Shown here: positions 1 to 64,000 of the stretch, piece after piece
How positions within the stretch are numbered: position 1 is the stretch's first letter
Layout: the number at the start of each line of letters is the position of its first letter
Assembly: GCF_000317795.1 (NCBI RefSeq)
Contig: NC_019791.1
Coordinates: 186,001-250,000, forward strand
Direction: 5' to 3'
DNA length: 64,000 nt
DNA from: Caldisphaera lagunensis DSM 15908
GTDB lineage: Archaea > Thermoproteota > Thermoprotei_A > Sulfolobales > Acidilobaceae
The notes under the pieces: generated by a model
Database searches by the model: none
Told to the model about the DNA's origin: nothing
The model's input: only the letters and a program-made list of their open reading frames with translations
Program-made: the position numbers and the translations under genes

Positions 1-892
1 TGCTTTCAGATGGAGTTAAATTAAATCCATATGTTGTTATATCATCAAAGCCTTCTCCAAAGACTAACAGGTAATCTGTTGATTTCAATGCATTATCAGC
101 ATAAAGAGATCCACCACCATAACCTACTCTGCCTATGCATCTTGGATGATCTTCCTCGCATATCCCTCTTGCATTTCCTGTTGTTAAAATGTAAGAGTCA
201 GTTATTTCTGATAATTCATAAATGTAACTTCTAGAATTTTCAAAATTAACTTCATTAGAAACTAAAATCAACGGCTTATTGCTTTTCAAAATTTCTTCTT
301 TTACCCTTTTAACATCTTCTTCATTAACATTTTCTTCTTTTTCATAGCTAATATTTGGAAAATTATTTTCATCTATATTAATTTTTTTATCCCAAATATC
401 TTCCGGAATTTCTAAGACAACCGGTTTTGGATTTCCATAAAAAAGGTCTATCATAGCTTTTTCAAATTTTTCAACAAATACATCTGGGCTTTCTACATAG
501 TAATGATATAGATTTAATGCTTTAGATAACCCTTCTTGATCTACCTCTAGCCATGAGTCCGTGTTCTTCAATCTTCTCTTAACACTTCCAGTAATAAGTA
601 ATAATCTTGATCTATCCTTCATTGCAATACCTAAACCTGTTAATGAGTTTAAAAATCCCCCTCCAGCATGAACAACTGCTGCTGCTGGTTTTTTTGTTGT
701 TCTATACTCAGCATCTGCAGCAGAAATAGCAACGTTTTCCTTTCTAACTGTTATCTGTTTTATCTCATTTTTGTATTCATATAGAGCATCATAAAAATTT
801 AATACAGTTGTTCCTATAACACCATAAATTCTTTTTATTCCTAAATTTATTAATCCTCTTGCTAATGCCTCAGATAATTTTATTTCTACCAT
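1..892 (-). CDS. Thiamine-diphosphate-dependent enzyme, N-terminal part (cut by window edge)
   Basis: The minus-strand frame opens with ATG at 892 and stays open to base 1, about 297 codons, so the C-terminal TPP-binding half lies outside the window. The visible part matches the N-terminal pyrimidine-binding domain and the start of the central domain of the acetolactate synthase/benzoylformate decarboxylase superfamily. It begins MVEIKLSEALARGL, has the activating glutamate in RKENVAISAADAEYR, then HAGGGFLNSLTGLGIA and a LLLITG strand. It follows the 2-hydroxyacid dehydrogenase with a 2-bp gap, so the two are probably co-transcribed. The substrate (acetolactate, oxalyl-CoA or an aryl-keto acid) cannot be decided from this half. 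The family call is firm; the specific function is open. Confidence 0.8.
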   Translation of the reverse strand, partial: MVEIKLSEALARGLINLGIKRIYGVIGTTVLNFYDALYEYKNEIKQITVRKENVAISAADAEYRTTKKPAAAVVHAGGGFLNSLTGLGIAMKDRSRLLLITGSVKRRLKNTDSWLEVDQEGLSKALNLYHYYVESPDVFVEKFEKAMIDLFYGNPKPVVLEIPEDIWDKKINIDENNFPNISYEKEENVNEEDVKRVKEEILKSNKPLILVSNEVNFENSRSYIYELSEITDSYILTTGNARGICEEDHPRCIGRVGYGGGSLYADNALKSTDYLLVFGEGFDDITTYGFNLTPSES

Positions 893-894
893 TT

Positions 895-1914
895 TTAATC
901 ACTGTTGACAACATTTTCAGGTTTTTGTCCCAATAAAACTCTTATCACATTTTCTATTGATACTTGTATAATCCTCATTCTTGTATCAGTATTTGCGCCA
1001 GCAATGTGGGGAGTTAATATTAAGTTTACATTGGGATTCTTTCTGCTCAAAGAAATTAATGGATGATTTATATCAGGGGGTTCTTTATCAAACACATCTA
1101 TAGCTGCTCCAGCAATTATTCCATTTTGCAACGCATTTGCCAAAGCTTCATTATCAATGAGTTCTCCTCTTGAAGCATTTATTAAAATTGATGATGGCTT
1201 CATCATTCTCAATTCTCTCATTGTTATCATTTTTCTTGTCTCATTGGTTAATGGTACGTGAAGAGATATTATATCGCTGTCCCTAAGAATTTGATTAATT
1301 GGTTTAAATGTTACGTTTAAATTTTTTTCATCGTTTTCATTAAGTCTTACTTTATCATAATAAAAAACCTTAACATTAAATGGAATTAATCTCTTTGCTA
1401 ATTCCTTTCCTATCCTTCCCATACCAATAATTCCCCAGCTTTTTCCATACAAATCATAGGTTCCCATATCCATTAATTCCCACTGATACCATTTACCTTC
1501 TTTGATGCTGTTGTTAGCTAAGATTAACCTTTTTAACAAAGATAATGCAACCATGATTGCATATTCTGCAACAGATAAAGAATTGGCTGAACCTATATTT
1601 GCAACAGGAATTCCTTTTTGTTTACATGCCTCTATATCTATATGATCAAAACCTGTCGAGGGTTGTTGTAATAATTTTACACGAGGCCCAAACATTTCAC
1701 ACAAGCTTTTATCAATTTTAATTTTCATTGTATGATCTCCTAAAATAACATCTGCTTTTTGTAATGCATCTTTTATTTTATCCATATTTGTTAAATCAGA
1801 AAATACCTCAATATTAACCTTCTTTTGAAGCTTATTTGCATATGGTTCAAATAAAGATTGATAAAAGGCTTTTGGAAGGGGTCCAAATGCAACTACATTA
1901 CTTTCTTCTTCCAA
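895..1914 (-). CDS. D-2-hydroxyacid dehydrogenase (NAD-dependent)
   Basis: A 339-residue protein of the D-isomer-specific 2-hydroxyacid dehydrogenase family (phosphoglycerate, glyoxylate and related dehydrogenases), which interconverts a 2-keto acid and a D-2-hydroxy acid. The N-terminal substrate domain has LLQQPSTGFDHIDIEACK. The Rossmann fold shows GIIGMGRIG near residues 162-170, then NASRGELIDNEAL (substrate-binding Arg) and LTPHIAGAN (catalytic His). The length is typical for the family without a C-terminal ACT domain, so it need not be serine-biosynthetic. The start is TTG at 1914, chosen because GGTGAG lies 4-5 bases upstream. It is the first gene of a minus-strand pair with the TPP enzyme. 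The exact substrate is unknown. Confidence 0.9.
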   Translation of the reverse strand: MEEESNVVAFGPLPKAFYQSLFEPYANKLQKKVNIEVFSDLTNMDKIKDALQKADVILGDHTMKIKIDKSLCEMFGPRVKLLQQPSTGFDHIDIEACKQKGIPVANIGSANSLSVAEYAIMVALSLLKRLILANNSIKEGKWYQWELMDMGTYDLYGKSWGIIGMGRIGKELAKRLIPFNVKVFYYDKVRLNENDEKNLNVTFKPINQILRDSDIISLHVPLTNETRKMITMRELRMMKPSSILINASRGELIDNEALANALQNGIIAGAAIDVFDKEPPDINHPLISLSRKNPNVNLILTPHIAGANTDTRMRIIQVSIENVIRVLLGQKPENVVNSD

Positions 1915-2128
1915 TTTCTCACCATTATATATTTAATTTTAAAAATTTATATTCCTTATTGGATACATTATATTATGCATTAATATAATTAATCCCAATT
2001 ATTTGAGGAATTTTAGATAATAAACGAATTGACATCATGGCATAATTTTTAACCTTTAATCAATTAAATCATCTTTAATATTATTAAATTTCTATTATAA
2101 AGTTAACAAATTAAGGATTTTGTTTTTA

Positions 2129-2572
2129 TTATGTTCCCTTAAGTTTATTTAAAACTTCTATAACATGACTTTGAGGATTTAGTTGATTCTTATAAATTAG
2201 AGTTATTATTCCTTCTTTATTTATTAAATAAGTAATTCTGCTTGGTATTAAAAAGCTATCAGCTCCATATAATTTCCTAATTTTTTTATCTTTATCACTT
2301 ATTAAGATAAAAGGTAATGAGTATTTTTTCTTAAAATTTTTATGCGAATCAATATCATCAGAACTTACTCCTATTACTATAGTATCGAGATTTTTTAATA
2401 AATCCCAATTATCTCTAAAAGAGCATGCTTCCTTAGTACAACCAGGGGTGTCATCTTTTGGATAAAAATACACGACTATGTTATATTTTCCCAGAAAATC
2501 TTTTAACGAAAATTTATTTCCTGAATCATCTATACCCTCAAAAACTGGAGCCTTATCTCCTACTTTAACCAT
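2129..2572 (-). CDS. bcp: Bcp/PrxQ-type peroxiredoxin
   Basis: A 147-residue thiol peroxidase of the AhpC/TSA superfamily, which reduces hydrogen and organic peroxides in the cytosol. The signature [14 protein letters not shown] places the peroxidatic Cys at residue 45 and a second Cys at residue 50, the PrxQ arrangement in which both lie on one helix. The conserved Arg and [12 protein letters not shown] follow. Length and architecture are normal. ATG at 2572 is preceded by GTGAT. It appears monocistronic, about 215 bp upstream of the hydroxyacid dehydrogenase start on the same strand. The electron donor (probably a thioredoxin/protein disulfide system) is not encoded in this window. Confidence 0.93.
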
Positions 2573-2903
2573 GATATCACAATTAATTAAAGTAAAAATA
2601 AAGTATTGAATTCTTGTATATATTTACTAGTAGATTTCTCATAAAATTTCCACTTTTTAAAATTTTTCAGAATATAAAAAATATTTTATATAAATTAACA
2701 TAAGTTTATTTTTATATTATTACAATCATCAAAAAGATAAAAATTTTTGCAATATATTCATAACAATGTTATTTTGATATTTCATATCACAATATAAATA
2801 TGTTATAATAAAAATTTATATAGATCTTTTACAACAAGAATTTGCAGAGGTTAATCCCACAGATTTGGGGTGTTAAAATAGTACATTATATTTGGGTGGG
2901 ATT
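2573..2903. promoter_or_regulatory. Divergent intergenic region, promoter of the amino-acid permease
   Basis: 331 bp of very AT-rich DNA between the peroxiredoxin and the permease. A TATA-like AATTTATATAG lies near 2812-2822, which would put initiation around 2845-2850 and leave a leader of about 55 bases ending in GGGTGGG just before the ATG at 2904. The leader contains a short GC-richer stretch (2846-2872) of unknown role. No gene was seen. Confidence 0.4.
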
Positions 2904-4310
2904 ATGGAAAGCGAGGATAAACTTTTATCACAAAGAAGCAAAGATTTAAAGAAAGGTGTTGTTACTTATGCGGAACTAATTTTTCAGTCTATTTCATTTA
3001 CAGCCCCAGCGATAGCTGTCACAGCCACAATGACTGGGGCTGCTGCTTTTGCTTATGGTTCTTTACCATTAACATATATCCTTGCACTCTTTGGAATTCT
3101 TTCAGCAGGATTTGTTGTATATTCATTTTCTAGAAAAGTTGCCTCTAGCGGGGGATACTACAGATATATTGAACGTGGATTAGGACCGAGACTCGGAGCA
3201 TTTGGTGGGTGGACGTATATACTATATACAGTAATAGGAGCCACACCTTTCATATATTTTGAAACAGCACTTGCAATCCAATATGGATTACAGGCTTTTG
3301 GAATAAATGTACCAAGTTGGTTTTGGTATCCAATTGGGCTTATTGTTGGTATTCTAGCATTTTTGCTAGCATATTCTGGAATTAAAAATTCTCTAAGGTA
3401 TAGTCTTTATACTGGCACTGCTGAAATACTTTTACTTATTATTGTTGCAATCGTTATATTAATTAGGACTCCAACTCCATTTAATCTTAAGGTTTTCACA
3501 CCAGCTTATTCTCCTACAGGCTGGAATGGAGTGGCATTGGGTATGGTATTTTCATTTACATCACTTGCCGGATGGGGATCAATGGTATTTCTTGGAGCTG
3601 AAGCACGTCAGGCTCATTATAACATAAGAAGAGGTGTTACACTTACTATCTTAATTCTTGGTCTATTATTTTTATTTGAAAGCTATGCAATGACGATAGG
3701 ATGGGGACCACAAAATATGAGTACATATTTTAACTATTTCCTTCCAGGTCTTGTCTTAGCTCTCAAAGATGGAGGTATTATACTTGCAGCAATTCTTTTT
3801 ATATTCTTGATAAATAGTGGTTTTGTTGATACTTTAGCAATAATAAATGCAGGGTCAAGGGATTTGTATACTATGTCAAAAGATGGTCTTTTGCCTGATA
3901 AATTATCAGATACACATCCAAAATATAAAAGTCCGCATATTGCGCTTATAGTAAACACTTTGGTAGGCGTTATTTTATTTACTATAACCGGATGGCTATT
4001 TGGCCCACTAAATGGATTTCTTATAACAGGGATTTGGACTGGTACAGGTACACTGATCGAGCATATCCTTGTAAATACTTCACTACCACTTTATTTCAGA
4101 AAGCATAAAGAACTACGTTGGACTTATATAACAATACCATTAATTTCTACTGCTTTGTATATCTTTGCAATCTATGGTTCATTTCTATCAATAAATTATT
4201 ATATATTAATTGGAACATTCTCCATGGTTGCATGGTTAGTTGCTGGTGCGATAATATATTCATTTAAAAAGAATATAAAAATAAGGCTTGAGGAAAACGA
4301 AGAACTTTGA
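2904..4310 (+). CDS. APC-superfamily amino-acid permease
   Basis: A 468-residue polytopic membrane protein with about 12 hydrophobic segments, typical of the amino acid-polyamine-organocation superfamily; it should import amino acids or related cations across the cytoplasmic membrane. The first helix carries the family-like stretch ISFTAPAIAVTATMTGAA, followed by Gly-rich GGYYRYIERGLGPRLGA between TM2 and TM3 and GSRDLYTMSKDGLLPD in a later loop, both usual in APC porters. An in-frame TTG at 2892 exists, but ATG at 2904 directly follows GGGTGGGATT and is the better start. It stands alone. Substrate cannot be assigned. Confidence 0.88.
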   Translation: MESEDKLLSQRSKDLKKGVVTYAELIFQSISFTAPAIAVTATMTGAAAFAYGSLPLTYILALFGILSAGFVVYSFSRKVASSGGYYRYIERGLGPRLGAFGGWTYILYTVIGATPFIYFETALAIQYGLQAFGINVPSWFWYPIGLIVGILAFLLAYSGIKNSLRYSLYTGTAEILLLIIVAIVILIRTPTPFNLKVFTPAYSPTGWNGVALGMVFSFTSLAGWGSMVFLGAEARQAHYNIRRGVTLTILILGLLFLFESYAMTIGWGPQNMSTYFNYFLPGLVLALKDGGIILAAILFIFLINSGFVDTLAIINAGSRDLYTMSKDGLLPDKLSDTHPKYKSPHIALIVNTLVGVILFTITGWLFGPLNGFLITGIWTGTGTLIEHILVNTSLPLYFRKHKELRWTYITIPLISTALYIFAIYGSFLSINYYILIGTFSMVAWLVAGAIIYSFKKNIKIRLEENEEL

Positions 4311-4590
4311 ATAAATGCTATTAAAAAATTATCTAACATTGATTATTATTTTTGCTTCAACATTTATAAAGACTAAAAATAATGAGATGGTGAGAAGTTT
4401 GAAAAAGATAAGCTTAAGATAATATATTTTTTAATTCTAAAATAATCAGATAGCTATACGACAATAAATTGAGTGATGAGTCATTGTAATTTCGTCTTTA
4501 ACAAAACGAATTCATATATTAATAAATGTGAATTATTTTAATTAAAATTTATATTTTCTATAATAAATATAAAATATCAATATTTATAAT

Positions 4591-4613
4591 CTTATTCCAA
4601 ATTACGGAATAAG
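4591..4613. repeat. Inverted repeat, 8-bp arms, 7-nt loop
   Basis: CTTATTCC (4591-4598) and GGAATAAG (4606-4613) are perfect reverse complements around AAATTAC. It sits mid-gap and could be a protein-binding dyad or a hairpin. Function unknown. Confidence 0.45.
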
Positions 4614-5068
4614 CCAAATATGAGATTGAGTTTATAGGTATTTTAATAATTATTTTATGTCATTAGATGTCTGATTTAGGTACTATATATTATTAAAAAA
4701 GCCAAAATTTAATACTGTTCAATAAACCATAATAGATATTTTATAAAAAATAATCATAGCAGATGCAATAAATAACAATAATCTTAAATGTTTTCCCATA
4801 ATTAAAATAACTATTCCCCACATGAAAAATTTTTTAAAATTTTCGTTTTTAATATTTTCCAATTAAGACTACTATGTTATATATTTTTAACAAACTACCA
4901 ACTCTTAATTTATTAATGTTATTAAGAAGGATCAAAAAATTTGGGCTAATATATAAATGGAGTTACTAAAGGATTATAAGAAAATTATATATAAACGCAT
5001 GATAAATAAAAAAATTTTCAAAATATTTAAGTGTTTACTTAATTAGTATTTAATTATTTGTTGGTAGG

Positions 5069-5106
5069 TTTTATATAAAGAGAAAAATCAAATATTTATA
5101 TATTTC
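5069..5106 (+). promoter_or_regulatory. Candidate TATA promoter of the YeeE/TusA operon
   Basis: TTTTATATAAAG at about 5069-5080 is a good archaeal TATA box. Initiation about 25 bases downstream would fall near 5100-5105, giving an almost leaderless transcript for ATG 5110. A second TATA-like AATATTTATATATTT (5091-5105) would suit an in-frame GTG at 5128 instead. Confidence 0.45.
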
Positions 5107-5109
5107 TCT

Positions 5110-6551
5110 ATGTATATAAAGAAAACGGTGAGTAATTTGGGTCCATTACCCTTATTAAATTACCCTGTTTGGGTTATAGGCGTATTTTATGGGCTTCTTG
5201 GAATAATTGGAGGTATGTTAGCTGCAAAATATACCTATTGTATAGTTGTTGCAACTCATCAAGTTATGGGATTGAAATATAGTAAGGTTTATGAAATGAT
5301 ATTAACTGGTATAGGGGTTTCTGCATTAGCCGTTGGTATTTTGACCGCATCAAAAATTGTTCCTTTTATTGATGCATATTATTTTATGCCTGGTGCTGGA
5401 TGGTATACTTTATTAGGCTCATTTATATTTGGATTTGGAATAATGTTAGGTAATGGATGTATGTTTGGTATGCTATGGAAATCAGGTGTTGGATATGTTG
5501 TTAATTGGTTTGAAATATTAGGGATGATGTTAGGAACATTTATATTTGCATACCCAATATTCAACGGATTAAATTTAAACAAATGGTGGCATACAACAGG
5601 CTTTTTAAGTATAGCAAATGGAAATCCACTTAATTTTATTCCATATACATTAGGAAAATCTAGCATCTCTGCATTATTTATGGGTATAGTATTTTTTATC
5701 GTAATTCTGATCCCTTCATTATGGATGAGAAAAAATAGAAAAGAATTTGAGATAAATATAAGGGAAAAATTTATGAATCTCCTTATTTTTTAGGAACAGT
5801 ATTTGGATTAATTATGGTAGCATCATTTATATTTGCAGCAGGTCACTTCTTTAATTATTTAGGTGTAACAACACCTGTAGGATTATTTACAGAGTATTTG
5901 TTGTATCCCTTTGGAGTTAATTTAGCACATAATGATATAAATTGGTATTCAACAACCCCAATAATAAGTGCATTTACATTCTTTATTCTTATGATTATTA
6001 TTGGAGCTTTTATATATACCAGTTTAACTGGCACATTTGAAATTAAATTACCAAGCAAAACAACTAATCGTGTGGCTGAAATCATAATCGCCTTTGCAGG
6101 AGGAATAATCTTAGCAATTGGAGCAAGAATAGCCCAAGGATGCAGTGTAGGAGGCTTTTGGTCAGGATTAACAGGATTATCAATCTTTGGAGTTATATTT
6201 ACTATTGGAATGATACCGGGAACAATAGCAGGTTATTATACTTATGTTAATTTAAGCAGCTGGGCCTCATCATTAAAGAAATCAAAAAATGTATCATCAG
6301 ATTCATCTTCAAAAATTGATAATGCTCTTTCTAAATATAGAAATATTTTAAACTTAGTCTTTGGAGTTGTTATTGGTTTAATATTGATCGGAATTTCACT
6401 TGAATTGCCGGGCTTAAACGCTAATGCTGCGCAAACATTAAAAACACAAGTATTAGCTCAATATCAGACTGTATTATTAGCTTGGGGGATATTTGTAATT
6501 ATAATTAGTTTTTTGATTGTTGGTATTAGAAGTTATGTTTTAAGGAGGTGA
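5110..6551 (+). pseudogene. YeeE/YedE (TsuA-like) thiosulfate/sulfur transporter, interrupted by a -1 frameshift
   Basis: Two frames, 5110-5793 and 5790-6551 (internal ATG 5814), together encode one polytopic protein of the YeeE/YedE family, whose characterised members import thiosulfate. The first part has YTYCIVV (Cys44) and GNGCMFGMLWKSG (Cys117). The second has AQGCSVGGFWSG. These look like the three functional cysteines of YeeE. The break is at ATTTTTTAG (5785-5793), where a run of six T ends in TAG. One extra T, or a -1 slip on TTT, restores a continuous transmembrane helix (LLIF then LGTVFGLIM). The second part has no good ribosome site in front of ATG 5814. The gene may be functional if the break is a sequencing error or is recoded. 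The TusA-like gene follows at once. Confidence 0.8.
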
Positions 6552-6558
6552 TATGTGT

Positions 6559-6792
6559 ATGGCAGATATAGTAGTTGATAGTAAAGGTTTGGCATGCCCT
6601 GGGCCTATTACTGAGTTAATTAAAGCATATAAGAAAGCAAAAAATGGAGATAGAATAATATTGTATGCAACAGATCCTGGAGTAAAAGCTGATTCAAAAG
6701 CATGGTGTGAAAGAACTAAAAACAAGCTAGTTAACATAGAGGAAGAAAATGGTACCTACAAGGTTACTATAGAAATCATAAATAAAAAATAA
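6559..6792 (+). CDS. TusA/SirA-family sulfur-carrier protein
   Basis: A 77-residue protein with the TusA signature GLACPGPITELIKAYK; its Cys is the sulfur-accepting residue. TusA-family proteins relay persulfide sulfur, and a TusA-like protein (TsuB/YeeD) is the usual partner of YeeE-type thiosulfate importers, so the pair probably takes up and delivers sulfane sulfur. A full-strength Shine-Dalgarno, AGGAGGTGAT (6543-6552), overlaps the stop of the transporter gene. ATG at 6553 is possible, but ATG 6559 has the spacing from GGTG (8 nt) seen elsewhere here and gives the usual N-terminus MADIVVDSKG. Translation is probably coupled to the upstream gene. Confidence 0.9.
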   Translation: MADIVVDSKGLACPGPITELIKAYKKAKNGDRIILYATDPGVKADSKAWCERTKNKLVNIEEENGTYKVTIEIINKK

Positions 6793-7274
6793 CCTATTAA
6801 GCAACTTTAGTGAAAATCAACTATCTTTTTTTTAATACAATTAATCAATTAATAATGTGTTCTCATTTATATTATTAATTCTGTTAAAAATAATTTAAAT
6901 TGATACTAAGAATGGATTTTAACTGAATTATCTTATTATATGGTTATACTAAGAAATCAATATTTTAATGGCAGCTATCATGATGTATTTTAGTAGTATT
7001 ATATAGTGAAATCAAATCAAATTTTGAAAAACGGAAACTATTGTATATGAATTATCATCAAAGTAATAGTATTCCGACTTAATATAAATTAGTTAATATA
7101 ATGTTTAATTTAAATAAATCAACAAAAATATGTATTCTAATGATAACCTTAAATAAATATTAAAATATTTAATAAAAAATATCTATTTTCATTATATTTT
7201 CTTGAAAACTAATTTATTTAATCTGTATTAATCGCAAATAAGATAAATAGAATAATTTAATCTATACTCCTTTT
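6793..7274. other. 482-bp convergent intergenic region
   Basis: AT-rich spacer between the plus-strand sulfur genes and the 3' end of the minus-strand M20 peptidase gene. Apart from the oligo-T tract near 6830 I see no gene, RNA or strong repeat. Confidence 0.5.
6825..6834 (+). terminator. Oligo-T terminator after the TusA-like gene
   Basis: C followed by eight T (6826-6833), about 33 bases past the TusA-like stop codon. U-rich tracts of this kind end archaeal transcripts. The remaining gap to 7274 is plain AT-rich DNA. Confidence 0.45.
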
Positions 7275-8513
7275 TCATTTATTTAAAAATTCTTTTAAAA
7301 ACAATGATATTACTTTTGTTGATTTTATTAAATCCTCAACATAAACATATTCATCTGTTGCATGAGCTAATTCTAATAAACCTGGCCCATAATTAAACGA
7401 TTCGATTCCTTTATTATATATAAACCTTATATCAAATGTGCCTGGAGATAAAACAATTGATGGATTTACATTATAAACTTCTTTAATCTTTTCTGAAATA
7501 ATCTTAACTCCATTATCAACAGGAAACATTATATTATCTACCTCATAATAAGGTAAAAATTCAATTTTAATCCCCTTACATTCATTTTCAGTATATTTTA
7601 TTATTTCATTTACTTCATTTCTAGCAAATTCCAAGGTCTCTTCAGGTATTAATCTTCTTACATAAGAAAATGTTAGGAAATCAGCAACTGTGTTCATCCA
7701 TTCTCCACCATTTATTGTTCCCACTAAATAAGATGGTCTTTTTGCCTCTTCAGGAATTATTGGATATTTAGAAATGGTTTTCGATCTTTTATCTGCAATT
7801 TCATAAATGTAATTAATTATTTTTGAAGCACATCTTATAACATCTAATCCTTTTTGTGGAAAACCACCATGAGATTTTTTACCATATAAATTAAATGTTC
7901 CCCATAATGCACCTCTGTGACCTATTCCAATATTAGTTGGATTTAATGGCTCAGTGAAAATTAAATAATTTAAATTTTCTTTATTAATAAAACCTTTTTC
8001 TACTAAATAATAAGTCCCTGCATTTTTGTTTCCAACAGTTTCTTCATCTGGTACAATAAATTGTCTTATCGTAATTTTATCTTTTATATTATTCATAATT
8101 TTTAATGCTTCTACTGCAAAAATTTGAGATGCAATACCAGATTTCATATCTGATGATCCTCTTCCATAAATCTTACCTTCTTCTATAGTAGCATTATATG
8201 GATCGTGAGACCACCCTTTTCCAGCAGGAACAACATCATAGTGGGAATTAAATCCTATTTTAACACCTTTATTTCCATAATTTGCAATTATATTTGGTCT
8301 TCTTCCGCTACCATATTTAACTAATTCTTTTAATTCTTCTTTAGGCTCAACAATTTTTATATTATAATCTAAAGATATTAAAAAATCATACATATAATCA
8401 ACAAATTTTTCATAATTCAATCCTGGAGGATTTTCTGTAGGTATATTAATAATTTTTATTAAAAAATTTATCATGTCTTTCTTTATCTCGTCTATTGCCT
8501 CATCTATATCCAT
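7275..8513 (-). CDS. M20-family metallopeptidase (ArgE/DapE-like deacylase)
   Basis: A 412-residue cytosolic enzyme of the M20 amidohydrolase family, with two co-catalytic zinc ions. Motifs in order: GFNSHYDVVPAG (His91, Asp93), GRGSSDMKSG (bridging Asp122), PDEETVG (catalytic Glu157, ligand Glu158), the dimerisation-domain KKSHGGFPQKG, and LAHATDEYV near the end (last His ligand). The family includes acetylornithine and succinyl-diaminopimelate deacylases, carboxypeptidases and dipeptidases; sequence alone does not choose. ATG 8513 follows GGGGAGGT that spans the stop codon of the upstream P1 peptidase gene, so the two genes form a translationally coupled operon. That context favours peptide or N-acyl amino-acid breakdown over biosynthesis. 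Confidence 0.9.
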   Translation of the reverse strand: MDIDEAIDEIKKDMINFLIKIINIPTENPPGLNYEKFVDYMYDFLISLDYNIKIVEPKEELKELVKYGSGRRPNIIANYGNKGVKIGFNSHYDVVPAGKGWSHDPYNATIEEGKIYGRGSSDMKSGIASQIFAVEALKIMNNIKDKITIRQFIVPDEETVGNKNAGTYYLVEKGFINKENLNYLIFTEPLNPTNIGIGHRGALWGTFNLYGKKSHGGFPQKGLDVIRCASKIINYIYEIADKRSKTISKYPIIPEEAKRPSYLVGTINGGEWMNTVADFLTFSYVRRLIPEETLEFARNEVNEIIKYTENECKGIKIEFLPYYEVDNIMFPVDNGVKIISEKIKEVYNVNPSIVLSPGTFDIRFIYNKGIESFNYGPGLLELAHATDEYVYVEDLIKSTKVISLFLKEFLNK

Positions 8514-9395
8514 TTAACCTCCCCATATAGATAAAACACTCTTAGATGCTATATCTTCAACTAAACCTCTTATAGTATCAATATCTTCTTCAACTTCATT
8601 TGTTGTAACAGAGAAAACGACATCTCCATCTAAAGATAGTCCTATTGGTCTTATTCTTCTAGAAATTCCTAGATAAGCAGATTTTGCAATTAATTTCATT
8701 TCTTCTACAGATGCTTTTATGTTAGTCATTACTATGGATACTGTCGTATTAATAGAAGAATTCTTCATTAACTTTTTCTTTAAAATTTCTTGAGAAGGTA
8801 TAATTTTTCCATTCATATTAACTCCAGCTATTATTTCCCCTTTTTCATTAATTATTTCCCCTATTGCATTTACAACAGTTAAAACCCCTATTTCTACTTT
8901 TCCGAATCCTTCTTTATAATAACCTTGACCACTTTTCATCATGTATTCTAATCCCATAAGTTTTCCAACAGTCGCACCCTTTCCTGCCCAATAGTTCCCT
9001 ATCTTAACATCTTGACTCATGTTTTTATAGCATTTAATCCCCCATGTTTCATCTGGTAAGATATTGTTATAATAAAAATCAAATATTACAGCTGAAGGAA
9101 CTATTGGAACAATTATATTATTAATTTTAAATCCTATGTTATCTTTTCTTAAGGAGTCAACAATTCCCTCAACTGCCTTTAATCCATAGATGCTTCTTCC
9201 AACGATAGATATTGCATTAACCTCATGGTTTTTCCTTTTCTCTAAATCAATAACCTCTGTATCTCTAGTTCCTGGGGAGCCTCCTGCGACGTAAACGCTT
9301 GCTACATTTTCTTTCATAGGAAAAACTGCTGTTATTCCAGACTTTGCATTATCATCATCATACCCGCATATTTTAAAACCATCAACTATTTTCAA
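8514..9395 (-). CDS. P1-family peptidase (DmpA/NylC-like Ntn hydrolase)
   Basis: About 293 residues of the S58/P1 family (DmpA aminopeptidase, BapA, NylC), which self-cleave and release N-terminal residues from D-, beta- or unusual peptides. Seen in order: AGGSPGTRDTEV, NAISIVGRSIYGLKAVEG, IVPSAVIFDF, GNYWAGKGATVGKLMG, VVNAIGEI and SSINTTVSIVMTN. In the last, cleavage is expected between Asn and Thr (residues 216/217 with this start), making Thr the nucleophile. An in-frame ATG exists at 9413, but TTG at 9395 is preceded by AGGTGATAAAG, the spacing used by neighbours. It is the first gene of an operon with the M20 peptidase. The natural substrate is unknown. Confidence 0.88.
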   Translation of the reverse strand: MKIVDGFKICGYDDDNAKSGITAVFPMKENVASVYVAGGSPGTRDTEVIDLEKRKNHEVNAISIVGRSIYGLKAVEGIVDSLRKDNIGFKINNIIVPIVPSAVIFDFYYNNILPDETWGIKCYKNMSQDVKIGNYWAGKGATVGKLMGLEYMMKSGQGYYKEGFGKVEIGVLTVVNAIGEIINEKGEIIAGVNMNGKIIPSQEILKKKLMKNSSINTTVSIVMTNIKASVEEMKLIAKSAYLGISRRIRPIGLSLDGDVVFSVTTNEVEEDIDTIRGLVEDIASKSVLSIWGG

Positions 9396-9840
9396 CTTTA
9401 TCACCTGAACCATGTACTTAGGGTGAAGTGCTTACTTTTTCTTTTGTTTCAAATATTTAATTCAAAGAATAAATTCTTAAGTAAGACGTTATTTATTAAG
9501 ATTCCATAAAATAATATTGATTTACGTAACAAAGAATTAAGAGTTATTTAAAATAAATTTTATAGCATTAAAAAACGTTAAGATATATAATAATTGGTAA
9601 TCAAACAATACATTAAATGAAACCACAATATTTGTTTTATTAAAACAAATTTGTAATATGCGTTTTTATCTAATCTCTTTTAAATTTTTGCATCATTTTG
9701 AATCATTAAGGTATTTATAATCATAACTTATTTATAATCATCTAGCTCATATTTCTAACATTATATTTTTAGGAAATCTAAATTATGGACTTAATAATCA
9801 TTTATTAGGATTTCTTAACAAATAATAATTGGTGTATTAA
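9396..9840. other. Divergent intergenic region between P1 peptidase and coiled-coil protein
   Basis: About 440 bp of AT-rich DNA between divergently transcribed genes. It contains the 21-bp dyad described separately (9630-9650). Minus-strand promoter elements should lie near 9420-9470 and plus-strand ones near 9790-9820. No gene was seen. Confidence 0.45.
9630..9650. repeat. 21-bp near-perfect palindrome, operator-like
   Basis: ATTTGTTTTA (9630-9639), one T, then TAAAACAAAT (9641-9650): ten paired bases either side of a single central base. A dyad this compact, in a spacer between divergent genes, looks more like a dimeric regulator site than an RNA hairpin. Which gene it would control is unknown. 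Confidence 0.45.
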
Positions 9841-10593
9841 TTGGCTAATGAATCTAAAATTGATCTAAAAAAAGAAATAATAAGGTTATTGAAAGAGGAT
9901 GAAAATTTTCGCTATGAAGTAGTAGGTCTTATAGGAATAGAGGAGATGATTAAAAGATTAGAAAAAAATACTGAAGAAATTGTTAGCCTAAGGGCTGAGA
10001 CTAACAAACTAAGACAAGATGTAAATCTTTTGATCGAAGAGATGAATAAGTTAAGAGAGGAGACTAATAGCCTAAGGGCTGAGACTAACAAACTAAGACA
10101 AGATGTAAATCTTTTGATCGAAGAGATGAATAAGTTAAGAGAGGAGACTAATAGCCTAAGGGCTGAAACTAACAAACTAAGACAAGAAATGATGAGAGGA
10201 TTTGAATCTATGGACATCCGTTTAACAGCATTAGGAGCGAGATGGGGAGTTTATACCGAAGATACTGTAAAAAATCTTCTTAAAGGAGTGCTTGAAAAAG
10301 AACTTAATTATAAAATAGAAAAGTGGGTATATAATGATTCCCAAGGAGTTGTATATGGCTATCCTTCCATTATAGAAATAGATATGGCAATAATTGGTGA
10401 CAAAATTTTGCTTATAGAATTTTCGTCTCATATTAAAAGATCAGATCCTTTTACTTTCAAAAAGAAAGCGGAGCTCTTTGAAAAGACAACGGGAAAGAAA
10501 GCATCAAGGCTTATTATTGCTACACCTTATATAGATCAAGATGCAGAAAACGCATGTCAAATTTTAGGAATAGAAGTATATTCTAAGTTTTAA
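9841..10593 (+). CDS. Coiled-coil protein with PD-(D/E)XK nuclease-like C-terminal domain (DUF3782-like)
   Basis: A 250-residue protein. Residues 1-40 form a helical head. Residues about 45-120 are a heptad-rich coiled coil built from two identical 28-residue units (NKLRQDVNLLIEEMNKLREE inside each) plus part of a third. Residues about 125-250 resemble the archaeal DUF3782-type nuclease fold: GARWGVYTEDTVKNLL, then EIDMAIIGDKILLIEFSSH (D and E of the metal site, but Ser where many members have Lys) and a late RLIIATPYIDQDA. The TTG start at 9841 follows GGTG by seven bases. It stands alone between two intergenic regions. The nuclease fold is inferred from motif layout; function and partner are unknown. 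Confidence 0.65.
   Translation: MANESKIDLKKEIIRLLKEDENFRYEVVGLIGIEEMIKRLEKNTEEIVSLRAETNKLRQDVNLLIEEMNKLREETNSLRAETNKLRQDVNLLIEEMNKLREETNSLRAETNKLRQEMMRGFESMDIRLTALGARWGVYTEDTVKNLLKGVLEKELNYKIEKWVYNDSQGVVYGYPSIIEIDMAIIGDKILLIEFSSHIKRSDPFTFKKKAELFEKTTGKKASRLIIATPYIDQDAENACQILGIEVYSKF
9985..10188 (+). repeat. 84-bp in-frame tandem repeat (two full copies and a partial third)
   Basis: Copies start at 9985, 10069 and 10153, a period of exactly 84 bp (28 codons, four heptads). Copies one and two appear identical; the partial third (to about 10188) differs at one G-to-A before diverging. This is a recent duplication inside the coiled coil. Confidence 0.9.
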
Positions 10594-10830
10594 GAAATAT
10601 AAAAATTAAATTTCGTATTATTCAATATATTAATGGCTTTATATTAGATTAAAAAATGGGACGGCTCTCATTAAGGTGTAAGGCTTGGAAGATTTTTGCC
10701 TATAAATATAATGATTCATTTATTTTATTTCCTCGAAGGTTATGGTATAAATTTGATTCATTTATAGAAAATTATTGTTAAAGGTATTTTTTATATTTAC
10801 ATACTTAAAATTCTTCAACACCAACAATTT

Positions 10831-12141
10831 TTATTCGTATATCAAATCTTTATTTATTTTTCTCCCCCAAGTTTCTTGAGCTAATATTATGCCTATTAGC
10901 ATTATTGCCGTAAATAAATAAAGAATTATAATCCAAGCATTCAATAACCCTAAATAGGAAATTGCATATATCATGCTTATTGCAAATCCTCCAACTATTG
11001 CACCCCCATTATATGTAAAACCAACCCCAGTTGTTCTATATTTTCTACTAAAAATCTCTGAGAGAAAAGCTGGTATAGTTGAAAATATCATAGCTTCAAT
11101 AAATGCTTGTATAGAAAACAAGGTAACAAAAATTTCGAAATTCCTTGTATAACCGTAAACAATCAGAAAATATGATGTTATAGCAAATAATAGTGCATAT
11201 ATAAGCATTGGGATTTTTCTCCCTCCTATTTTATCTGCAATAAAACCCCCAAACCACACACCAAATAGTGATATCAAATTTATTATCGCAACTCCTATTC
11301 CAATTAAAGATTCATCATATTTCAATTCATTCATAACTGAAGGCCAAAATGAAAATGTTGCAGTGTTTACTCCTAGTAAACCAGTGGTTATTAATAAACC
11401 TATAATCATTTGCTTTGGAGAATATTTAAATAGTGATTTTAATGGAACTCTTTCTATTTCATTCTTTCCTTTCATTTCTTCAAATATTTTAGTTTCCTTG
11501 GCAAATAATCTCATTAAAAAAGCGATCAAACCAGGAATTAAAGCCGTTGCAAATAAAATTCTCCAACCAATAGTTGAGAATGCTTTACCAGTTACTAATG
11601 ATATACCAGTTAATACTAATGATACTATAAAATATCCAGTTCCATAACCGCTTTGTACAAAGCTTCCAACAAATCCCCTTCTTTCCGGAGGAGTACTTTC
11701 CATAGCTAATGTAGATCCTCCTCCATATTCCGCTCCTGCAAACATTCCTTCAAAGAATAGTATAATATAAAGTAAGATTGGAGCAATAATACCTACTTGA
11801 TTATAACTAGGTAAGATGCTTTTTGATGCAGATAAAAAAGAAAATCCAAGAATTGTTGTAATTAGCATGTTTTTTCTTCCAAGTTTATCACCCAAGTAAT
11901 TTCCGAAAACTAAAGATCCAATGGACCTTGCTAATGCGCCAACACCAAAACCCGCAAATGTTAAAACAATACCCGCAACCTTTAATGATGGAGGAAAGAA
12001 AACCGTTGAAATAGTTAAACCAACTAATGCATAACCTATTGTTGTGTATCCATCTAATAACCATCCTAACCATGCTGATAATACTTCAATCCATTGCTGT
12101 TTGTTTAAGCCATAGACCATTATTTTCCCCGTCATTTTCAT
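10831..12141 (-). CDS. MFS transporter (metabolite:H+ symporter-like)
   Basis: A 436-residue protein with 12 predicted membrane segments. The MFS signature between TM2 and TM3 reads NYLGDKLGRKNML, and its repeat in the second half reads GGFIADKIGGRKIPM. The sequence EYGGGSTLAMESTPPERRG resembles the sugar/organic-acid branch (ProP, ShiA and KgtP-like). ATG 12141 is used here, but ATG 12120, preceded by GGGGAAAATA, is an alternative that trims seven residues. It is downstream of, and on the same strand as, the aminotransferase and aldehyde dehydrogenase genes (77-bp gap). It may import the amine or acid they degrade; that is inference. Confidence 0.87.
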   Translation of the reverse strand: MKMTGKIMVYGLNKQQWIEVLSAWLGWLLDGYTTIGYALVGLTISTVFFPPSLKVAGIVLTFAGFGVGALARSIGSLVFGNYLGDKLGRKNMLITTILGFSFLSASKSILPSYNQVGIIAPILLYIILFFEGMFAGAEYGGGSTLAMESTPPERRGFVGSFVQSGYGTGYFIVSLVLTGISLVTGKAFSTIGWRILFATALIPGLIAFLMRLFAKETKIFEEMKGKNEIERVPLKSLFKYSPKQMIIGLLITTGLLGVNTATFSFWPSVMNELKYDESLIGIGVAIINLISLFGVWFGGFIADKIGGRKIPMLIYALLFAITSYFLIVYGYTRNFEIFVTLFSIQAFIEAMIFSTIPAFLSEIFSRKYRTTGVGFTYNGGAIVGGFAISMIYAISYLGLLNAWIIILYLFTAIMLIGIILAQETWGRKINKDLIYE

Positions 12142-12218
12142 TGGGTAACTATAGCTAATTTCATTTACTTGGTTTAATTCAATAAAATTTAAGTATTTAT
12201 GAAATTATCTTTTAAATT

Positions 12219-13718
12219 TTATTTTAGAGTTGTTGGAGTTTCTTTTTCTTTTTCGGAATAACCAAACCACCTGTTTATGATAATCTTCCTTTCAGTATAG
12301 AACATTATATGGTCTTCTCCTCCTTGGGCATGAAGCATTCCAAAAAATGAATCCTTCATCCCTCCAAATGGATAGTATCCTAATGGAGCAGCAATTCCTA
12401 TATTAATACCTATATTCCCAGCATTAACCTCATTGGCAAATCTTCTAGCATAATAACCACTTTCAGTAAATATTGACCCAGCATTTCCATATTTTGAGCT
12501 ATTAATGATATTCAATGCCTCATCAAAATTATCCACAACGATAACTGATGCAACTGGGCCAAAAATTTCTTCTTTTATTAATTTTGAGTCTAGAGGGACT
12601 TCATCGAATATTGTTGGACCTAAGAAAAATCCTTTTTTATATTTTTCTGGAACTTTATCGCTTCCATCTATTATAAGTTTTATTTTATTCTCTTTTCCAT
12701 AATCTATATAACTTTTAACTTTTTGCCTGTGTTCTTCCCTAATTAAGGGCCCCATATCAACATCTTTATCTAAACCATATCCAAGTCTAATTTTTGAAGA
12801 AGCTCTTGCAAACTCACTTACTACCTTATCATGATTTTCTTTAAATGTAATTAATACAGAGTTTGCTAAACACCTTTCACCTGCATTACCAAAGAAAGAG
12901 CTAATCAAGTTTGGTATTGTTTGAGATAAATTCGCATCTGGCATTACAATTGCAAAATTCTTTGCAGATCCATTAGCAATTACTCTTTTATAGCTTTCAG
13001 ATGCTTTTTTATACACATATTGGGCAACACCTGTTGTACCAACAAAACCAACTCCTTTTATTTCCTTGCTATCAAGCAGTCTATTTACTACATCAGATCC
13101 ACCATTAATTATATTTATTACTCCTTCAGGAAATCCTGCTTTCCTTATTAATTCGCCAACAAGTTCCATCGATAAAGGTGTTTTCTCTGAAGGTTTTACA
13201 ATTACAGTATTTCCTGTTGCAACCGCATATGGAACAAACCAAAAAGGCACCATTAATGGAAAATTAAATGGGGATATTATCGCAAACACTCCTATAGGAA
13301 CCCTTATCATAAATTCATCAATATTTGTTGCTATTTCGGTATTATTTTTCCCCATCATATGATAAACTTCTGCAGATGCTGCCTCAATATTTTCAAGTGT
13401 TCTTATCACATCTCCTTTTGATTCATTAAATATTTTCCCATGCTCATTTGTAGTAGTTTTAGCTATTTCATCAATATTGTTTTGAATTAGTTCATGAAGT
13501 CTAAATAAGTATTTGATCCTTTCAGTAACAGGTACCTTGCTCCACCTTTCAAATGCGTTAACTGAGCTTTCTATTGCTCTATCTATTTCTTCTCTCGGTG
13601 TTTCAGGGACCCTTGCTATTACTTCACCAAATGCTGGATTATATACATCATAATATTTATCAGATATTGCTTCATGATATGCGTTATCAATGAAATTTTT
13701 TACTATATGTAATTCCAT
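12219..13718 (-). CDS. Aldehyde dehydrogenase, methylmalonate-semialdehyde dehydrogenase type
   Basis: A 499-residue ALDH-superfamily enzyme. NAD-binding: VIVKPSEKTPLSM and FVGTTGVAQY. Catalytic Cys283 sits in GNAGERCLANS. The usual general-base Glu of LELGGK is replaced by Asn in the stretch ANGSAKNFAIVMPDAN, the hallmark of CoA-acylating (methyl)malonate-semialdehyde dehydrogenases. These convert malonate or methylmalonate semialdehyde to acetyl- or propionyl-CoA. ATG 13718 follows AAGGAGGTGGAATAA, which is the 3' end of the aminotransferase gene, so the two are translationally coupled. Together they fit beta-alanine, beta-aminoisobutyrate or similar omega-amino acid breakdown. Confidence 0.9.
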   Translation of the reverse strand: MELHIVKNFIDNAYHEAISDKYYDVYNPAFGEVIARVPETPREEIDRAIESSVNAFERWSKVPVTERIKYLFRLHELIQNNIDEIAKTTTNEHGKIFNESKGDVIRTLENIEAASAEVYHMMGKNNTEIATNIDEFMIRVPIGVFAIISPFNFPLMVPFWFVPYAVATGNTVIVKPSEKTPLSMELVGELIRKAGFPEGVINIINGGSDVVNRLLDSKEIKGVGFVGTTGVAQYVYKKASESYKRVIANGSAKNFAIVMPDANLSQTIPNLISSFFGNAGERCLANSVLITFKENHDKVVSEFARASSKIRLGYGLDKDVDMGPLIREEHRQKVKSYIDYGKENKIKLIIDGSDKVPEKYKKGFFLGPTIFDEVPLDSKLIKEEIFGPVASVIVVDNFDEALNIINSSKYGNAGSIFTESGYYARRFANEVNAGNIGINIGIAAPLGYYPFGGMKDSFFGMLHAQGGEDHIMFYTERKIIINRWFGYSEKEKETPTTLK

Positions 13719-15065
13719 TTATTCCACCTCCTTATCGGATTCATATAAAGCTTCATCAATTGCATCCAGTCCATTTTCAAGTTCTTCCTTAGTTATTATT
13801 AATGGTGGAGCAATTATTAAATGAGATACCCATGTGTTTACGTAAACACCTTTTTCTAATGCCTTTCTTGCTACTTTATCAACAACTAGCTGTTTTCCTT
13901 CAATTTTTTCATTATATGTGTTAAATGGTGTTTTCTTTTCCTTATTTTTAACAAGTTCAATTGCAGCAAACAAACCTATATATCTCACATCTCCAACAGA
14001 TTTGTGTTTTTCTTTAAATTCCTCCAGCCTCTTGCCTAATTCAATGCTTAATGATTTTGCATTTTCAACAAGCTTCTTCTCTTTATATTCTTTAATAGCT
14101 GCAACCGCTGCGGCTAATCCCAATGGATGTGCCTCATAAGTATGACCATGTGCAAAATAATTGTCTTCAAAATAATCCGATATTTCTTTATTTACAGCTG
14201 TTAAAGACAATGGGAAATAAGCACCAGTTATACCTTTGGCCGTAGTTAAAATATCAGGCTTTATTCCAAAATGGTTAACTGCAAACCACTCTCCTGTTCT
14301 TCCCCAACCAGTCATAACTTCATCTGCTACAAATATTGCATCGTTTTCTTCTGTAATCTTTTTTAATTCTCTTAAGTAATCTTTTGGAGGTACTATTACA
14401 CCATTCGTCCCTATAACCGGTTCAACAAAAATTCCGCCTATGTTACCCTCATTTTTAAAAACATATTCTGCATATTTTACACATGCTAAGTTACATTCCG
14501 GATATTTTAGATTAAATGGACATCTATAACAATATGGTGGAGGAATATGGTAGAAACCTGGTGATCTTTCAAATGAATCAACAGCAATTCTCCTAAAATC
14601 TCCAGTTAACTGTATGCTTCCGCTTGTTGATCCATGATAAGAATTATAATATGATAATATTTTTGTTTTTCCTTCTTTTCCTTTTATCATTCTTATAATC
14701 TTAATTGCAGCTTCATTTGCTTCCGTGCCAGACGTTGCAAAGAAATATTTTACAAGATTTTCAGGTAAAACTGATTTTAATTCTTTTGCAATTTCATCTT
14801 TAATAGGTGTATTAAAAGAAGGGGAAACATATGCAACCTTATTCATTTGCTCTATCATAGCAGAAATAACTCTCTTATTTTTATGACCTAAGTTTGAGCA
14901 CATTAATTGAGAAGAAAAATCAAGTATTTTTCTATTATCATTTGTATATATGTAAGAACCCTCAGCATCAACTATTGTTATTGGGTTAAAACCTTTTTGT
15001 TTTCTCCATGTAGCAAAAAGAGAATAACTAAAATCCTTATTAAGTTTAACGCTATAATCTTGCAT
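13719..15065 (-). CDS. Class III PLP aminotransferase (omega-amino acid:pyruvate type)
   Basis: A 448-residue fold-type I PLP enzyme. Motifs: TSGTEANEAAIKI, FVADEVMTGWGRTGEW (PLP-ring Asp248) and DILTTAKGITGAYFP (Schiff-base Lys277). An inserted Cys cluster, YCYRCPFNLKYPEC then CNLAC (residues 179-195), is known from several class III aminotransferases. The enzyme should move the amino group of an omega-amino acid (beta-alanine, GABA, taurine or similar) to a keto acid, yielding the semialdehyde oxidised by the next gene. ATG 15065 is preceded by AGGTGGGAAA. It is first gene of the operon that continues with the aldehyde dehydrogenase and probably the MFS transporter. Confidence 0.9.
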   Translation of the reverse strand: MQDYSVKLNKDFSYSLFATWRKQKGFNPITIVDAEGSYIYTNDNRKILDFSSQLMCSNLGHKNKRVISAMIEQMNKVAYVSPSFNTPIKDEIAKELKSVLPENLVKYFFATSGTEANEAAIKIIRMIKGKEGKTKILSYYNSYHGSTSGSIQLTGDFRRIAVDSFERSPGFYHIPPPYCYRCPFNLKYPECNLACVKYAEYVFKNEGNIGGIFVEPVIGTNGVIVPPKDYLRELKKITEENDAIFVADEVMTGWGRTGEWFAVNHFGIKPDILTTAKGITGAYFPLSLTAVNKEISDYFEDNYFAHGHTYEAHPLGLAAAVAAIKEYKEKKLVENAKSLSIELGKRLEEFKEKHKSVGDVRYIGLFAAIELVKNKEKKTPFNTYNEKIEGKQLVVDKVARKALEKGVYVNTWVSHLIIAPPLIITKEELENGLDAIDEALYESDKEVE

Positions 15066-15501
15066 TTTCCCACCTAATTCAAACTAATTTTATATTGTTT
15101 ATTTAAAAGCTATAAATTTTTTATAATAAATTTAATCAAACAAATATTTTTAAGTTAATAATATAAAGTATTTTAAAAGCAACTAAATAAAAATAATTTG
15201 GTCTAACATGGAACAAAATGAAATAAATATCTTGATAAGCCTTTTTTAATTTAAGGCTAGATTGCATTTATTGGTCAAAATTCAAATAAATTAGAAAAAC
15301 TTAAGAAAAATATATCGGAAATGTTAATTTTCTAAAAACTTTTTTATTGATATTTGCTATTATTTTTTATAAAAACCAATTGATGTTATATGATTTATGA
15401 ATTAAGAAAAATATTAGAAACAAATAATTTATACATTTTCAATAGTTATATCTAAAGAAAAACTTTTAACTTGGTGAAAAAACTTTTTATTTGGTGAAAA
15501 A
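15066..15501. promoter_or_regulatory. Divergent intergenic region with duplicated ribosome-binding segment
   Basis: 436 bp between the aminotransferase and ABC transporter operons. At the right end a 20-bp segment ending GGTGAAAA is present twice in tandem (15461-15480 and 15481-15500, 18 of 20 identical). The second copy places GGTGA six bases before ATG 15502. A TATA-like AATTTATACA lies near 15426-15435. No gene was seen in the remainder. Confidence 0.5.
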
Positions 15502-16397
15502 ATGATTGAAATAAAAAACATAATCAAATATTATAAGAATTTCAAAGCGCTTGATGATGTTTCATTTAATGTTAATAACGGAGAACTCGTTGGATTTGTT
15601 GGTATTAATGGAGCAGGTAAAACAACAACTATTAAAATTTCAACTGGTATCTTAAGACCAACAATGGGTACAGTATATATTGATGGTTTTGATATTAATA
15701 AGGAAAAGGTTGAAGCGTCAAAAAGAATTGGTTGGGTGCCTGAAATACCAATATTTGAAGAAAACTTCAAGGCAATTGATTACTTTAAATATATAGCAGG
15801 CTATTATGGAATAAAAGGTAAAGACGCAGAAGAACTTGGAAAAAAGCTATTTGAAGAAACGGGCATATTAGATGCTAAGGATAAAAAATTGAAGGGTTTT
15901 TCACAAGGTATGAAAAAAGATTTGCATTAGCTGTTTCAATGATTGGAAATCCAACCAATTATCTTTTTGATGAGGTATTAAATGGTTTAGACCCACAAGG
16001 TATTGTTTTCTTTAGGGATTTTGCAAATAAAGCAAAGAAAGATAATAAAGCAGTCCTCTTCTCATCTCACATCTTAAGCGAAGTGCAAAATATTGCTGAT
16101 AGAGTTGTAATTATACACAAAGGAAAAATTTTAGCAGTAAAGAAAATGGAAGATGTCATAAATGAATCAAAAAGAGCAATAAAAGTTGTTATATCAAATC
16201 CAGATAGCAAATTGGATTCATTGCTACGAAAGTTTGGAGAATTTACTAAAGTAAACAATGATACATTCGAAATTAAAGGTGATATAAACGCTGAAGAAAT
16301 TAATGAGCTCTTAGTTAAATCAGGTTATAAAATAAGTAGAATTGAGCAAATTGGAGGTTTAGAAGAATATTTCTTAAATCTTATCAAGGATAGGTGA
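15502..16397 (+). pseudogene. ABC transporter ATP-binding protein, interrupted by a -1 frameshift
   Basis: Two frames, 15502-15930 and 15939-16397, make one roughly 298-residue ABC ATPase of the exporter/ABC-2 type. The first carries Walker A (VGINGAGKTTTIK) and the signature region FSQGMKK. The second carries Walker B (NYLFDEVLNGLDPQG), the switch His (FSSHILSEVQ) and a C-terminal extension. The break is at ATGAAAAAAGAT (15910-15921). Six A then GAT leads to TAG, while a -1 shift reads K-R-F-A-L-A-V-S-M-I, exactly what ABC ATPases have after the signature. So one A is missing, or ribosome or polymerase slippage occurs on the A run. The permease gene overlaps the stop. If the break is real the exporter is dead. 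Confidence 0.82.
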
Positions 16398-16402
16398 TAA
16401 AA

Positions 16403-17719
16403 ATGAGTCAGGCTATGATATATGATATGAAAAGGACAATAACAAAGCCTTTAGTAATTATACTTATAATTGGTTTGGTTGCTGCAGGAATAGGTGTTGC
16501 ATATCTTGAAGTAAGAGCATTATCTGCTCAATCTTCTAGCTATTCCGTTGTATATGCTATGGGAATTGCAAATAATGGTACAAAAATTATAGCATTAGCA
16601 ATAAACCCTCAAGGAAATGCAATAGGTAATGCTAAAGTCTTAATAAATAATAGCTGGTATGTTACAAATTCCAGCGGATACTTAACAATAAATCAACCTA
16701 ATGGAACGGGTTTTACATTTACAAATCCTACAACAATTCAAATAAATGGGGTAAATTATACTGCAACTCTATCAATGGTGTCTCTTACTGGTGTTAATTT
16801 AAAAGAAAAAACAGCCATTATTTATGTAGGAACTACAACATTTCCAATAAATGGGGTAAACCAAAATAATATTACATATAGGGTCTACTTTGCTCAAGAA
16901 AGCTTAACTAGATTTGAAAGAGGGATTTCATCAAATTTAAACTATACTTATATCGGTAACATTACTGGATTTACAATAGCCAAATTCAATGTTAAAATAA
17001 ATGTTAATGAGCCTGTTATATTTGTTAGGCTAGAACCGATGGGAACAGCATATAAATTAGGAAACATGACATTTACAACAACATCATCTACTCTTGAAGT
17101 TCCTGACCTTCAGAAAACCGCTATAACAACAGCTTCATATGTTTTTGCAGAATTCTTCCCACTAGTAGGTTTGTTCTTGGTAAATGAAATGTTTGCAAGC
17201 CTTAGGGCAAATGGAGCAATAGACTTTATTGCATCAAGGCCTATAACAAGAAAACAATTATTAGTCTCTAGATATATTGGGGGAACTTTTGCCTTAATCG
17301 TTGGATCTTTAATTACATCATTATTAATACCAATAACCGTTTCTTATCTCATGGGGACAAGTGTTTCATTAAATACAATTGGTAAAATGTTTGGAATGCT
17401 TTTAGTAGATACGATTGGATTTTATTCTCTTCTCTATTTAATTTCCTCATCAATAAGAAAAGATTTTATACCAATAGGCATAGTATTATATCTTATTTTA
17501 TATTTATTCAACATATTTAATATTGTAGCATTGTTTACAGGCATTTTTGATTTAATGTATGTTACTCCCTATGGATTATATGAGGTTGTTATGGGTGGAA
17601 TTAATCTTGGATTTAGCGCATCTGCAAATAATCTTATTGTTTCCATATCAGGCATTTTATGGATTATAGTACCAATAATTCTAGCAATAATAATTTATGA
17701 TAAAAATGATTTACCTTAA
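16403..17719 (+). CDS. ABC-2 type transporter permease with large extracellular domain
   Basis: A 438-residue membrane protein. One N-terminal membrane segment (about residues 18-38) is followed by about 200 residues of beta-rich, Asn/Thr-rich sequence likely outside the cell, then about six membrane segments from residue 240. DFIASRPITRKQLLVSRYIGG is typical of ABC-2 permeases just before the membrane core. A GTG at 16394 overlaps the ATPase stop, but ATG 16403 after AGGTGATAAAA is preferred. It pairs with the preceding ATPase gene. Likely an exporter; the cargo is unknown. It meets the TPR gene tail-to-tail with a 4-bp overlap. Confidence 0.8.
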   Translation: MSQAMIYDMKRTITKPLVIILIIGLVAAGIGVAYLEVRALSAQSSSYSVVYAMGIANNGTKIIALAINPQGNAIGNAKVLINNSWYVTNSSGYLTINQPNGTGFTFTNPTTIQINGVNYTATLSMVSLTGVNLKEKTAIIYVGTTTFPINGVNQNNITYRVYFAQESLTRFERGISSNLNYTYIGNITGFTIAKFNVKINVNEPVIFVRLEPMGTAYKLGNMTFTTTSSTLEVPDLQKTAITTASYVFAEFFPLVGLFLVNEMFASLRANGAIDFIASRPITRKQLLVSRYIGGTFALIVGSLITSLLIPITVSYLMGTSVSLNTIGKMFGMLLVDTIGFYSLLYLISSSIRKDFIPIGIVLYLILYLFNIFNIVALFTGIFDLMYVTPYGLYEVVMGGINLGFSASANNLIVSISGILWIIVPIILAIIIYDKNDLP

Positions 17720-18309
17720 TCCCTACATGCAATCAAAGATGGATCATCTTTTATTTTATTAATTAATTTCTCAATATAATCTTTAACCCATCCATTTGAT
17801 TCTCCATATGCTTGATATAGCATTAATTTTCCCTCACATTCTCTTTTCTTATATGGGCTTAATTTAACTATTTTATAATAATTTTCAAGTGCTTCTTTAC
17901 CTCTCTTTTTATTTCCAATTTTGTTAGACGCCATTGAAAGGGATAACCAAGAATAAGCATACCCTGGATCTTCTTTAACAGCTTTTTCGAAAAGTCTATA
18001 TGATAAATCATATTTTCCAAGCTTAAATGCACACCAACCTCCCCATAAGTAAGATTTTCTTTTATCTTTATCAAAATTGTTTAAGTAGAGTTCCAATGCT
18101 ATCCTATAAGCTTTTATGCTTTCTTCTTTTTTTCCTGTCCTTTCAAGACATATTGCATAACCATGCCATAGTCCTGCTAAATTTAAATCAGTGCTTCTTT
18201 TATTACTAACCATGTTAATAAGCATCCTGTAGGTTTCTTCGCAATAATTCCACTTCATCATACATAACATAGATTCCGCTACTTTATACAATGTTTCTGT
18301 CTCATCCAT
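17716..18309 (-). CDS. Tetratricopeptide-repeat (TPR) protein
   Basis: A 197-residue helical protein with about three recognisable TPR units: LWHGYAICLERTGKKEESIK (about residues 47-66), LWGGWCAFKLGKYDLSYRLF and SWLSLSMASNKIGNKKRGKE, each with the W/L-G-Y/F-A-P-like pattern. There is no signal peptide or catalytic motif, so it is probably a cytosolic protein-interaction scaffold. ATG 18309 follows AGGGTGA, which contains the stop codon of the binding-protein gene, so the two are probably translationally coupled. The partner is unknown. Confidence 0.75.
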   Translation of the reverse strand: MDETETLYKVAESMLCMMKWNYCEETYRMLINMVSNKRSTDLNLAGLWHGYAICLERTGKKEESIKAYRIALELYLNNFDKDKRKSYLWGGWCAFKLGKYDLSYRLFEKAVKEDPGYAYSWLSLSMASNKIGNKKRGKEALENYYKIVKLSPYKKRECEGKLMLYQAYGESNGWVKDYIEKLINKIKDDPSLIACRD

Positions 18310-18315
18310 ATTAAA

Positions 18316-19539
18316 TCACCCTAAATTGAAATTAGAGGGATTTATATTATTAGGAACTGTCACGTTAAAATTTGATGGATACAAAATCTCCGCAATTAAT
18401 TTTAAAGCAAGCGGGGCATATACTGATGGCTCATCAATAATGCTTTGATAATATCCACTTATAACATATACCCTATTGTTTTTAATCGCATTTATGTTTA
18501 AATAAGCGTTCCCTATGGAAGAGTTTAGCCATTGATATAAAGAGGTTTGATTGAAGTAATTGCTAACTATTATTATAACACTGGGATTTGCGTTTAGTAG
18601 TTCCTCTGGACTAATAACTGGCCAACCCGATATATTTGAAAAAATATTTCTTCCGTTAGCTAAACTTATTAAGCTATTAATAAAATTGTTTCCACCAGTT
18701 GCATAAGTTGGATTGATCCATCCTATAATAGTAACGTTTATTGGTTTAACATTAATTACTTTATTTGTTATGTTGAAAATTTCTGATGACATATTATAAA
18801 CCAATATTGAGGCTTTATACCCGTTTCCAATAGCTTCTCCAGTCATCAAAACTGATTTATAGATATCTGATATAGAATTCATAGATGGAAGTAGCAATAC
18901 AGGAATTCCATATTGATTCAAGATCTCAGATATATAATTATCATATCCCCACCCTTCACTTCCTATAACCAAATCAGGCCTTAATGCCAAAATTTGCTCT
19001 ATATCAGCACCTGTATAAGTGCTACCTATGTCTGTAACAGTTTTGTTTTTGTATAGTTGAAAAATAGTGTTGTTATAAGGATAAGGTAAATAATAAATGC
19101 TATCGTTATCCACCCCCACTAAATACTTGCCATAGCCCAGAGCTAGAATATCAAGAGTTGATGAAGGATCAAGGCTCACAATTCTATGAGGTTGATATGG
19201 AATATATACTGTTTTATTCAACGCATCTACTATTAAAACAGGAAAGCTTGTTTCGATTTTTAAAACATTAATTTTTTCATTTAATGTTTTATTAATATTA
19301 TTTACTTCATAGGCTAGATCATGCGAAACATTGTTTATACTAGAAATTGTCAAATTTAGATAATTATTTAATTTATTTTGTTGCAATAATAGTGAGGAAT
19401 TCATTGAACTAATTGAAGATCTTAGTGATAGAATTTCGCTTGATAATGTTTTTATTTCATAAAATGAAATTAAAGAAATTGAAAAAAGAAATATCAAAAA
19501 TAATACTAAAGATAAAGTAAACAATTTTCCTTGAGTCAT
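18316..19539 (-). CDS. ABC transporter substrate-binding protein, BtuF/FecB-like
   Basis: A 407-residue membrane-anchored binding protein. Residues 7-27 form an N-terminal membrane segment and residues 30-95 a coiled-coil/Asn-rich stalk. From about residue 100 it matches class III (helical-backbone) binding proteins for cobalamin, siderophores or haem: PHRIVSLDPSSTLDILALGYG, then TDIGSTYTGADIEQILALRPDLVIG and SLISLANGRNIFSNISGWP. No matching FecCD-type permease or ATPase is in the window, so it is an orphan here. A cobalamin adenosyltransferase is encoded about 23 kb away, which fits but does not prove a B12 ligand. ATG 19539 follows AGGTGAGAAA. Confidence 0.82.
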   Translation of the reverse strand: MTQGKLFTLSLVLFLIFLFSISLISFYEIKTLSSEILSLRSSISSMNSSLLLQQNKLNNYLNLTISSINNVSHDLAYEVNNINKTLNEKINVLKIETSFPVLIVDALNKTVYIPYQPHRIVSLDPSSTLDILALGYGKYLVGVDNDSIYYLPYPYNNTIFQLYKNKTVTDIGSTYTGADIEQILALRPDLVIGSEGWGYDNYISEILNQYGIPVLLLPSMNSISDIYKSVLMTGEAIGNGYKASILVYNMSSEIFNITNKVINVKPINVTIIGWINPTYATGGNNFINSLISLANGRNIFSNISGWPVISPEELLNANPSVIIIVSNYFNQTSLYQWLNSSIGNAYLNINAIKNNRVYVISGYYQSIIDEPSVYAPLALKLIAEILYPSNFNVTVPNNINPSNFNLG

Positions 19540-19561
19540 TTTCTCACCTAAATGTCTAGTT

Positions 19562-19578
19562 CTGGATAGGGTATCCAG
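19562..19578. repeat. Perfect 7-bp inverted repeat upstream of the binding-protein gene
   Basis: CTGGATA (19562-19568), GGG, TATCCAG (19572-19578). It lies 23 bp upstream of the binding-protein ATG and 43 bp past the GlcG-like stop, so it may be an operator for the former or a hairpin ending the latter. No T-run follows on the minus strand. Confidence 0.45.
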
Positions 19579-19620
19579 TCATATTTAAATTTATTAGAAA
19601 TTCTGATCATGCCTTAAAAA

Positions 19621-20442
19621 TTATTGATATTTTTTAATTATATTAATGGCTATTAGTTTATCAACATCTGGTTTATTTCCCGCAACTCCAATAGCACCTG
19701 AAAATCCTTTTAATTTAAATGGAATACCTCCTGGACTTACATTTAACCTTTCATTCCAGTTAATTCCAATAGTATAGCTAATATTTTCTTCTACTTCATC
19801 AGAAGGTTTGCTAAAAACGGCTGCTGTCCATGCTCTATCTCTAGATATTTCCAAAAATCCAGAGGGCGTGCCATCCATTCTATAAATTAAGTATGGCCAT
19901 CCATACTCGTCTGTTATTGTAATAGCAACAGGATTTAATTTATTAGAAATAACATATTCCATTAATTCATTTGCTATTTCTCTCGATTGGGAAAGAATAG
20001 GTTCAACATTGATCTTTATATCATCTTCTATGTAAAAACTGCTTAAGCCCGCTTGAGATATTCTTTCATCATTTTCTGGAGATTCTCCGCTATGACCTAT
20101 ACCTCCTATTACCCTGTTATGAGAAATTAAAGGTACCGTTCCTGGAATTATGGTTAATCTTCCTTTATATTTAACATTTAATCTCCATATCTGACCAGAT
20201 GTTATAACCTCAAGCTGTCTTGCTGAAAGCATAGTTGCCGCAGTCCATGCCTTATCAATAGCCAGATCGCATGTTAAAGGCAAAGCATTATCTCTTCTTT
20301 CAAATGCAATTAAATGTCCTCCCTTATCAACTACAGCATAGCTTCCTGGTAACATGTTATTATCTTGAGAAAATTTAATCATCCCATTTATTATTTTCCT
20401 TGCTAAATTTAAATTAAGAAAATCAGGTACTTCTTTCATCAT
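19621..20442 (-). CDS. Double-domain GlcG/HbpS (DUF336) protein
   Basis: A 273-residue protein made of two GlcG/HbpS-like domains. Domain 1 (about 8-140) has YAVVDKGGHLIAFERRDNAL, DKAWTAATMLS, PGTVPLISHNRVIGGIGHSG and ENDERISQAGL. Domain 2 (about 148-270) repeats the order in weaker form: AITITDEYGWPYLIYRMDG, RAWTAAVFS, SPGGIPFK and GAIGVAG. Single-domain homologues include HbpS (haem-binding) and GlcG of glycolate-oxidation operons. Its start overlaps the stop of the FAD oxidoreductase gene (ATGA), so translation is coupled. The GlcG link to a flavin 2-hydroxyacid oxidase suggests the pair handles one substrate; the biochemical role of GlcG itself is not settled. Confidence 0.82.
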   Translation of the reverse strand: MMKEVPDFLNLNLARKIINGMIKFSQDNNMLPGSYAVVDKGGHLIAFERRDNALPLTCDLAIDKAWTAATMLSARQLEVITSGQIWRLNVKYKGRLTIIPGTVPLISHNRVIGGIGHSGESPENDERISQAGLSSFYIEDDIKINVEPILSQSREIANELMEYVISNKLNPVAITITDEYGWPYLIYRMDGTPSGFLEISRDRAWTAAVFSKPSDEVEENISYTIGINWNERLNVSPGGIPFKLKGFSGAIGVAGNKPDVDKLIAINIIKKYQ

Positions 20443-21632
20443 GAAATCACCTTCCTACCAGTTGGACTATAATTGCTCTTTTCCTCAATCTTAAATCCAG
20501 TATTTTTAATCAATTCAACAACATATTTACCTATCATTGGCGAAGCACTAACACCGGCAGGGCCCAATAATATATTAATCCAATTTGGAACATATTCTGG
20601 GATATCAATAACAAAGTCGTGCCAACCAGTATCAGGATTTGTATAAGCCATAAATCCAGTAAAAGACTTTATAATGTGATTTTCAAAATTGATATCCGGG
20701 AACAACTTTTTTGCTACATTAATGTTATAGTCTACAGCATATTTTGTTACCTCATTATTGCTTCTATAAGTTAATTCCATATAAATACCAGACCTGAAGT
20801 TTCCATGAATAGTAGGTAATGCTGTAACCATATTTGGTGCTTCATTTCTTGGAAGGACGTGAACCTCATGATTAATCATTTTACCAATTTCTTCATCAAA
20901 ATCGGTGATGGTTCCCTTCAATGGAACATATGAAAAATTTTTAGCCTTTACAAAATCAGCTATTCTATCAATATTAATTCCTGCCGCATTTATTACAAAA
21001 GAGGCTTTAATATTTCCATTATTTGTCTCAATAGAGAAACCTATGCCTTCTCTTCTTATCATCTTAACTTCTGTATTAAGCAAAAATTTAACACCATTAT
21101 AATTAGCATTTTCAGCATATGCCTTCGCAACTTCTTTAGGATCAACTGTTGCTAAATTGGGATCATATAGTGCTCCTAGAATATCTTTGTTTATATAAGG
21201 CTCCATATCTAAAACTGTTTTCCTATCGATAAATTCTACGGGAGTAAAATCTTCTTTGGGTATATAATATGGTGCATCAGGTTTTGTTGATTGCTTAAAT
21301 GATCTGGATTTGAGCTTAAGAAATTTTTGATAATCTACTTTATCTCTAATCAGCCAAATCCCACCAATTCTTTTAAATTTAAAATTTAAGTTTTTAGATA
21401 GCTTGGGCCATAGAGGTATGCTCTTTATATTTAGTTCAGCATGTAAAGTTCCTGGTCTAAATGATAGTGAATCGGCTCCTTGACATATAAGATTGTGATT
21501 TGTACTTGTTGTTTCTAATCCAACATCATTATTCTTTTCAATAACTGCTACATCTATATTGTATTTTGAGAGTTCCATTGCAACAGATAAACCAGCAATA
21601 CCACCTCCTACGATAGCTATATCAACATACAA
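20439..21632 (-). CDS. FAD-dependent oxidoreductase (DAO family)
   Basis: About 397 residues of the D-amino-acid oxidase/glycerol-3-phosphate dehydrogenase/L-2-hydroxyglutarate oxidase superfamily. The ADP-binding fold is at the N-terminus (DIAIVGGGIAGLSVAMEL, then VIEKNNDVG). The second nucleotide segment is NAAGINIDRIADF, and GPAGVSASPMIGKYV closes the FAD site. TSTNHNLICQGADSLSFRPG resembles the 2-hydroxyacid/glycerol-3-phosphate branch. An ATG at 21656 is in frame, but TTG 21632 after AAGGTGTTATATA gives a canonical start just before the Rossmann fold. First gene of a two-gene unit with the GlcG-like protein. Substrate uncertain (2-hydroxy acid, polyol phosphate or amino acid). Confidence 0.85.
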   Translation of the reverse strand: MYVDIAIVGGGIAGLSVAMELSKYNIDVAVIEKNNDVGLETTSTNHNLICQGADSLSFRPGTLHAELNIKSIPLWPKLSKNLNFKFKRIGGIWLIRDKVDYQKFLKLKSRSFKQSTKPDAPYYIPKEDFTPVEFIDRKTVLDMEPYINKDILGALYDPNLATVDPKEVAKAYAENANYNGVKFLLNTEVKMIRREGIGFSIETNNGNIKASFVINAAGINIDRIADFVKAKNFSYVPLKGTITDFDEEIGKMINHEVHVLPRNEAPNMVTALPTIHGNFRSGIYMELTYRSNNEVTKYAVDYNINVAKKLFPDINFENHIIKSFTGFMAYTNPDTGWHDFVIDIPEYVPNWINILLGPAGVSASPMIGKYVVELIKNTGFKIEEKSNYSPTGRKVIS

Positions 21633-21854
21633 TATATAACACCTTTTTAGATACAATTTTTCAATTGAGCATTTATCAATCTAAGATTATAAATTTTAAT
21701 CCAACAAAGATAAATAATAGTTAATGACGTGAATTTCAGGCTTAAAAATATTTAAAGTATTGTAATAACATATTCTTATACAAAAAGATTACCTTTGTTT
21801 TTAAGTTCTTAATTCGGTGTAGTATAAAAATTTGTATAAATTAGGTGATAAATT

Positions 21855-23551
21855 ATGGGTAAACCCATTAGATATGAATTAACTCTTGATAAGCTCTTTA
21901 CTTCAACTTTAATAAGATCTCCTGAAAAAGAGATAGTTGATAGAGATGTAAAAAGATATACATATAAGGAATTTTTTGATAGAATTAAAAGATTATCCTC
22001 AGGATTAGAATCATTAAATTTAAATAAAGGTGCGAGAATTGGGGTTATCGAATGGAATACATCCCAATATCTAGAGATGTTCTTTGGTATTCCTCTGCAA
22101 GGTTCTATTTTACATACAATAAATCTAAGATTGTCTCCAGAGGAAATATTATATACAATAAAATATGCTGAAGATGAAGCATTAGTTTTTAGAGATGAAT
22201 TTCTACCTCTTGTTGAAAAGATCGCTCCTTCTTTACAATTTGTAAAACATTGGATTATAATAAATGAAACAGGTTCTCTTCCAAGTACAAAATTAAAACC
22301 AGTTTACCATTACGATGATTTGATTAAGTTAGGGTCAACAAACTATGAGTTTAAGGCATTAAAAGAAGATGAAGATGCCTCAATATTCTTTACATCAGGA
22401 ACAACTGGATTTCCAAAACCAGTAGTGCATTCTCATGGTGGCATGCTCGTTGAAGGTTTAAAAGCTGGAAGTCTTCATTTGAATTTAAATGAAGATGATG
22501 TATTTTTATGGTATTCTTCTCCTTCATGGATGATGTGGAATGTTACTTTATTTGGCCTTGTAAAAGGTGCAACTGTTGTTTATTATGATGGAAGCCCTAT
22601 GATCAAAAACTTAACCCCACTTTGGGAAGTTGCAGAAAAAGAAAAATTAACAATCTTAGGTACAAGCGCCCCCTTCATTCATGGAGTTATGAAGGCTGGT
22701 TTAGATCCAAAGTCGCAATTTAATCTTAAATTATTAAAAGAATTGGGCTCAACTGGAGCCCCTCGATCACCGCAAGGATATGAATGGGTTTATAATCATG
22801 TTAAAGAAGATATTTGGCTGAATTCAGCAAGTGGAGGGACAGATATATGTTCAGGCTTTGTTGGAGGTTGTCCAATACTTCCAGTATATAAAGGAGAAAC
22901 GCATGCAAATGGCTCGGCGTAAAGGTAGAGGCATATAATGTTGATGGAAAACCAGTATATAATGAAGTTAGAGAAATGGTAATAGAGTTACCAATGCCTT
23001 CTATGCCATTATATTTCTGGAACGATCCTGAATATAAATGGTATAAAGAAAGCTATTTTTCGATGTTTCCAAATGTTTGGTGGCAGGGAGATTGGATTAT
23101 GATAAAAGATAATGGTAGCGCAATAATATTTGGCAGGTCTGATTCAACTATAAAAAGAAAGGGAGTAAGAATTGGAACTTTAGATATTTATAAAGTGGTT
23201 GAATCTTTACCAGAAATATTAAATAGTATGGCAGTAGAAGTTAAGGGGAATTTGATTTTATTTGTTGTTTTAAGGCCAAATGTTGTTTTGGATGAAAATC
23301 TTAAAAATAAAATAAATAGCGCATTAAAACAAAACCTTGGCCCATACTTTTTAGCAGATTATATAATCCAGGTAAATGATATCCCAACAACATTTAACTT
23401 CAAAAAGTTAGAAGTGCCTGTTAAGAAAATACTACTTGGCTGGGATTTAAAGAAAGCAGTTAACATAGAAACAGTAATTAATCCAGAGGCTCTATATCAT
23501 TTAATTGATAAGGCAAAGCCAATTGCTGAAAAACTAAGTGAAAATATATAA
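21855..23551 (+). pseudogene. Acyl-CoA synthetase (AMP-forming, acetoacetyl-CoA synthetase-like C-terminal part), frameshifted
   Basis: Frame one (21855-22922) and frame two (about 22907-23551, internal ATG 22976) encode one adenylate-forming ligase of about 565 residues that would activate a short- or medium-chain acid. The N-terminal third (LTLDKLFTSTLI, HTINLRLSPEEILYTIKYAE) resembles medium-chain acyl-CoA ligases. From the ATP loop (FFTSGTTGFPKPVVHSHGG) on it resembles acetoacetyl-CoA synthetases (SPSWMMWN, SGGTDICSGFVGGCPILP, MPSMPLYFWNDPE, GDWIMIKDNGSAIIFGRSD). The break is near 22905-22915: reading GCA AAA TGG CTC GGC instead of GCA AAT GGC needs one extra A and restores WLGVKVEAYNVDGKPVY. 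The homopolymer there is only three A. The C-terminal lysine region (FKKLEVPVKKIL) is intact. It meets the next ligase gene tail-to-tail. Confidence 0.82.
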
Positions 23552-25228
23552 TTACGTTTCTTTTTTAAATTCTTTAGTTGCTTTAAACATTTCTCTTAAT
23601 TCTCTCTTTAATATCTTACCAGATGGTGATTTTGGTAATGAATCAACAAATATTACATCTTTAGGAGCTTTAAAGTGGGCTAGATTATTTCTTGAATATT
23701 CAATTATTTCATTTTTTAGCTTATCACTCTTTTCATATCCATCCTTTAAAACAACTATTGCTGTAACCTTTTCAATCCATTTCTCATCTGGTAAACCAAT
23801 AACTGCAACTTCTTTTACTGCTGGATGCTTATAAATAACTTCTTCAACTTCTCTTGATGAAACATTTTCTCCCCCAGTCTTTATCATATCTTTTTTCCTA
23901 TCAACAACGTATAGGTAATGATCACTATCCCACATGCCTATATCACCGCTATGGAACCAACCATATGCAAAGGCTTCTAGCGTTTTTTCCTCATTCTTTA
24001 AATATCCTAGCATTGTATGAGGTCCTCTACCAACAATTTCACCTGGTTTATATGGTTCATTTATTATGTTACCGTTATCATCCATTAATTCTGTTATCAT
24101 ATTTAACAATTCCTTACCAGCGGTTCCTGGTTTCTTTTCATGATCTTCTGGCAACAAGGCTGTATGAGCAGGTGCTAGCTCAGTTTGTCCATAATAGTTA
24201 ACGAATTTGGCATTTGGGAATTCTTTTCTCAACTTATTTAATATTTCAACTGGCATTATTGCTGCTCCATAATATATCTTTTCTATTGATGATAAGTCAT
24301 ACTTTTTAAAATCAGGATGGTTAATTATACCTATCCAAACTGTTGGAGGGGCAAACATGCTGTTTGCCTTATATTTTTCAATTGATTCCATTATTAATTG
24401 TATATCACCTTTAGGTAAAATAATGTTTGTCGCTCCAATCCAAATATATGGAACAAGAAACACATCTTTTTGAGCACAATGATATAAAGGTAAAGCATGT
24501 ATAACAGCATCTCTGGACTCAAATCTACCAGATAATATTGAAGAAACATATTCTGATATCAAAGATTGATTTGTATGAATAACACCCTTTGGTAAGCTTT
24601 CTGTACCACTTGTATACATTATTGTTACTGGATCCCATATATTTAATATTTTATCAGGCTCTTTATCTGTGTAGGAATTAATTATATTTTTAAAATCAAT
24701 AAACTTGTTATCTTTTATTTTATTCCTTTGGTTAATCCCAACATATTTTTTTACAAAATTAAACTCAGATAATACATCTTTTATTTGATCGTAAAAGGCA
24801 TCATCTAATATATAAAACTTGGATTCGGAGTTATTAATCTGATAAACAACATCTTTTCCTGTTAACAAATAATTTATTGGAACTAAGACCCCTTTAGCTT
24901 TATATGTACCAAACATTGAAATAACAAAATAATCGCTATTAAATGAATGCAATGCAACTCTATCATAATCGTTTAATCCATTTTCTATTAAAAAATTCGC
25001 AAATCTATTAGAGAGGCTATCAAGCTCTTTATATGTGTACTTGCGCTCTTCTTTACCGTCAAAATAAATTAAACCATGTTTGTCTGGATATTTATGAGAA
25101 GTAAACTTAGGAAAATCAGCTATCACCCATCTCATTATTTTGTTAAACCTTTTCATTAATTTAATTGAATTCTCTTCACTTAATTCAGACAATAGGGATG
25201 ATAATTCTTTATCTTTTGTTACATCCAT
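23552..25228 (-). CDS. Long/medium-chain fatty-acid-CoA ligase (AMP-forming)
   Basis: A 558-residue adenylate-forming acyl-CoA synthetase, activating a carboxylic acid with ATP and CoA. ATP loop YTSGTESLPKGVIH (Glu-Ser where Thr-Gly is usual), NYYGQTELAP, GWFHSGDIGMWDSDHYLYV with DRKKDMIKTGGENVSSREVE, and the catalytic C-terminal Lys in KSPSGKILKRELREMF. Length is normal and complete. ATG 25228 follows GGTGGGATA. It abuts the 3' end of the convergent, frameshifted ligase. With the acyl-CoA dehydrogenase at 51-52 kb it could serve fatty- or branched-acid use. Substrate not assigned. Confidence 0.9.
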   Translation of the reverse strand: MDVTKDKELSSLLSELSEENSIKLMKRFNKIMRWVIADFPKFTSHKYPDKHGLIYFDGKEERKYTYKELDSLSNRFANFLIENGLNDYDRVALHSFNSDYFVISMFGTYKAKGVLVPINYLLTGKDVVYQINNSESKFYILDDAFYDQIKDVLSEFNFVKKYVGINQRNKIKDNKFIDFKNIINSYTDKEPDKILNIWDPVTIMYTSGTESLPKGVIHTNQSLISEYVSSILSGRFESRDAVIHALPLYHCAQKDVFLVPYIWIGATNIILPKGDIQLIMESIEKYKANSMFAPPTVWIGIINHPDFKKYDLSSIEKIYYGAAIMPVEILNKLRKEFPNAKFVNYYGQTELAPAHTALLPEDHEKKPGTAGKELLNMITELMDDNGNIINEPYKPGEIVGRGPHTMLGYLKNEEKTLEAFAYGWFHSGDIGMWDSDHYLYVVDRKKDMIKTGGENVSSREVEEVIYKHPAVKEVAVIGLPDEKWIEKVTAIVVLKDGYEKSDKLKNEIIEYSRNNLAHFKAPKDVIFVDSLPKSPSGKILKRELREMFKATKEFKKET

Positions 25229-25806
25229 TATCCCACCAATTTATAGTAGGTAAATGCTTATATAAAAGTATTTATACAGTTAGATAATGTTTTAACCTTA
25301 ATAGTAAAAGTCCTCTGACATTTGAAAGATTAATTCATATTGTTAAATCAGGTCCAAGTAATTTACATTTCTTTTTTTTTTTTTAATATATTAAATTTAT
25401 ATATAGGAATTATCATTGTAAGGGGATATTGAAGGAACTTCTTTTGATATAACACGCATTATATCGTATCAACCTTTTATTGAGCCAAGCAATTAGTATA
25501 TAATTATGAGATTGATGATTCTTTTGTTAAGATTAATTCAATATGTTGAGTTATAGGTTCTTATGTTAGAATCAAGCTATAAGATTTTCATACAAAGGAT
25601 TTAACCAAAAATGTAATAAAAGAAAATTTATAATAAAATTTAGTATTAAAAATTGTACAAAAATATTGATTTAAGTTTGATTTTAATTTTACTAATTTAT
25701 CATAATTATTGCGATTTATTTTGTTTATAATAAATTTAAATTTATATATTTAATATACATAAAGATATAAAATTTAAAAATAACATTTTTTATTCATGGC
25801 GGAAAT
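25229..25806. other. 578-bp divergent intergenic region
   Basis: AT-rich spacer. It contains a run of 13 T on the plus strand (25372-25384), a 7-bp inverted repeat (GATATAA at 25446-25452 and TTATATC at 25459-25465) and a TATA-like TTTATATATTTA (25741-25752) ahead of the DUF996 gene. No coding frame or RNA gene was recognised. Confidence 0.5.
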
Positions 25807-26412
25807 ATGATTAAGAGAAAACTGAGCGCATTAGATAAACATATGGATAGATTAAATTCATTAAATTCATCCCAAAATACAGGAAATCAGCTCGGAAAAT
25901 ATGAAATCCATGATGCAGCAAATTATGGATTTTATGGATCCGTATTAATGTTTTTAGGTTTTATTCCATTTATTGGTGGATTCCTTTTGTTTATAGGGTT
26001 TATTTTAATATTAATAGCATTAAATGATTTTTCAAAGATTTTTAATAATAAATATATATTTGAAAATGCTTTATATGCAGTTGTAGCAGGTATCATAATA
26101 TCTATCTTAGTAATAACAGTGGCACCTTTAGGAATCTTTTCAGGCCATATAACTTCAACAATAATAGTTGTTTTCATATTAATATATATAGCATCTATTA
26201 CTTCAGGATATTTTTATAGAAATGTATATTCATCATTAGCAGATAACATTAAAAATAACTTAGGCAATATCTCTAATGAAGAATTTCAAAAAGCATCTAG
26301 CTGGTATTGGTATGGTGGATTAACAACAATAATTTTGATTGGGGTCATATTTATTCTTATTGCTGACATTTATGCTCTTCTGGGTTATAGAGAACTTTCT
26401 AAAACATATTGA
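25807..26412 (+). CDS. DUF996-like archaeal membrane protein
   Basis: A 201-residue protein with about five hydrophobic segments (around residues 45-75, 88-110, 117-137 and 170-195). The layout matches archaeal DUF996: SVLMFLGFIPFIGGFLLFIGFILILIAL given as separate short blocks, an IFENAL-type motif after TM2, and a C-terminal WYWYGGLTTIILIGVIFI segment. The N-terminal 35 residues are charged and cytosolic. ATG 25807 is preceded by GGCGGA. It stands alone between intergenic regions. The function of the family is unknown; membrane location is well supported. Confidence 0.68.
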   Translation: MIKRKLSALDKHMDRLNSLNSSQNTGNQLGKYEIHDAANYGFYGSVLMFLGFIPFIGGFLLFIGFILILIALNDFSKIFNNKYIFENALYAVVAGIIISILVITVAPLGIFSGHITSTIIVVFILIYIASITSGYFYRNVYSSLADNIKNNLGNISNEEFQKASSWYWYGGLTTIILIGVIFILIADIYALLGYRELSKTY

Positions 26413-26605
26413 TTTTCCTTATTAAATAGTATGGGGATATCAATAGAAACATTTTTGATATATTATTTTTTATTTATCATTGTTATAACTAATTTTAATT
26501 TTCATGATAGAATTCTCTTAGCTATTAACTAAATTAAAGTTGATAATTTAGTATTTTATCATAAAAATTGATATAAATTAAAAAATAAAGCATTATAAGA
26601 AAATA

Positions 26606-28192
26606 TTAGAATTTATTACTTCTAAAGACTAAATCTTGCACCTTTAATGAGAATGTTCTTAATATACCATATCCGGGAGGGGAAGCCATCAAACTTTTTG
26701 AGTATTCTTCCATTCCAATCTTCCTTAATGCATCTTCATCTGCCCTTAATGCTATCTTGCTATTTGATAGGGTTAAGATTAAATCATTAAGATCCGTGGG
26801 CCTATGAGTTGCAAGTATTGTTCCAATACCTCTTACCCTACCCAATCTCATTATTTTATTTATTAACCTTTCAAGCGCTTCTTTACTCTCTTCTTCTCTT
26901 CCGCCTTGAGGAAAATATTCATGAGCTTCATCAAATATAAAAATAAAAGGTGTTTCTTTTCCATCGGTTTTATAATTATTATCAATAATATTAAATATTC
27001 TTTCAGCTATAATAAATGCAGTAGTTGTTGAGCTAAGAGTACCTCTCTCTAATGCAAAACGTAGATCTACAACAGTCTTTTTATTTATTAATTCCGAATA
27101 TTTTGGTTCATCCAAATATAATTTGCCTTCTAATTTTATATCAAGTAATCCTGTATTTTCCAAACTTATTACAGATCTTAATATATTTTTTTCTGTAGAT
27201 TCATGCAAGTTATAGCTATTTAAAAATTTTTTACACTCTTTCTCCCATGAATCAATATCTGTTTTACAATTCTGAGTTATAAGTTTAAAGAACTGTGCTC
27301 CTTGTTGTGAAAATATTGGCGTAACATCAGGTAACAAATAATAGGTATTTGCTAATCTGAAACCAGAAATTATTAAATGAAATTCTTTTTCACCATTACT
27401 TAATATAAAATGGGTATCATCTATTTTTTCCTTAATCCTATAATCATTAAGCCCACTTCTAAAAAGAAAGATATTAATTAATTCATTGACTTTTTTATTG
27501 TAATCTCTTGTTATAGGCAACAAAATATATCCTCCAATCTCAGCCATTGATTTTACATAGTCACCTTGAATATCAAAAACTATTAATGGTATTTTGCTAT
27601 TAGCCATTATAATCTTTAACAAATTCGTCTTACCTGCACCTGTTGTACCAACAATTAGGATATGATGCCTAAGCATTTCATATGTGAGCTTAACAGGTAC
27701 ATCAATTTTTTTATATCCCTCCATTAAAGAACCTATTTCAATTCCATCGTCTAGAAGACCTAGCATTTCTCTTAGAAATTCTTGATTTGGTATAAATATT
27801 GGACTTTGGGGATCAATTGGAGATGATGGTGGTACTATATCATTTCCTACCTTTTCTGAAAGCAATTCAATAGTTAAAGATAGAGGTGTTGTTATTGCTG
27901 AAAAGTCCTCCATAGGTGATAAAGCTGGTATTTTTGATATAGCTAATATATCAGACCTTTCTACAGATTTAATCCTTCCCAATATTAATGTTTCAGAGAT
28001 AGGGATTGAAATACCTATATAGGTTCCAACTAAAAATTTTTTATTTAAATAAACATCAAATGGTATATCAGCTTTTATTTCTTTATTCTCTGTTCCATGA
28101 GAAATTGGAGAAACCCTAGATACTAAACCAACAACTTCTCCATATTTTTTTGCTCTTTCTTTTGCTTTTTCAATTATTTCGTTTTCATTCAT
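26606..28192 (-). CDS. herA: HerA-type bipolar DNA-translocating ATPase, copy 1
   Basis: A 528-residue FtsK/HerA-superfamily ATPase. The N-terminal HAS beta-barrel (about 20-110) is followed by Walker A GTTGAGKT (182-189), FDIQGDYVK, Walker B/DEAH (FIFDEAHEYF, about 418-427), RLGRVRGIGTILATHRP (arginine finger/sensor) and a C-terminal strand segment. HerA forms hexamers that drive NurA along DNA ends during break resection. The long frame begins at 28231, but ATG 28192 after GGTGGAAGA overlaps the NurA stop (ATGA), so translation is coupled. No mre11 or rad50 is next to it. A second HerA is encoded at 40-42 kb. Confidence 0.93.
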   Translation of the reverse strand: MNENEIIEKAKERAKKYGEVVGLVSRVSPISHGTENKEIKADIPFDVYLNKKFLVGTYIGISIPISETLILGRIKSVERSDILAISKIPALSPMEDFSAITTPLSLTIELLSEKVGNDIVPPSSPIDPQSPIFIPNQEFLREMLGLLDDGIEIGSLMEGYKKIDVPVKLTYEMLRHHILIVGTTGAGKTNLLKIIMANSKIPLIVFDIQGDYVKSMAEIGGYILLPITRDYNKKVNELINIFLFRSGLNDYRIKEKIDDTHFILSNGEKEFHLIISGFRLANTYYLLPDVTPIFSQQGAQFFKLITQNCKTDIDSWEKECKKFLNSYNLHESTEKNILRSVISLENTGLLDIKLEGKLYLDEPKYSELINKKTVVDLRFALERGTLSSTTTAFIIAERIFNIIDNNYKTDGKETPFIFIFDEAHEYFPQGGREEESKEALERLINKIMRLGRVRGIGTILATHRPTDLNDLILTLSNSKIALRADEDALRKIGMEEYSKSLMASPPGYGILRTFSLKVQDLVFRSNKF

Positions 28193-29199
28193 TCTTCCAC
28201 CTCTAGAGAAGCTCTCTGATAATTTAACCAATCTTCATAATTAACACCAATCATGGATTTTGCATATATGAATGAAATTAAAAATGCGGATGCGCCCAGT
28301 TTCCTACTTAATTTGTCAGCTGATTCGATAAATGTTGGTATTCCTCTGTATGAAGAATGGTTTATTGCAGTTTTAACTCCTTTACAGAGCATTTCTTTAT
28401 CAGGGCTTTCTACCCTAAAAACAGAATCTCTAACTTTGCAATAAACCATGTATCTCTTTAAGGATTTATTTGTAAGTTCTACCTTTTCTTCATAAATAGG
28501 TGATACATATATGATTTCATTTTTGCCTAGATACATTGTTATGACATCATCTGTTGCATTATCATTGAATTTCCATAAACCCCTTACTCTAGATAATTTT
28601 CTTGAATAATTTAACCTTTTCACAATACCAACTAAATTATCTGTTTTTCTATTTAAAATTAGTGTTTCATATGTTGACCTATAAGGCTCCCCAACCATAG
28701 GAAGATAAGGTCCGGGAAATACTGGACCATCAACTATCATTATATTGTTGGATGAATTTATTACATGATTTTCTAGATTAATCCTTAGTTCATCTAAAAT
28801 GTTATCGTCTTTATATGATTCATCATATCTAAAACCGTTTATATTTTCAGTTATAACAAAACTTGATAGATAGCTAGATTTAATTTTATCAATAACTTCT
28901 CTATCTCCTTTTATAGCCATAAACGGGATTGATGCCTGCAAAGGTATCATAATATGTTTTCCATTATCATTTGCATATAATGAAGATATGTAGATATTTG
29001 CTCCTCTAACACTTAAAACTCTTGATGATGAATCTAAATATGAGAAGGTTTTAAAATCATCACAGTCCCATATTTTATCAACTTCATATATTTCTGAGGC
29101 TTCCGAATAATTTGAAAATTCTATACCCAAATAAGGTCTTTCTTTTGAAATTTCGGAAAGGATTGAAATTAGATCTTTAACGGCTTTATGAAATTCCAT
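28189..29199 (-). CDS. nurA: NurA 5'-3' nuclease, copy 1
   Basis: A 336-residue NurA-family nuclease, with an RNase H-like fold and manganese dependence in studied members. Metal-binding Asp56 sits in TFSYLDSSSRVLSVRG and Asp157 in NIMIVDGPVFPGP. The YKSTYETL-like segment (EPYRSTYETLILN) and the late RGIPTFIESADKLSRK fit the family. The frame extends to 29268, but ATG 29199, eight bases after GGTG, is the likely start. It is the first gene of the nurA-herA pair, giving a HerA-NurA complex for DNA end resection. Pair 2 (38.9-42.2 kb) has the same gene order. Confidence 0.88.
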   Translation of the reverse strand: MEFHKAVKDLISILSEISKERPYLGIEFSNYSEASEIYEVDKIWDCDDFKTFSYLDSSSRVLSVRGANIYISSLYANDNGKHIMIPLQASIPFMAIKGDREVIDKIKSSYLSSFVITENINGFRYDESYKDDNILDELRINLENHVINSSNNIMIVDGPVFPGPYLPMVGEPYRSTYETLILNRKTDNLVGIVKRLNYSRKLSRVRGLWKFNDNATDDVITMYLGKNEIIYVSPIYEEKVELTNKSLKRYMVYCKVRDSVFRVESPDKEMLCKGVKTAINHSSYRGIPTFIESADKLSRKLGASAFLISFIYAKSMIGVNYEDWLNYQRASLEVEE

Positions 29200-29749
29200 T
29201 ATAAGACCACCTTTAAAGTCCAAATTAATTATATAATTATAAAAACTAATATTTTTATACGAAAACAATTTTTAAGTATAATAATTATAAATTTTATCTA
29301 AACTTACCGGAAGTATGTCTAGTAATAAAATTGATAAAGGATTATGCACGCTCTTAAAGTGAAAGATAAAAAACATATAAAACATGTGTATATGTATTAG
29401 TGTTAACTCCCCGGTTAACAATATAGAACTAATAAAAGATATATAAAGAATTTTTATAAATTCATGATTGTATTTTTATTTGATGTTATCAAAGATTGTG
29501 AGGATTCATAATTGCTATATTGTCATGATTTTTATATCACAAATTGTTATTTAATATTGTTAAATCAAAACAATATTTCCATAAAATCCGATTACTATTT
29601 CCATTTAGCTTAATTTTTCCTATTTACTAAAATCGATTTGTTTATATATAGCTAATATAGAAATTTAGCATATATCTATTTAACAAAAATTTAATCGTTT
29701 TATAGATATTCTATTCATTACTTATATCCTTAATATAAAATTAAAAAAT
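29200..29749. other. 550-bp intergenic region with two inverted repeats
   Basis: Spacer between NurA copy 1 and the end of the MmpL genes. Inverted repeat A: ACATATA (29373-29379) and TATATGT (29389-29395). Inverted repeat B: TGTTAAC (29401-29407), TCCCCG, GTTAACA (29414-29420). The two hairpins sit back to back. One possibility is terminators of the two flanking transcripts, another is a regulatory site. No gene was seen. Confidence 0.45.
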
Positions 29750-31912
29750 TTAATCGTTTTTCTTAATTTTTGATGGCCACCATGCATATTTTCCTAATAA
29801 ATATGCTATTGAGGGAGTGAAAAGAAAAGATGCCATTAGTCCAGCTATAATTACTCCGCTCATCAATGCTATCCCCATACCTCTAAAACCTGGTGCAGAA
29901 AAAGCGAGCAAACCTGAAAAAGCACCACCCATTATTACTGATAATCCTATTACTAAAACACTCATTCTACTCATAGCATTTGATACTGCTTCCTTTACAT
30001 CAACTTTTTCACTCTCTTCTCTTATCCTATTTATTATAAAGCTGTTATAGTCCATACCAACACCTAAAATTGCGGTAAAAACAACTATTGGTAAATACCA
30101 AGGTAATGTAATACCAGAAAAGCGATATAATTCAATAGCTATTGTGCTTCCAAATATTGCTGAAAATACAACACTTCCTAGCGCAGCTAAAGACATTGGA
30201 ACACTACCGAAGAATATTAAGAGAACAATAAACATCAATATTATTGCTATTGGATAAACTAAATGATAAAAGCTATGGTATACAATGTTTTTGAGATCTA
30301 AATTTATTGCAGCTTCTCCTCCAACCATAGCTTGGCTTGATATATTTTTAGATATTTCTCTTATAGTATTTTTACATGAAATTGCACTGCTACCTAGTGG
30401 ATAAACTGAGAGAGTAACCTGCAAAATGGGCTCCGTTTTATTTAATAGCTGAGTAGATTGAACACAGCTTAGCTTATATATTGACTGATTAATTTCATTT
30501 AATATTGTTGTATTAGGTGCAATTATATAATCAGGATATATTATACCAGATGCATAATTATTAGTTAAGTAATGAAGTGCATCAACAGCTTGGGAATTTT
30601 GAGGCATCATCAATGTAAAGTCATAGCTACCCTTGAATGTTGTATAAACATATAATGATGGTATTAATAAAATTACAACTATTGCTAAAATTATTGCAGA
30701 CCTTTCAGCAATTTTCCTTGATCTTCCATATTTACGATCATTATTTTTATAATCAATTTGTTTCTTCTTTATATTTGATGGCCACCAAACAATTCTGTTG
30801 CCACCTATTATTGATAGTAATGATGGTATAACAGTTAAGCTGATTATCATAATAATTATTATCGATATTGGTACCGCTTCTCCCAGACTTGCCAAAAATG
30901 GAAAGTCTGTTGCTAGAGACATTGACCCAAAACCTATAGCAGCAGTCAATGCTCCAGTAATTACAGCCTTCCAGCTTCTTTTTATTGCATTTTCAGCTGC
31001 TATTTTTGAATTACCAGTTTTTATAAATTCTTCCCTAAATCTTCTTGATATTAAACTTGAATAATCTATACCTAATCCTAGGCCTGCCAAATACATTAAT
31101 GTTCTGCTTATTGAATTTAGTGATAAAATGCCATGCGATGTCAATAGATAACCGATGCCCAATACAATGATTAATCCTAGGCCTATGCCTGTAAAGGGAA
31201 TTGCTATTGCAACTATGCTTTCCAATACTATTGCTAAAATTATTACAACAAGTAATGTACTAATAAAGTCGCTTTGGCTTATGCTCTTGATTGATGAATT
31301 TTGAAGTTGGTAATTAAGTATGAGAGTGCCTGTCAATAATATACTTGCATTTCCAAAACCTTTTGATCTTAAATCATTACTCAAATTTTTCTCCATTTTT
31401 AATGCTTGGGAATATGAAAGGTTGTTTGATAAAAATACTGCAAACCCATCTAAGTTATTCTGAATTAATAACCCTTTAATTTTGTTTATAACTTTATTAT
31501 AAGTCTTATTAAACAAGATTTGGGTTATATTAATGACTTCATTATTAAAACTTGATATATTTGTTATAACATTGATTGTAGATGATGTTAAAATTGGGGT
31601 AATATTATTTGTAAATCCCATTTTTAAAAGTGTACTATTTAATAAATAAGGCATTTCTTTAATTAATGAAGAGTAATTGTAAATTGGCATTGAATAATTT
31701 AACTCATTAATTAATAACCTTAACTTGCTGTTATTAATACTTTGGTTTATAAGAGATAAAGATAAATAATATGGATTTTCACCTCTTATCAATTTGATAG
31801 CTATATCAGGATTAGTATTGCTTATGTTGGATATTAATTCTGCAGAAACTACTTCTGTTTTCGTTATATTGTTATATAATATTAATGAGACGTTTGGATC
31901 ATATTCCAACAA
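29750..31912 (-). CDS. MmpL/RND-family exporter, C-terminal part
   Basis: A 720-residue polytopic protein. An extracellular portion is followed by about five membrane segments, DYSSLISRRFREEF (the GxDYxxF-like loop of MMPL proteins), a second extracellular domain and five or six more segments with GMDYNSFIINRIREES. This is the larger part of an MmpL/RND lipid- or drug-exporter; the N-terminal 444 residues are in the adjacent overlapping frame. The nominal start is TTG 31912, but no Shine-Dalgarno precedes it, and full-length archaeal MMPL proteins are about 1000-1200 residues. I therefore infer the two frames are one gene broken by a one-base shift near 31905-31920. Confidence 0.83.
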   Translation of the reverse strand: MLEYDPNVSLILYNNITKTEVVSAELISNISNTNPDIAIKLIRGENPYYLSLSLINQSINNSKLRLLINELNYSMPIYNYSSLIKEMPYLLNSTLLKMGFTNNITPILTSSTINVITNISSFNNEVINITQILFNKTYNKVINKIKGLLIQNNLDGFAVFLSNNLSYSQALKMEKNLSNDLRSKGFGNASILLTGTLILNYQLQNSSIKSISQSDFISTLLVVIILAIVLESIVAIAIPFTGIGLGLIIVLGIGYLLTSHGILSLNSISRTLMYLAGLGLGIDYSSLISRRFREEFIKTGNSKIAAENAIKRSWKAVITGALTAAIGFGSMSLATDFPFLASLGEAVPISIIIIMIISLTVIPSLLSIIGGNRIVWWPSNIKKKQIDYKNNDRKYGRSRKIAERSAIILAIVVILLIPSLYVYTTFKGSYDFTLMMPQNSQAVDALHYLTNNYASGIIYPDYIIAPNTTILNEINQSIYKLSCVQSTQLLNKTEPILQVTLSVYPLGSSAISCKNTIREISKNISSQAMVGGEAAINLDLKNIVYHSFYHLVYPIAIILMFIVLLIFFGSVPMSLAALGSVVFSAIFGSTIAIELYRFSGITLPWYLPIVVFTAILGVGMDYNSFIINRIREESEKVDVKEAVSNAMSRMSVLVIGLSVIMGGAFSGLLAFSAPGFRGMGIALMSGVIIAGLMASFLFTPSIAYLLGKYAWWPSKIKKND

Positions 31913-33233
31913 AATTTTTCGGTATATATATTGATATTAATTTGGAATAATTTTGATAAGATGATGGCAAATAATACAGAATCGTCTTTGCTGCATAAAT
32001 TGATGCGATCTCTGCATTAAAGCTATCATTAGATATAAATGATGAAAGGCCGATTGCAATTTCTCTTGGTAGCCTTTGAGATAAAATATCATATGTTGTT
32101 TGTTGAACAATGGAACCTAATTTACTATTATTAAAACCTGTTATGGCATATTGCATTCCTATACCATTAATTATAGTAGATTCTTCCTCATTTTCTATAG
32201 GTATAAATGATAAAATTTCTTTAAATGTTTCAATACTAGAATAGTTTGATATACTATTTAGCATATAATATAGCTTGTATTGGTTCTGTAAAGTTAAATT
32301 GTTTATAATAAAGTTTATTGGATATTTGGATGAAATGTTGTAAAATTCATTGCCATATGTTTTTAGTAAAGGAACAGCGCTTAATTCATTGCTACTGTTT
32401 AATTCATTATAAATAACTTGGTATGTGAAATTATTGGCCATCATATTATTAAATGCCTTTGGTCCACCATTTAACAAAACATACTTAAATAATGCCTCTA
32501 TTAATAAGGGTGAAGGTGATGATATGTTATTTATATATGGTGAATTTTCTAAAACTATTAGTATATCTTGTTTTGTTAAGTTCATTGTTTCATAGGCATT
32601 TGTTTTGTTGTACAACGCATATTCAGATCTCAATGCATTGAAATATATTTGCTCATATAATGATGAAATAGTTTTTGTATTATTTCCATAAAGAATAAGG
32701 GTTGATATGATTTCGGAATATGCTTTACTAAGATTTTCACCTGTTTGATAATAGTTGTAATAAATATAATCAGAATTTCTTATTAATGATGAAATTTGCA
32801 ATATACTATCTTTTAATGAATTAAGTTTTTCAGTTAAGTTAATAGTTTCATTCCAAAGGTTCTTTATCCCATTAGATATTTGTATACTAGTATTTAACAA
32901 AAAACTTGAGCTATTTTCAATATCGTTATATGTTGTGTTAAGTATTTTAAGAAAGCTCTCACCTCTTATATTAATACCTTTTAGTTTATAATATGTTTCT
33001 ATGTTTATTGGCACACCTGAAATCAAATAAATAACGTTGCTTTGGTTGCTTGAATTGCTTTCTTTATTAACAATATTCATTACCTCAATACTTTCAACAT
33101 TTTTAGGCAGCATTGATGATTCATTTGTTGATACAACGCTATTAATTTTTGCCATAAATGGGAAAAATATAACTGCCAAAATTAAAGCAACTATTATAAT
33201 TATATATGCATTCTTTCTATTTTTGCTATACAT
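31899..33233 (-). CDS. MmpL/RND-family exporter, N-terminal part
   Basis: A 444-residue protein: an N-terminal membrane segment (about 10-28) followed by NSVVSTNESSMLPKNVESIE, the classical start of the first extracellular domain of MMPL proteins, then a long Asn/Ser-rich extracellular helical region. It ends after KLISIYIPKNFVGI, overlapping the C-terminal part by 14 bp. Removing one base in the A5 or T4 run there joins PKI or PKN to LLEYDPNVSLILYNN and gives one protein of about 1160 residues. ATG 33233 follows AGGGAT. If the break is real, two half-proteins might still assemble. Confidence 0.75.
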   Translation of the reverse strand: MYSKNRKNAYIIIIVALILAVIFFPFMAKINSVVSTNESSMLPKNVESIEVMNIVNKESNSSNQSNVIYLISGVPINIETYYKLKGINIRGESFLKILNTTYNDIENSSSFLLNTSIQISNGIKNLWNETINLTEKLNSLKDSILQISSLIRNSDYIYYNYYQTGENLSKAYSEIISTLILYGNNTKTISSLYEQIYFNALRSEYALYNKTNAYETMNLTKQDILIVLENSPYINNISSPSPLLIEALFKYVLLNGGPKAFNNMMANNFTYQVIYNELNSSNELSAVPLLKTYGNEFYNISSKYPINFIINNLTLQNQYKLYYMLNSISNYSSIETFKEILSFIPIENEEESTIINGIGMQYAITGFNNSKLGSIVQQTTYDILSQRLPREIAIGLSSFISNDSFNAEIASIYAAKTILYYLPSSYQNYSKLISIYIPKNFVGI

Positions 33234-33670
33234 ATTGATCCCTGTTAGTTGATATATAAAATAGATTTTAAATCTTTATTTGAAAATAAATAATAAACAA
33301 TATTCTATTTTATAAATAAAAAAATTAAACGAAACTAATAAATGGGCATAAATCTATGACTTTCTCCATACTCTAAAAGGTCACGATCCTCTTAGGACTT
33401 TTCATATTCCTTTCATTGATTCTGATCAATCAGGCATCTTAATAACAAGTATGCAGAGAATTAAACCTACTTTTTCTACTCTAACGAAGGTGTTTTTAAT
33501 TGTTGTTGGCCACCTACTATTTATTAATCTTCCTCAATAGAGTGTAGGGCAAAAGTCTTTAGCATCACTCAAAGAATATCACTATTCAAATAAAAATTAT
33601 AAAAATGAATAAGCATTCTTTATTACTAGAACATGCTTATTATAAATTAATATTATTAAAAATAATTAAA
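33234..33670. other. 437-bp intergenic region with a coding-like, GC-richer core
   Basis: Bases about 33350-33590 are visibly less AT-rich than other gaps. One plus-strand frame is open for about 60 codons (33351-33540) with ordinary-looking protein sequence but no start with a ribosome site. I do not recognise a family. It may be the remnant of a decayed gene or mobile element. The last 80 bp are AT-rich. Confidence 0.3.
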
Positions 33671-34753
33671 TTAAAAATGATTTATTAATTCTTCAACAGG
33701 TATATAATCATAATCAAATCCAAAATGTCTAGGTCCAAATATTTCTAATCCTTTCTTAGTCCTCCAAATTTCTGGGGCTCTTATGGAAACTATATTTACA
33801 ACGATACCTTTTTCTATTTCATAATTTAATAAAGGTGTTCCATCATCTCTAGCAAATATAATGAGATCTGGTGGAAATACGGCAGGTTTATCATTTACTT
33901 TTAATAATATATGCTCATTTTTAATCCAGCTTTTTGCGATTATTTCTTTATTTTTAAATTGGCCTTTAACTGTTACTTCTCCTATAAGGAAACCTTCCTT
34001 TTCTTCTAAGTGATAATCTGTTATTTCTCCTCTCAAAATTTTGAAGCCATTTGTTAGCTTTACAACTTCATCTATGGGATCAAGTTTTTTATTTTTTGCC
34101 TCATATATTTTTTCGCCTATTTTTATTGATAGTGAAATAGTCTTTCTTACTATTGATTTTTTTGTCTCAATCGATGATAATGGTGTATCTATTACAAACG
34201 CAGAATTATCACCTGCTACAGATATTTGTCTTGCTATATGTTCATAATGGGAAGTATTGGCATATTTCTTTACTATAACAAGATCTCCATCATTTGTAGA
34301 TATGACAGATGGATATAAAGGATATCCCATAACATTGGCTGTTGACTGGTCAAGCTCAGGTGCAGCTCTTCCAATAAAATCCCCATCAATAACTGGAACT
34401 CCAAGTCTAGAAGCTATGTAAAAAACAATGGGTGTATTCCCTCCACCTATTTCCGATGCTGCAAGAGCAGAGATCTTCTTTCCAACAATGCTTTCTAAGG
34501 TATTAACGGTTTCAATAATTATATCTTCACTAAAATCTTTTTCTTTTGATGAAACACTACCAACAAAATATGGTACACCTATAATTGTATTTTCTGGTAG
34601 GTCTTCAACATCTATTATTTCTATTGGACCATGATCTAAGGCCTTGGAAAGCATTTTTAATCCTTGATTAGGATTTCCACCACCACCAGTTGCTAAAAAA
34701 CTTGCACCCAAAACTAGTTTTTTTGCATCTTCTATATTCGATAATTTTAACAT
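33671..34753 (-). CDS. DUF917-family protein (hydantoinase/thiohydantoin desulfurase-like)
   Basis: A 360-residue protein matching DUF917: GASFLATGGGGNPNQGLKML near the N-terminus, SEIGGGNTPIVF, PVIDGDFIGRAAPELDQST in the middle and PPDLIIFARDDGTPLLNYE late. Some relatives act on S-methyl-thiohydantoin, and others are annotated with hydantoinases. ATG 34753 follows GGGTGAATAAC, whose TGA ends the M29-type peptidase gene, so the genes are coupled. It is the last gene of a unit with a peptide-binding protein and the peptidase, pointing to breakdown of an imported peptide or cyclic amide. Substrate unknown. Confidence 0.8.
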   Translation of the reverse strand: MLKLSNIEDAKKLVLGASFLATGGGGNPNQGLKMLSKALDHGPIEIIDVEDLPENTIIGVPYFVGSVSSKEKDFSEDIIIETVNTLESIVGKKISALAASEIGGGNTPIVFYIASRLGVPVIDGDFIGRAAPELDQSTANVMGYPLYPSVISTNDGDLVIVKKYANTSHYEHIARQISVAGDNSAFVIDTPLSSIETKKSIVRKTISLSIKIGEKIYEAKNKKLDPIDEVVKLTNGFKILRGEITDYHLEEKEGFLIGEVTVKGQFKNKEIIAKSWIKNEHILLKVNDKPAVFPPDLIIFARDDGTPLLNYEIEKGIVVNIVSIRAPEIWRTKKGLEIFGPRHFGFDYDYIPVEELINHF

Positions 34754-34758
34754 GTTAT

Positions 34759-35811
34759 TCACCCAACAATAAGTGAGTTTATAATGGTTTTTAAATCTTC
34801 ATGTACAAAGTTTCCATTTTCTATTAATTTAGTTGTATCAACCCATACTGTTGGATATAGGGAAATTCCATCCGAATGAGATATCGCCGATCCTAGTTTT
34901 CCTTTAAATGTTTGTGATTGATTGCCTAAACCCCATTCAACTGCTCCAAATATTCTTTCATCTTCCAATATGTTTCCTGTAAGCTTTGCACCAGGATTAA
35001 CCCCATAAGAAATATGAGCAACTCTAAACATATTCCTGTCATTTAAAGATTTCAGCCATCTTTCATATATTTTAGCTTCATATCCTCCTTCAATTTCCTT
35101 TATATATCCCTTTTCTAGATGTAATTTGATTGGCGATTTTAATAAACCTAAACTTTCGGGAGGCCACACCGATCCATCAAAAACTATTGTACCCTCAATA
35201 CTATCTTCTATTGGAGCCCAATCAACTTGACCTAGTAACATATACTCTCCTGGGCCATTAACTTCTCCTTCTACTAAAACAGGCCTTTCTGGATCGTTAG
35301 AAAAAGTTACTTCCATACCATTGGGATTTGTTATTCTCATTTTGGACGATTTTTTAGTAATCTCTGCTAACTTGTTTTGTAATTCAAAAATCTTTTTTAT
35401 ATCAACTCTTCCTATAGTTCTAACCATCATATCTGAGTCCATTCCAACAAGACACATATATCTGGTTTTTCCATTAGATATCGCTTTTTCATATACCTTT
35501 GAATATAGCAGCCAAGATTTATTGAATTCAATCCATACATCAGGAGATTCCATTAATGATGATAGACTACTTACAGGTATATATTTTTCAGCAGCATGGC
35601 CTACTTCTGGTGGACTTTCAAAAACAACTATTAAAGGTTTACCTGACAATAATTTAACTGCTTTAGCTGTTTCATTAACAACATTCATATCAGATCTTGT
35701 ATCAGCTGTTATTATTACTTCTTCTCCAGGTTCAACTTTTAATATATCCTTAACAAGCTTATATGCTGAAAAAGATACTTCAATACTTAGTTTTGATAGT
35801 TCTGCAGTCAC
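34759..35811 (-). CDS. M29-type metallopeptidase (aminopeptidase T/NicX-like)
   Basis: A 350-residue protein of the thermophilic aminopeptidase (M29) superfamily, which also includes the 2,5-dihydroxypyridine dioxygenase NicX. Seen: KVEPGEEVIITADTRSDM at the N-terminus, GEVNGPGEYMLLGQVDWAP, EIEGGYEAKIYERWLKSLND, VAHISYGVNPGAKLTGNILED and ERIFGAVEWGLGNQ with ISHSDGISL. Glu, His and Asp metal ligands are expected in the last three. Start GTG 35811 lies right after the binding-protein stop, with GGTGGGTGA upstream. Context (oligopeptide-binding protein, DUF917) favours a peptidase role, but NicX-like ring chemistry cannot be excluded. Confidence 0.8.
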   Translation of the reverse strand: MTAELSKLSIEVSFSAYKLVKDILKVEPGEEVIITADTRSDMNVVNETAKAVKLLSGKPLIVVFESPPEVGHAAEKYIPVSSLSSLMESPDVWIEFNKSWLLYSKVYEKAISNGKTRYMCLVGMDSDMMVRTIGRVDIKKIFELQNKLAEITKKSSKMRITNPNGMEVTFSNDPERPVLVEGEVNGPGEYMLLGQVDWAPIEDSIEGTIVFDGSVWPPESLGLLKSPIKLHLEKGYIKEIEGGYEAKIYERWLKSLNDRNMFRVAHISYGVNPGAKLTGNILEDERIFGAVEWGLGNQSQTFKGKLGSAISHSDGISLYPTVWVDTTKLIENGNFVHEDLKTIINSLIVG

Positions 35812-38637
35812 TTAGCTTTTCACCCACCATGGATAGAATGAATCTCCAGCCCCTCCCCCCCAATCAAGCGGATTTTCTTGTAACGCAATATTGTTCTGAT
35901 ATGGATGTATATATGGCTTCACTATCCAAAATCCTCCCTGTATATATAAATATACATACATATATAAGTTAACAGCTTGTTGTTCAGCCTCCTTAAATAG
36001 CAATGATGCATTTGGATATCCATTAAATTCGGCTTGATCGGCTTCTTGTATTAAGATATTTAATTTTTGATCAGCTATACTTTCATTATATATAAGAGCT
36101 CCCAAGTTTATTTCGCCAGTTGAATTTAGATAAGAGCTTACGTTTTCAAAATAGGATGGGTTAAAGCTATCAGCGTATGTAGCCCAACCACTTGATTGAT
36201 ACAAACCATAAAATACATCATCAGGTCTAGCATAATCTGGAATCCATGCTACAAAGTAAATTGGCATTGGGTTATATCCAGGAGACATATATGCATTCAT
36301 TAAACTCCATGGAATATAAGTCGGTATTATATTAATATTAGGATCTATGTTGTGCAATGCCTGGGACCACATTAAAACAGCGGTATATATCTGAGTATCT
36401 CCTGCCTGAATAAATACAGGGAAGTTAACGCTTACGTTATACATTCCAGATTTTATTAGCAATTCTTTGGCATATGTTAAGTTAAACGTTGGACAACCAG
36501 ATAACTCAGATGGTGGAACATAATAAAGATAACCAGGCAGAATACCACCGCAATAAGGAATACCAAAAGTTACATGATATATTGAATTTCCTAAAATATC
36601 ATTGATAAATTCAGTATAGTTAAAAGCATAAGCATATGCCTCTCTAACTAATGGATTTGCAAAATAATAAGATGGCATATTATATAATGGATTAATTTGT
36701 TTTAGCATTTGTACATTTACATTAGGATTAAAGGCAAAAACCCAATTTGTTAATGTCGGGAATTGATATATAACTGCCTGCCCTTTGCTTTCCAGGCTTA
36801 AAAACGATGGAATATATTGTGGAGGCATATTAGATACAATATCTGCCTGACCTGATGCGAACATCTCATAAGCAGTATTTGGATCCTTTACCCAATATAT
36901 TATAACAGTGTTATTTGGTTTTGGTATATTTGGTAATCCTGGATAATACGGATTTGGAACTAATACAATACTTTCTCCGGGAGCATATGATTTTATCATA
37001 TATGGACCTGAAGATATTGGATCCCATTGAACTTGTGTATTATAATTACCTAAATTACATTCACTCTCATAGTTGTAAAATCCTTGAGGTGTAAAGTTTA
37101 TGCCAGCACCTACTTGCTCAAGCCATTTTGCATCTAAAATTCCTTGTCCCTCAATATCACCTAACGCAACGTAAAATATTGTAGGAGGTGCCGATTTTAC
37201 TAAATGAAATGTAACAGTATTTGTCTGATTATCATAAGTTATTGCATTCATTATTTCATTAAATCCTTCAGTATCGTTGGGAGACGTCACAATAGACAAG
37301 CCTGGAGTATAATTTGGAATTAGGAATTGAGCTAAAATCCAGCCTGGAGTAAATGGGGTCCCTCCTGCACACAACAAATCTCTTACTTCACTATACCATA
37401 CATCATACGCAGTTAAATTATCCCCATTACTAAATTTAAGATTTGGCCTTATTTTAAAGGTATAAACAGAGTAATTTGGTGCAATACCCCCATAAAGATT
37501 TCTTTGTGACCAATTACCAACTGTTGGTAAATATTCAGCTGCCATTGGTAAGAAGGAAGTCATATTATTTCCATTATATGTTACTAAAGTAGAAAATATA
37601 TTATACATGATTTCGGCTCCAACACTTTCATAGTCAATTTGTGGATCAAAACTAAATGGTCCACCTGGCTGGTTTTCTGCAACAATTATTGTACCGGGAT
37701 TTGGAACTTGAATTAATGGTTTAAATATAGAGTAAGGATATTGTGAAGATTGTACAGCTATGGTTTGGATTGTTGTATAATTATAAGTACCATTAGTATA
37801 AATGTTTTTAGTAACAATAGTTAATGAGATCGCATACAATCCTTGTTTATTGTATGATATCTTAATCGGATTAACTTTTGGTTCTATATAAGTCAGATTC
37901 CCGGATCCTATTTTTATTACTTGCAAAGCATACTCTGTTGAGTTTATAGCTGGTATAGTTATTGAGGTTCCATTACCAAAGTTCCATATATATTCATATA
38001 TTGTCATATTTTGACCATATGGTGGTTGTAAGAAACCTCCTATCAAATATATCTTCTCTCCTACTGTAAATATTGGTGCTGTTGGATTATCTGTTGTATT
38101 AAATGTTATAACTGGAACAGAAACTAATCCAGACAATGAAGAAGGTATATTAGGTGCAACGGTTATTTCTATCAGATTTGTTGAAGAAGAGCCTATCAAC
38201 ATACCATTTTGATATACTTCATAATAAACCAAATAATGTCCAGGATATGTATAATTAACACTTTCATATTGGCTTGTTGTATTAATAACAGTTCCATTAC
38301 CTGCATAGAATAATGCATATCTATTGCTTGATGGAGTAAATGATGATAATACAAAATTAATTGGTGTTCCTGCTACTGTTGTATAGCTTGATGGAGCTAC
38401 AGGACTTAATACTGTCACAGAAATAGGGGAGCTAGTAGTAGTAGAACTTGTTGTAGTTGTAGTAGTGGAAATAGTAGAACTTGTTGTAGTTGTAGTAGTG
38501 GAAATAGTAGAACTTGTTGTAGTTACTACAGAAGGTTTTTTGATTGCATAATAAACTCCTACTAAAGCAACAATTATTATAATAATTACTATAGCAGCAA
38601 CAACACCTTTTGAAATAGACCTAAAATTCCCAATCAA
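35812..38637 (-). CDS. ABC transporter substrate-binding protein, oligopeptide type (SBP_bac_5), membrane-anchored
   Basis: About 941 residues. An N-terminal membrane anchor (about 9-31) is followed by a Thr/Ser linker, two beta-sandwich (PKD-like) domains (about 65-310, e.g. SYTTVAGTPINFVLSSFTP and KIYLIGGFLQPP) and then the family 5 binding domain from about 330: AENQPGGPFSFDPQIDYES, IRPNLKFSNGDNLTAYDVWYS, and SSGPYMIKSYAPGESIVLVP. It should capture peptides outside the cell. The linker and anchor are typical of archaeal binding proteins. The frame reaches ATG 38664, but TTG 38637 after GGTGGGTG is better placed. No permease or ATPase partner is adjacent. It is the first gene of the unit with the M29-type peptidase. 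Confidence 0.87.
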   Translation of the reverse strand: MIGNFRSISKGVVAAIVIIIIIVALVGVYYAIKKPSVVTTTSSTISTTTTTTSSTISTTTTTTSSTTTSSPISVTVLSPVAPSSYTTVAGTPINFVLSSFTPSSNRYALFYAGNGTVINTTSQYESVNYTYPGHYLVYYEVYQNGMLIGSSSTNLIEITVAPNIPSSLSGLVSVPVITFNTTDNPTAPIFTVGEKIYLIGGFLQPPYGQNMTIYEYIWNFGNGTSITIPAINSTEYALQVIKIGSGNLTYIEPKVNPIKISYNKQGLYAISLTIVTKNIYTNGTYNYTTIQTIAVQSSQYPYSIFKPLIQVPNPGTIIVAENQPGGPFSFDPQIDYESVGAEIMYNIFSTLVTYNGNNMTSFLPMAAEYLPTVGNWSQRNLYGGIAPNYSVYTFKIRPNLKFSNGDNLTAYDVWYSEVRDLLCAGGTPFTPGWILAQFLIPNYTPGLSIVTSPNDTEGFNEIMNAITYDNQTNTVTFHLVKSAPPTIFYVALGDIEGQGILDAKWLEQVGAGINFTPQGFYNYESECNLGNYNTQVQWDPISSGPYMIKSYAPGESIVLVPNPYYPGLPNIPKPNNTVIIYWVKDPNTAYEMFASGQADIVSNMPPQYIPSFLSLESKGQAVIYQFPTLTNWVFAFNPNVNVQMLKQINPLYNMPSYYFANPLVREAYAYAFNYTEFINDILGNSIYHVTFGIPYCGGILPGYLYYVPPSELSGCPTFNLTYAKELLIKSGMYNVSVNFPVFIQAGDTQIYTAVLMWSQALHNIDPNINIIPTYIPWSLMNAYMSPGYNPMPIYFVAWIPDYARPDDVFYGLYQSSGWATYADSFNPSYFENVSSYLNSTGEINLGALIYNESIADQKLNILIQEADQAEFNGYPNASLLFKEAEQQAVNLYMYVYLYIQGGFWIVKPYIHPYQNNIALQENPLDWGGGAGDSFYPWWVKS
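38442..38526 (-). repeat. 33-bp tandem repeat encoding the Ser/Thr linker
   Basis: The same sequence recurs at 38442, 38475 and 38508 (period 33 bp, 11 codons), encoding Ser-Ser-Thr-Ile-Ser-Thr6-type repeats between membrane anchor and extracellular domain of the peptide-binding protein. Probably an O-glycosylated stalk that can vary in length. Confidence 0.85.
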
Positions 38638-38877
38638 TACACACCCACCTTTTTCCTTTTTCATTTGTTTTTAGTGCGGTTATAAAAATTTTTTGTTAAG
38701 GTACATTAAATAAATTAGACTTACTATTATTTTTTGTCTCTTATAATTTTCTTCCTTCCAAGATGCTTGAATATTTCATTTTAAATTTAACTTCATCTAT
38801 ATGATCATAATTTTTCTAATTTTCAATTTATTAAATATATATATGGTAATACGCATAATATTATAAAGTGATAGGCG

Positions 38878-40098
38878 ATGAAATTGAATTTAGATATGCC
38901 AACAAAGATCATAAATAGCCTTGGAAATGATATAATAAGTTCCTACAAAACTTCTTATAGCAAAAAAAGATTCCTTCTTACTTTAAAAGATATTATTGAA
39001 GAGGATGTAAATGAAAACGAAACCAAAGCAGAATTATATGAATATTCTTCTCGTTTTTTTAACAGTAAAAAAATTGTTAATGATAAAAATTTATTTGTAA
39101 TTGGATTGGATTCAAGCAGTAGAGCCATAATAACTCCAATTGCTGACATAATTATTTCTGCAGTCTCTATATCAGGCCAAGGTCCTGTTGAATTAAGCGA
39201 TTGGCCATATTTATATAGAGACTTAGCATATATACCAATAAATCCTGAACCTTTCATATACGTTGCATCTGATGATTTAAATGTATCTGACTATTCTAAT
39301 GAATACATAAAGCAATTTAGATCATTAGATAATGAAGATGACTTATCTAAAATTATGGATTATTCTAGGCTTAGTTTAGAATCATGGGGAATTAAGGAAC
39401 CATCATTTGCCTTAGGAAATTACTTTAAAAGAAAAGGGAAGAAATTTGTTTTATTGCTAGATGGCCCAATTTATTTATTGGATAATAAAAATGATTATAT
39501 AAAATCAAATCTAATGAAAAATAGATCAAATGAAATAGAAATACTAGAAAATCAAGGGATACCGGTAATTGGAGTAGTAAAGAGAATAGAAAGAAGCAAA
39601 ATTTTAACAAACGTTCAAGACTTTTCAAATATTTTAAGTCAATGTATTGGAAATTATGAGACTCTAAATGATTCATTAATAATACAAAAAATGCTTTATT
39701 CTAATTGTTATAATAATTATTATGGGAAAATATTAACTACACCGAAAATTAAGGTTAGATCAAATGGATTAGATAAAATCGTTGAATATGTATTAATCCC
39801 TCCCAGTAGGTATCAAAGCATAAATAAAGGAAGAATTTTTAGACTTGAATATACTGAAAAAACTTTAGATATATTAAACAACAATTATTCTTTAGAACCA
39901 GTTCAAATATTAATAAATGATTCAATTTTTAAACAAAGCAATGAATCAATAACTATTGCATATAGTGATAAAAGAGGGAAAATGATAACCCAAATTTTAA
40001 AAGATCTCTTTATAAATACTATCGTAGGAAGGGGAGCACCAATATCTTATGACACACTCAGAGAGGCTGAAGCAACATGGATAAAAAGGAAAACGTAG
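38878..40098 (+). CDS. nurA: NurA-like nuclease, copy 2
   Basis: A 406-residue NurA-family protein, longer and clearly divergent from copy 1. Metal-site Asp78 lies in LFVIGLDSSSRAI and Asp195 in FVLLLDGPIYLL; the GIPVIGVVKRIERSK strand follows, as in NurA. The C-terminal GRGAPISYDTLREAEATW matches the closing helix region of copy 1 (RGIPTFIESADKLSRK). A TATA-like TTAAATATATATATGG lies near 38830-38845; ATG 38878 is preceded by GTGATAGGCG. It overlaps HerA copy 2 by 22 bp, so they are expressed together. Presumably it forms a separate HerA-NurA complex. Confidence 0.8.
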   Translation: MKLNLDMPTKIINSLGNDIISSYKTSYSKKRFLLTLKDIIEEDVNENETKAELYEYSSRFFNSKKIVNDKNLFVIGLDSSSRAIITPIADIIISAVSISGQGPVELSDWPYLYRDLAYIPINPEPFIYVASDDLNVSDYSNEYIKQFRSLDNEDDLSKIMDYSRLSLESWGIKEPSFALGNYFKRKGKKFVLLLDGPIYLLDNKNDYIKSNLMKNRSNEIEILENQGIPVIGVVKRIERSKILTNVQDFSNILSQCIGNYETLNDSLIIQKMLYSNCYNNYYGKILTTPKIKVRSNGLDKIVEYVLIPPSRYQSINKGRIFRLEYTEKTLDILNNNYSLEPVQILINDSIFKQSNESITIAYSDKRGKMITQILKDLFINTIVGRGAPISYDTLREAEATWIKRKT

Positions 40099-42197
40099 GA
40101 CTTAATGAAGAAATCTTAAATAACGCAGAAGATCAAGTTAAAAAAATTGAAAAACTTCTTTCCAAAGCTTATGAGGAAGCAGAGAAAAATGGTAAATTAA
40201 TAGGAAGGATTTCTAGATATGGGGAAGTAAGAGTAGAAGAAAACTCTGAAGTAGATTTTATTATAGACCCTTCAACGTATTATTCTGAAAACGATGCCCC
40301 TTTTCATAAAGTTGGGGACTATCTTGTTGCTATAGATCCAAAAGATATGAGACTTGTTTTAATAAGAATTAAAAGTATAATTAGGAAAGATGAATTAGCA
40401 GCTATTGGTCTAGAACCCCCTATAAGTCAAATAGTTAATAGCATAGAGCCTAGAGGACTAATAACAAACACGATTGTTAAGGGAGAACTTGTATTAGAAA
40501 TTAATAAAAATGATAAAAACCCAAGACCTGCAACAAAAAGTATTGAACCTCAATCTCCAGTAATAGATCCTGATCCAGAAGTCTTAGCTAGGCTTTTAGA
40601 CTTACCACAGGAAGGCATAACAATTGGGGCATTAAGCACACCTTCTGGATTAGTTAAGAATGGTCAAATACCAGTTAAGTTACCATTGCACACAGTTTAT
40701 CATCACATATTAATTTTAGGCACAACAGGGAGTGGAAAAACTACATTGCTAAAAAACATGATAGCAAGCATGTATAATCAATTAGAAAAGCACCCAATTT
40801 CAATAATAATAGATTCAAATCAAGACTTTGTGCAATTACCTATTTCAAATAATATAAAACCAATACCAGAAGAAATTTTAAACAGTTGTTATAAAAACGT
40901 TAAGGAATTAGATGGTATAATATCAGTTGTTCCAATTTCTTTTGATTTAATCCAACAAAAATTTGAAAAGGAAAGAGAGGGAATTAATGAAGTATTAATT
41001 GATATAGCTAAGAAATATTTTAATGAAACATTTTCTCCATTTATTCAAAACAATAAGGTTGATTTCAATTTAATTGTTAGAGATAATACTATCATTTTAA
41101 AAACCGATTATCCATTTAAATTAATATTTGTTCCATATGTAATAAACACATTAGAAACCAGCACTGATAATTTATCTCCCCTTTTACCTGGTATAACTTT
41201 ATTAGCAAAAGATTTGCTTAAGAAAATGAGAGAAAACTTTAAAAGAAAACATAAGGTATATCCTCCGATACAGGCTATTTATGGAGCATTATCAGTATTT
41301 ATGGATAAATCTATTTATAAATTAAACAAAAATAATTATGGATTGAAACTTGATGATATATTAGAGCAGGCCCTTGAATATATAAATCCATATATAGTTT
41401 CGATAAGTAGAGATTTTAATCTAGATTTACATAATATGAAAATAGGTAATTATAATTTAACTTTATTTGATGCGGTTGAAGAATACATTGAATCTCTACA
41501 AAGGGCAAGACCGCATGAAGAAACTATTAAGGCTTTATATAGAAGAATATCTTCATTGATTGAATCTCAAATAGTTGATATTATTATTCCACAAAACAAT
41601 AAATTAATACCATTAAATGAACCCAATTGGGAAACAATAGTAAATATAGCAAATGAAGAAAATATACCAATAGTATTAGATTTGAAATGGAACCTCGATT
41701 TGATCGGATTAGATCCTTTAAGGTTAGTTACATATAGAACTCTTGATAAGTTAATTTCATGGAAACAGAAGTCATGGACACAAAGAAATGAGACCCCAAA
41801 CATTATGGTAGTAATAGATGAAGCTCATCAATTTTTCCAAAACGAAAGCAAGGTAAAAGAAGATGTAGATGCAATAAGACAGGTTTCTGCGATGATATCA
41901 AAAATTGCTAGATTAGGTAGGGCTAGAGGGGTTGGTCTAATATTTAGCACTCATTCTCCAGCTGATCTCAATGATATTATTTTACAATTAACAAACACAA
42001 AAATAATTTTGAGGACTGATAAAAGTCAAATTGAAAGAATATCAATACCAAAGGAAGTAAATGAATATTTGTCTAGACTTCAAGACAGAACGATGCTTGT
42101 GGAAAGTTATGCTTTTAGAATGGGTTACCTATTTGCACAAACTACAACACCTTTAACTGCGCACTATGATATTTCTGCAAACATATCATATTATTAA
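40077..42197 (+). CDS. herA: HerA-type DNA-translocating ATPase, copy 2 (large form)
   Basis: A 706-residue HerA-superfamily ATPase. The N-terminal coiled segment and HAS barrel (about 35-145) precede Walker A GTTGSGKT (215-222), IIIDSNQDFV, Walker B IDEAH (580-584), IARLGRARGVGLIFSTHSP and LTNTKIILRTD. The stretch between Walker A and B is about 365 residues, some 125 more than in copy 1, so this protein carries an extra helical insertion (roughly 260-540). ATG 40077 lies inside the nurA copy 2 frame. Walker and arginine-finger residues look intact, so it should be active. Whether it does housekeeping repair or a specialised task such as defence is unknown. Confidence 0.88.
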   Translation: MDKKENVGLNEEILNNAEDQVKKIEKLLSKAYEEAEKNGKLIGRISRYGEVRVEENSEVDFIIDPSTYYSENDAPFHKVGDYLVAIDPKDMRLVLIRIKSIIRKDELAAIGLEPPISQIVNSIEPRGLITNTIVKGELVLEINKNDKNPRPATKSIEPQSPVIDPDPEVLARLLDLPQEGITIGALSTPSGLVKNGQIPVKLPLHTVYHHILILGTTGSGKTTLLKNMIASMYNQLEKHPISIIIDSNQDFVQLPISNNIKPIPEEILNSCYKNVKELDGIISVVPISFDLIQQKFEKEREGINEVLIDIAKKYFNETFSPFIQNNKVDFNLIVRDNTIILKTDYPFKLIFVPYVINTLETSTDNLSPLLPGITLLAKDLLKKMRENFKRKHKVYPPIQAIYGALSVFMDKSIYKLNKNNYGLKLDDILEQALEYINPYIVSISRDFNLDLHNMKIGNYNLTLFDAVEEYIESLQRARPHEETIKALYRRISSLIESQIVDIIIPQNNKLIPLNEPNWETIVNIANEENIPIVLDLKWNLDLIGLDPLRLVTYRTLDKLISWKQKSWTQRNETPNIMVVIDEAHQFFQNESKVKEDVDAIRQVSAMISKIARLGRARGVGLIFSTHSPADLNDIILQLTNTKIILRTDKSQIERISIPKEVNEYLSRLQDRTMLVESYAFRMGYLFAQTTTPLTAHYDISANISYY

Positions 42198-42227
42198 ATC
42201 CCAAAATTAAATATATAATGGGGGTAT

Positions 42228-42761
42228 ATGTTGAGTCACGTATTTACTAGGACTGGTGATGATGGTAATACATATTGCAATCTATTGAAGACAAGGGTTC
42301 CTAAAGATCATCCTATAATAGAATTAATTGGAACACTAGATGAAGCAAATAGCTTTATAGGTTTGGCAAGGTCTTTTATACCATCATATATGAGCGATGT
42401 AGGAAATGATCTAAAGGATTTGCAATATTTAACGTTTAGAATAGGATTCCATGTTTCTGGAATTAATTCTTTAAAAGAAGAAGACGTGAAAAAGCTAGAA
42501 GAATTAGCAGATAAATACTATGGCAAGGCACCTCTAAAGAACTTTATTTTGCCTGCAGGTCCCCAACCATCCGCTGCCTTACACGTTGCAAGGACCATAG
42601 TTAGGAGAGCAGAAAGGGATTTGATTAAAGCCAGCAGAGTATATAAGTTTGATGATATTGTTTTTAAAACAATTAATAGGCTAAGTAGCGTATTATTTGC
42701 CATGGCAGTATATATTAGCAAGGAAATGGGATATCCAGAAGAGCCTGTTTCTTTTAGGTGA
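42228..42761 (+). CDS. ATP:cob(I)alamin adenosyltransferase, PduO type
   Basis: A 177-residue helical protein that adds the adenosyl group of ATP to cob(I)alamin to make coenzyme B12. Diagnostic N-terminal FTRTGDDGNTYCN (ATP loop), IELIGTLDEANSFIGLAR and the C-terminal ILPAGPQPSAALHVARTIVRRAERDL, all PduO hallmarks. Start ATG 42228, with GGGGG close upstream; TTG 42231 is also possible. It follows herA copy 2 by 30 bp and is coupled to the next gene (AGGTGA overlaps the stop), so it may share a transcript with either. It implies use of an adenosylcobalamin-dependent enzyme somewhere in the genome. Confidence 0.92.
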   Translation: MLSHVFTRTGDDGNTYCNLLKTRVPKDHPIIELIGTLDEANSFIGLARSFIPSYMSDVGNDLKDLQYLTFRIGFHVSGINSLKEEDVKKLEELADKYYGKAPLKNFILPAGPQPSAALHVARTIVRRAERDLIKASRVYKFDDIVFKTINRLSSVLFAMAVYISKEMGYPEEPVSFR

Positions 42762-42766
42762 ATTAT

Positions 42767-44215
42767 ATGGGATTAATAACTAAAGAGATGAAAATAATTA
42801 ATTCAGACTTTTTATCGAGCGATAATTCTGGCATCCCTTTTATAATGAATGGAAAAAGCGTAGAAATCGGTTTAAAGATATGGAAGGAAAATATCTTAGA
42901 TGAACCATATTATTTTGTTTTACCTAATAGAAATGAAATTAAAAATGCAGTTAATAATTCTCTTAATTCAGAAAATATTAAATCCCTTAGTATTTATAAT
43001 AGAATAGAAGAAATCATAGAAATATCAAGCAAAATTGAAAAATATGAAGAAAACATATCAAGAATTATCTCATTGGAAACTGGGAAAAGCTTAGAACAAT
43101 CTAGAGAAGAAGTTCTATCTGCAGAAAAAATTATGGAAAACTCATGGGCATTAATTTCAAGTTCAGATATGAATAGCAGAGATGGTCCAATTTCTTTTGT
43201 TTCTGATTCTAATAATATAATAAATCAAGTAAAAATAGAAAATGGAATTAGTATTGTATTTCCCTCTTTTACATCTCCATTCTTCACTACGATATCCTCT
43301 ATTATCAGATCAATAATATCAGGTTTACCTGTAATAGTAAGGCCATCATCGTACTCTATGATTTCTTCTTTATCTGCAGTTTCTTTATTTTCTGATTCTT
43401 CATTAATAAATGATATTTCTTTCATACCTATACGAGGGTTAACAAATATGGATCTTTTTGATAATGAAGATTTTACATACTATTTTTATGGTAAGAAAAT
43501 AAATTATAAAAATCTGTTTAAGATACTTTCAGGTAAGTTTATTAGCAATTGCACCGGAAGAGTTTCAGTAATTTTATGCAATTTACCAGAAAATGTAGAC
43601 TTAATTTCAAATTCAATTGCCAAGCTTTCTTTAAAGCACTCTGGTCAGGCATGCGGATCAATTAGTTGGTTAATTTCATTAGAATCTATAAAGAATGAAA
43701 TAGTAGAATCTATTGCTGATAGATTTTCTCAATCCTTGGTAGGAAATCCATTAGAAGGAAAAGAAGTAGGGCCATTAAAAAATAAAGAAGTTGCTGATAG
43801 ATCTACAAAATTAATCAATGATGCTATCTATAAAGGAGGTACATTGTTAACCGGAGGGTTAACAAACGGAAGATATATTGAACCAACCCTTATAGATAAT
43901 GTAACTAAGAACTCTGAAATATTATGGACTGATATTGAGGCACCAGTTTTAGCATCAACAAGCGTTTCAAGCTGTAGTGAAGCTATATCAATAGCAAAGA
44001 TGATGTCTGGAGCTAGCGCTGTTATAGTATTTGGCTCAGATAACATAATTAATAAGATAGGAAAAACAAAGAAGGGTATTATTATTAAAGGTTCTAATAA
44101 TATTGAGAATATATTAAATTCTATATGCTATACTAGTGGTGACCCAATTAATGAAATACCAAAGAGCCCATTTCCTGGTAGACTTGGATTTGATAAGTCT
44201 TTAATTATTTATTGA
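42767..44215 (+). CDS. Divergent aldehyde dehydrogenase-like protein
   Basis: A 483-residue, strongly diverged ALDH-superfamily member. Recognisable: SLETGKSLEQSREEV, PVIVRPSSYSMISS (normally KPS), a Cys in SGQACGSISW at the nucleophile site, and VGNPLEGKEVGPLKNKEV and PTLIDNVTKNSEI, which match the C-terminal half. The general-base Glu of ELGGK is absent; the aligned stretch reads SNCTGRVSVIL, with Asn in that position as in CoA-acylating members. ATG 42767 follows AGGTGA at the stop of the adenosyltransferase gene. It may be a CoA-acylating aldehyde dehydrogenase, or a relative with altered chemistry. It overlaps PCNA tail-to-tail by 7 bp. Confidence 0.72.
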   Translation: MGLITKEMKIINSDFLSSDNSGIPFIMNGKSVEIGLKIWKENILDEPYYFVLPNRNEIKNAVNNSLNSENIKSLSIYNRIEEIIEISSKIEKYEENISRIISLETGKSLEQSREEVLSAEKIMENSWALISSSDMNSRDGPISFVSDSNNIINQVKIENGISIVFPSFTSPFFTTISSIIRSIISGLPVIVRPSSYSMISSLSAVSLFSDSSLINDISFIPIRGLTNMDLFDNEDFTYYFYGKKINYKNLFKILSGKFISNCTGRVSVILCNLPENVDLISNSIAKLSLKHSGQACGSISWLISLESIKNEIVESIADRFSQSLVGNPLEGKEVGPLKNKEVADRSTKLINDAIYKGGTLLTGGLTNGRYIEPTLIDNVTKNSEILWTDIEAPVLASTSVSSCSEAISIAKMMSGASAVIVFGSDNIINKIGKTKKGIIIKGSNNIENILNSICYTSGDPINEIPKSPFPGRLGFDKSLIIY

Positions 44216-44985
44216 GATGTTGGCGCTAAAAGATACCTTATTTTACTTTTATCTGGAGCATTAAAAATTAATTCTATAGGCTTATCGCTTGAGAATCTTA
44301 TCTCTACTGTTTCGGCAATTTTTGCTAGATTTAAAACACTCTTTAAGAAATTTACATCATACGAGCTTACAGATTTCTTTTTTGATTCCAAATCAATCAA
44401 TGAACTTGAACCTTTTGATAAATTTACTTCAGCCTTAGGTCCTTCTCCTTTTGCTCTTATTTTAAAACTATTCTCATCAACTTCTAACTCTACAACGTCT
44501 CCAAAAGCGCTTGCATCAGTTAATATTTTCTTAAAGGTATCTCCTATGATAACAACCCTAGAATCAAAATCAAGCTTTATATCCTTTGGAACATCTATAA
44601 CTACTTCTATATTTGGAATCAAATATTTTTTAATTACATCTCCTTCAATTTTAATCAATATATATTGATCTGAAACGAGAAAATCTACATTTTCACCTTT
44701 TTTACCCCTTGATACTATATTGTCTAATGATTGAATATTTACCCCCATGTTTGTCTCTTGATCAACTTCGTAATCCAAAAATGTTTCATAGGGCATGTTA
44801 ATTTCTAAATATGTTATTTTTCCTGGATCTGTTGCAACAACTTTAACTCCATTTTTACTTATTTCAAAATTTGCCTCTTCAACTATCTCAGCTAGTGTGG
44901 AAGTCATTTGGCGGAGGACTCTAGAATCAGGATATTTGAATTTTGCTTTTGCTTTTCCTATTTGTGATTCTATGCTAGATTCCAT
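44209..44985 (-). CDS. pcn: DNA polymerase sliding clamp (PCNA)
   Basis: A 258-residue PCNA. It has the archaeal two-domain clamp layout: KFKYPDSRVLRQMTSTLAEI, ISKNGVKVVATDPGKITYLE, then VDQETNMGVNIQSLDNIV, an inter-domain segment and the C-terminal IELIFNAPDKSKIRYLLAPT. It encircles DNA and tethers polymerase, ligase, Fen1 and others. Crenarchaea usually have two or three PCNA paralogues forming heterotrimers; only one is here. ATG 44985 follows GGGATTAAAA, and an AT-rich TATA-like segment lies near 45000-45010. It is transcribed divergently from the prenyltransferase. Confidence 0.95.
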   Translation of the reverse strand: MESSIESQIGKAKAKFKYPDSRVLRQMTSTLAEIVEEANFEISKNGVKVVATDPGKITYLEINMPYETFLDYEVDQETNMGVNIQSLDNIVSRGKKGENVDFLVSDQYILIKIEGDVIKKYLIPNIEVVIDVPKDIKLDFDSRVVIIGDTFKKILTDASAFGDVVELEVDENSFKIRAKGEGPKAEVNLSKGSSSLIDLESKKKSVSSYDVNFLKSVLNLAKIAETVEIRFSSDKPIELIFNAPDKSKIRYLLAPTSQ

Positions 44986-45046
44986 TTTTAATCCCTATTT
45001 TAATATAATATTAGGAGGGATTAATAAAAGTAATGAGCTGATCAAA

Positions 45047-45889
45047 ATGATAAAAGATTACATAAAAATAATTAGGCCATTAAACGATGTTATGATAGGA
45101 TTTTCAGTTATTGTAGGTTCATTCATTGCATCTGGAAGACAATTGCCTAACTTATATTCATTGTTATTTGGATTTTTAACAGGATTCTTTATATCAGCAT
45201 CTTCAATGGTTTTTAATGATATTATGGATATAGAAATTGATAAAATTAATAACCCTAATAGGCCATTGCCTTCTGGAAAGATAAAAATAAGAAATGCTTA
45301 CACAATGTTTTATCTATTCTCTATAATAGGATTATTGTTTTCAGCTTTAACAGGTATTATAACATTTATAATAGCTATCATTTCGTATTTTATTGCATAT
45401 TTCTATAATAAGTTCGGCAAAAAATCTGGGTTTTTAGGGAATATTATGGTAGCATATTCTATGGGCGTTCCCATATTATATGGGGCGGCTATGATAAGCA
45501 AACTCAATTTTAACATTATGGTTTATTGGCTTATGATATTTTTATCTGGAATTGCAAGAGAAGTAACAAAAGGTATTGCTGATGTTGAAGGTGATAGAAA
45601 AGCAGGAATAAAAACTATTGCAGTAATTATGGGTGAAAAAAAGGCAGCAATAATTGCTTTTATATTTTATGCTATTGCTATTTTATTAAGTCCTATACCT
45701 GTTATATTAGGCAAGGTTTATCCATTAATTTATTCAATTCCTATAGCTATAGTTGACATGGTATTTCTCTCTGTTTCAATAATAACAATTATAAAACCCA
45801 CTAAACAAATCTCTACTAAAAACAAAAATATTTCCCTTTTAGCTATGTTTTTGGGGCTATTAGGGTTTTTAATAAGCACAAAGCCTTAG
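45047..45889 (+). CDS. UbiA prenyltransferase, digeranylgeranylglyceryl phosphate synthase-like
   Basis: A 280-residue integral membrane enzyme with about eight to nine membrane segments. First Asp motif MVFNDIMDIEIDKINNPNRP (Asn57, Asp58, Asp61, Asp65) and second motif KGIADVEGDRKAGIKT are those of archaeal UbiA enzymes that add the second geranylgeranyl chain to geranylgeranylglyceryl phosphate in ether-lipid synthesis. The open frame reaches 44795, but that stretch is antisense to PCNA; ATG 45047 is the sensible start. AGGAGGG (45013-45019) is too far upstream for it and sits before a two-codon ATG-AGC-TGA. Function is well supported by motifs. Confidence 0.87.
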   Translation: MIKDYIKIIRPLNDVMIGFSVIVGSFIASGRQLPNLYSLLFGFLTGFFISASSMVFNDIMDIEIDKINNPNRPLPSGKIKIRNAYTMFYLFSIIGLLFSALTGIITFIIAIISYFIAYFYNKFGKKSGFLGNIMVAYSMGVPILYGAAMISKLNFNIMVYWLMIFLSGIAREVTKGIADVEGDRKAGIKTIAVIMGEKKAAIIAFIFYAIAILLSPIPVILGKVYPLIYSIPIAIVDMVFLSVSIITIIKPTKQISTKNKNISLLAMFLGLLGFLISTKP

Positions 45890-45898
45890 GTGAATAAG

Positions 45899-46621
45899 AT
45901 GAAAGAAATACTTGCAGAATTAACACCATATAATAATAAGGAGAAGTTGCTAAAATATGCAAAGGAGTTAATTGATTATTCAGATTTTATAGACATACCG
46001 GATTCTCCATTAGGAATTCCATCACCATCATCTTCTATATTATCATGTATGATTAAGGAAAAGTTTCCAGAAGCTAATATAATAACAAATATAAGGCTTT
46101 ATGATATTAATAGACTTAGCTTGATTAATTCTATTACAGCTCTTAAAATGAATAAAATAAATCATTTCCTATTGGTTAGAGGTGATATGCCAAAAATTGG
46201 AAATAAAGTTGATGAAATCATACCTGATGATGCGATAGGTTTTATTAGATCAATGAACATAGATGGATATTTTGGCTTATTATTAAATCTAAACAAAACC
46301 ATTGATGAAATAGAACTAAGGATAAAGAAGAGAGCTTCATTTTACCTAATTACTAGGCCTTGGTTTAGTGAAAAAATAAAACAGGTATCAAAAATGGTTA
46401 GAGAGCAAAAATCTAAACTATATATTTATTTTGTTATGCTTACAGATAAAAACAAAGAATTTCTTTTAAATTATTTACCAAAAGAAGAATTAATTCATAT
46501 TGATAATTTAAAAGAATCAATTCAAGTAGTTAATGATTATGTTGATGGAATTCTTTTCTCATCTCCAATGGATCATAAAGGTTTAGTAAATTCATTAAGG
46601 CTATTCCAAAAATATTTCTAA
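45899..46621 (+). CDS. Methylenetetrahydrofolate reductase-like TIM-barrel protein
   Basis: A 240-residue cytosolic protein. Weak but recognisable similarity to MetF-like TIM barrels: IDIPDSPLGIPSPSSSIL near the N-terminus, IITNIRLYDINRLSLINSI, NHFLLVRGDMP at the beta-strand where MetF has GD, and RASFYLITRPWFSEKIK. Crenarchaea often carry such short MTHFR-like proteins of uncertain substrate (C1-carrier reduction or methionine synthesis). ATG 45899 follows AGGTGAATAAG, starting at the stop of the prenyltransferase gene, so it is coupled to it. No functional link between the two is obvious. Confidence 0.5.
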   Translation: MKEILAELTPYNNKEKLLKYAKELIDYSDFIDIPDSPLGIPSPSSSILSCMIKEKFPEANIITNIRLYDINRLSLINSITALKMNKINHFLLVRGDMPKIGNKVDEIIPDDAIGFIRSMNIDGYFGLLLNLNKTIDEIELRIKKRASFYLITRPWFSEKIKQVSKMVREQKSKLYIYFVMLTDKNKEFLLNYLPKEELIHIDNLKESIQVVNDYVDGILFSSPMDHKGLVNSLRLFQKYF

Positions 46622-46730
46622 TTTATATTTCTAATTTTATACTATTAACAACTCCATGCATAAAAAATGTCAGCTCGTTTTCTAAAAATTTAAAATTATA
46701 GATTTTATTAAAACTGAATAGGGTATCCAG

Positions 46731-47906
46731 ATGAAGGAAAATCAAAAGAAAATAAGAGAATATACAATTATTAGCATGTCAATATCTATATTACTCTATG
46801 GTTTTTCCATAACACTAGGAGCATTATTAACTCAAATCAATTCTTTTCCAAAGTATTTAGATATCTATTTGCTAATAACACCACCCTTATCATTGTTGCT
46901 AGGAAACATATTATTTGGAAGACTAGCAGATAATTACGGAAGAAAACCCATATTAGTTTTTACTCCTATCTTATTTTCTATAGGAATTGTGTTGTTTCTT
47001 ATTCCCAATCAATATACAACCCTATTAGGTGTTAATCTACTCCTTTTTTCTATAGCAGGAGGGGATGAACCTGCAATAATATCATATAGCGTTGAAAATC
47101 TAAGTAGTAATGATAGAGGAAAAGTAATGATGCTCATTACGAACTTTGTTAATATTGGGGCATTAATATCATCATTTATATTTATAATTTTTAAATATTA
47201 TTTAATAATGAAAATTACAACAAGCTCTTTTTTGTTTATTTCTTTATTAATATCTTATATATTGAGGAAGGACCTTCCTGAATCAACCCTATGGATTAAA
47301 AGTGAAAGTAAAAAGATAAAGGATCAAAATCTTACAAAAATATCATCATTATTATTTATATCAATATCAACAATTTTGACCTATGGTTTAATATCCTGGG
47401 TAATAGGACCATATTATTATCCTAATTTAACATCATACATTGTTTTGTTCTTTAATTTAGGAAATATTATTGGTGGAATAATTGGATATTTAATTATTGA
47501 TAACATAAAAAGGAACTCTTTTGTTTTCTTTGGATTTGCTGGGGGCATTATTACTTCTTCATTTTTACTGCTAGCAATGCATCTTCATGTTAATTATTCC
47601 ATATTTCTCCCCCTCTTAATAACTAATGGGATATTTACTCAATTAACATGGGGTTCAAGATTAATATTAGAAGGAGAACTATTTTCAACTAAAATAAGAG
47701 CTAGTAGCATTTCTCTTATTAGAGGATCAGGATGGTTTATTTATATTATTTCTACAATTTTAACAGTTAATTTTACAATAATTCTATTTCAATTATATGA
47801 TATTTTGTTTTGGATTTTAGGTCTCTTGGGTTCTTTGATATGGTATCTATATGGAATCGATACAAGAAAGATACCAATTGAAAAATTAGACAAAGTTCTA
47901 AGCTAA
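46731..47906 (+). CDS. MFS transporter
   Basis: A 391-residue major facilitator with about 12 hydrophobic segments. The TM2-TM3 signature reads GNILFGRLADNYGRKPILVF, and AGGDEPAIISYSVENLSSNDRGK occupies the TM4-TM5 region as in sugar/organic-acid porters. ATG 46731 follows AGGGTATCCAG. It lies 40 bp upstream of the DapA-family aldolase gene, so the pair may import and cleave one substrate, for example a sugar acid. This link is inference; substrate unknown. Confidence 0.85.
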   Translation: MKENQKKIREYTIISMSISILLYGFSITLGALLTQINSFPKYLDIYLLITPPLSLLLGNILFGRLADNYGRKPILVFTPILFSIGIVLFLIPNQYTTLLGVNLLLFSIAGGDEPAIISYSVENLSSNDRGKVMMLITNFVNIGALISSFIFIIFKYYLIMKITTSSFLFISLLISYILRKDLPESTLWIKSESKKIKDQNLTKISSLLFISISTILTYGLISWVIGPYYYPNLTSYIVLFFNLGNIIGGIIGYLIIDNIKRNSFVFFGFAGGIITSSFLLLAMHLHVNYSIFLPLLITNGIFTQLTWGSRLILEGELFSTKIRASSISLIRGSGWFIYIISTILTVNFTIILFQLYDILFWILGLLGSLIWYLYGIDTRKIPIEKLDKVLS

Positions 47907-47945
47907 TTTATTAACCTGATTTTTAAGAGTATAATTGGTGGAAAA

Positions 47946-48839
47946 ATGGAATTAAAGGGAGTAGTTGTTCCTATGATAACCCCTTTTAATTCTAAAGGGG
48001 AAATTGATTATAATGGATTAAAATGGTTAATCGATTATACAATTAATAATGGAGTAAATGCCCTATTTCCAAACTCTACAACAGGAGAATTTGTTCACTT
48101 AAACGAAGAAGAGCAAATAAATTTGGTGAAGAAAACTATTGAATTTTCTGATAAAAAAGTACCAATATTGCCAGGTATAACAACAAATGTGACAAATTTC
48201 TCAATATCACTGGGCAAAAAGTTTATTGATTATGGTGCTGATGGATTAATTATAATGCCACCATTCTTCTTCAAGTTATCAGAAAATGATCTTTACTTTC
48301 ATTTTTCTAAAATTGCAGAATCTCTAGATTCAAACATAATTATATATAATAATCCATATACAACGGGGACAGTTATTCCAATAAGCGTCTATGAAAGATT
48401 AGTTAAAGAATTTAGTAATGTAATTGGAGTTAAGATAACTTACGATAGTTTTGATTATATAAGGAAAACAATTGATAGATTAAAAAGTTTAAAGAAAGAT
48501 TTTTATGTTTTAACTGGTATGGCTCAAATGTTTTTACCTGTTTTAGTTATCGGAGGAGATGGAACTGTTTCTGGACTAGCCAATGCTTTCCCTAAATTAC
48601 ATGTGGATTTATATAAAGAATTTATTAACAAAAATTTCAGTAACGCATTTGAATTGAACAAAAAAATATTATTAATCTCAAAAATTTATGATATCGGATT
48701 TTCTAATTCAAGTGCTACAAAGGCAGCTTTGGAGTTAATAGGTAGCCCAATTAAAAGTTTTGTAAGGATGCCACTAAGAGAAGAAAGCAAAGAAAACAAA
48801 GAAAAAATTAAGTCTATAATTGATGAATTAAAATCATAG
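47946..48839 (+). CDS. DapA/NAL-family lyase (dihydrodipicolinate synthase or KDG aldolase-like)
   Basis: A 297-residue class I aldolase/lyase, TIM barrel. NSTTGEFVHL (residues 43-52) matches the GTTGE pyruvate site, Tyr134 lies in IIIYNNPYTTGT and Schiff-base Lys163 in IGVKITYD. The family forms or cleaves C-C bonds with pyruvate: DHDPS, N-acetylneuraminate lyase, or 2-keto-3-deoxygluconate aldolase. FPNSTTGEF and PIKSFVRMPLRE resemble archaeal KD(P)G aldolases, and no lysine-pathway genes adjoin. ATG 47946 follows GGTGGAAAA. With the MFS gene just upstream, sugar-acid breakdown is plausible but not proven. Confidence 0.82.
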   Translation: MELKGVVVPMITPFNSKGEIDYNGLKWLIDYTINNGVNALFPNSTTGEFVHLNEEEQINLVKKTIEFSDKKVPILPGITTNVTNFSISLGKKFIDYGADGLIIMPPFFFKLSENDLYFHFSKIAESLDSNIIIYNNPYTTGTVIPISVYERLVKEFSNVIGVKITYDSFDYIRKTIDRLKSLKKDFYVLTGMAQMFLPVLVIGGDGTVSGLANAFPKLHVDLYKEFINKNFSNAFELNKKILLISKIYDIGFSNSSATKAALELIGSPIKSFVRMPLREESKENKEKIKSIIDELKS

Positions 48840-48890
48840 GGAAATAATAAATAAGATTATAAGTATTTATCCTCTTAACTTAATAATTTT

Positions 48891-49244
48891 TTAATTAACT
48901 TCTACATATTTCTCAAACATGGAATTAAATATAGTTCTAAACTCTTTATAATCTCCACCTAATAATTTATACTGAGACAATAAACCCGAGAGTTCTAATG
49001 CTAAATACTTTGCTTCTTCTCTTAATTTATATAATTTAAAGGTTAATGATGCTTCTTCAGAAGAAACTTCAACTAACATTTGTAATAGTTCTTTGCATGA
49101 GTCATCATATATTCTATTATTATATTCTTTATGTATTCCATTTGATATATATCCGTTTGCGTCTCTTCTATCTTTTTTCTCAAATCCTTTATTTTTTCTT
49201 TCTTCTCTATCATTTCTTTCATTATTTCTTCTTGATATATACAA
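48891..49244 (-). CDS. Small charged hypothetical protein
   Basis: A 117-residue protein: a lysine/arginine-rich first 35 residues (RRNNERNDREERKNKGFEKK) and a helical remainder (SSEEASLTFKLYKLREEAKY, LSGLLSQYKLLGG). The start is TTG 49244 because AGGTGG lies eight bases upstream; a competing frame from GTG 49255 has no coding look. I do not recognise a family. The basic N-terminus might bind nucleic acid; that is a guess. An A/T-rich stretch with six T beyond its end could terminate either this gene or the aldolase gene. Confidence 0.5.
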   Translation of the reverse strand: MYISRRNNERNDREERKNKGFEKKDRRDANGYISNGIHKEYNNRIYDDSCKELLQMLVEVSSEEASLTFKLYKLREEAKYLALELSGLLSQYKLLGGDYKEFRTIFNSMFEKYVEVN

Positions 49245-49364
49245 TTATTTTCCACCTAAACCACACCCCTTTATACTTAATTATAAGTTAAAAAATTTTT
49301 CTATTTTATTACTATGTATGATTCCTTATAAACTACCTTTTTTAAATTATTTTTGGTGAAGTAA

Positions 49365-49418
49365 ATGTCTGAAAAGGAAGAAAAGAAGACAACAAAAACA
49401 AAGAAAAAGGGTTGTTAA
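49365..49418 (+). CDS. Possible 17-residue basic peptide
   Basis: ATG at 49365 preceded five bases by GGTGA, encoding MSEKEEKKTTKTKKKGC then TAA. It lies between two minus-strand genes and is followed by a T-rich tract. The ribosome site is as good as those of the real genes here, but a peptide this short may be chance or the start of a decayed gene. No family recognised. Confidence 0.28.
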   Translation: MSEKEEKKTTKTKKKGC

Positions 49419-49438
49419 ATTTATTATTAAACTTTTTA

Positions 49439-50929
49439 TTATATTTTTAAATATTTTTCTCTTAGATAATTTATAAGATATTCTTGATTGTAGCTTTCAC
49501 CTAATTTCATTAATAGTAGATCTTTAGGCCTATAAGTTGACCCATATTTATGGATCAATTCTCTAAGACTTGCCTTAATATCGTTAAATTTCTTCTCTAA
49601 TATTAAATCATACAAGGAAATAGATTTCAATAAGCTATTCCTAACTTGGGCTGCAACTATGTTTCCAAGAGTATAGGTTGGGAAATAACCTAAATCACCA
49701 TGGCTCCAATGCACATCTTGCAATATACCTTCACTGTACGACTTAGGTCTAATACCTAGAAGATCTTCCATATATTGGTTCCAAATTTCAGGTAGGTCAT
49801 TAACTTTAACTTCTCCTTTTAGCATAAGTCTTTCTAACTCAAATCTCAATAATATATGGAAATTATAAGTTAATTCATCTGCTTCTGTTCTTATTAAGCT
49901 TGGCTTTACCATAGCAAAATACCTATACAAATCTTCTTCAGAATATCCCTTTGTAAAATCTAAGTGTTTATCCAATATTGGCTTAATAACTTGAGTAAAT
50001 TGATAACTCCTTCCTATTATATTTTCCCAGAATCTACTTTGACTTTCATGGATACCTAAGCTTACTCCACCACCTATTGGTGTCATTTTCAAATTTTCAT
50101 CTATTTGCAACTCATAAGTCGCATGACCGAATTCATGAATTACACTAAATAATGATCTCTTAAAATCATATCCTTCATATCTTGTTGTTATCCTAACATC
50201 ATTGATACCCATACCCTGAGTAAAAGGATGTGGACTAACATCTAATCTAGCTCTATCCCATGGGAAATTAAGCAAGTTCAATACTTCATTATTTACTTTC
50301 TCCATTTTTTCTCTTTCATATTTAATTCCTTCCAATGGTGAATTAAAATAGTAATATTTTTGAGAAATAACTTTATCTAACAAACTCCTCAGATTTGACC
50401 TCAAATTATCAAAAATTCCTATTATATCTTTAGTTCTTAGACCTTCCTCAAAAAGATCTAATAATGCGTCGTAAGGCTCATTTTCATAACCTAATCTTTC
50501 TGCTTTTTCTATATTTAATTTTATTATCTTTTCTAGGTATGGTGAAAATATGCTGAAATCATTTTTTTCCCTTGCCAATTTCCATGCATGAAATGCTTCT
50601 TCTGATGTTTTTGACATTTCATAAACTAAAGAAGGAGGTATTTTCTTTAATATCGAAATTTCCCTATCTAATACTCTAACAACTCCTTTTTCATAATCAT
50701 TTAAGTTTTCCTGATTCTTTCCTTTTTCAACTAGCTGAACAAAGCTTTCATTTAGCAACATTTCTTGATATAATGTGCTCATCTCAGCTATTGCGTATCC
50801 CCTTTCTTCGCTTCCTTTAGGAGGCATGTAAGTCTCGTTGTCCCAACCCATCAAAGCCATTGAATGGCCGATTGCCCATAATCTTTTATATTTTTCCAAA
50901 ATTTCTCTAATAACTGCATTTTCAAACAT
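49439..50929 (-). CDS. Thermostable carboxypeptidase 1 (M32, Taq type)
   Basis: A 496-residue M32 metallocarboxypeptidase that removes C-terminal residues from peptides. Zinc motif HEFGH (265-269) in SVIHEFGHATYELQ, third ligand Glu295 in LGIHESQSRFWEN, and the family marker DVRITTRYEG; DLGYFPTYTLGN near the C-terminus is also characteristic. Length is normal. A GTG at 50938 exists, but ATG 50929 after GTGGTTAAT is preferred. It is monocistronic on the minus strand. With the M20, P1 and M29-type enzymes it supports a peptide-degrading lifestyle. Confidence 0.94.
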   Translation of the reverse strand: MFENAVIREILEKYKRLWAIGHSMALMGWDNETYMPPKGSEERGYAIAEMSTLYQEMLLNESFVQLVEKGKNQENLNDYEKGVVRVLDREISILKKIPPSLVYEMSKTSEEAFHAWKLAREKNDFSIFSPYLEKIIKLNIEKAERLGYENEPYDALLDLFEEGLRTKDIIGIFDNLRSNLRSLLDKVISQKYYYFNSPLEGIKYEREKMEKVNNEVLNLLNFPWDRARLDVSPHPFTQGMGINDVRITTRYEGYDFKRSLFSVIHEFGHATYELQIDENLKMTPIGGGVSLGIHESQSRFWENIIGRSYQFTQVIKPILDKHLDFTKGYSEEDLYRYFAMVKPSLIRTEADELTYNFHILLRFELERLMLKGEVKVNDLPEIWNQYMEDLLGIRPKSYSEGILQDVHWSHGDLGYFPTYTLGNIVAAQVRNSLLKSISLYDLILEKKFNDIKASLRELIHKYGSTYRPKDLLLMKLGESYNQEYLINYLREKYLKI

Positions 50930-51076
50930 ATTAACCACGCATATTTTTAGATAATGCCACTCATTAATATTTTTTACTTATAAATTTAATAATAAACAAT
51001 AAAAGTATAAAGACTATATTTTTCATAATGTAAAATATATATTTTTCAATAGCTTTGTACTATTTGGTGTATAAAT

Positions 51077-52234
51077 TTGAGTGCAAAATCTGATATAGAT
51101 CTTTTAAGAAGTTCAGTTAGGGAATTTTCTGAAAAAGTATTGATGCCAGTTGCTAAAAAAATTGATGCTGAAAACTTTATTAGTGAAGATATTTTGAATC
51201 AAGTAGCAAACATGGGTTATTTTGCATTAAGGGTTCCTGATAAATATGGTGGGCCTAATTTGTCAACTCTTGAATCAGCAATAGTTGTTGAAGAACTAGC
51301 AAGAGCCTCTGGCGCTGTTGCTATAATGGCAACAGTTTCTGGTACAATGGTAGCATATCCTTTAGTTCATTATGCAAGCGAAGAATTAAAAGAAGAATAC
51401 TTAGGAAGATTAAGCAAAGGAAAAATTGGTGCATTTGCATTAAGTGAGCCATGTTGTGGAAGTGATGCAGCTAATATAACTACAAAGGCAGAAATTGATG
51501 GTAATGATTATGTTATAAATGGAAGGAAAACATGGATTACAAACTCTACATATGCAGATTTCTTTTTGGTTGCTGCTAGGACAGGTAAGCAAGAGGATAG
51601 ACATAAAGGGATAACAATATTTGTTGTTGATAATAAGGATTGCATTGAGAAAAGCAAACTAGATATGATGGGATATAGAGGAAGTGGAACAAGTGAATTG
51701 CTATTTAAAGATTGCAGAGTCCCAAAAGAAAACATTGTTGGTGAAGTAAATAATGGATTTAAGATAATTATTGATGGATTAAATGAAGGTAGAATTATTA
51801 CAGCATCAACTGGTTTAGGTATAATGCAGGCTGCATTTGATGAATCTCTAAATTATGCTAAGATAAGGGAAACTATGGGAAAACCAATTATTGAACATGA
51901 AATGGTTCAAAGCATGATTGCAGATATGAAAGTTAAATTGGAAGCATCTAGATTGTTAATTTATAATGCAGCACAAAAGATTGATAATAATGAAATTGAT
52001 TACCCAATGTGGTCTTCTATTGCAAAATATGCAACTGCTAAATGGGGTGTTGATGTAGTTAGATTAGCAATGCAAGTTGAAGGAGGTTTTGGTTATAGCA
52101 AAGAAAGCAATGTAGAAAGATATTATAGAGATATAAAAATGATTGAAATTGGAGATGGAACTAATGAAATCCAAAAGCTCGTTATATCTAGATCTTTAGC
52201 TGGTAAAATAACTTCTCCAAGACTTAAACATTAA
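51077..52234 (+). CDS. Acyl-CoA dehydrogenase
   Basis: A 385-residue FAD flavoprotein oxidising acyl-CoA to enoyl-CoA. FAD and substrate motifs: IGAFALSEPCCGSDAANITT, YVINGRKTWITNS, YRGSGTSELLFKDCRVP, GRIITASTGLGIMQAAFDES and the C-terminal MIEIGDGTNEIQKLVISRSL. The usual catalytic Glu before GT is Asp here (GDGT), a variant found in many members. TTG 51077 follows GGTGT by seven bases. It likely works with the acyl-CoA synthetases at 21.9-25.2 kb in fatty- or branched-chain acid oxidation; no electron-transfer flavoprotein genes adjoin. Chain-length preference unknown. Confidence 0.93.
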   Translation: MSAKSDIDLLRSSVREFSEKVLMPVAKKIDAENFISEDILNQVANMGYFALRVPDKYGGPNLSTLESAIVVEELARASGAVAIMATVSGTMVAYPLVHYASEELKEEYLGRLSKGKIGAFALSEPCCGSDAANITTKAEIDGNDYVINGRKTWITNSTYADFFLVAARTGKQEDRHKGITIFVVDNKDCIEKSKLDMMGYRGSGTSELLFKDCRVPKENIVGEVNNGFKIIIDGLNEGRIITASTGLGIMQAAFDESLNYAKIRETMGKPIIEHEMVQSMIADMKVKLEASRLLIYNAAQKIDNNEIDYPMWSSIAKYATAKWGVDVVRLAMQVEGGFGYSKESNVERYYRDIKMIEIGDGTNEIQKLVISRSLAGKITSPRLKH

Positions 52235-52235
52235 T

Positions 52236-53213
52236 CTATATTACAGTTGAATTAGATTTTCTTAGATATTCTTCAGATGTTACAGCGCTACATGTTATAA
52301 CATATAATATTACATTCAATAATTTTAATGCATCTGCTACCTTTGTTAAAATCATGGTTTCTCTAGAATCTTTTGAGTTAATAGATTTTTCTTCTACATC
52401 CATCGTTATTGCCATTATTTGCAATAACAACTCTTGAGTTCTCTTAATACTAGGTTGCGCAATTATTGATCCTAATTGAGGAAGTATATCTTTTATGTTT
52501 GTAATCAAACTTGAAATTTCCTCTGATTTAATTTTTATTTTGTTAGCTTTATCAGCTGCATCCCACATTATATAACCAACAACCCCCAATAATCCACTAC
52601 CCAAAACTAATGCATGTAATCTAACATCACTTTTTCCATGTAACATTGTATCTACTACGTGTCTTTCAACTAAATGTTGATACTTTAGTAAATCTTTTTG
52701 ACTCAATTGCAAAGATTGAGTTACATCTAACCCATTTAATGCATCCCTTAAAATGCCTGTTATATCTGAAACAATCATACCAAGACCTTTTATTACCTGC
52801 TTTATTTCAATTTTAGAATCATCTATAACAGGTCTTATCATAATTCTAGATTCTCCCAATTCAAACACGTCCAAGCCTAAAAGTGAAAGGGCTGCCTGCT
52901 TTGCCGATTCAACTCCTTTCTTACCCATGGGCCCCATATTTATTATTGTATCCCCTAAATTATGGACATAAAGACAATATATAGCTAGAGAAGCTATTTC
53001 TGGTATAGGTATCTTCCCTAAATCCATCTCATAAACTGTTTTGCTTTTTTCTTCATCTTTCTGAGATGGTATTATAGAAAGCTTATTATCATCATCTACA
53101 ATATATACAGTATCTCCGGGCTTGATATTATTAGCTTCAATCCATGTATGAGGTAGAGTTATGACATAAGATGACGCCCCCAACCTCTGAACCTTTCTTG
53201 CTACTATTCCCAT
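52236..53213 (-). CDS. AbrB/PhoU-domain regulator
   Basis: A 325-residue protein with an N-terminal SpoVT/AbrB swapped-hairpin DNA-binding domain (RKVQRLGASSYVITLPHTWI, residues 6-25, then IKPGDTVYIV) and two PhoU-like helical bundles (about 70-200 and 210-310), e.g. KGLGMIVSDITGILRDALNG and HRVV-like ERHVVDTMLHGKSDVRLHA. Archaea have such fusions, thought to regulate phosphate uptake genes. No pst transporter is nearby. ATG 53213 is 87 bp from the divergent radical SAM gene start, so a shared promoter region may be autoregulated. It ends one base past the acyl-CoA dehydrogenase stop. Confidence 0.85.
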   Translation of the reverse strand: MGIVARKVQRLGASSYVITLPHTWIEANNIKPGDTVYIVDDDNKLSIIPSQKDEEKSKTVYEMDLGKIPIPEIASLAIYCLYVHNLGDTIINMGPMGKKGVESAKQAALSLLGLDVFELGESRIMIRPVIDDSKIEIKQVIKGLGMIVSDITGILRDALNGLDVTQSLQLSQKDLLKYQHLVERHVVDTMLHGKSDVRLHALVLGSGLLGVVGYIMWDAADKANKIKIKSEEISSLITNIKDILPQLGSIIAQPSIKRTQELLLQIMAITMDVEEKSINSKDSRETMILTKVADALKLLNVILYVITCSAVTSEEYLRKSNSTVI

Positions 53214-53300
53214 ATCAAATCACATCTATATACATTCTTATTATTTTATCTGTGTATATATTAGTAACAGTCTGTATTAAATTTTAGTAAGGAGTCCGGT

Positions 53301-54299
53301 ATGCTAAAGAAAAACAATATAATGGGAAGCGATAAAATAGGATTAACAATAGGAAGAATGGAAAAAGGATGTGAGCTCTGTTTTCCTGGATTAAAATCAG
53401 TAATTTTTATAACTGGAATATGCGGAGATTCATGTTATTATTGCCCTGTTGGAAAAGACAGATTTGGACATGATGTAATTTATGTTAATGAGGAAAGAAT
53501 AACAAATCTTAGGGATATGATAATTGAAATAGAAAGACAGGGAGCTATTGGAGCAAGTATAACTGGAGGAGACCCATTAGTAGTATTTCCTAGAACTATT
53601 AAGATAATTAAAATGCTTAAAAAACATTTCGGAAATGAATTTCACATACATTTATATACTAGCGGAAGATATGCGACTCCTGATGCTTTAGTTTCTCTAT
53701 ATAAAGCAGGGCTAGACGAAATTAGGTTCCATCCAGTTAAAGATGAGTATAAGATAGCAATATCTTATGCATCTAAGCTTACAAAAATGAGGGTTGGAGC
53801 TGAAATACCTATTGCTAAAGGGCTAGAAAATTGGGCTATTGATATAATTAAAACTGTAGAAAAATATGGAGGTAGTTTTGTTAATCTAGATGAAATGGAA
53901 TTTGTTGAACCTAACGCGAGAGCACTAATATCAATGGGTCTAAATGAAGATAAAAATAGGCCCTTTACTGCTAAGGGTTCATTGGAAGCAGCATTAAAAG
54001 TATTAGAATGGGCAAGAGAAAATTCAAATATTTATGTTCATTTTTGTCCAGCATCATTTAAAGATGCAATACAGACAAAAAACAGATTTACACGACTATC
54101 AAGAAATGATAAGAAATGGTACGAAGAAATTACAAAAGATGGAACAATAAAATGGGCTGAAGTAAATATAAATGGAAATATAATTAAGATAAATCCAAAT
54201 GATATTTATAATTACAAAGGCTATGAAATCAAAATATTGGAGTCACACCCAACAAGGGATAGGAAACCAATAATTAATGAAGAAATAATAAAAATATAA
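53301..54299 (+). CDS. Radical SAM protein
   Basis: A 332-residue radical SAM enzyme. The 4Fe-4S/SAM motif is GICGDSCYYCPVGKD (Cys41, Cys45, Cys48), followed by ASITGGDPLVVFPRTIK (the GGEP-like strand) and LHLYTSG-like FHIHLYTSGRY. Two further Cys (CELC, residues 24-27) lie just N-terminal, and FCPAS is late in the protein, so an auxiliary metal site is possible. Archaea commonly carry this type, annotated as pyruvate-lyase-activating-like, without known substrate. ATG 53301 follows AAGGAGTCCGGT. Probably monocistronic. Confidence 0.88.
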   Translation: MLKKNNIMGSDKIGLTIGRMEKGCELCFPGLKSVIFITGICGDSCYYCPVGKDRFGHDVIYVNEERITNLRDMIIEIERQGAIGASITGGDPLVVFPRTIKIIKMLKKHFGNEFHIHLYTSGRYATPDALVSLYKAGLDEIRFHPVKDEYKIAISYASKLTKMRVGAEIPIAKGLENWAIDIIKTVEKYGGSFVNLDEMEFVEPNARALISMGLNEDKNRPFTAKGSLEAALKVLEWARENSNIYVHFCPASFKDAIQTKNRFTRLSRNDKKWYEEITKDGTIKWAEVNINGNIIKINPNDIYNYKGYEIKILESHPTRDRKPIINEEIIKI

Positions 54300-54369
54300 G
54301 AATTATTTTGTAGAATAAATTTGAATAAAAATATATTCAATAATATAAGGCTTTCTCTCTATATATAGT

Positions 54370-54654
54370 ATGTGGGGAAAGAATGTGAGGCTTCCCAGAA
54401 CTTGGATTGATTCTTCAAGAAAAAATGAAGAAAATTATGAAGCAAGAATAACAGTTGAAATTTATCCAGGAGTGAACTTCAAGATTTATATAAATAAGCT
54501 TGCGCAAAAACCTGTTTTTGCTTGTTGCACAGGAAGGGAAAACAAAATTTGTAATTCATATATAATTTCATTATTTTCCCAAAGTGGCCCGTTTGCTTCT
54601 CTCTATATATTGCCTCCTTGGCTTGTTAGCAAATGTAAAGAAAAAATTAACTAA
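54370..54654 (+). CDS. Small Cys-containing hypothetical protein
   Basis: A 94-residue protein of unrecognised family. It has a beta-rich N-terminus (YEARITVEIYPGVNFKIYI), then four Cys: an adjacent pair (52-53, in FACCTGRENKIC), Cys61 and Cys89 (VSKCKEK), which might bind a metal. A TATA-like AAATATATTC lies near 54327-54337, so a short or absent leader is expected; no clear Shine-Dalgarno precedes ATG 54370. It overlaps the convergent methyltransferase by 4 bp. The compact context and protein-like composition support a real gene; function unknown. Confidence 0.6.
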   Translation: MWGKNVRLPRTWIDSSRKNEENYEARITVEIYPGVNFKIYINKLAQKPVFACCTGRENKICNSYIISLFSQSGPFASLYILPPWLVSKCKEKIN

Positions 54655-55160
54655 TATAGCTTAAATATTAAGTCCTTATAATCTTCCCCTATAATCTCTC
54701 CTTGCATATTTACTTGTTTGAGTTTCTTTACATAGCTCACGAATATATTATTGCTTACTCTCTTAAATTCATTCAATGCATTTTCAGGATTATCTAATAA
54801 ATTAATAACAGAAAATGAAAACAGGAAATCTATGCTTTTATTTTTAAATGGTAAATACTCAGCATTTCCCCATAAAACCAAACATTTATCTTTGCAAAAT
54901 TTATTAGCTCTTTTATTACTTAAAGAAAGCATATTAATGCTCAAATCTAAACAAATGTATTTATTTATTTTATCTATAAGTCCAGTGTCATAAAAATATT
55001 CCATCAATAAGCCAGTACCACATCCTATATCTGCAACAATTCCATAGGGTTTTATCTTAGAGAACAATAAATCATATTTATTTTTCTGCTCTTCTCCGTA
55101 TAATTCATCATACCCTTCGTAAGTAAAATCATATCTATTTATTATATCATCCTGATCCAT
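54651..55160 (-). CDS. Class I SAM-dependent methyltransferase
   Basis: About 169 residues with a Rossmann methyltransferase core: motif I GIVADIGCGTGLLMEYF, an acidic residue ending strand 2 (YICLDLSINML), motif for strand 4 WGNAEYLPFKNKSIDFLFSFS and FKRVSNNIFVSYVKK. The protein is short and lacks C-terminal strands found in longer relatives. The frame reaches ATG 55175; ATG 55160 with GAGG upstream is equally possible, and both lie within the end of the NAD(P)HX repair gene, so translation is coupled. Substrate unknown. Confidence 0.78.
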   Translation of the reverse strand: MDQDDIINRYDFTYEGYDELYGEEQKNKYDLLFSKIKPYGIVADIGCGTGLLMEYFYDTGLIDKINKYICLDLSINMLSLSNKRANKFCKDKCLVLWGNAEYLPFKNKSIDFLFSFSVINLLDNPENALNEFKRVSNNIFVSYVKKLKQVNMQGEIIGEDYKDLIFKLY

Positions 55161-56703
55161 GAGTATATTCCTCATCTATCTCTTTTAATACATTCTGTAT
55201 ATTATTTAAGACATCCAATGCTGTAATATTTTGCCCCTTGTTTTTAACAGCCATTTCTCCAGCTTTCCCTGAAACATATGCTGAGGAAGCAACAACATTT
55301 AATGCATTGGTATCCTTAAGTAAGGCAATTCTTCTTGCTAAAAATCCAGATATAATTCCAGTTAAAACATCTCCTGTTCCTCCAACAGCCATGGCTGGAT
55401 GACCTGTTTTATTATATCTGCATTTCCCATTAGGAGAGCAAATAACGTCTATTGGAGCTTTAACAATTACGGTTGCATTGTATTTTTTAGATATTTCTCT
55501 TGCCAAATCTTCTGGATCACCTTCTCTTTTAGCTAGTAAAGCCGCTTCTCCTCTATGAGGAGTTAAAACAACATCATCCCATAGCTTAATATCTACATCG
55601 GCTAAAGCTTTAAGAGCGTCTGCATCTATAACAATTGGCTTCCCTTTTAATGAACTAACTAAAGTAATAACTGTTTCCTTGGTTTCCTCTTTACTGCCAA
55701 GCCCAGGCCCAATAGCTATAACATCAACCCTTTTTGCTTCTTCTAATAATAAGGGAATATGATCTTTATTCAAATAATCTCCATCTAATGGAAATGGTAT
55801 AATTCCTGGATTATTCTGGGCAGCAGAATATGCAACTTTTTCTGGAGATGCCAAAAAAGACAGATCTGCCCCAGACAATAATGCAGCAGAAGATGCATAA
55901 AATGGTGCACCAAAATAATGATAAGATCCTCCTATTGTTAATACTTTTCCATTACCCCCTTTTATAGCATTTTTTGGCCTTTTAGGGATCCTAAATAAAA
56001 CATCTCCTGGACCAGCAAATATTTCAGAATCCCTTAACAATCCAATTTCAGCAACTAAAATTTCACCTACATAATGCTTCGCATCTTCCTTAAGCAGACC
56101 AGGCTTTAATGAATGCATAGTTACTGTTAAATCTGCAATTGCTGATCCTTCAGCAACATAGCCCGTCTCAGGATCTACTCCTGTTGGAACATCTATTGCA
56201 ACTCTCAAACCAGTTGAAGAATTAAATGCCTTCAAAGCACTTGCGATTGGCTCTCTTAATTTACCTTTAACTCCTATACCTAGTATTCCATCAATTAATA
56301 CATCGGCATCTTGAGGTTTGTATTGAGAAGGATCATCCAAATGAATTATCTTTACCATTTTCGAATTAATTAAGCTTTTTAAATTAATAAGTGTATCTTG
56401 ATGTTCAACCAAATTATAATCATACAATAGATAAATTGTTACATCAGCTCCCCTTAAGGCTAAGTGTTTTGATGCTACTAGGGCATCCCCTCCATTGCCT
56501 CCTTTTCCAGCATAAACTATAATTTTTTTATTTTTTAAATCACCGATTTTGCACTCTATTGCATCGGCAACTGCCCTTCCGGCATTTTCCATTAAAAGCA
56601 ATAAAGGTATACCATTACTTACGTTATTTATTTCATAAGATCTAATGTCTTCTATACTTAAAATTTGAGGATCCTTAATAAATCCAGGGCATAATTGTGT
56701 CAT
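55147..56703 (-). CDS. nnr: Bifunctional NAD(P)HX epimerase/dehydratase
   Basis: A 518-residue fusion that repairs damaged NAD(P)H hydrates. The N-terminal epimerase (YjeF_N) domain has IVYAGKGGNGGDALVASKHL and DGILGIGVKGKLREP. The C-terminal ADP-dependent dehydratase (ribokinase-like) domain from about 235 has GKVLTIGGSYHYFGAP, AIGPGLGSKEE, PIVIDADALKAL, VLTPHRGEAALL and AMAVGGTGDVLTG. GTG 56712 is in frame, but ATG 56703 after GGGTGCTTATA is preferred. It is divergent from the ribosomal S24e operon and leads into the methyltransferase gene. Complete and of normal length. Confidence 0.95.
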   Translation of the reverse strand: MTQLCPGFIKDPQILSIEDIRSYEINNVSNGIPLLLLMENAGRAVADAIECKIGDLKNKKIIVYAGKGGNGGDALVASKHLALRGADVTIYLLYDYNLVEHQDTLINLKSLINSKMVKIIHLDDPSQYKPQDADVLIDGILGIGVKGKLREPIASALKAFNSSTGLRVAIDVPTGVDPETGYVAEGSAIADLTVTMHSLKPGLLKEDAKHYVGEILVAEIGLLRDSEIFAGPGDVLFRIPKRPKNAIKGGNGKVLTIGGSYHYFGAPFYASSAALLSGADLSFLASPEKVAYSAAQNNPGIIPFPLDGDYLNKDHIPLLLEEAKRVDVIAIGPGLGSKEETKETVITLVSSLKGKPIVIDADALKALADVDIKLWDDVVLTPHRGEAALLAKREGDPEDLAREISKKYNATVIVKAPIDVICSPNGKCRYNKTGHPAMAVGGTGDVLTGIISGFLARRIALLKDTNALNVVASSAYVSGKAGEMAVKNKGQNITALDVLNNIQNVLKEIDEEYTHGSG

Positions 56704-56770
56704 TATAAGCACCCAAGTATTAGTTTGTAATTTTAGATAATACGTTTTTATTTTGAATTAACATAAAAAG

Positions 56771-56827
56771 ACTTTTAAGCTAAAAATATCAGCTATAAAG
56801 TAGTGAAAATCATTAAAGGTGTAGGAA
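56771..56827 (+). promoter_or_regulatory. Promoter and leader of the rps24e operon
   Basis: A TATA-like ACTTTTAAG (56771-56779) preceded by an A-rich BRE-like stretch predicts a start near 56800. The leader ends with AAAGGTGTAGGAA, placing the GGTG eight bases before ATG 56828. Confidence 0.45.
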
Positions 56828-57151
56828 ATGTCCAAGAAAATCAATATAGATAATGATGTATATTTAGAAGTCTTGGATGAAAAAGAAAACAAATTATTAG
56901 AAAGATTAGAAGTTTATGGTATAGTTCATCATGAACTTAAGTCAACCCCATCTAGGATTACTTTAAGAAAAATATTGTCTCAGGCTTATTCGAAAGACAT
57001 TTCTCAAATATTTGTCAAATCAATAAAAACAAGCTATGGGCAAGGGATTTCAAATGTGCACATACATATTTATAATACGCCAGAATTTGCTAAAAAATAT
57101 GAGCTAAAGTACATAGTTGATAGGAATGGAGGATATACATTAGAGGGATGA
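56828..57151 (+). CDS. rps24e: 30S ribosomal protein S24e
   Basis: A 107-residue protein with the S24e fold: [20 protein letters not shown] (the diagnostic His and Thr-Pro-Ser turn), [14 protein letters not shown] and [19 protein letters not shown]. Small-subunit protein shared by archaea and eukaryotes. It opens a plus-strand operon with S27ae, kae1, bud32 and the XTP pyrophosphatase; spacing to S27ae is 4 bp. Start ATG 56828 is supported by GGTG upstream. Confidence 0.95.
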
Positions 57152-57155
57152 GAAC

Positions 57156-57341
57156 ATGGCAAAAGAAAAACCTAAGGCATATATACATACATTATATGAA
57201 GTCGATTATAACAACAAAAGTGTATCTTTAAAAAACAAAAAATGCCCAAGATGTGGAAATATAATGGCTCATCACCTAAAGCCAGTTGAAAGATATCAAT
57301 GTGGGTATTGCAAATATACAGAATTTGTTGTTAAAAAGTGA
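57156..57341 (+). CDS. rps27ae: 30S ribosomal protein S27ae
   Basis: A 61-residue zinc-ribbon protein. [20 protein letters not shown] and [10 protein letters not shown] supply two CxxC pairs for one zinc ion. Archaeal S27ae lacks the eukaryotic ubiquitin fusion, as here. ATG 57156 is within four bases of the S24e stop. The order S24e-S27ae-kae1 is a widely conserved archaeal cluster. Confidence 0.95.
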
Positions 57342-57347
57342 ATATGG

Positions 57348-58352
57348 TTGATTACATTAGGTATTGAATCAACCGCACACACTTTTGGAGTTGGAATTTT
57401 TAGCGAAAGTAAAGGTATTATAGGAGAGTCTAGAAAAAATTATATTCCAAAAAAAGGTGGGATTCTTCCCAGAGAAGTTGCAAGTTTTTTCTCCGATGTA
57501 GCAGGAGAAGCGATTAAGGAAGCATTAGAACAAGCAAAAATTTCTATAAATGATATAGATGGGATAGGTGTTGCATTAGGTCCAGGAATGGGTCCTCAAT
57601 TAAGGGTAGGAGCATCTGTTGCAAGGGCATTGGCAGTAAAATATAATAAACCATTGATTCCAGTCAATCATGCTATTGCTCATTTAGAAATAGCAAGATA
57701 TTTAACTAATATGAGGGATCCAGTTATTTTATATGTATCCGGTGGAAATTCAATTGTAACAACATATGTAGATGGGAAATACAGAATTTTTGGGGAAACA
57801 TTAGATATCGCGTTAGGAAATTTATTAGATACATTTGCAAGGGAAGTCAAATTAGGGCCACCATATATTGTTAAGGGAGACCATGTTGTTGATATATGTG
57901 CTGAAAATGGAAAATTCATAAAGGGCTTTCCATATGTTGTTAAAGGACAGGACGTTTCATACTCCGGTTTATTGACATTAGCCATAAGACTAAAAGAAAA
58001 AGGATACAATTTAAAAGATATCTGCTTTACTGTAAGAGAAATAGCATTTTCTTCTATTACAGAAGTTACAGAGAGATGTGTTGCGCATACAAACAAAAAA
58101 CAAATTATCCTTACTGGAGGAGTAGCAGCAAATAAATTGTTAAATGACAAGCTCACAAAAATGGCAGAAAATCAAAATGCATCCTATAAACCAGTTCCAT
58201 TTAAATATTCTGGGGATAATGGAGTAATGATTGCCTTAACAGCGCTTTTGGAACTAAAACATAATATAACTATTGAGCCGGAGAGGGCTTTCATTAATCA
58301 AAGATGGAGAATAGATGAGGTAGAAATACCTTGGTATTATTCGATGATTTAA
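57348..58352 (+). CDS. kae1: tRNA t6A threonylcarbamoyltransferase Kae1 (TsaD/KEOPS)
   Basis: A 334-residue ASKHA-fold enzyme, the catalytic subunit of KEOPS that puts threonylcarbamoyl on A37 of ANN-decoding tRNAs. GIESTAHTFGVGI at the N-terminus, iron-binding HAIAHLEIARY (His-x3-His), LYVSGGNS, GETLDIALGNLLD and ILTGGVAANKLL near the C-terminus. TTG 57348 is the start: GTGA six bases upstream is the S27ae stop, and no in-frame ATG exists before the catalytic core. Its end overlaps bud32 by 22 bp, so KEOPS subunits are made together. Confidence 0.95.
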   Translation: MITLGIESTAHTFGVGIFSESKGIIGESRKNYIPKKGGILPREVASFFSDVAGEAIKEALEQAKISINDIDGIGVALGPGMGPQLRVGASVARALAVKYNKPLIPVNHAIAHLEIARYLTNMRDPVILYVSGGNSIVTTYVDGKYRIFGETLDIALGNLLDTFAREVKLGPPYIVKGDHVVDICAENGKFIKGFPYVVKGQDVSYSGLLTLAIRLKEKGYNLKDICFTVREIAFSSITEVTERCVAHTNKKQIILTGGVAANKLLNDKLTKMAENQNASYKPVPFKYSGDNGVMIALTALLELKHNITIEPERAFINQRWRIDEVEIPWYYSMI

Positions 58353-59023
58353 TCAACCCTGAAAAATTTCTAAATTTGCAATTGATAAAAAGAGGAGCGG
58401 AATCAGAAATAAGATTGGGTTATTTTCTAAGTACAAAAGCAATTTATAAGATAAGAGTTAAGAAAATTTATATGAATGATGATTTAGATAAAGATTTAAG
58501 GTATGATAGAACCAGAAGGGAAGCAAAAATATTGGCAACGGCATATTTAAATAGAATTAATGTTCCTAAACTATATGCTGTTTATCCTTCTGTTGGATTG
58601 ATAATAATGGAATATATCGAGGGAAACACATTAAAGGATCTCTTCCTTTATGAACCTGAAAAATACATACCTTTTTCCTATTTTGCTGGTATAGAATTAG
58701 CAAAAATACATAAAGCAAATATAATACATAATGATTATACAACATCAAATATAATAGTAAGAGATGAAAAGGTGTTCGTAATTGATTTTGGACTATCGGA
58801 TTACTCAACAAGCATTGAAGACAAGGCTGTTGATATACACTTATATAAGAGAGCTGTAGAGAGCACTCATGCATCTATTTCAGAAAAAATAATGAAGGAG
58901 TTTATAAGAGGTTATTTAAAGGAAACTGGAGAAGAAATTGGAAATAAAATCATTAAAAGGGCTAAAGAAATAGAATTAAGGGGTCGTTATGTCGGGGAAA
59001 GAAGAACAGTTTGGAAAACTTAG
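58331..59023 (+). CDS. bud32: KEOPS kinase/ATPase Bud32
   Basis: A 230-residue minimal protein kinase-like ATPase that regulates Kae1. GAESEI (22-27) replaces the Gly loop, Lys40 lies in KAIYKIRVKK, the DRTRREAKIL helix gives the salt bridge, HNDYTTSNIIV (Asp135) is the catalytic loop and DFGLSD (152-157) the metal site. The basic C-terminus (RAKEIELRGRYVGERRTVW) is the usual RGRY tail. TTG 58331, ten bases after GAGGT, is the likely start and overlaps kae1. In many archaea the two are fused; here they are separate but overlapping. Confidence 0.93.
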   Translation: MVLFDDLINPEKFLNLQLIKRGAESEIRLGYFLSTKAIYKIRVKKIYMNDDLDKDLRYDRTRREAKILATAYLNRINVPKLYAVYPSVGLIIMEYIEGNTLKDLFLYEPEKYIPFSYFAGIELAKIHKANIIHNDYTTSNIIVRDEKVFVIDFGLSDYSTSIEDKAVDIHLYKRAVESTHASISEKIMKEFIRGYLKETGEEIGNKIIKRAKEIELRGRYVGERRTVWKT

Positions 59024-59576
59024 CATTTGTATTGTTTCCCAAAATGAAGGAAAAATAAAAGAGATACAAAATATTTTAGATAATTTTAATATAAAATTAA
59101 AAAAATGTAATGCAGAAAAAATTGAAATCCAAGATGAAGATATAGATAAAATAGCAATTTATGCTGCATTAAATGCATATAAAAGTGTTAAAGAACCATT
59201 ATTAGTTGATGATTCTGCCCTTTATATTAGATCGTTAAATAACTTTCCGGGAGCATATACAAACTTTGTTTATAAAACAATAGGAATTAAAGGAATCCTA
59301 AAGCTTATGGAAGGAATTAATGATAGATTTGCATTTTTTAAAACAAGCCTTGTATATATAGATGAGAATGGATATAAATTATTCAATGGCATTGTAGAAG
59401 GTAATATAGCCTATGAACCTAGGGGAAAACATGGATTTGGATTTGATCCTATTTTCATACCAATGAATTGTAATAAAACATTTTCAGAAATGGATATAAA
59501 TGAAAAAAATAATTATTCACATAGATCTAAAGCCGTTAATGAATTTGCAAAGTGGATCATAACAAAGAAATTATGA
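58989..59576 (+). CDS. XTP/dITP pyrophosphatase (HAM1/RdgB)
   Basis: A 195-residue enzyme that hydrolyses non-canonical purine nucleoside triphosphates. N-terminal IVSQNEGKIKEIQNIL (SxNxxK motif), VDDSALYIRSLNNFPGAYTN, and GFGFDPIFIP with SHRSKAVNEF near the end, all HAM1 signatures. ATG 58989 after AAGGGGTCGTT lies inside bud32 (35-bp overlap). Last member of the S24e-KEOPS operon. Confidence 0.93.
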   Translation: MSGKEEQFGKLSICIVSQNEGKIKEIQNILDNFNIKLKKCNAEKIEIQDEDIDKIAIYAALNAYKSVKEPLLVDDSALYIRSLNNFPGAYTNFVYKTIGIKGILKLMEGINDRFAFFKTSLVYIDENGYKLFNGIVEGNIAYEPRGKHGFGFDPIFIPMNCNKTFSEMDINEKNNYSHRSKAVNEFAKWIITKKL

Positions 59577-59641
59577 AAGGTAATACTTTCTTACACTTAG
59601 TTTTAACGTTATTTTGCAATAATAACTCATGGTGTATTGGC

Positions 59642-59905
59642 TTGGAAAATGTATTAGATATGCACATAAATAAGCTTATAGCAAGAAATGTTGAAGAAAT
59701 ATTATCGCAATTAGGTGATATAGAAAAAAGATACAATAGCTTAGGAGAAGATGATGAATCTAGATTGGAGAAAATTGTATTAAACCATATGAGAAAAATA
59801 TTACTTGACGATTTAAGGCAAATAACTGGTTTTTCAAGCTATTACGGATATGATATTAGAGTTGAACCAAGCGTTTCATTAGAAAATTCAGAGGCTATTA
59901 CCTAG
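59642..59905 (+). CDS. Small helical hypothetical protein
   Basis: An 87-residue protein if TTG 59642 is the start, chosen because GGTG lies seven bases upstream; the frame is open from 59552 but that part has no protein-like character. Sequence is helical and acidic (MHINKLIARNVEEILSQLGD, EKRYNSLGEDDESRLEKIVL, MRKILLDDLRQITGFSSYYG). No family recognised. It could be the tail gene of the KEOPS operon (65-bp gap) and overlaps iorB tail-to-tail by 18 bp. Function unknown. Confidence 0.55.
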   Translation: MENVLDMHINKLIARNVEEILSQLGDIEKRYNSLGEDDESRLEKIVLNHMRKILLDDLRQITGFSSYYGYDIRVEPSVSLENSEAIT

Positions 59906-60466
59906 TTCAAAAGCCTTAATATTTATTTCAGGGTTTCTCATTGTTTTTATTGATTCTTTAATGGAATCTATATTAATAAACTTGCTTATTTGGCTAAACT
60001 TATATAATGCCCCTAATAATATCATATTTTCTGATTGATAGCTACCTATTTTTTCAGCTAACTCTTTTGTTGGTATCAAATAGTATTTTATATTATTCTT
60101 TTCAAATTCCTTAATAATTTCTTCTTTTTTTGGCAATTTAACCCCCGGTATGGGAGGTCTTAATATAGTATCAGAGGATATAACCATACCATCTTTATTT
60201 AAATAATCAACGTTCCTTGCACTTTCAATAAGTTCCATAGAAAGTAAAATATCTGCGCCACCTTTTGGTACAAGAGGCGCATATACATTACCTAACCTAA
60301 CGTGAACTTCCACGGATCCACCTCTTTGGCTTAATCCATGAGTTTCAGCAATTAATACTTTAACATCATTGTTTACTGCTGCTTCACCAATTATTCTAGC
60401 TAGTGTTACTATACCTTGACCTCCAACACCAGATATTACTATATTTAGTTTTGAATTCATTGCCAT
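59888..60466 (-). CDS. iorB: Indolepyruvate:ferredoxin oxidoreductase, beta subunit
   Basis: A 192-residue gamma-type 2-oxoacid oxidoreductase domain: ISGVGGQGIVTLARIIGEAA, TLGLSQRGGSVEVHVRLG-like HGLSQRGGSVEVHVR, and KGGADILLSMELIESARNVD. IorB pairs with IorA to oxidise aryl pyruvates from aromatic amino acids to aryl-acetyl-CoA, reducing ferredoxin. ATG 60466 follows AGGTGGGATAGCGT within the end of iorA (10-bp overlap), so translation is coupled. Confidence 0.93.
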   Translation of the reverse strand: MAMNSKLNIVISGVGGQGIVTLARIIGEAAVNNDVKVLIAETHGLSQRGGSVEVHVRLGNVYAPLVPKGGADILLSMELIESARNVDYLNKDGMVISSDTILRPPIPGVKLPKKEEIIKEFEKNNIKYYLIPTKELAEKIGSYQSENMILLGALYKFSQISKFINIDSIKESIKTMRNPEINIKAFELGNSL

Positions 60467-62355
60467 ACGCTATCCCACCTCTTATCTATAATTTTTACAG
60501 GTTTAATTGCATCGTATGGGCATGTTTCAGCACAAACTCCACAACCTGTACATAAACTTGGCTCAATCCATGCTTTTTTGTCTTCCTTAACAAAAATTGC
60601 TGGACATGCAAACGCATTATAACAAATACCGCACGCTGTGCATTTATTTTCTAATACCTGGTAAATTGGTATTTCAATATGGATTTTGTTTGCAATTCTA
60701 ACAGCATTTAATGCACATGCTTTTTTAGCGATTGCTACGGCTGGTTTCTTTTCTTTAACAACATAAGATAATGCCTCTTTTAACATATTTGTTGATTCCT
60801 TAATATTAAATGGATCAAAAACTATTATTTTTTCAACACCCACTCCTTCAGCAACCTTAGCAATATCAATAACCTTTGTTTCTTCTCCTACTGCTGTTAA
60901 GCCTGAGCTGGGATCTGGCTGTTCCCCTGTCATACCTGTTGTTCTATTATCTAATACCAAAACCAAAATTGGAGATTTATTATATATCGCATTTATTAAG
61001 CCTGGAATTCCTGCATGATAAAAAGTTGAATCCCCTATTATTGCTATAGGAACTTGATTTTCAGATACATGGGCCAATCCATTCGCTATCCCAATACTCC
61101 CTCCCATTTCTAATATTATATCTTGCTCATCATATGGGGAATTGATTCCTAAACTATAACATCCTATATCACCGCTATATATAGGTTTTAACATTAATGA
61201 ATTAACTGCTCTTTTAAGCGAATAAAAAGTTGCCCTATGTGGACATCCAGGACAAAATGATGGAGGCCTTTCAGGTAATTTGATGTCTAGTTTTTTGGTA
61301 AGTGGTTGTTCTATAGATAATCCTAGGAATTCTCTTACAGCCTTTCTTGCCCTTTCTAAGGTCATTTCACCGCTATAACCTACATATGATTTCCCTTCGA
61401 TCTTAATTGATAAACCTTCTTCATTTACTATATTTTTTAACTGATTTTCTACTATGGGTTCTAATTCTTCAACAACTAATATTTTTTCTACATCTTCTAA
61501 TCCTTTTAATATGAATTTTCTTGGTAAGGGATATGGGGTAGAGATTTTAATGAGCCTATAATTACCTACTTCTTCATTAACCTCCTTAACATATTGATAT
61601 GATGATCCAGAAGATATTATTGCTATCTTATCCTTCTCTTCATTTTCAATCCTATTATATGGTTCAAATTTTTCAAAACTATCCTTTATAATATTCCATT
61701 TGTTAATTAGCTTATCTCTTAAATTTCTTGAATTTGCTGGAACTAAACCAAACCTAGAATTTTCCTTTGCAAAATTTCCTTTTGCTTTAGGAGGCGTAAC
61801 TTTATCTAATATTACATTAGATCTTGTATGAGATACCCTAGTTGTAGGAACCATCAAAATAGGATGAGATAATTTTTCGCTTAGTTCAAATGCTGTCTTA
61901 GTTAAGTCTTTAGCTTCTTGAGGATCTGAAGGATCTAAAACTGGTGTATATGTCAACATACCATAATATCTGTTATCTTGCTCATTTTGAGAACTCCACA
62001 TGCTTGGATCTTCAGCAGATATTACAACCAGACCTGCTCTTACACCAGTATATGATATGCTAGCAAGGGCGTCTGCTGCAACGTTTAATCCTACATGCTT
62101 CATAGCTGCTAATGCCCTAACATTAGATATTGATGCTCCGTAAGCAGATTCTAGAGCGACTTTTTCATTAACGCTCCACTCCACATGTATACCCAAGAGG
62201 GGGGCAACTTCCGCAAGCGTTTCTACAATTTCTGTAGAAGGTGTTCCTGGATATGCAGCAGCAAATCCTCCACCGGCCTCAATAAAACCTCTTGCTATGG
62301 CTTCATTACCCATTAGCAATACTTTGCTACCAGCCTTATTCAATAAATTGTTCAA
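60457..62355 (-). CDS. iorA: Indolepyruvate:ferredoxin oxidoreductase, alpha subunit
   Basis: A 632-residue TPP and iron-sulfur enzyme. The N-terminal pyrimidine-binding domain has AAAYPGTPSTEIVETL and EWSVNEKVALESAYGAS; the central domain has SFCPGCPHRATFYSLKRAV and the TPP motif GDIGCYSLG with MGGSIGIANGLAH. The C-terminal ferredoxin domain has CTACGICYNAFACPAIF and CTGCGVCAETCPYDAI, two 4Fe-4S clusters. The frame opens at TTG 62367, but TTG 62355, five bases after GGTGG, gives the usual start. Operon with iorB. Indicates ferredoxin-linked amino-acid oxidation. Confidence 0.95.
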   Translation of the reverse strand: MNNLLNKAGSKVLLMGNEAIARGFIEAGGGFAAAYPGTPSTEIVETLAEVAPLLGIHVEWSVNEKVALESAYGASISNVRALAAMKHVGLNVAADALASISYTGVRAGLVVISAEDPSMWSSQNEQDNRYYGMLTYTPVLDPSDPQEAKDLTKTAFELSEKLSHPILMVPTTRVSHTRSNVILDKVTPPKAKGNFAKENSRFGLVPANSRNLRDKLINKWNIIKDSFEKFEPYNRIENEEKDKIAIISSGSSYQYVKEVNEEVGNYRLIKISTPYPLPRKFILKGLEDVEKILVVEELEPIVENQLKNIVNEEGLSIKIEGKSYVGYSGEMTLERARKAVREFLGLSIEQPLTKKLDIKLPERPPSFCPGCPHRATFYSLKRAVNSLMLKPIYSGDIGCYSLGINSPYDEQDIILEMGGSIGIANGLAHVSENQVPIAIIGDSTFYHAGIPGLINAIYNKSPILVLVLDNRTTGMTGEQPDPSSGLTAVGEETKVIDIAKVAEGVGVEKIIVFDPFNIKESTNMLKEALSYVVKEKKPAVAIAKKACALNAVRIANKIHIEIPIYQVLENKCTACGICYNAFACPAIFVKEDKKAWIEPSLCTGCGVCAETCPYDAIKPVKIIDKRWDSVWQ

Positions 62356-62517
62356 TTTTTCCACCAAATACCTTTTTGTTAATCGAGGTTTTTGTATTTA
62401 TCAATGTATAATAAGAATCCATGTAAAAACACATATATACTAAAAAATATTTTATTAATTTATAAATATATGATAAAAATATTAGCTTCTTAAGAATAAA
62501 GATATTTGGTGAATTTA

Positions 62518-63033
62518 ATGATTTTAGGAGTAATAAGCGATACACATGATAACCTTATTAATCTAAATAAAATAATCAATGAAATGAAAAAATATAATGT
62601 TGACATGTTAATTCATCTTGGTGATTTTGTTTCTCCATTTACGTTAAAGAAGATAGGAGAAGAATTGAATAACATAAAAATATATGCAGTTTATGGCAAT
62701 AATGATGGAGATAAATTGTATTTGAAAAAAATTGCAAATGAGTATAAAATTGTACTAGAAGAGCAACCATTAATTTTAAAAATTGATGAACATAAATTGT
62801 TTATATTTCATGGTTATAACTCTAGTGAAGAAACGGTTGAGATAGCAAAATCAATAGCAAAATCTAAAATTTATTCCGCAGTATTTTTTGGGCACACTCA
62901 TAAACCTTATTTAGATTTTATTAATGGCATATTAATTCTGAATCCGGGAGATGCGTCTGGTATATTAAATCGTCCTACGTTTGCATTAATCAAATACCCT
63001 TCATTTAGTCCAAAAATAATTTATATGGAGTGA
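62518..63033 (+). CDS. YfcE/MJ0936-type metallophosphoesterase
   Basis: A 171-residue calcineurin-like phosphodiesterase. Metal-site motifs: GVISDTHDN (Asp8, His10), HLGDFV (Asp36), YGNNDGD (Asn62), HGY (His98), and FFGHTHKP (His126, His128). The small size matches the MJ0936/YfcE group, which cleaves phosphodiesters in vitro with Ni or Mn; natural substrate unknown. TTG 62506 is in frame, but ATG 62518 after GGTGAATTTA is preferred. It is divergent from iorA and runs with the JAMM gene, 6 bp downstream. Confidence 0.9.
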   Translation: MILGVISDTHDNLINLNKIINEMKKYNVDMLIHLGDFVSPFTLKKIGEELNNIKIYAVYGNNDGDKLYLKKIANEYKIVLEEQPLILKIDEHKLFIFHGYNSSEETVEIAKSIAKSKIYSAVFFGHTHKPYLDFINGILILNPGDASGILNRPTFALIKYPSFSPKIIYME

Positions 63034-63039
63034 TATAAA

Positions 63040-63426
63040 ATGAAAATAGTTCTTGGAAATTTATCGATATTTCTGAATCTTCTATTAAAATTTGAAGAAG
63101 AAAGTGCAGGTTTATTAATTGGATCAACTAAGGATGACATTATTTACCCCATAATAGCAATGCCTGTTGAAAATGTATTGAAAAGTAGGGTAGAATTTTT
63201 AGCCAACCCATATGATATGGTTGTCGGGCATATGGTAGCAGAAAATTATAAATTAAGTGTTGTATCATTATATCATACTCATCCTTATGGAATGCCTATA
63301 CCTAGTAATAAAGATATTAATGGAATGAAGATGTGGCCAATACCATGGATTATAATCTCAAGGAAAGGGATTAGGGCATGGATATTAAAAGAAGATGATA
63401 AACCAATTGAATTAGAGCTAAGTTAA
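63040..63426 (+). CDS. JAMM/MPN-domain metalloprotease-like protein
   Basis: A 128-residue protein with the complete JAMM zinc motif: upstream Glu (EEESAGLLIG, residues 19-28), then LYHTHPYG (His79, His81), Ser89 and Asp92 in PSNKDING. Archaeal JAMM proteins can remove ubiquitin-like (SAMP) modifiers; this compact form is nearly all catalytic domain. ATG 63040 is six bases after the phosphoesterase stop, so they are co-transcribed. Its end overlaps the convergent last gene by 9 bp. Whether the target is a SAMP conjugate or a small molecule is open. Confidence 0.85.
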   Translation: MKIVLGNLSIFLNLLLKFEEESAGLLIGSTKDDIIYPIIAMPVENVLKSRVEFLANPYDMVVGHMVAENYKLSVVSLYHTHPYGMPIPSNKDINGMKMWPIPWIIISRKGIRAWILKEDDKPIELELS

Positions 63427-64000
63427 TAATAATAGAACTGCACCTATTAGGCTTACAGCAAATACTATTGCTAATAATAGTAGAACTGTATTATATAAAA
63501 TCAAGTTTAATGTTGTGTTACTATTGCTTAAGTAGTTAACTTTTTGTAATGTCATGCTACCATTAGCTACCAACGCATTATTTGCAGTTAATGAAAAAGT
63601 TCTGTAAACTAGTATCCCAGAACTTAAATCATAGTATTGACCATATGTTGCAGTATAATTAATTCCATTCTGGCTTATTTTATATGTTAAATTTTGAAAT
63701 GCAACTGGAATTACGTTTGTCTCATTATAGAAAATTTCTTTAGTTGAATTGGAAAGCAGAGTTGTGTTTGCAATAAATGGTATATTACTGTTTAAGACAA
63801 TGCTATTTCCAGTAGAATAATATAGTGCCTGTACAACATTACTACTTCCTCCAAAGTTAAGTATTGATGTGCTCAAAATATCATAAGTTGAATTATATTC
63901 GCTTAATGTTACAATTATCTGCGTCCAACCAGTTTCTGGAGTTGAATTAGTAAAAACACTTTCGCTTACATTATATATTAATTGAACTTTAAATGGATTT
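63418..64000 (-). CDS. Secreted/membrane-anchored protein, C-terminal part (cut by window edge)
   Basis: The minus-strand frame is open from the window end (64000) to a stop at 63418, so only the last 193 residues are visible. Most is beta-rich and Asn/Ser/Thr-rich (many N-x-S/T sites such as NSTPE, NNAL and SNSNTTLN), as in archaeal surface proteins. The final 24 residues form a hydrophobic helix (NTVLLLLAIVFAVSLIGAVL), a C-terminal membrane anchor. A TTG internal start at 63876 is not credible. Family and full length cannot be judged here. Confidence 0.65.
   Translation of the reverse strand, partial: NPFKVQLIYNVSESVFTNSTPETGWTQIIVTLSEYNSTYDILSTSILNFGGSSNVVQALYYSTGNSIVLNSNIPFIANTTLLSNSTKEIFYNETNVIPVAFQNLTYKISQNGINYTATYGQYYDLSSGILVYRTFSLTANNALVANGSMTLQKVNYLSNSNTTLNLILYNTVLLLLAIVFAVSLIGAVLLLLT

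What the first reader, a model, noticed from the sequence alone, without database searches (positions are those of the whole stretch)
26606..42197. Two complete NurA-HerA modules 9.7 kb apart
NurA (28189-29199) with HerA (26606-28192) on the minus strand, and NurA2 (38878-40098) with HerA2 (40077-42197) on the plus strand. Both have nurA first, overlapping genes, and intact Walker A/B and metal-site residues. The proteins differ greatly in size (336/528 versus 406/706 residues), so this is no recent duplication. HerA-NurA is normally a DNA end-resection machine linked to Mre11-Rad50, absent here. NurA- and HerA-related pairs also occur in prokaryotic antiviral systems. The second module could be a specialised repair or defence complex. 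This is the best candidate for an undescribed system in the window.
Basis: partly seen in the sequence, partly recalled or inferred. Interest (0 to 1): 0.75.

Follow-up and report, generated by a model that had tools for sequence, protein, structure and literature searches.

The report
Two extra NurA-HerA pairs, one CRISPR-linked
This hot-spring archaeon has three DNA-chewing nuclease-motor pairs: the ordinary repair one elsewhere in its genome, a family heirloom, and a horizontally acquired one whose closest relatives often sit beside or inside CRISPR immune operons although no CRISPR genes were found in this genome, so it may be a free-standing antiviral machine.

Summary
In detail: both NurA-HerA pairs are intact, with nurA first, overlapping genes and all motifs. 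The premise is incomplete. The genome (1,546,846 bp; fits Caldisphaera lagunensis) has a third, canonical mre11-rad50-nurA-herA operon at 582-589 kb. Multiple NurA-HerA pairs are normal in this phylum, and a CRISPR-linked pair (nurA-csm6-herA) was described in Pyrobaculum in 2012.

Pair 2 is vertically inherited: 29 of 36 family genomes, its own clade, PCNA nearby in its own and a neighbouring genus, no cas gene found in 22 relatives' loci. Pair 1 is patchy: 3 of 36 family genomes but 12 of 31 Sulfolobaceae. Both its proteins nest in the Sulfolobaceae clade, and a single origin of the Caldisphaera copies is rejected (AU p = 0.005). In 10 of 15 non-Caldisphaera relatives pair 1 lies near cas genes or a CRISPR array; in several it directly follows csa5-cas7-cas5-cas3'-cas3''-csaX of type I-A. 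This genome shows no Cas1, Cas7 (DevR) or type III RAMP.

Best reading: pair 1 is an orphan, horizontally spread, CRISPR-accessory NurA-HerA, probably a translocating DNA shredder used in defence; pair 2 is a house-keeping paralogue. Function is untested. New variant of a known kind.

The parts
28189..29199 (-). nurA1: NurA nuclease of pair 1, 336 aa
   Evidence: PF09376 E=1.5e-18; PADLOC NurA 'Type III coevolved' 1.4e-19; AF2 model matches 2ygk; D56/E143/D157/K194 conserved
26606..28192 (-). herA1: HerA translocase of pair 1, 528 aa; ATGA overlap with nurA1
   Evidence: DUF87 2.3e-14, HerA_C 1.5e-11; PADLOC HerA 'Type III coevolved' 2.3e-57; Walker A and B intact
38878..40098 (+). nurA2: NurA nuclease of pair 2, 406 aa
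   Evidence: PF09376 3.2e-11; AF2 model matches 2ygk; D78/E168/D195/K235 conserved
40077..42197 (+). herA2: HerA translocase of pair 2, 706 aa; 22-nt overlap with nurA2
   Evidence: DUF87 9.1e-10, HerA_C 8.5e-9; Walker A and B intact
42228..46621 (.). house-keeping block (cobalamin adenosyltransferase, aldehyde dehydrogenase-like ORF, PCNA, UbiA-type ORF, 243-aa ORF) next to pair 2, kept with pair 2 in the genus and a neighbouring genus; context, not part of the machine
   Evidence: clusters c3-c7 in L125-L132; Pfam of the cobalamin adenosyltransferase and PCNA; the other names are from reading the ORFs

Best explanation
The two pairs do different jobs. Pair 1 (26606-29199) is an orphan copy of a CRISPR-accessory NurA-HerA module. 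In Sulfolobaceae and a few other Sulfolobales it is often part of, or near, type I-A interference operons, CARF-protein genes or CRISPR arrays, and it entered Caldisphaera by horizontal transfer, probably more than once. By homology to solved HerA-NurA, a HerA1 hexamer should pump double-stranded DNA from an end into a NurA1 dimer that cuts both strands. Linked to type I-A it would finish off DNA opened by Cas3'/Cas3'', or supply fragments for spacer acquisition. In Caldisphaera, where no cas gene was found, it would have to act by itself on free ends of invading DNA. Pair 2 (38878-42197) is an old, vertically inherited paralogue, most likely a specialised house-keeping DNA-end processor. Shown here: gene anatomy, intact catalytic residues, clades, patchy versus vertical distribution, cas linkage of pair 1 relatives, no detected Cas1/Cas7/RAMP in this genome. 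Inferred: complex formation, activity, defence role, division of labour.
For: Canonical operon elsewhere, so both pairs are extra. Pair 1 in 3/36 family genomes, 12/31 Sulfolobaceae; pair 2 in 29/36. HerA1 and NurA1 nest in the Sulfolobaceae group; single Caldisphaera clade rejected, p-AU 0.005, NurA1-HerA1 identity correlation 0.95. Type I-A cassette with csaX directly before nurA-herA in L106, same cassette adjacent in L109, L119, L120, partly L122; csm6/csa1 in L117, csx1/csa1 in L118; csa3 in L108, cas6 in L107; 73-repeat CRISPR array in L110. 10/15 against 0/22 pair-2 loci and 0/12 other HerA/NurA loci of Sulfolobaceae. No Cas1, DevR/Cas7, RAMP in this genome (positive control). Mechanism from T. 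kodakarensis HerA-NurA (PMC12977600).
Against: No functional data. 5 of 15 non-Caldisphaera pair-1 loci and all Caldisphaera ones show no cas gene nearby. Fisher values ignore relatedness and unequal locus lengths. GC content gives no sign of transfer. Genome-wide CRISPR arrays and Cas10 were not searched. Seven family genomes without a NurA2 match may be incomplete or may have lost it.
Confidence: 0.55

Rival explanations
1. Both pairs are ordinary lineage-specific repair paralogues; the cas neighbours of pair 1 relatives are incidental, from shared variable islands.
For: Multiple NurA-HerA pairs are common in the order and phylum (PMC3396285); 5 of 15 pair-1 loci and all Caldisphaera ones show no cas gene; canonical NurA-HerA is a repair machine, essential in S. 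islandicus (PMC4351679).
Against: nurA-herA lies directly behind csaX in several genomes of two families; the association takes different forms (I-A operon, csm6, csx1, csa3, array), which is hard to get by one shared inheritance; other HerA/NurA loci of Sulfolobaceae show none.
Confidence: 0.2
2. Pair 1 serves spacer acquisition (making pre-spacers or repairing the array) rather than target destruction, as proposed for nurA-csm6-herA in Pyrobaculum.
For: csa1 (Cas4-like adaptation gene) beside it in L117 and L118; proposal of PMC3396285.
Against: Most linked loci adjoin the interference operon, not cas1-cas2-cas4; it persists in this genome where no Cas1 was found.
Confidence: 0.12
3. In Caldisphaera pair 1 is a functionless leftover of a lost CRISPR system.
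For: No cas genes found in the genome; herA1 is split in one relative, L111.
Against: Both genes of pair 1 are open with all motifs at 54-65% identity to relatives; the L111 break coincides with an unread base; separate acquisitions.
Confidence: 0.1
4. Pair 2 is the specialised defence module.
For: HerA2 also matches the PADLOC 'Type III coevolved' HerA model (2.4e-47); NurA2 is strongly diverged from the canonical one.
Against: 29 of 36 family genomes carry it, own clade following the family; no cas gene in 22 loci; synteny with house-keeping genes including PCNA; NurA2 scores only 19 bits on the PADLOC NurA model against 69 for NurA1.
Confidence: 0.07

Closest known systems
nurA-csm6-herA cluster of Pyrobaculum and other Thermoproteales (PMC3396285; PADLOC PDLC01055/PDLC01056 'Type III coevolved')
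   Same: A NurA-HerA pair beside CRISPR arrays and CARF genes; pair 1 is the best NurA match of that model in this genome; csm6 (APE2256) also beside pair 1 in L117.
   Different: Pair 1 falls outside the Thermoproteales clade in both trees and scores 68-105 bits where Thermoproteales NurAs score 200-458; its linkage is mostly to type I-A/csaX; in Caldisphaera no cas gene was found.
Canonical archaeal mre11-rad50-nurA-herA (L012 here; SiRe_0061-0064)
   Same: Same protein families, gene pairing, catalytic residues and predicted fold.
   Different: Separate long branch in both trees; neither window pair is near mre11-rad50; the genome has its own canonical set.
HerA-SIR2 and HerA-DUF4297 bacterial anti-phage systems
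   Same: HerA-type motor coupled to an effector enzyme (PMC12977600, PMC11291478).
   Different: Effector is NurA, not SIR2 or DUF4297; the NCBIfam antiphage HerA models stay far below their cut-offs (42 of 800).
HerA-NurA of Thermococcus kodakarensis
   Same: Predicted NurA fold matches it; its dsDNA-pumping, two-strand-cutting mechanism is the model used here (PMC12977600).
   Different: Only about 10-12% identity in the structural alignment.

Membership tests
NurA nuclease / HerA translocase families | Family profile above curated cut-off, NurA fold, catalytic D/E/D/K, Walker A and B | tested here: met
NurA nuclease / HerA translocase families | Complex formation, ATP-dependent DNA degradation | not testable with these tools
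   needs purified proteins
Canonical Mre11-Rad50-linked end-resection module | Operon with mre11 and rad50, branching with canonical HerA/NurA | tested here: not met
   Neither pair; the canonical set is at 582-589 kb
CRISPR-accessory NurA-HerA (type I-A-linked clade, pair 1) | Branches with NurA-HerA pairs that adjoin cas genes or arrays | tested here: met
   10 of 15 non-Caldisphaera loci linked
CRISPR-accessory NurA-HerA (type I-A-linked clade, pair 1) | cas genes or array beside the pair in this genome | tested here: not met
   No cas match in the window; no Cas1, DevR or RAMP in the genome
Thermoproteales nurA-csm6-herA (PADLOC 'Type III coevolved') | Member of that NurA/HerA clade, csm6 between or beside the genes | tested here: not met
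   Outside the clade; no csm6 in the window
Anti-phage defence system | Protection against virus or plasmid | not testable with these tools
   needs an infection experiment

The most novel reading that the evidence does not exclude
A NurA-HerA pair recruited as accessory nuclease of type I-A (csaX) CRISPR interference in Sulfolobales has become a mobile, stand-alone antiviral DNA shredder that spreads into lineages without CRISPR, as in Caldisphaera.
Probability: 0.3. Interest if true: 0.65.

Novelty: new variant of a known kind. Interest (0 to 1): 0.42.

Why it matters
It separates three kinds of NurA-HerA in one small genome and shows that the extra ones are not equivalent. If pair 1 is an interference-linked nuclease that also works without CRISPR, it shows how a house-keeping repair machine can become an immune effector, and gives a compact test case in genetically tractable Sulfolobaceae. 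It would also extend the HerA-plus-effector defence theme, known from HerA-SIR2 and HerA-DUF4297 in bacteria, to HerA-NurA in archaea, a possibility raised for T. kodakarensis (PMC12977600).

Tried and rejected
Mobile elements: no relative of NurA1 in the plasmid or phage collections, of HerA2 in plasmids or of HerA1 in phages, none of NurA1 or NurA2 in viral contigs. GC content does not mark pair 1 as foreign (29.8% against 29.6%). CRISPR-like repeats reported at window 9999-10167 lie inside a coding repeat, and those of L112 look like a coding repeat too; both discarded. The broken herA1 of L111 lies at an unread base and was not used as evidence of decay. Profile searches of both NurA groups against PDB sequences found no NurA; the fold search did. 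The His of canonical NurA is Asp in both window NurAs, but also in some canonical ones, so it is no marker. The genome-contig scan gave only 8 named loci. Blackwood 2012, the Csa3a repair paper and two further CRISPR papers were not held.

Full report
1. What is there. Start-stop overlaps (ATGA in pair 1, 22 nt in pair 2), Walker motifs and NurA catalytic residues are preserved (residues as given for S. islandicus NurA in PMC4351679). AlphaFold models of both NurAs have a solved NurA as best match. The pairs are old paralogues: HerA1-HerA2 27.6% identity, NurA1-NurA2 only marginal.

2. What the window hides. The genome is one contig of 1,546,846 bp with the window at 186,001-250,000. The size fits Caldisphaera lagunensis DSM 15908 (from memory; the name is not given by any tool), and relatives fetched by name include a Caldisphaera sp. 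and an Acidilobaceae archaeon. A third NurA-HerA pair lies at 586-589 kb directly behind mre11 and rad50 (mre11 and rad50 named from reading the ORFs). So neither window pair is the Mre11-Rad50 end-resection module, and 'Mre11-Rad50 absent' is true only of the window. Multiple pairs are common: many Sulfolobaceae genomes have 4-7 NurA genes (f11 read as Sulfolobaceae), and Pyrobaculum has three or more pairs, one CRISPR-linked (PMC3396285).

3. Pair 2 is inherited. NurA2 finds relatives in 29 of 36 genomes of the family. HerA2 and NurA2 form their own clades with family f9 (read as Desulfurococcaceae) as nearest outside group. In its own and a neighbouring genus pair 2 stands by the same block with cobalamin adenosyltransferase and PCNA. 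In one f9 genome (L144) it stands directly before a second nurA-herA pair whose members branch with the canonical ones. None of 22 pair-2 loci shows a cas gene or array. This is a conserved paralogue, most simply a house-keeping DNA-end processor.

4. Pair 1 is acquired and CRISPR-linked. Strong NurA1 relatives occur in only 3 of 36 family genomes, all of the genus, but in 12 of 31 Sulfolobaceae and in family f5. NurA1 and HerA1 nest inside the Sulfolobaceae group. On joined proteins the three Caldisphaera-genus copies do not form one clade (p-AU 0.005), which suggests at least two acquisitions, and the two proteins change together (identity correlation 0.95). Gene orientation differs within the genus: divergent in L111 and L115, co-oriented in the window.

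5. Neighbourhood of pair 1 relatives. In L106 nurA-herA directly follows cas6-csa3-csa5-cas7-cas5-cas3'-cas3''-csaX, a type I-A interference operon (cas6 below its cut-off). The same cassette is adjacent in L109, L119 and L120, and in part in L122. L117 has csm6 (APE2256) and csa1, L118 csx1 and csa1, L108 csa3, L107 a cas6 5.7 kb away, L110 a CRISPR array of 73 repeats. That is 10 of 15 non-Caldisphaera loci, against 0 of 22 pair-2 loci and 0 of 12 other HerA/NurA loci of Sulfolobaceae (Fisher 9e-6 and 4e-4). Relatedness and unequal locus lengths (the 12 are 13 kb, most others up to 20 kb) make these values optimistic.

6. No cas genes found at home. In this genome no Cas1, no DevR/Cas7 (the model finds the Cas7 proteins of these cassettes at E below 1e-70) and no type III RAMP was found. 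The two other genomes of the genus with pair 1 also lack DevR and RAMP; the one with cas remnants (G148; L150, L272) has no pair 1. Either pair 1 is a leftover or it works alone. Intactness and separate acquisition favour use.

7. Mechanism. The T. kodakarensis HerA-NurA complex drives dsDNA into NurA with ATP and cuts both strands (PMC12977600). Pair 1 has the parts for this. With type I-A it could degrade DNA opened by Cas3'/Cas3'' or make pre-spacers; without CRISPR it could attack free ends of incoming DNA. These steps are inference; nothing here tests activity.

8. Place among known things. CRISPR-linked NurA-HerA is known in Thermoproteales (PMC3396285; PADLOC models), and NurA and HerA are named among putative CRISPR auxiliary genes (PMC10910872). 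Pair 1 lies outside the Thermoproteales clade. The type I-A/csaX operon link and its orphan form were not found in the papers searched, which leave out most subscription journals.

Noticed in passing
window 21855-23551 (+): An AMP-binding/acyl-CoA synthetase-like gene is split into two ORFs (355 and 191 aa); probable frameshift or pseudogene.
   Followed up: no
window 29750-33233 (-): MMPL-type exporter next to pair 1 encoded as two overlapping ORFs (720 aa with PF03176, and 444 aa).
   Followed up: partly
window 9841-10593 (+): Coiled-coil ORF with an internal coding repeat that mimics a CRISPR in a repeat finder.
   Followed up: partly
window 35812-38664 (-) and L012:10897-13581 (+): Related large ORFs (window one: SBP_bac_5 solute-binding protein) sit beside pair 2 and beside the canonical herA; probably coincidence.
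   Followed up: no
L270 and L271 (G148:C128): A genome of the same genus without pair 1 has yet another nurA-herA pair, whose HerA ORF looks closer to the canonical kind.
   Followed up: partly
L144:8954-15126: In an f9 genome a pair-2 relative stands directly before a second nurA-herA pair: nurA-herA-nurA-herA in a row.
   Followed up: partly
L108:6949-8109, L111:256-1275, L107:8023: An archaeal ATPase gene of one cluster (c16; Pfam ATPase_2 in L108, weaker in L111) lies next to or near pair 1 in three genomes; such ATPases are abundant, so it may be chance.
   Followed up: partly
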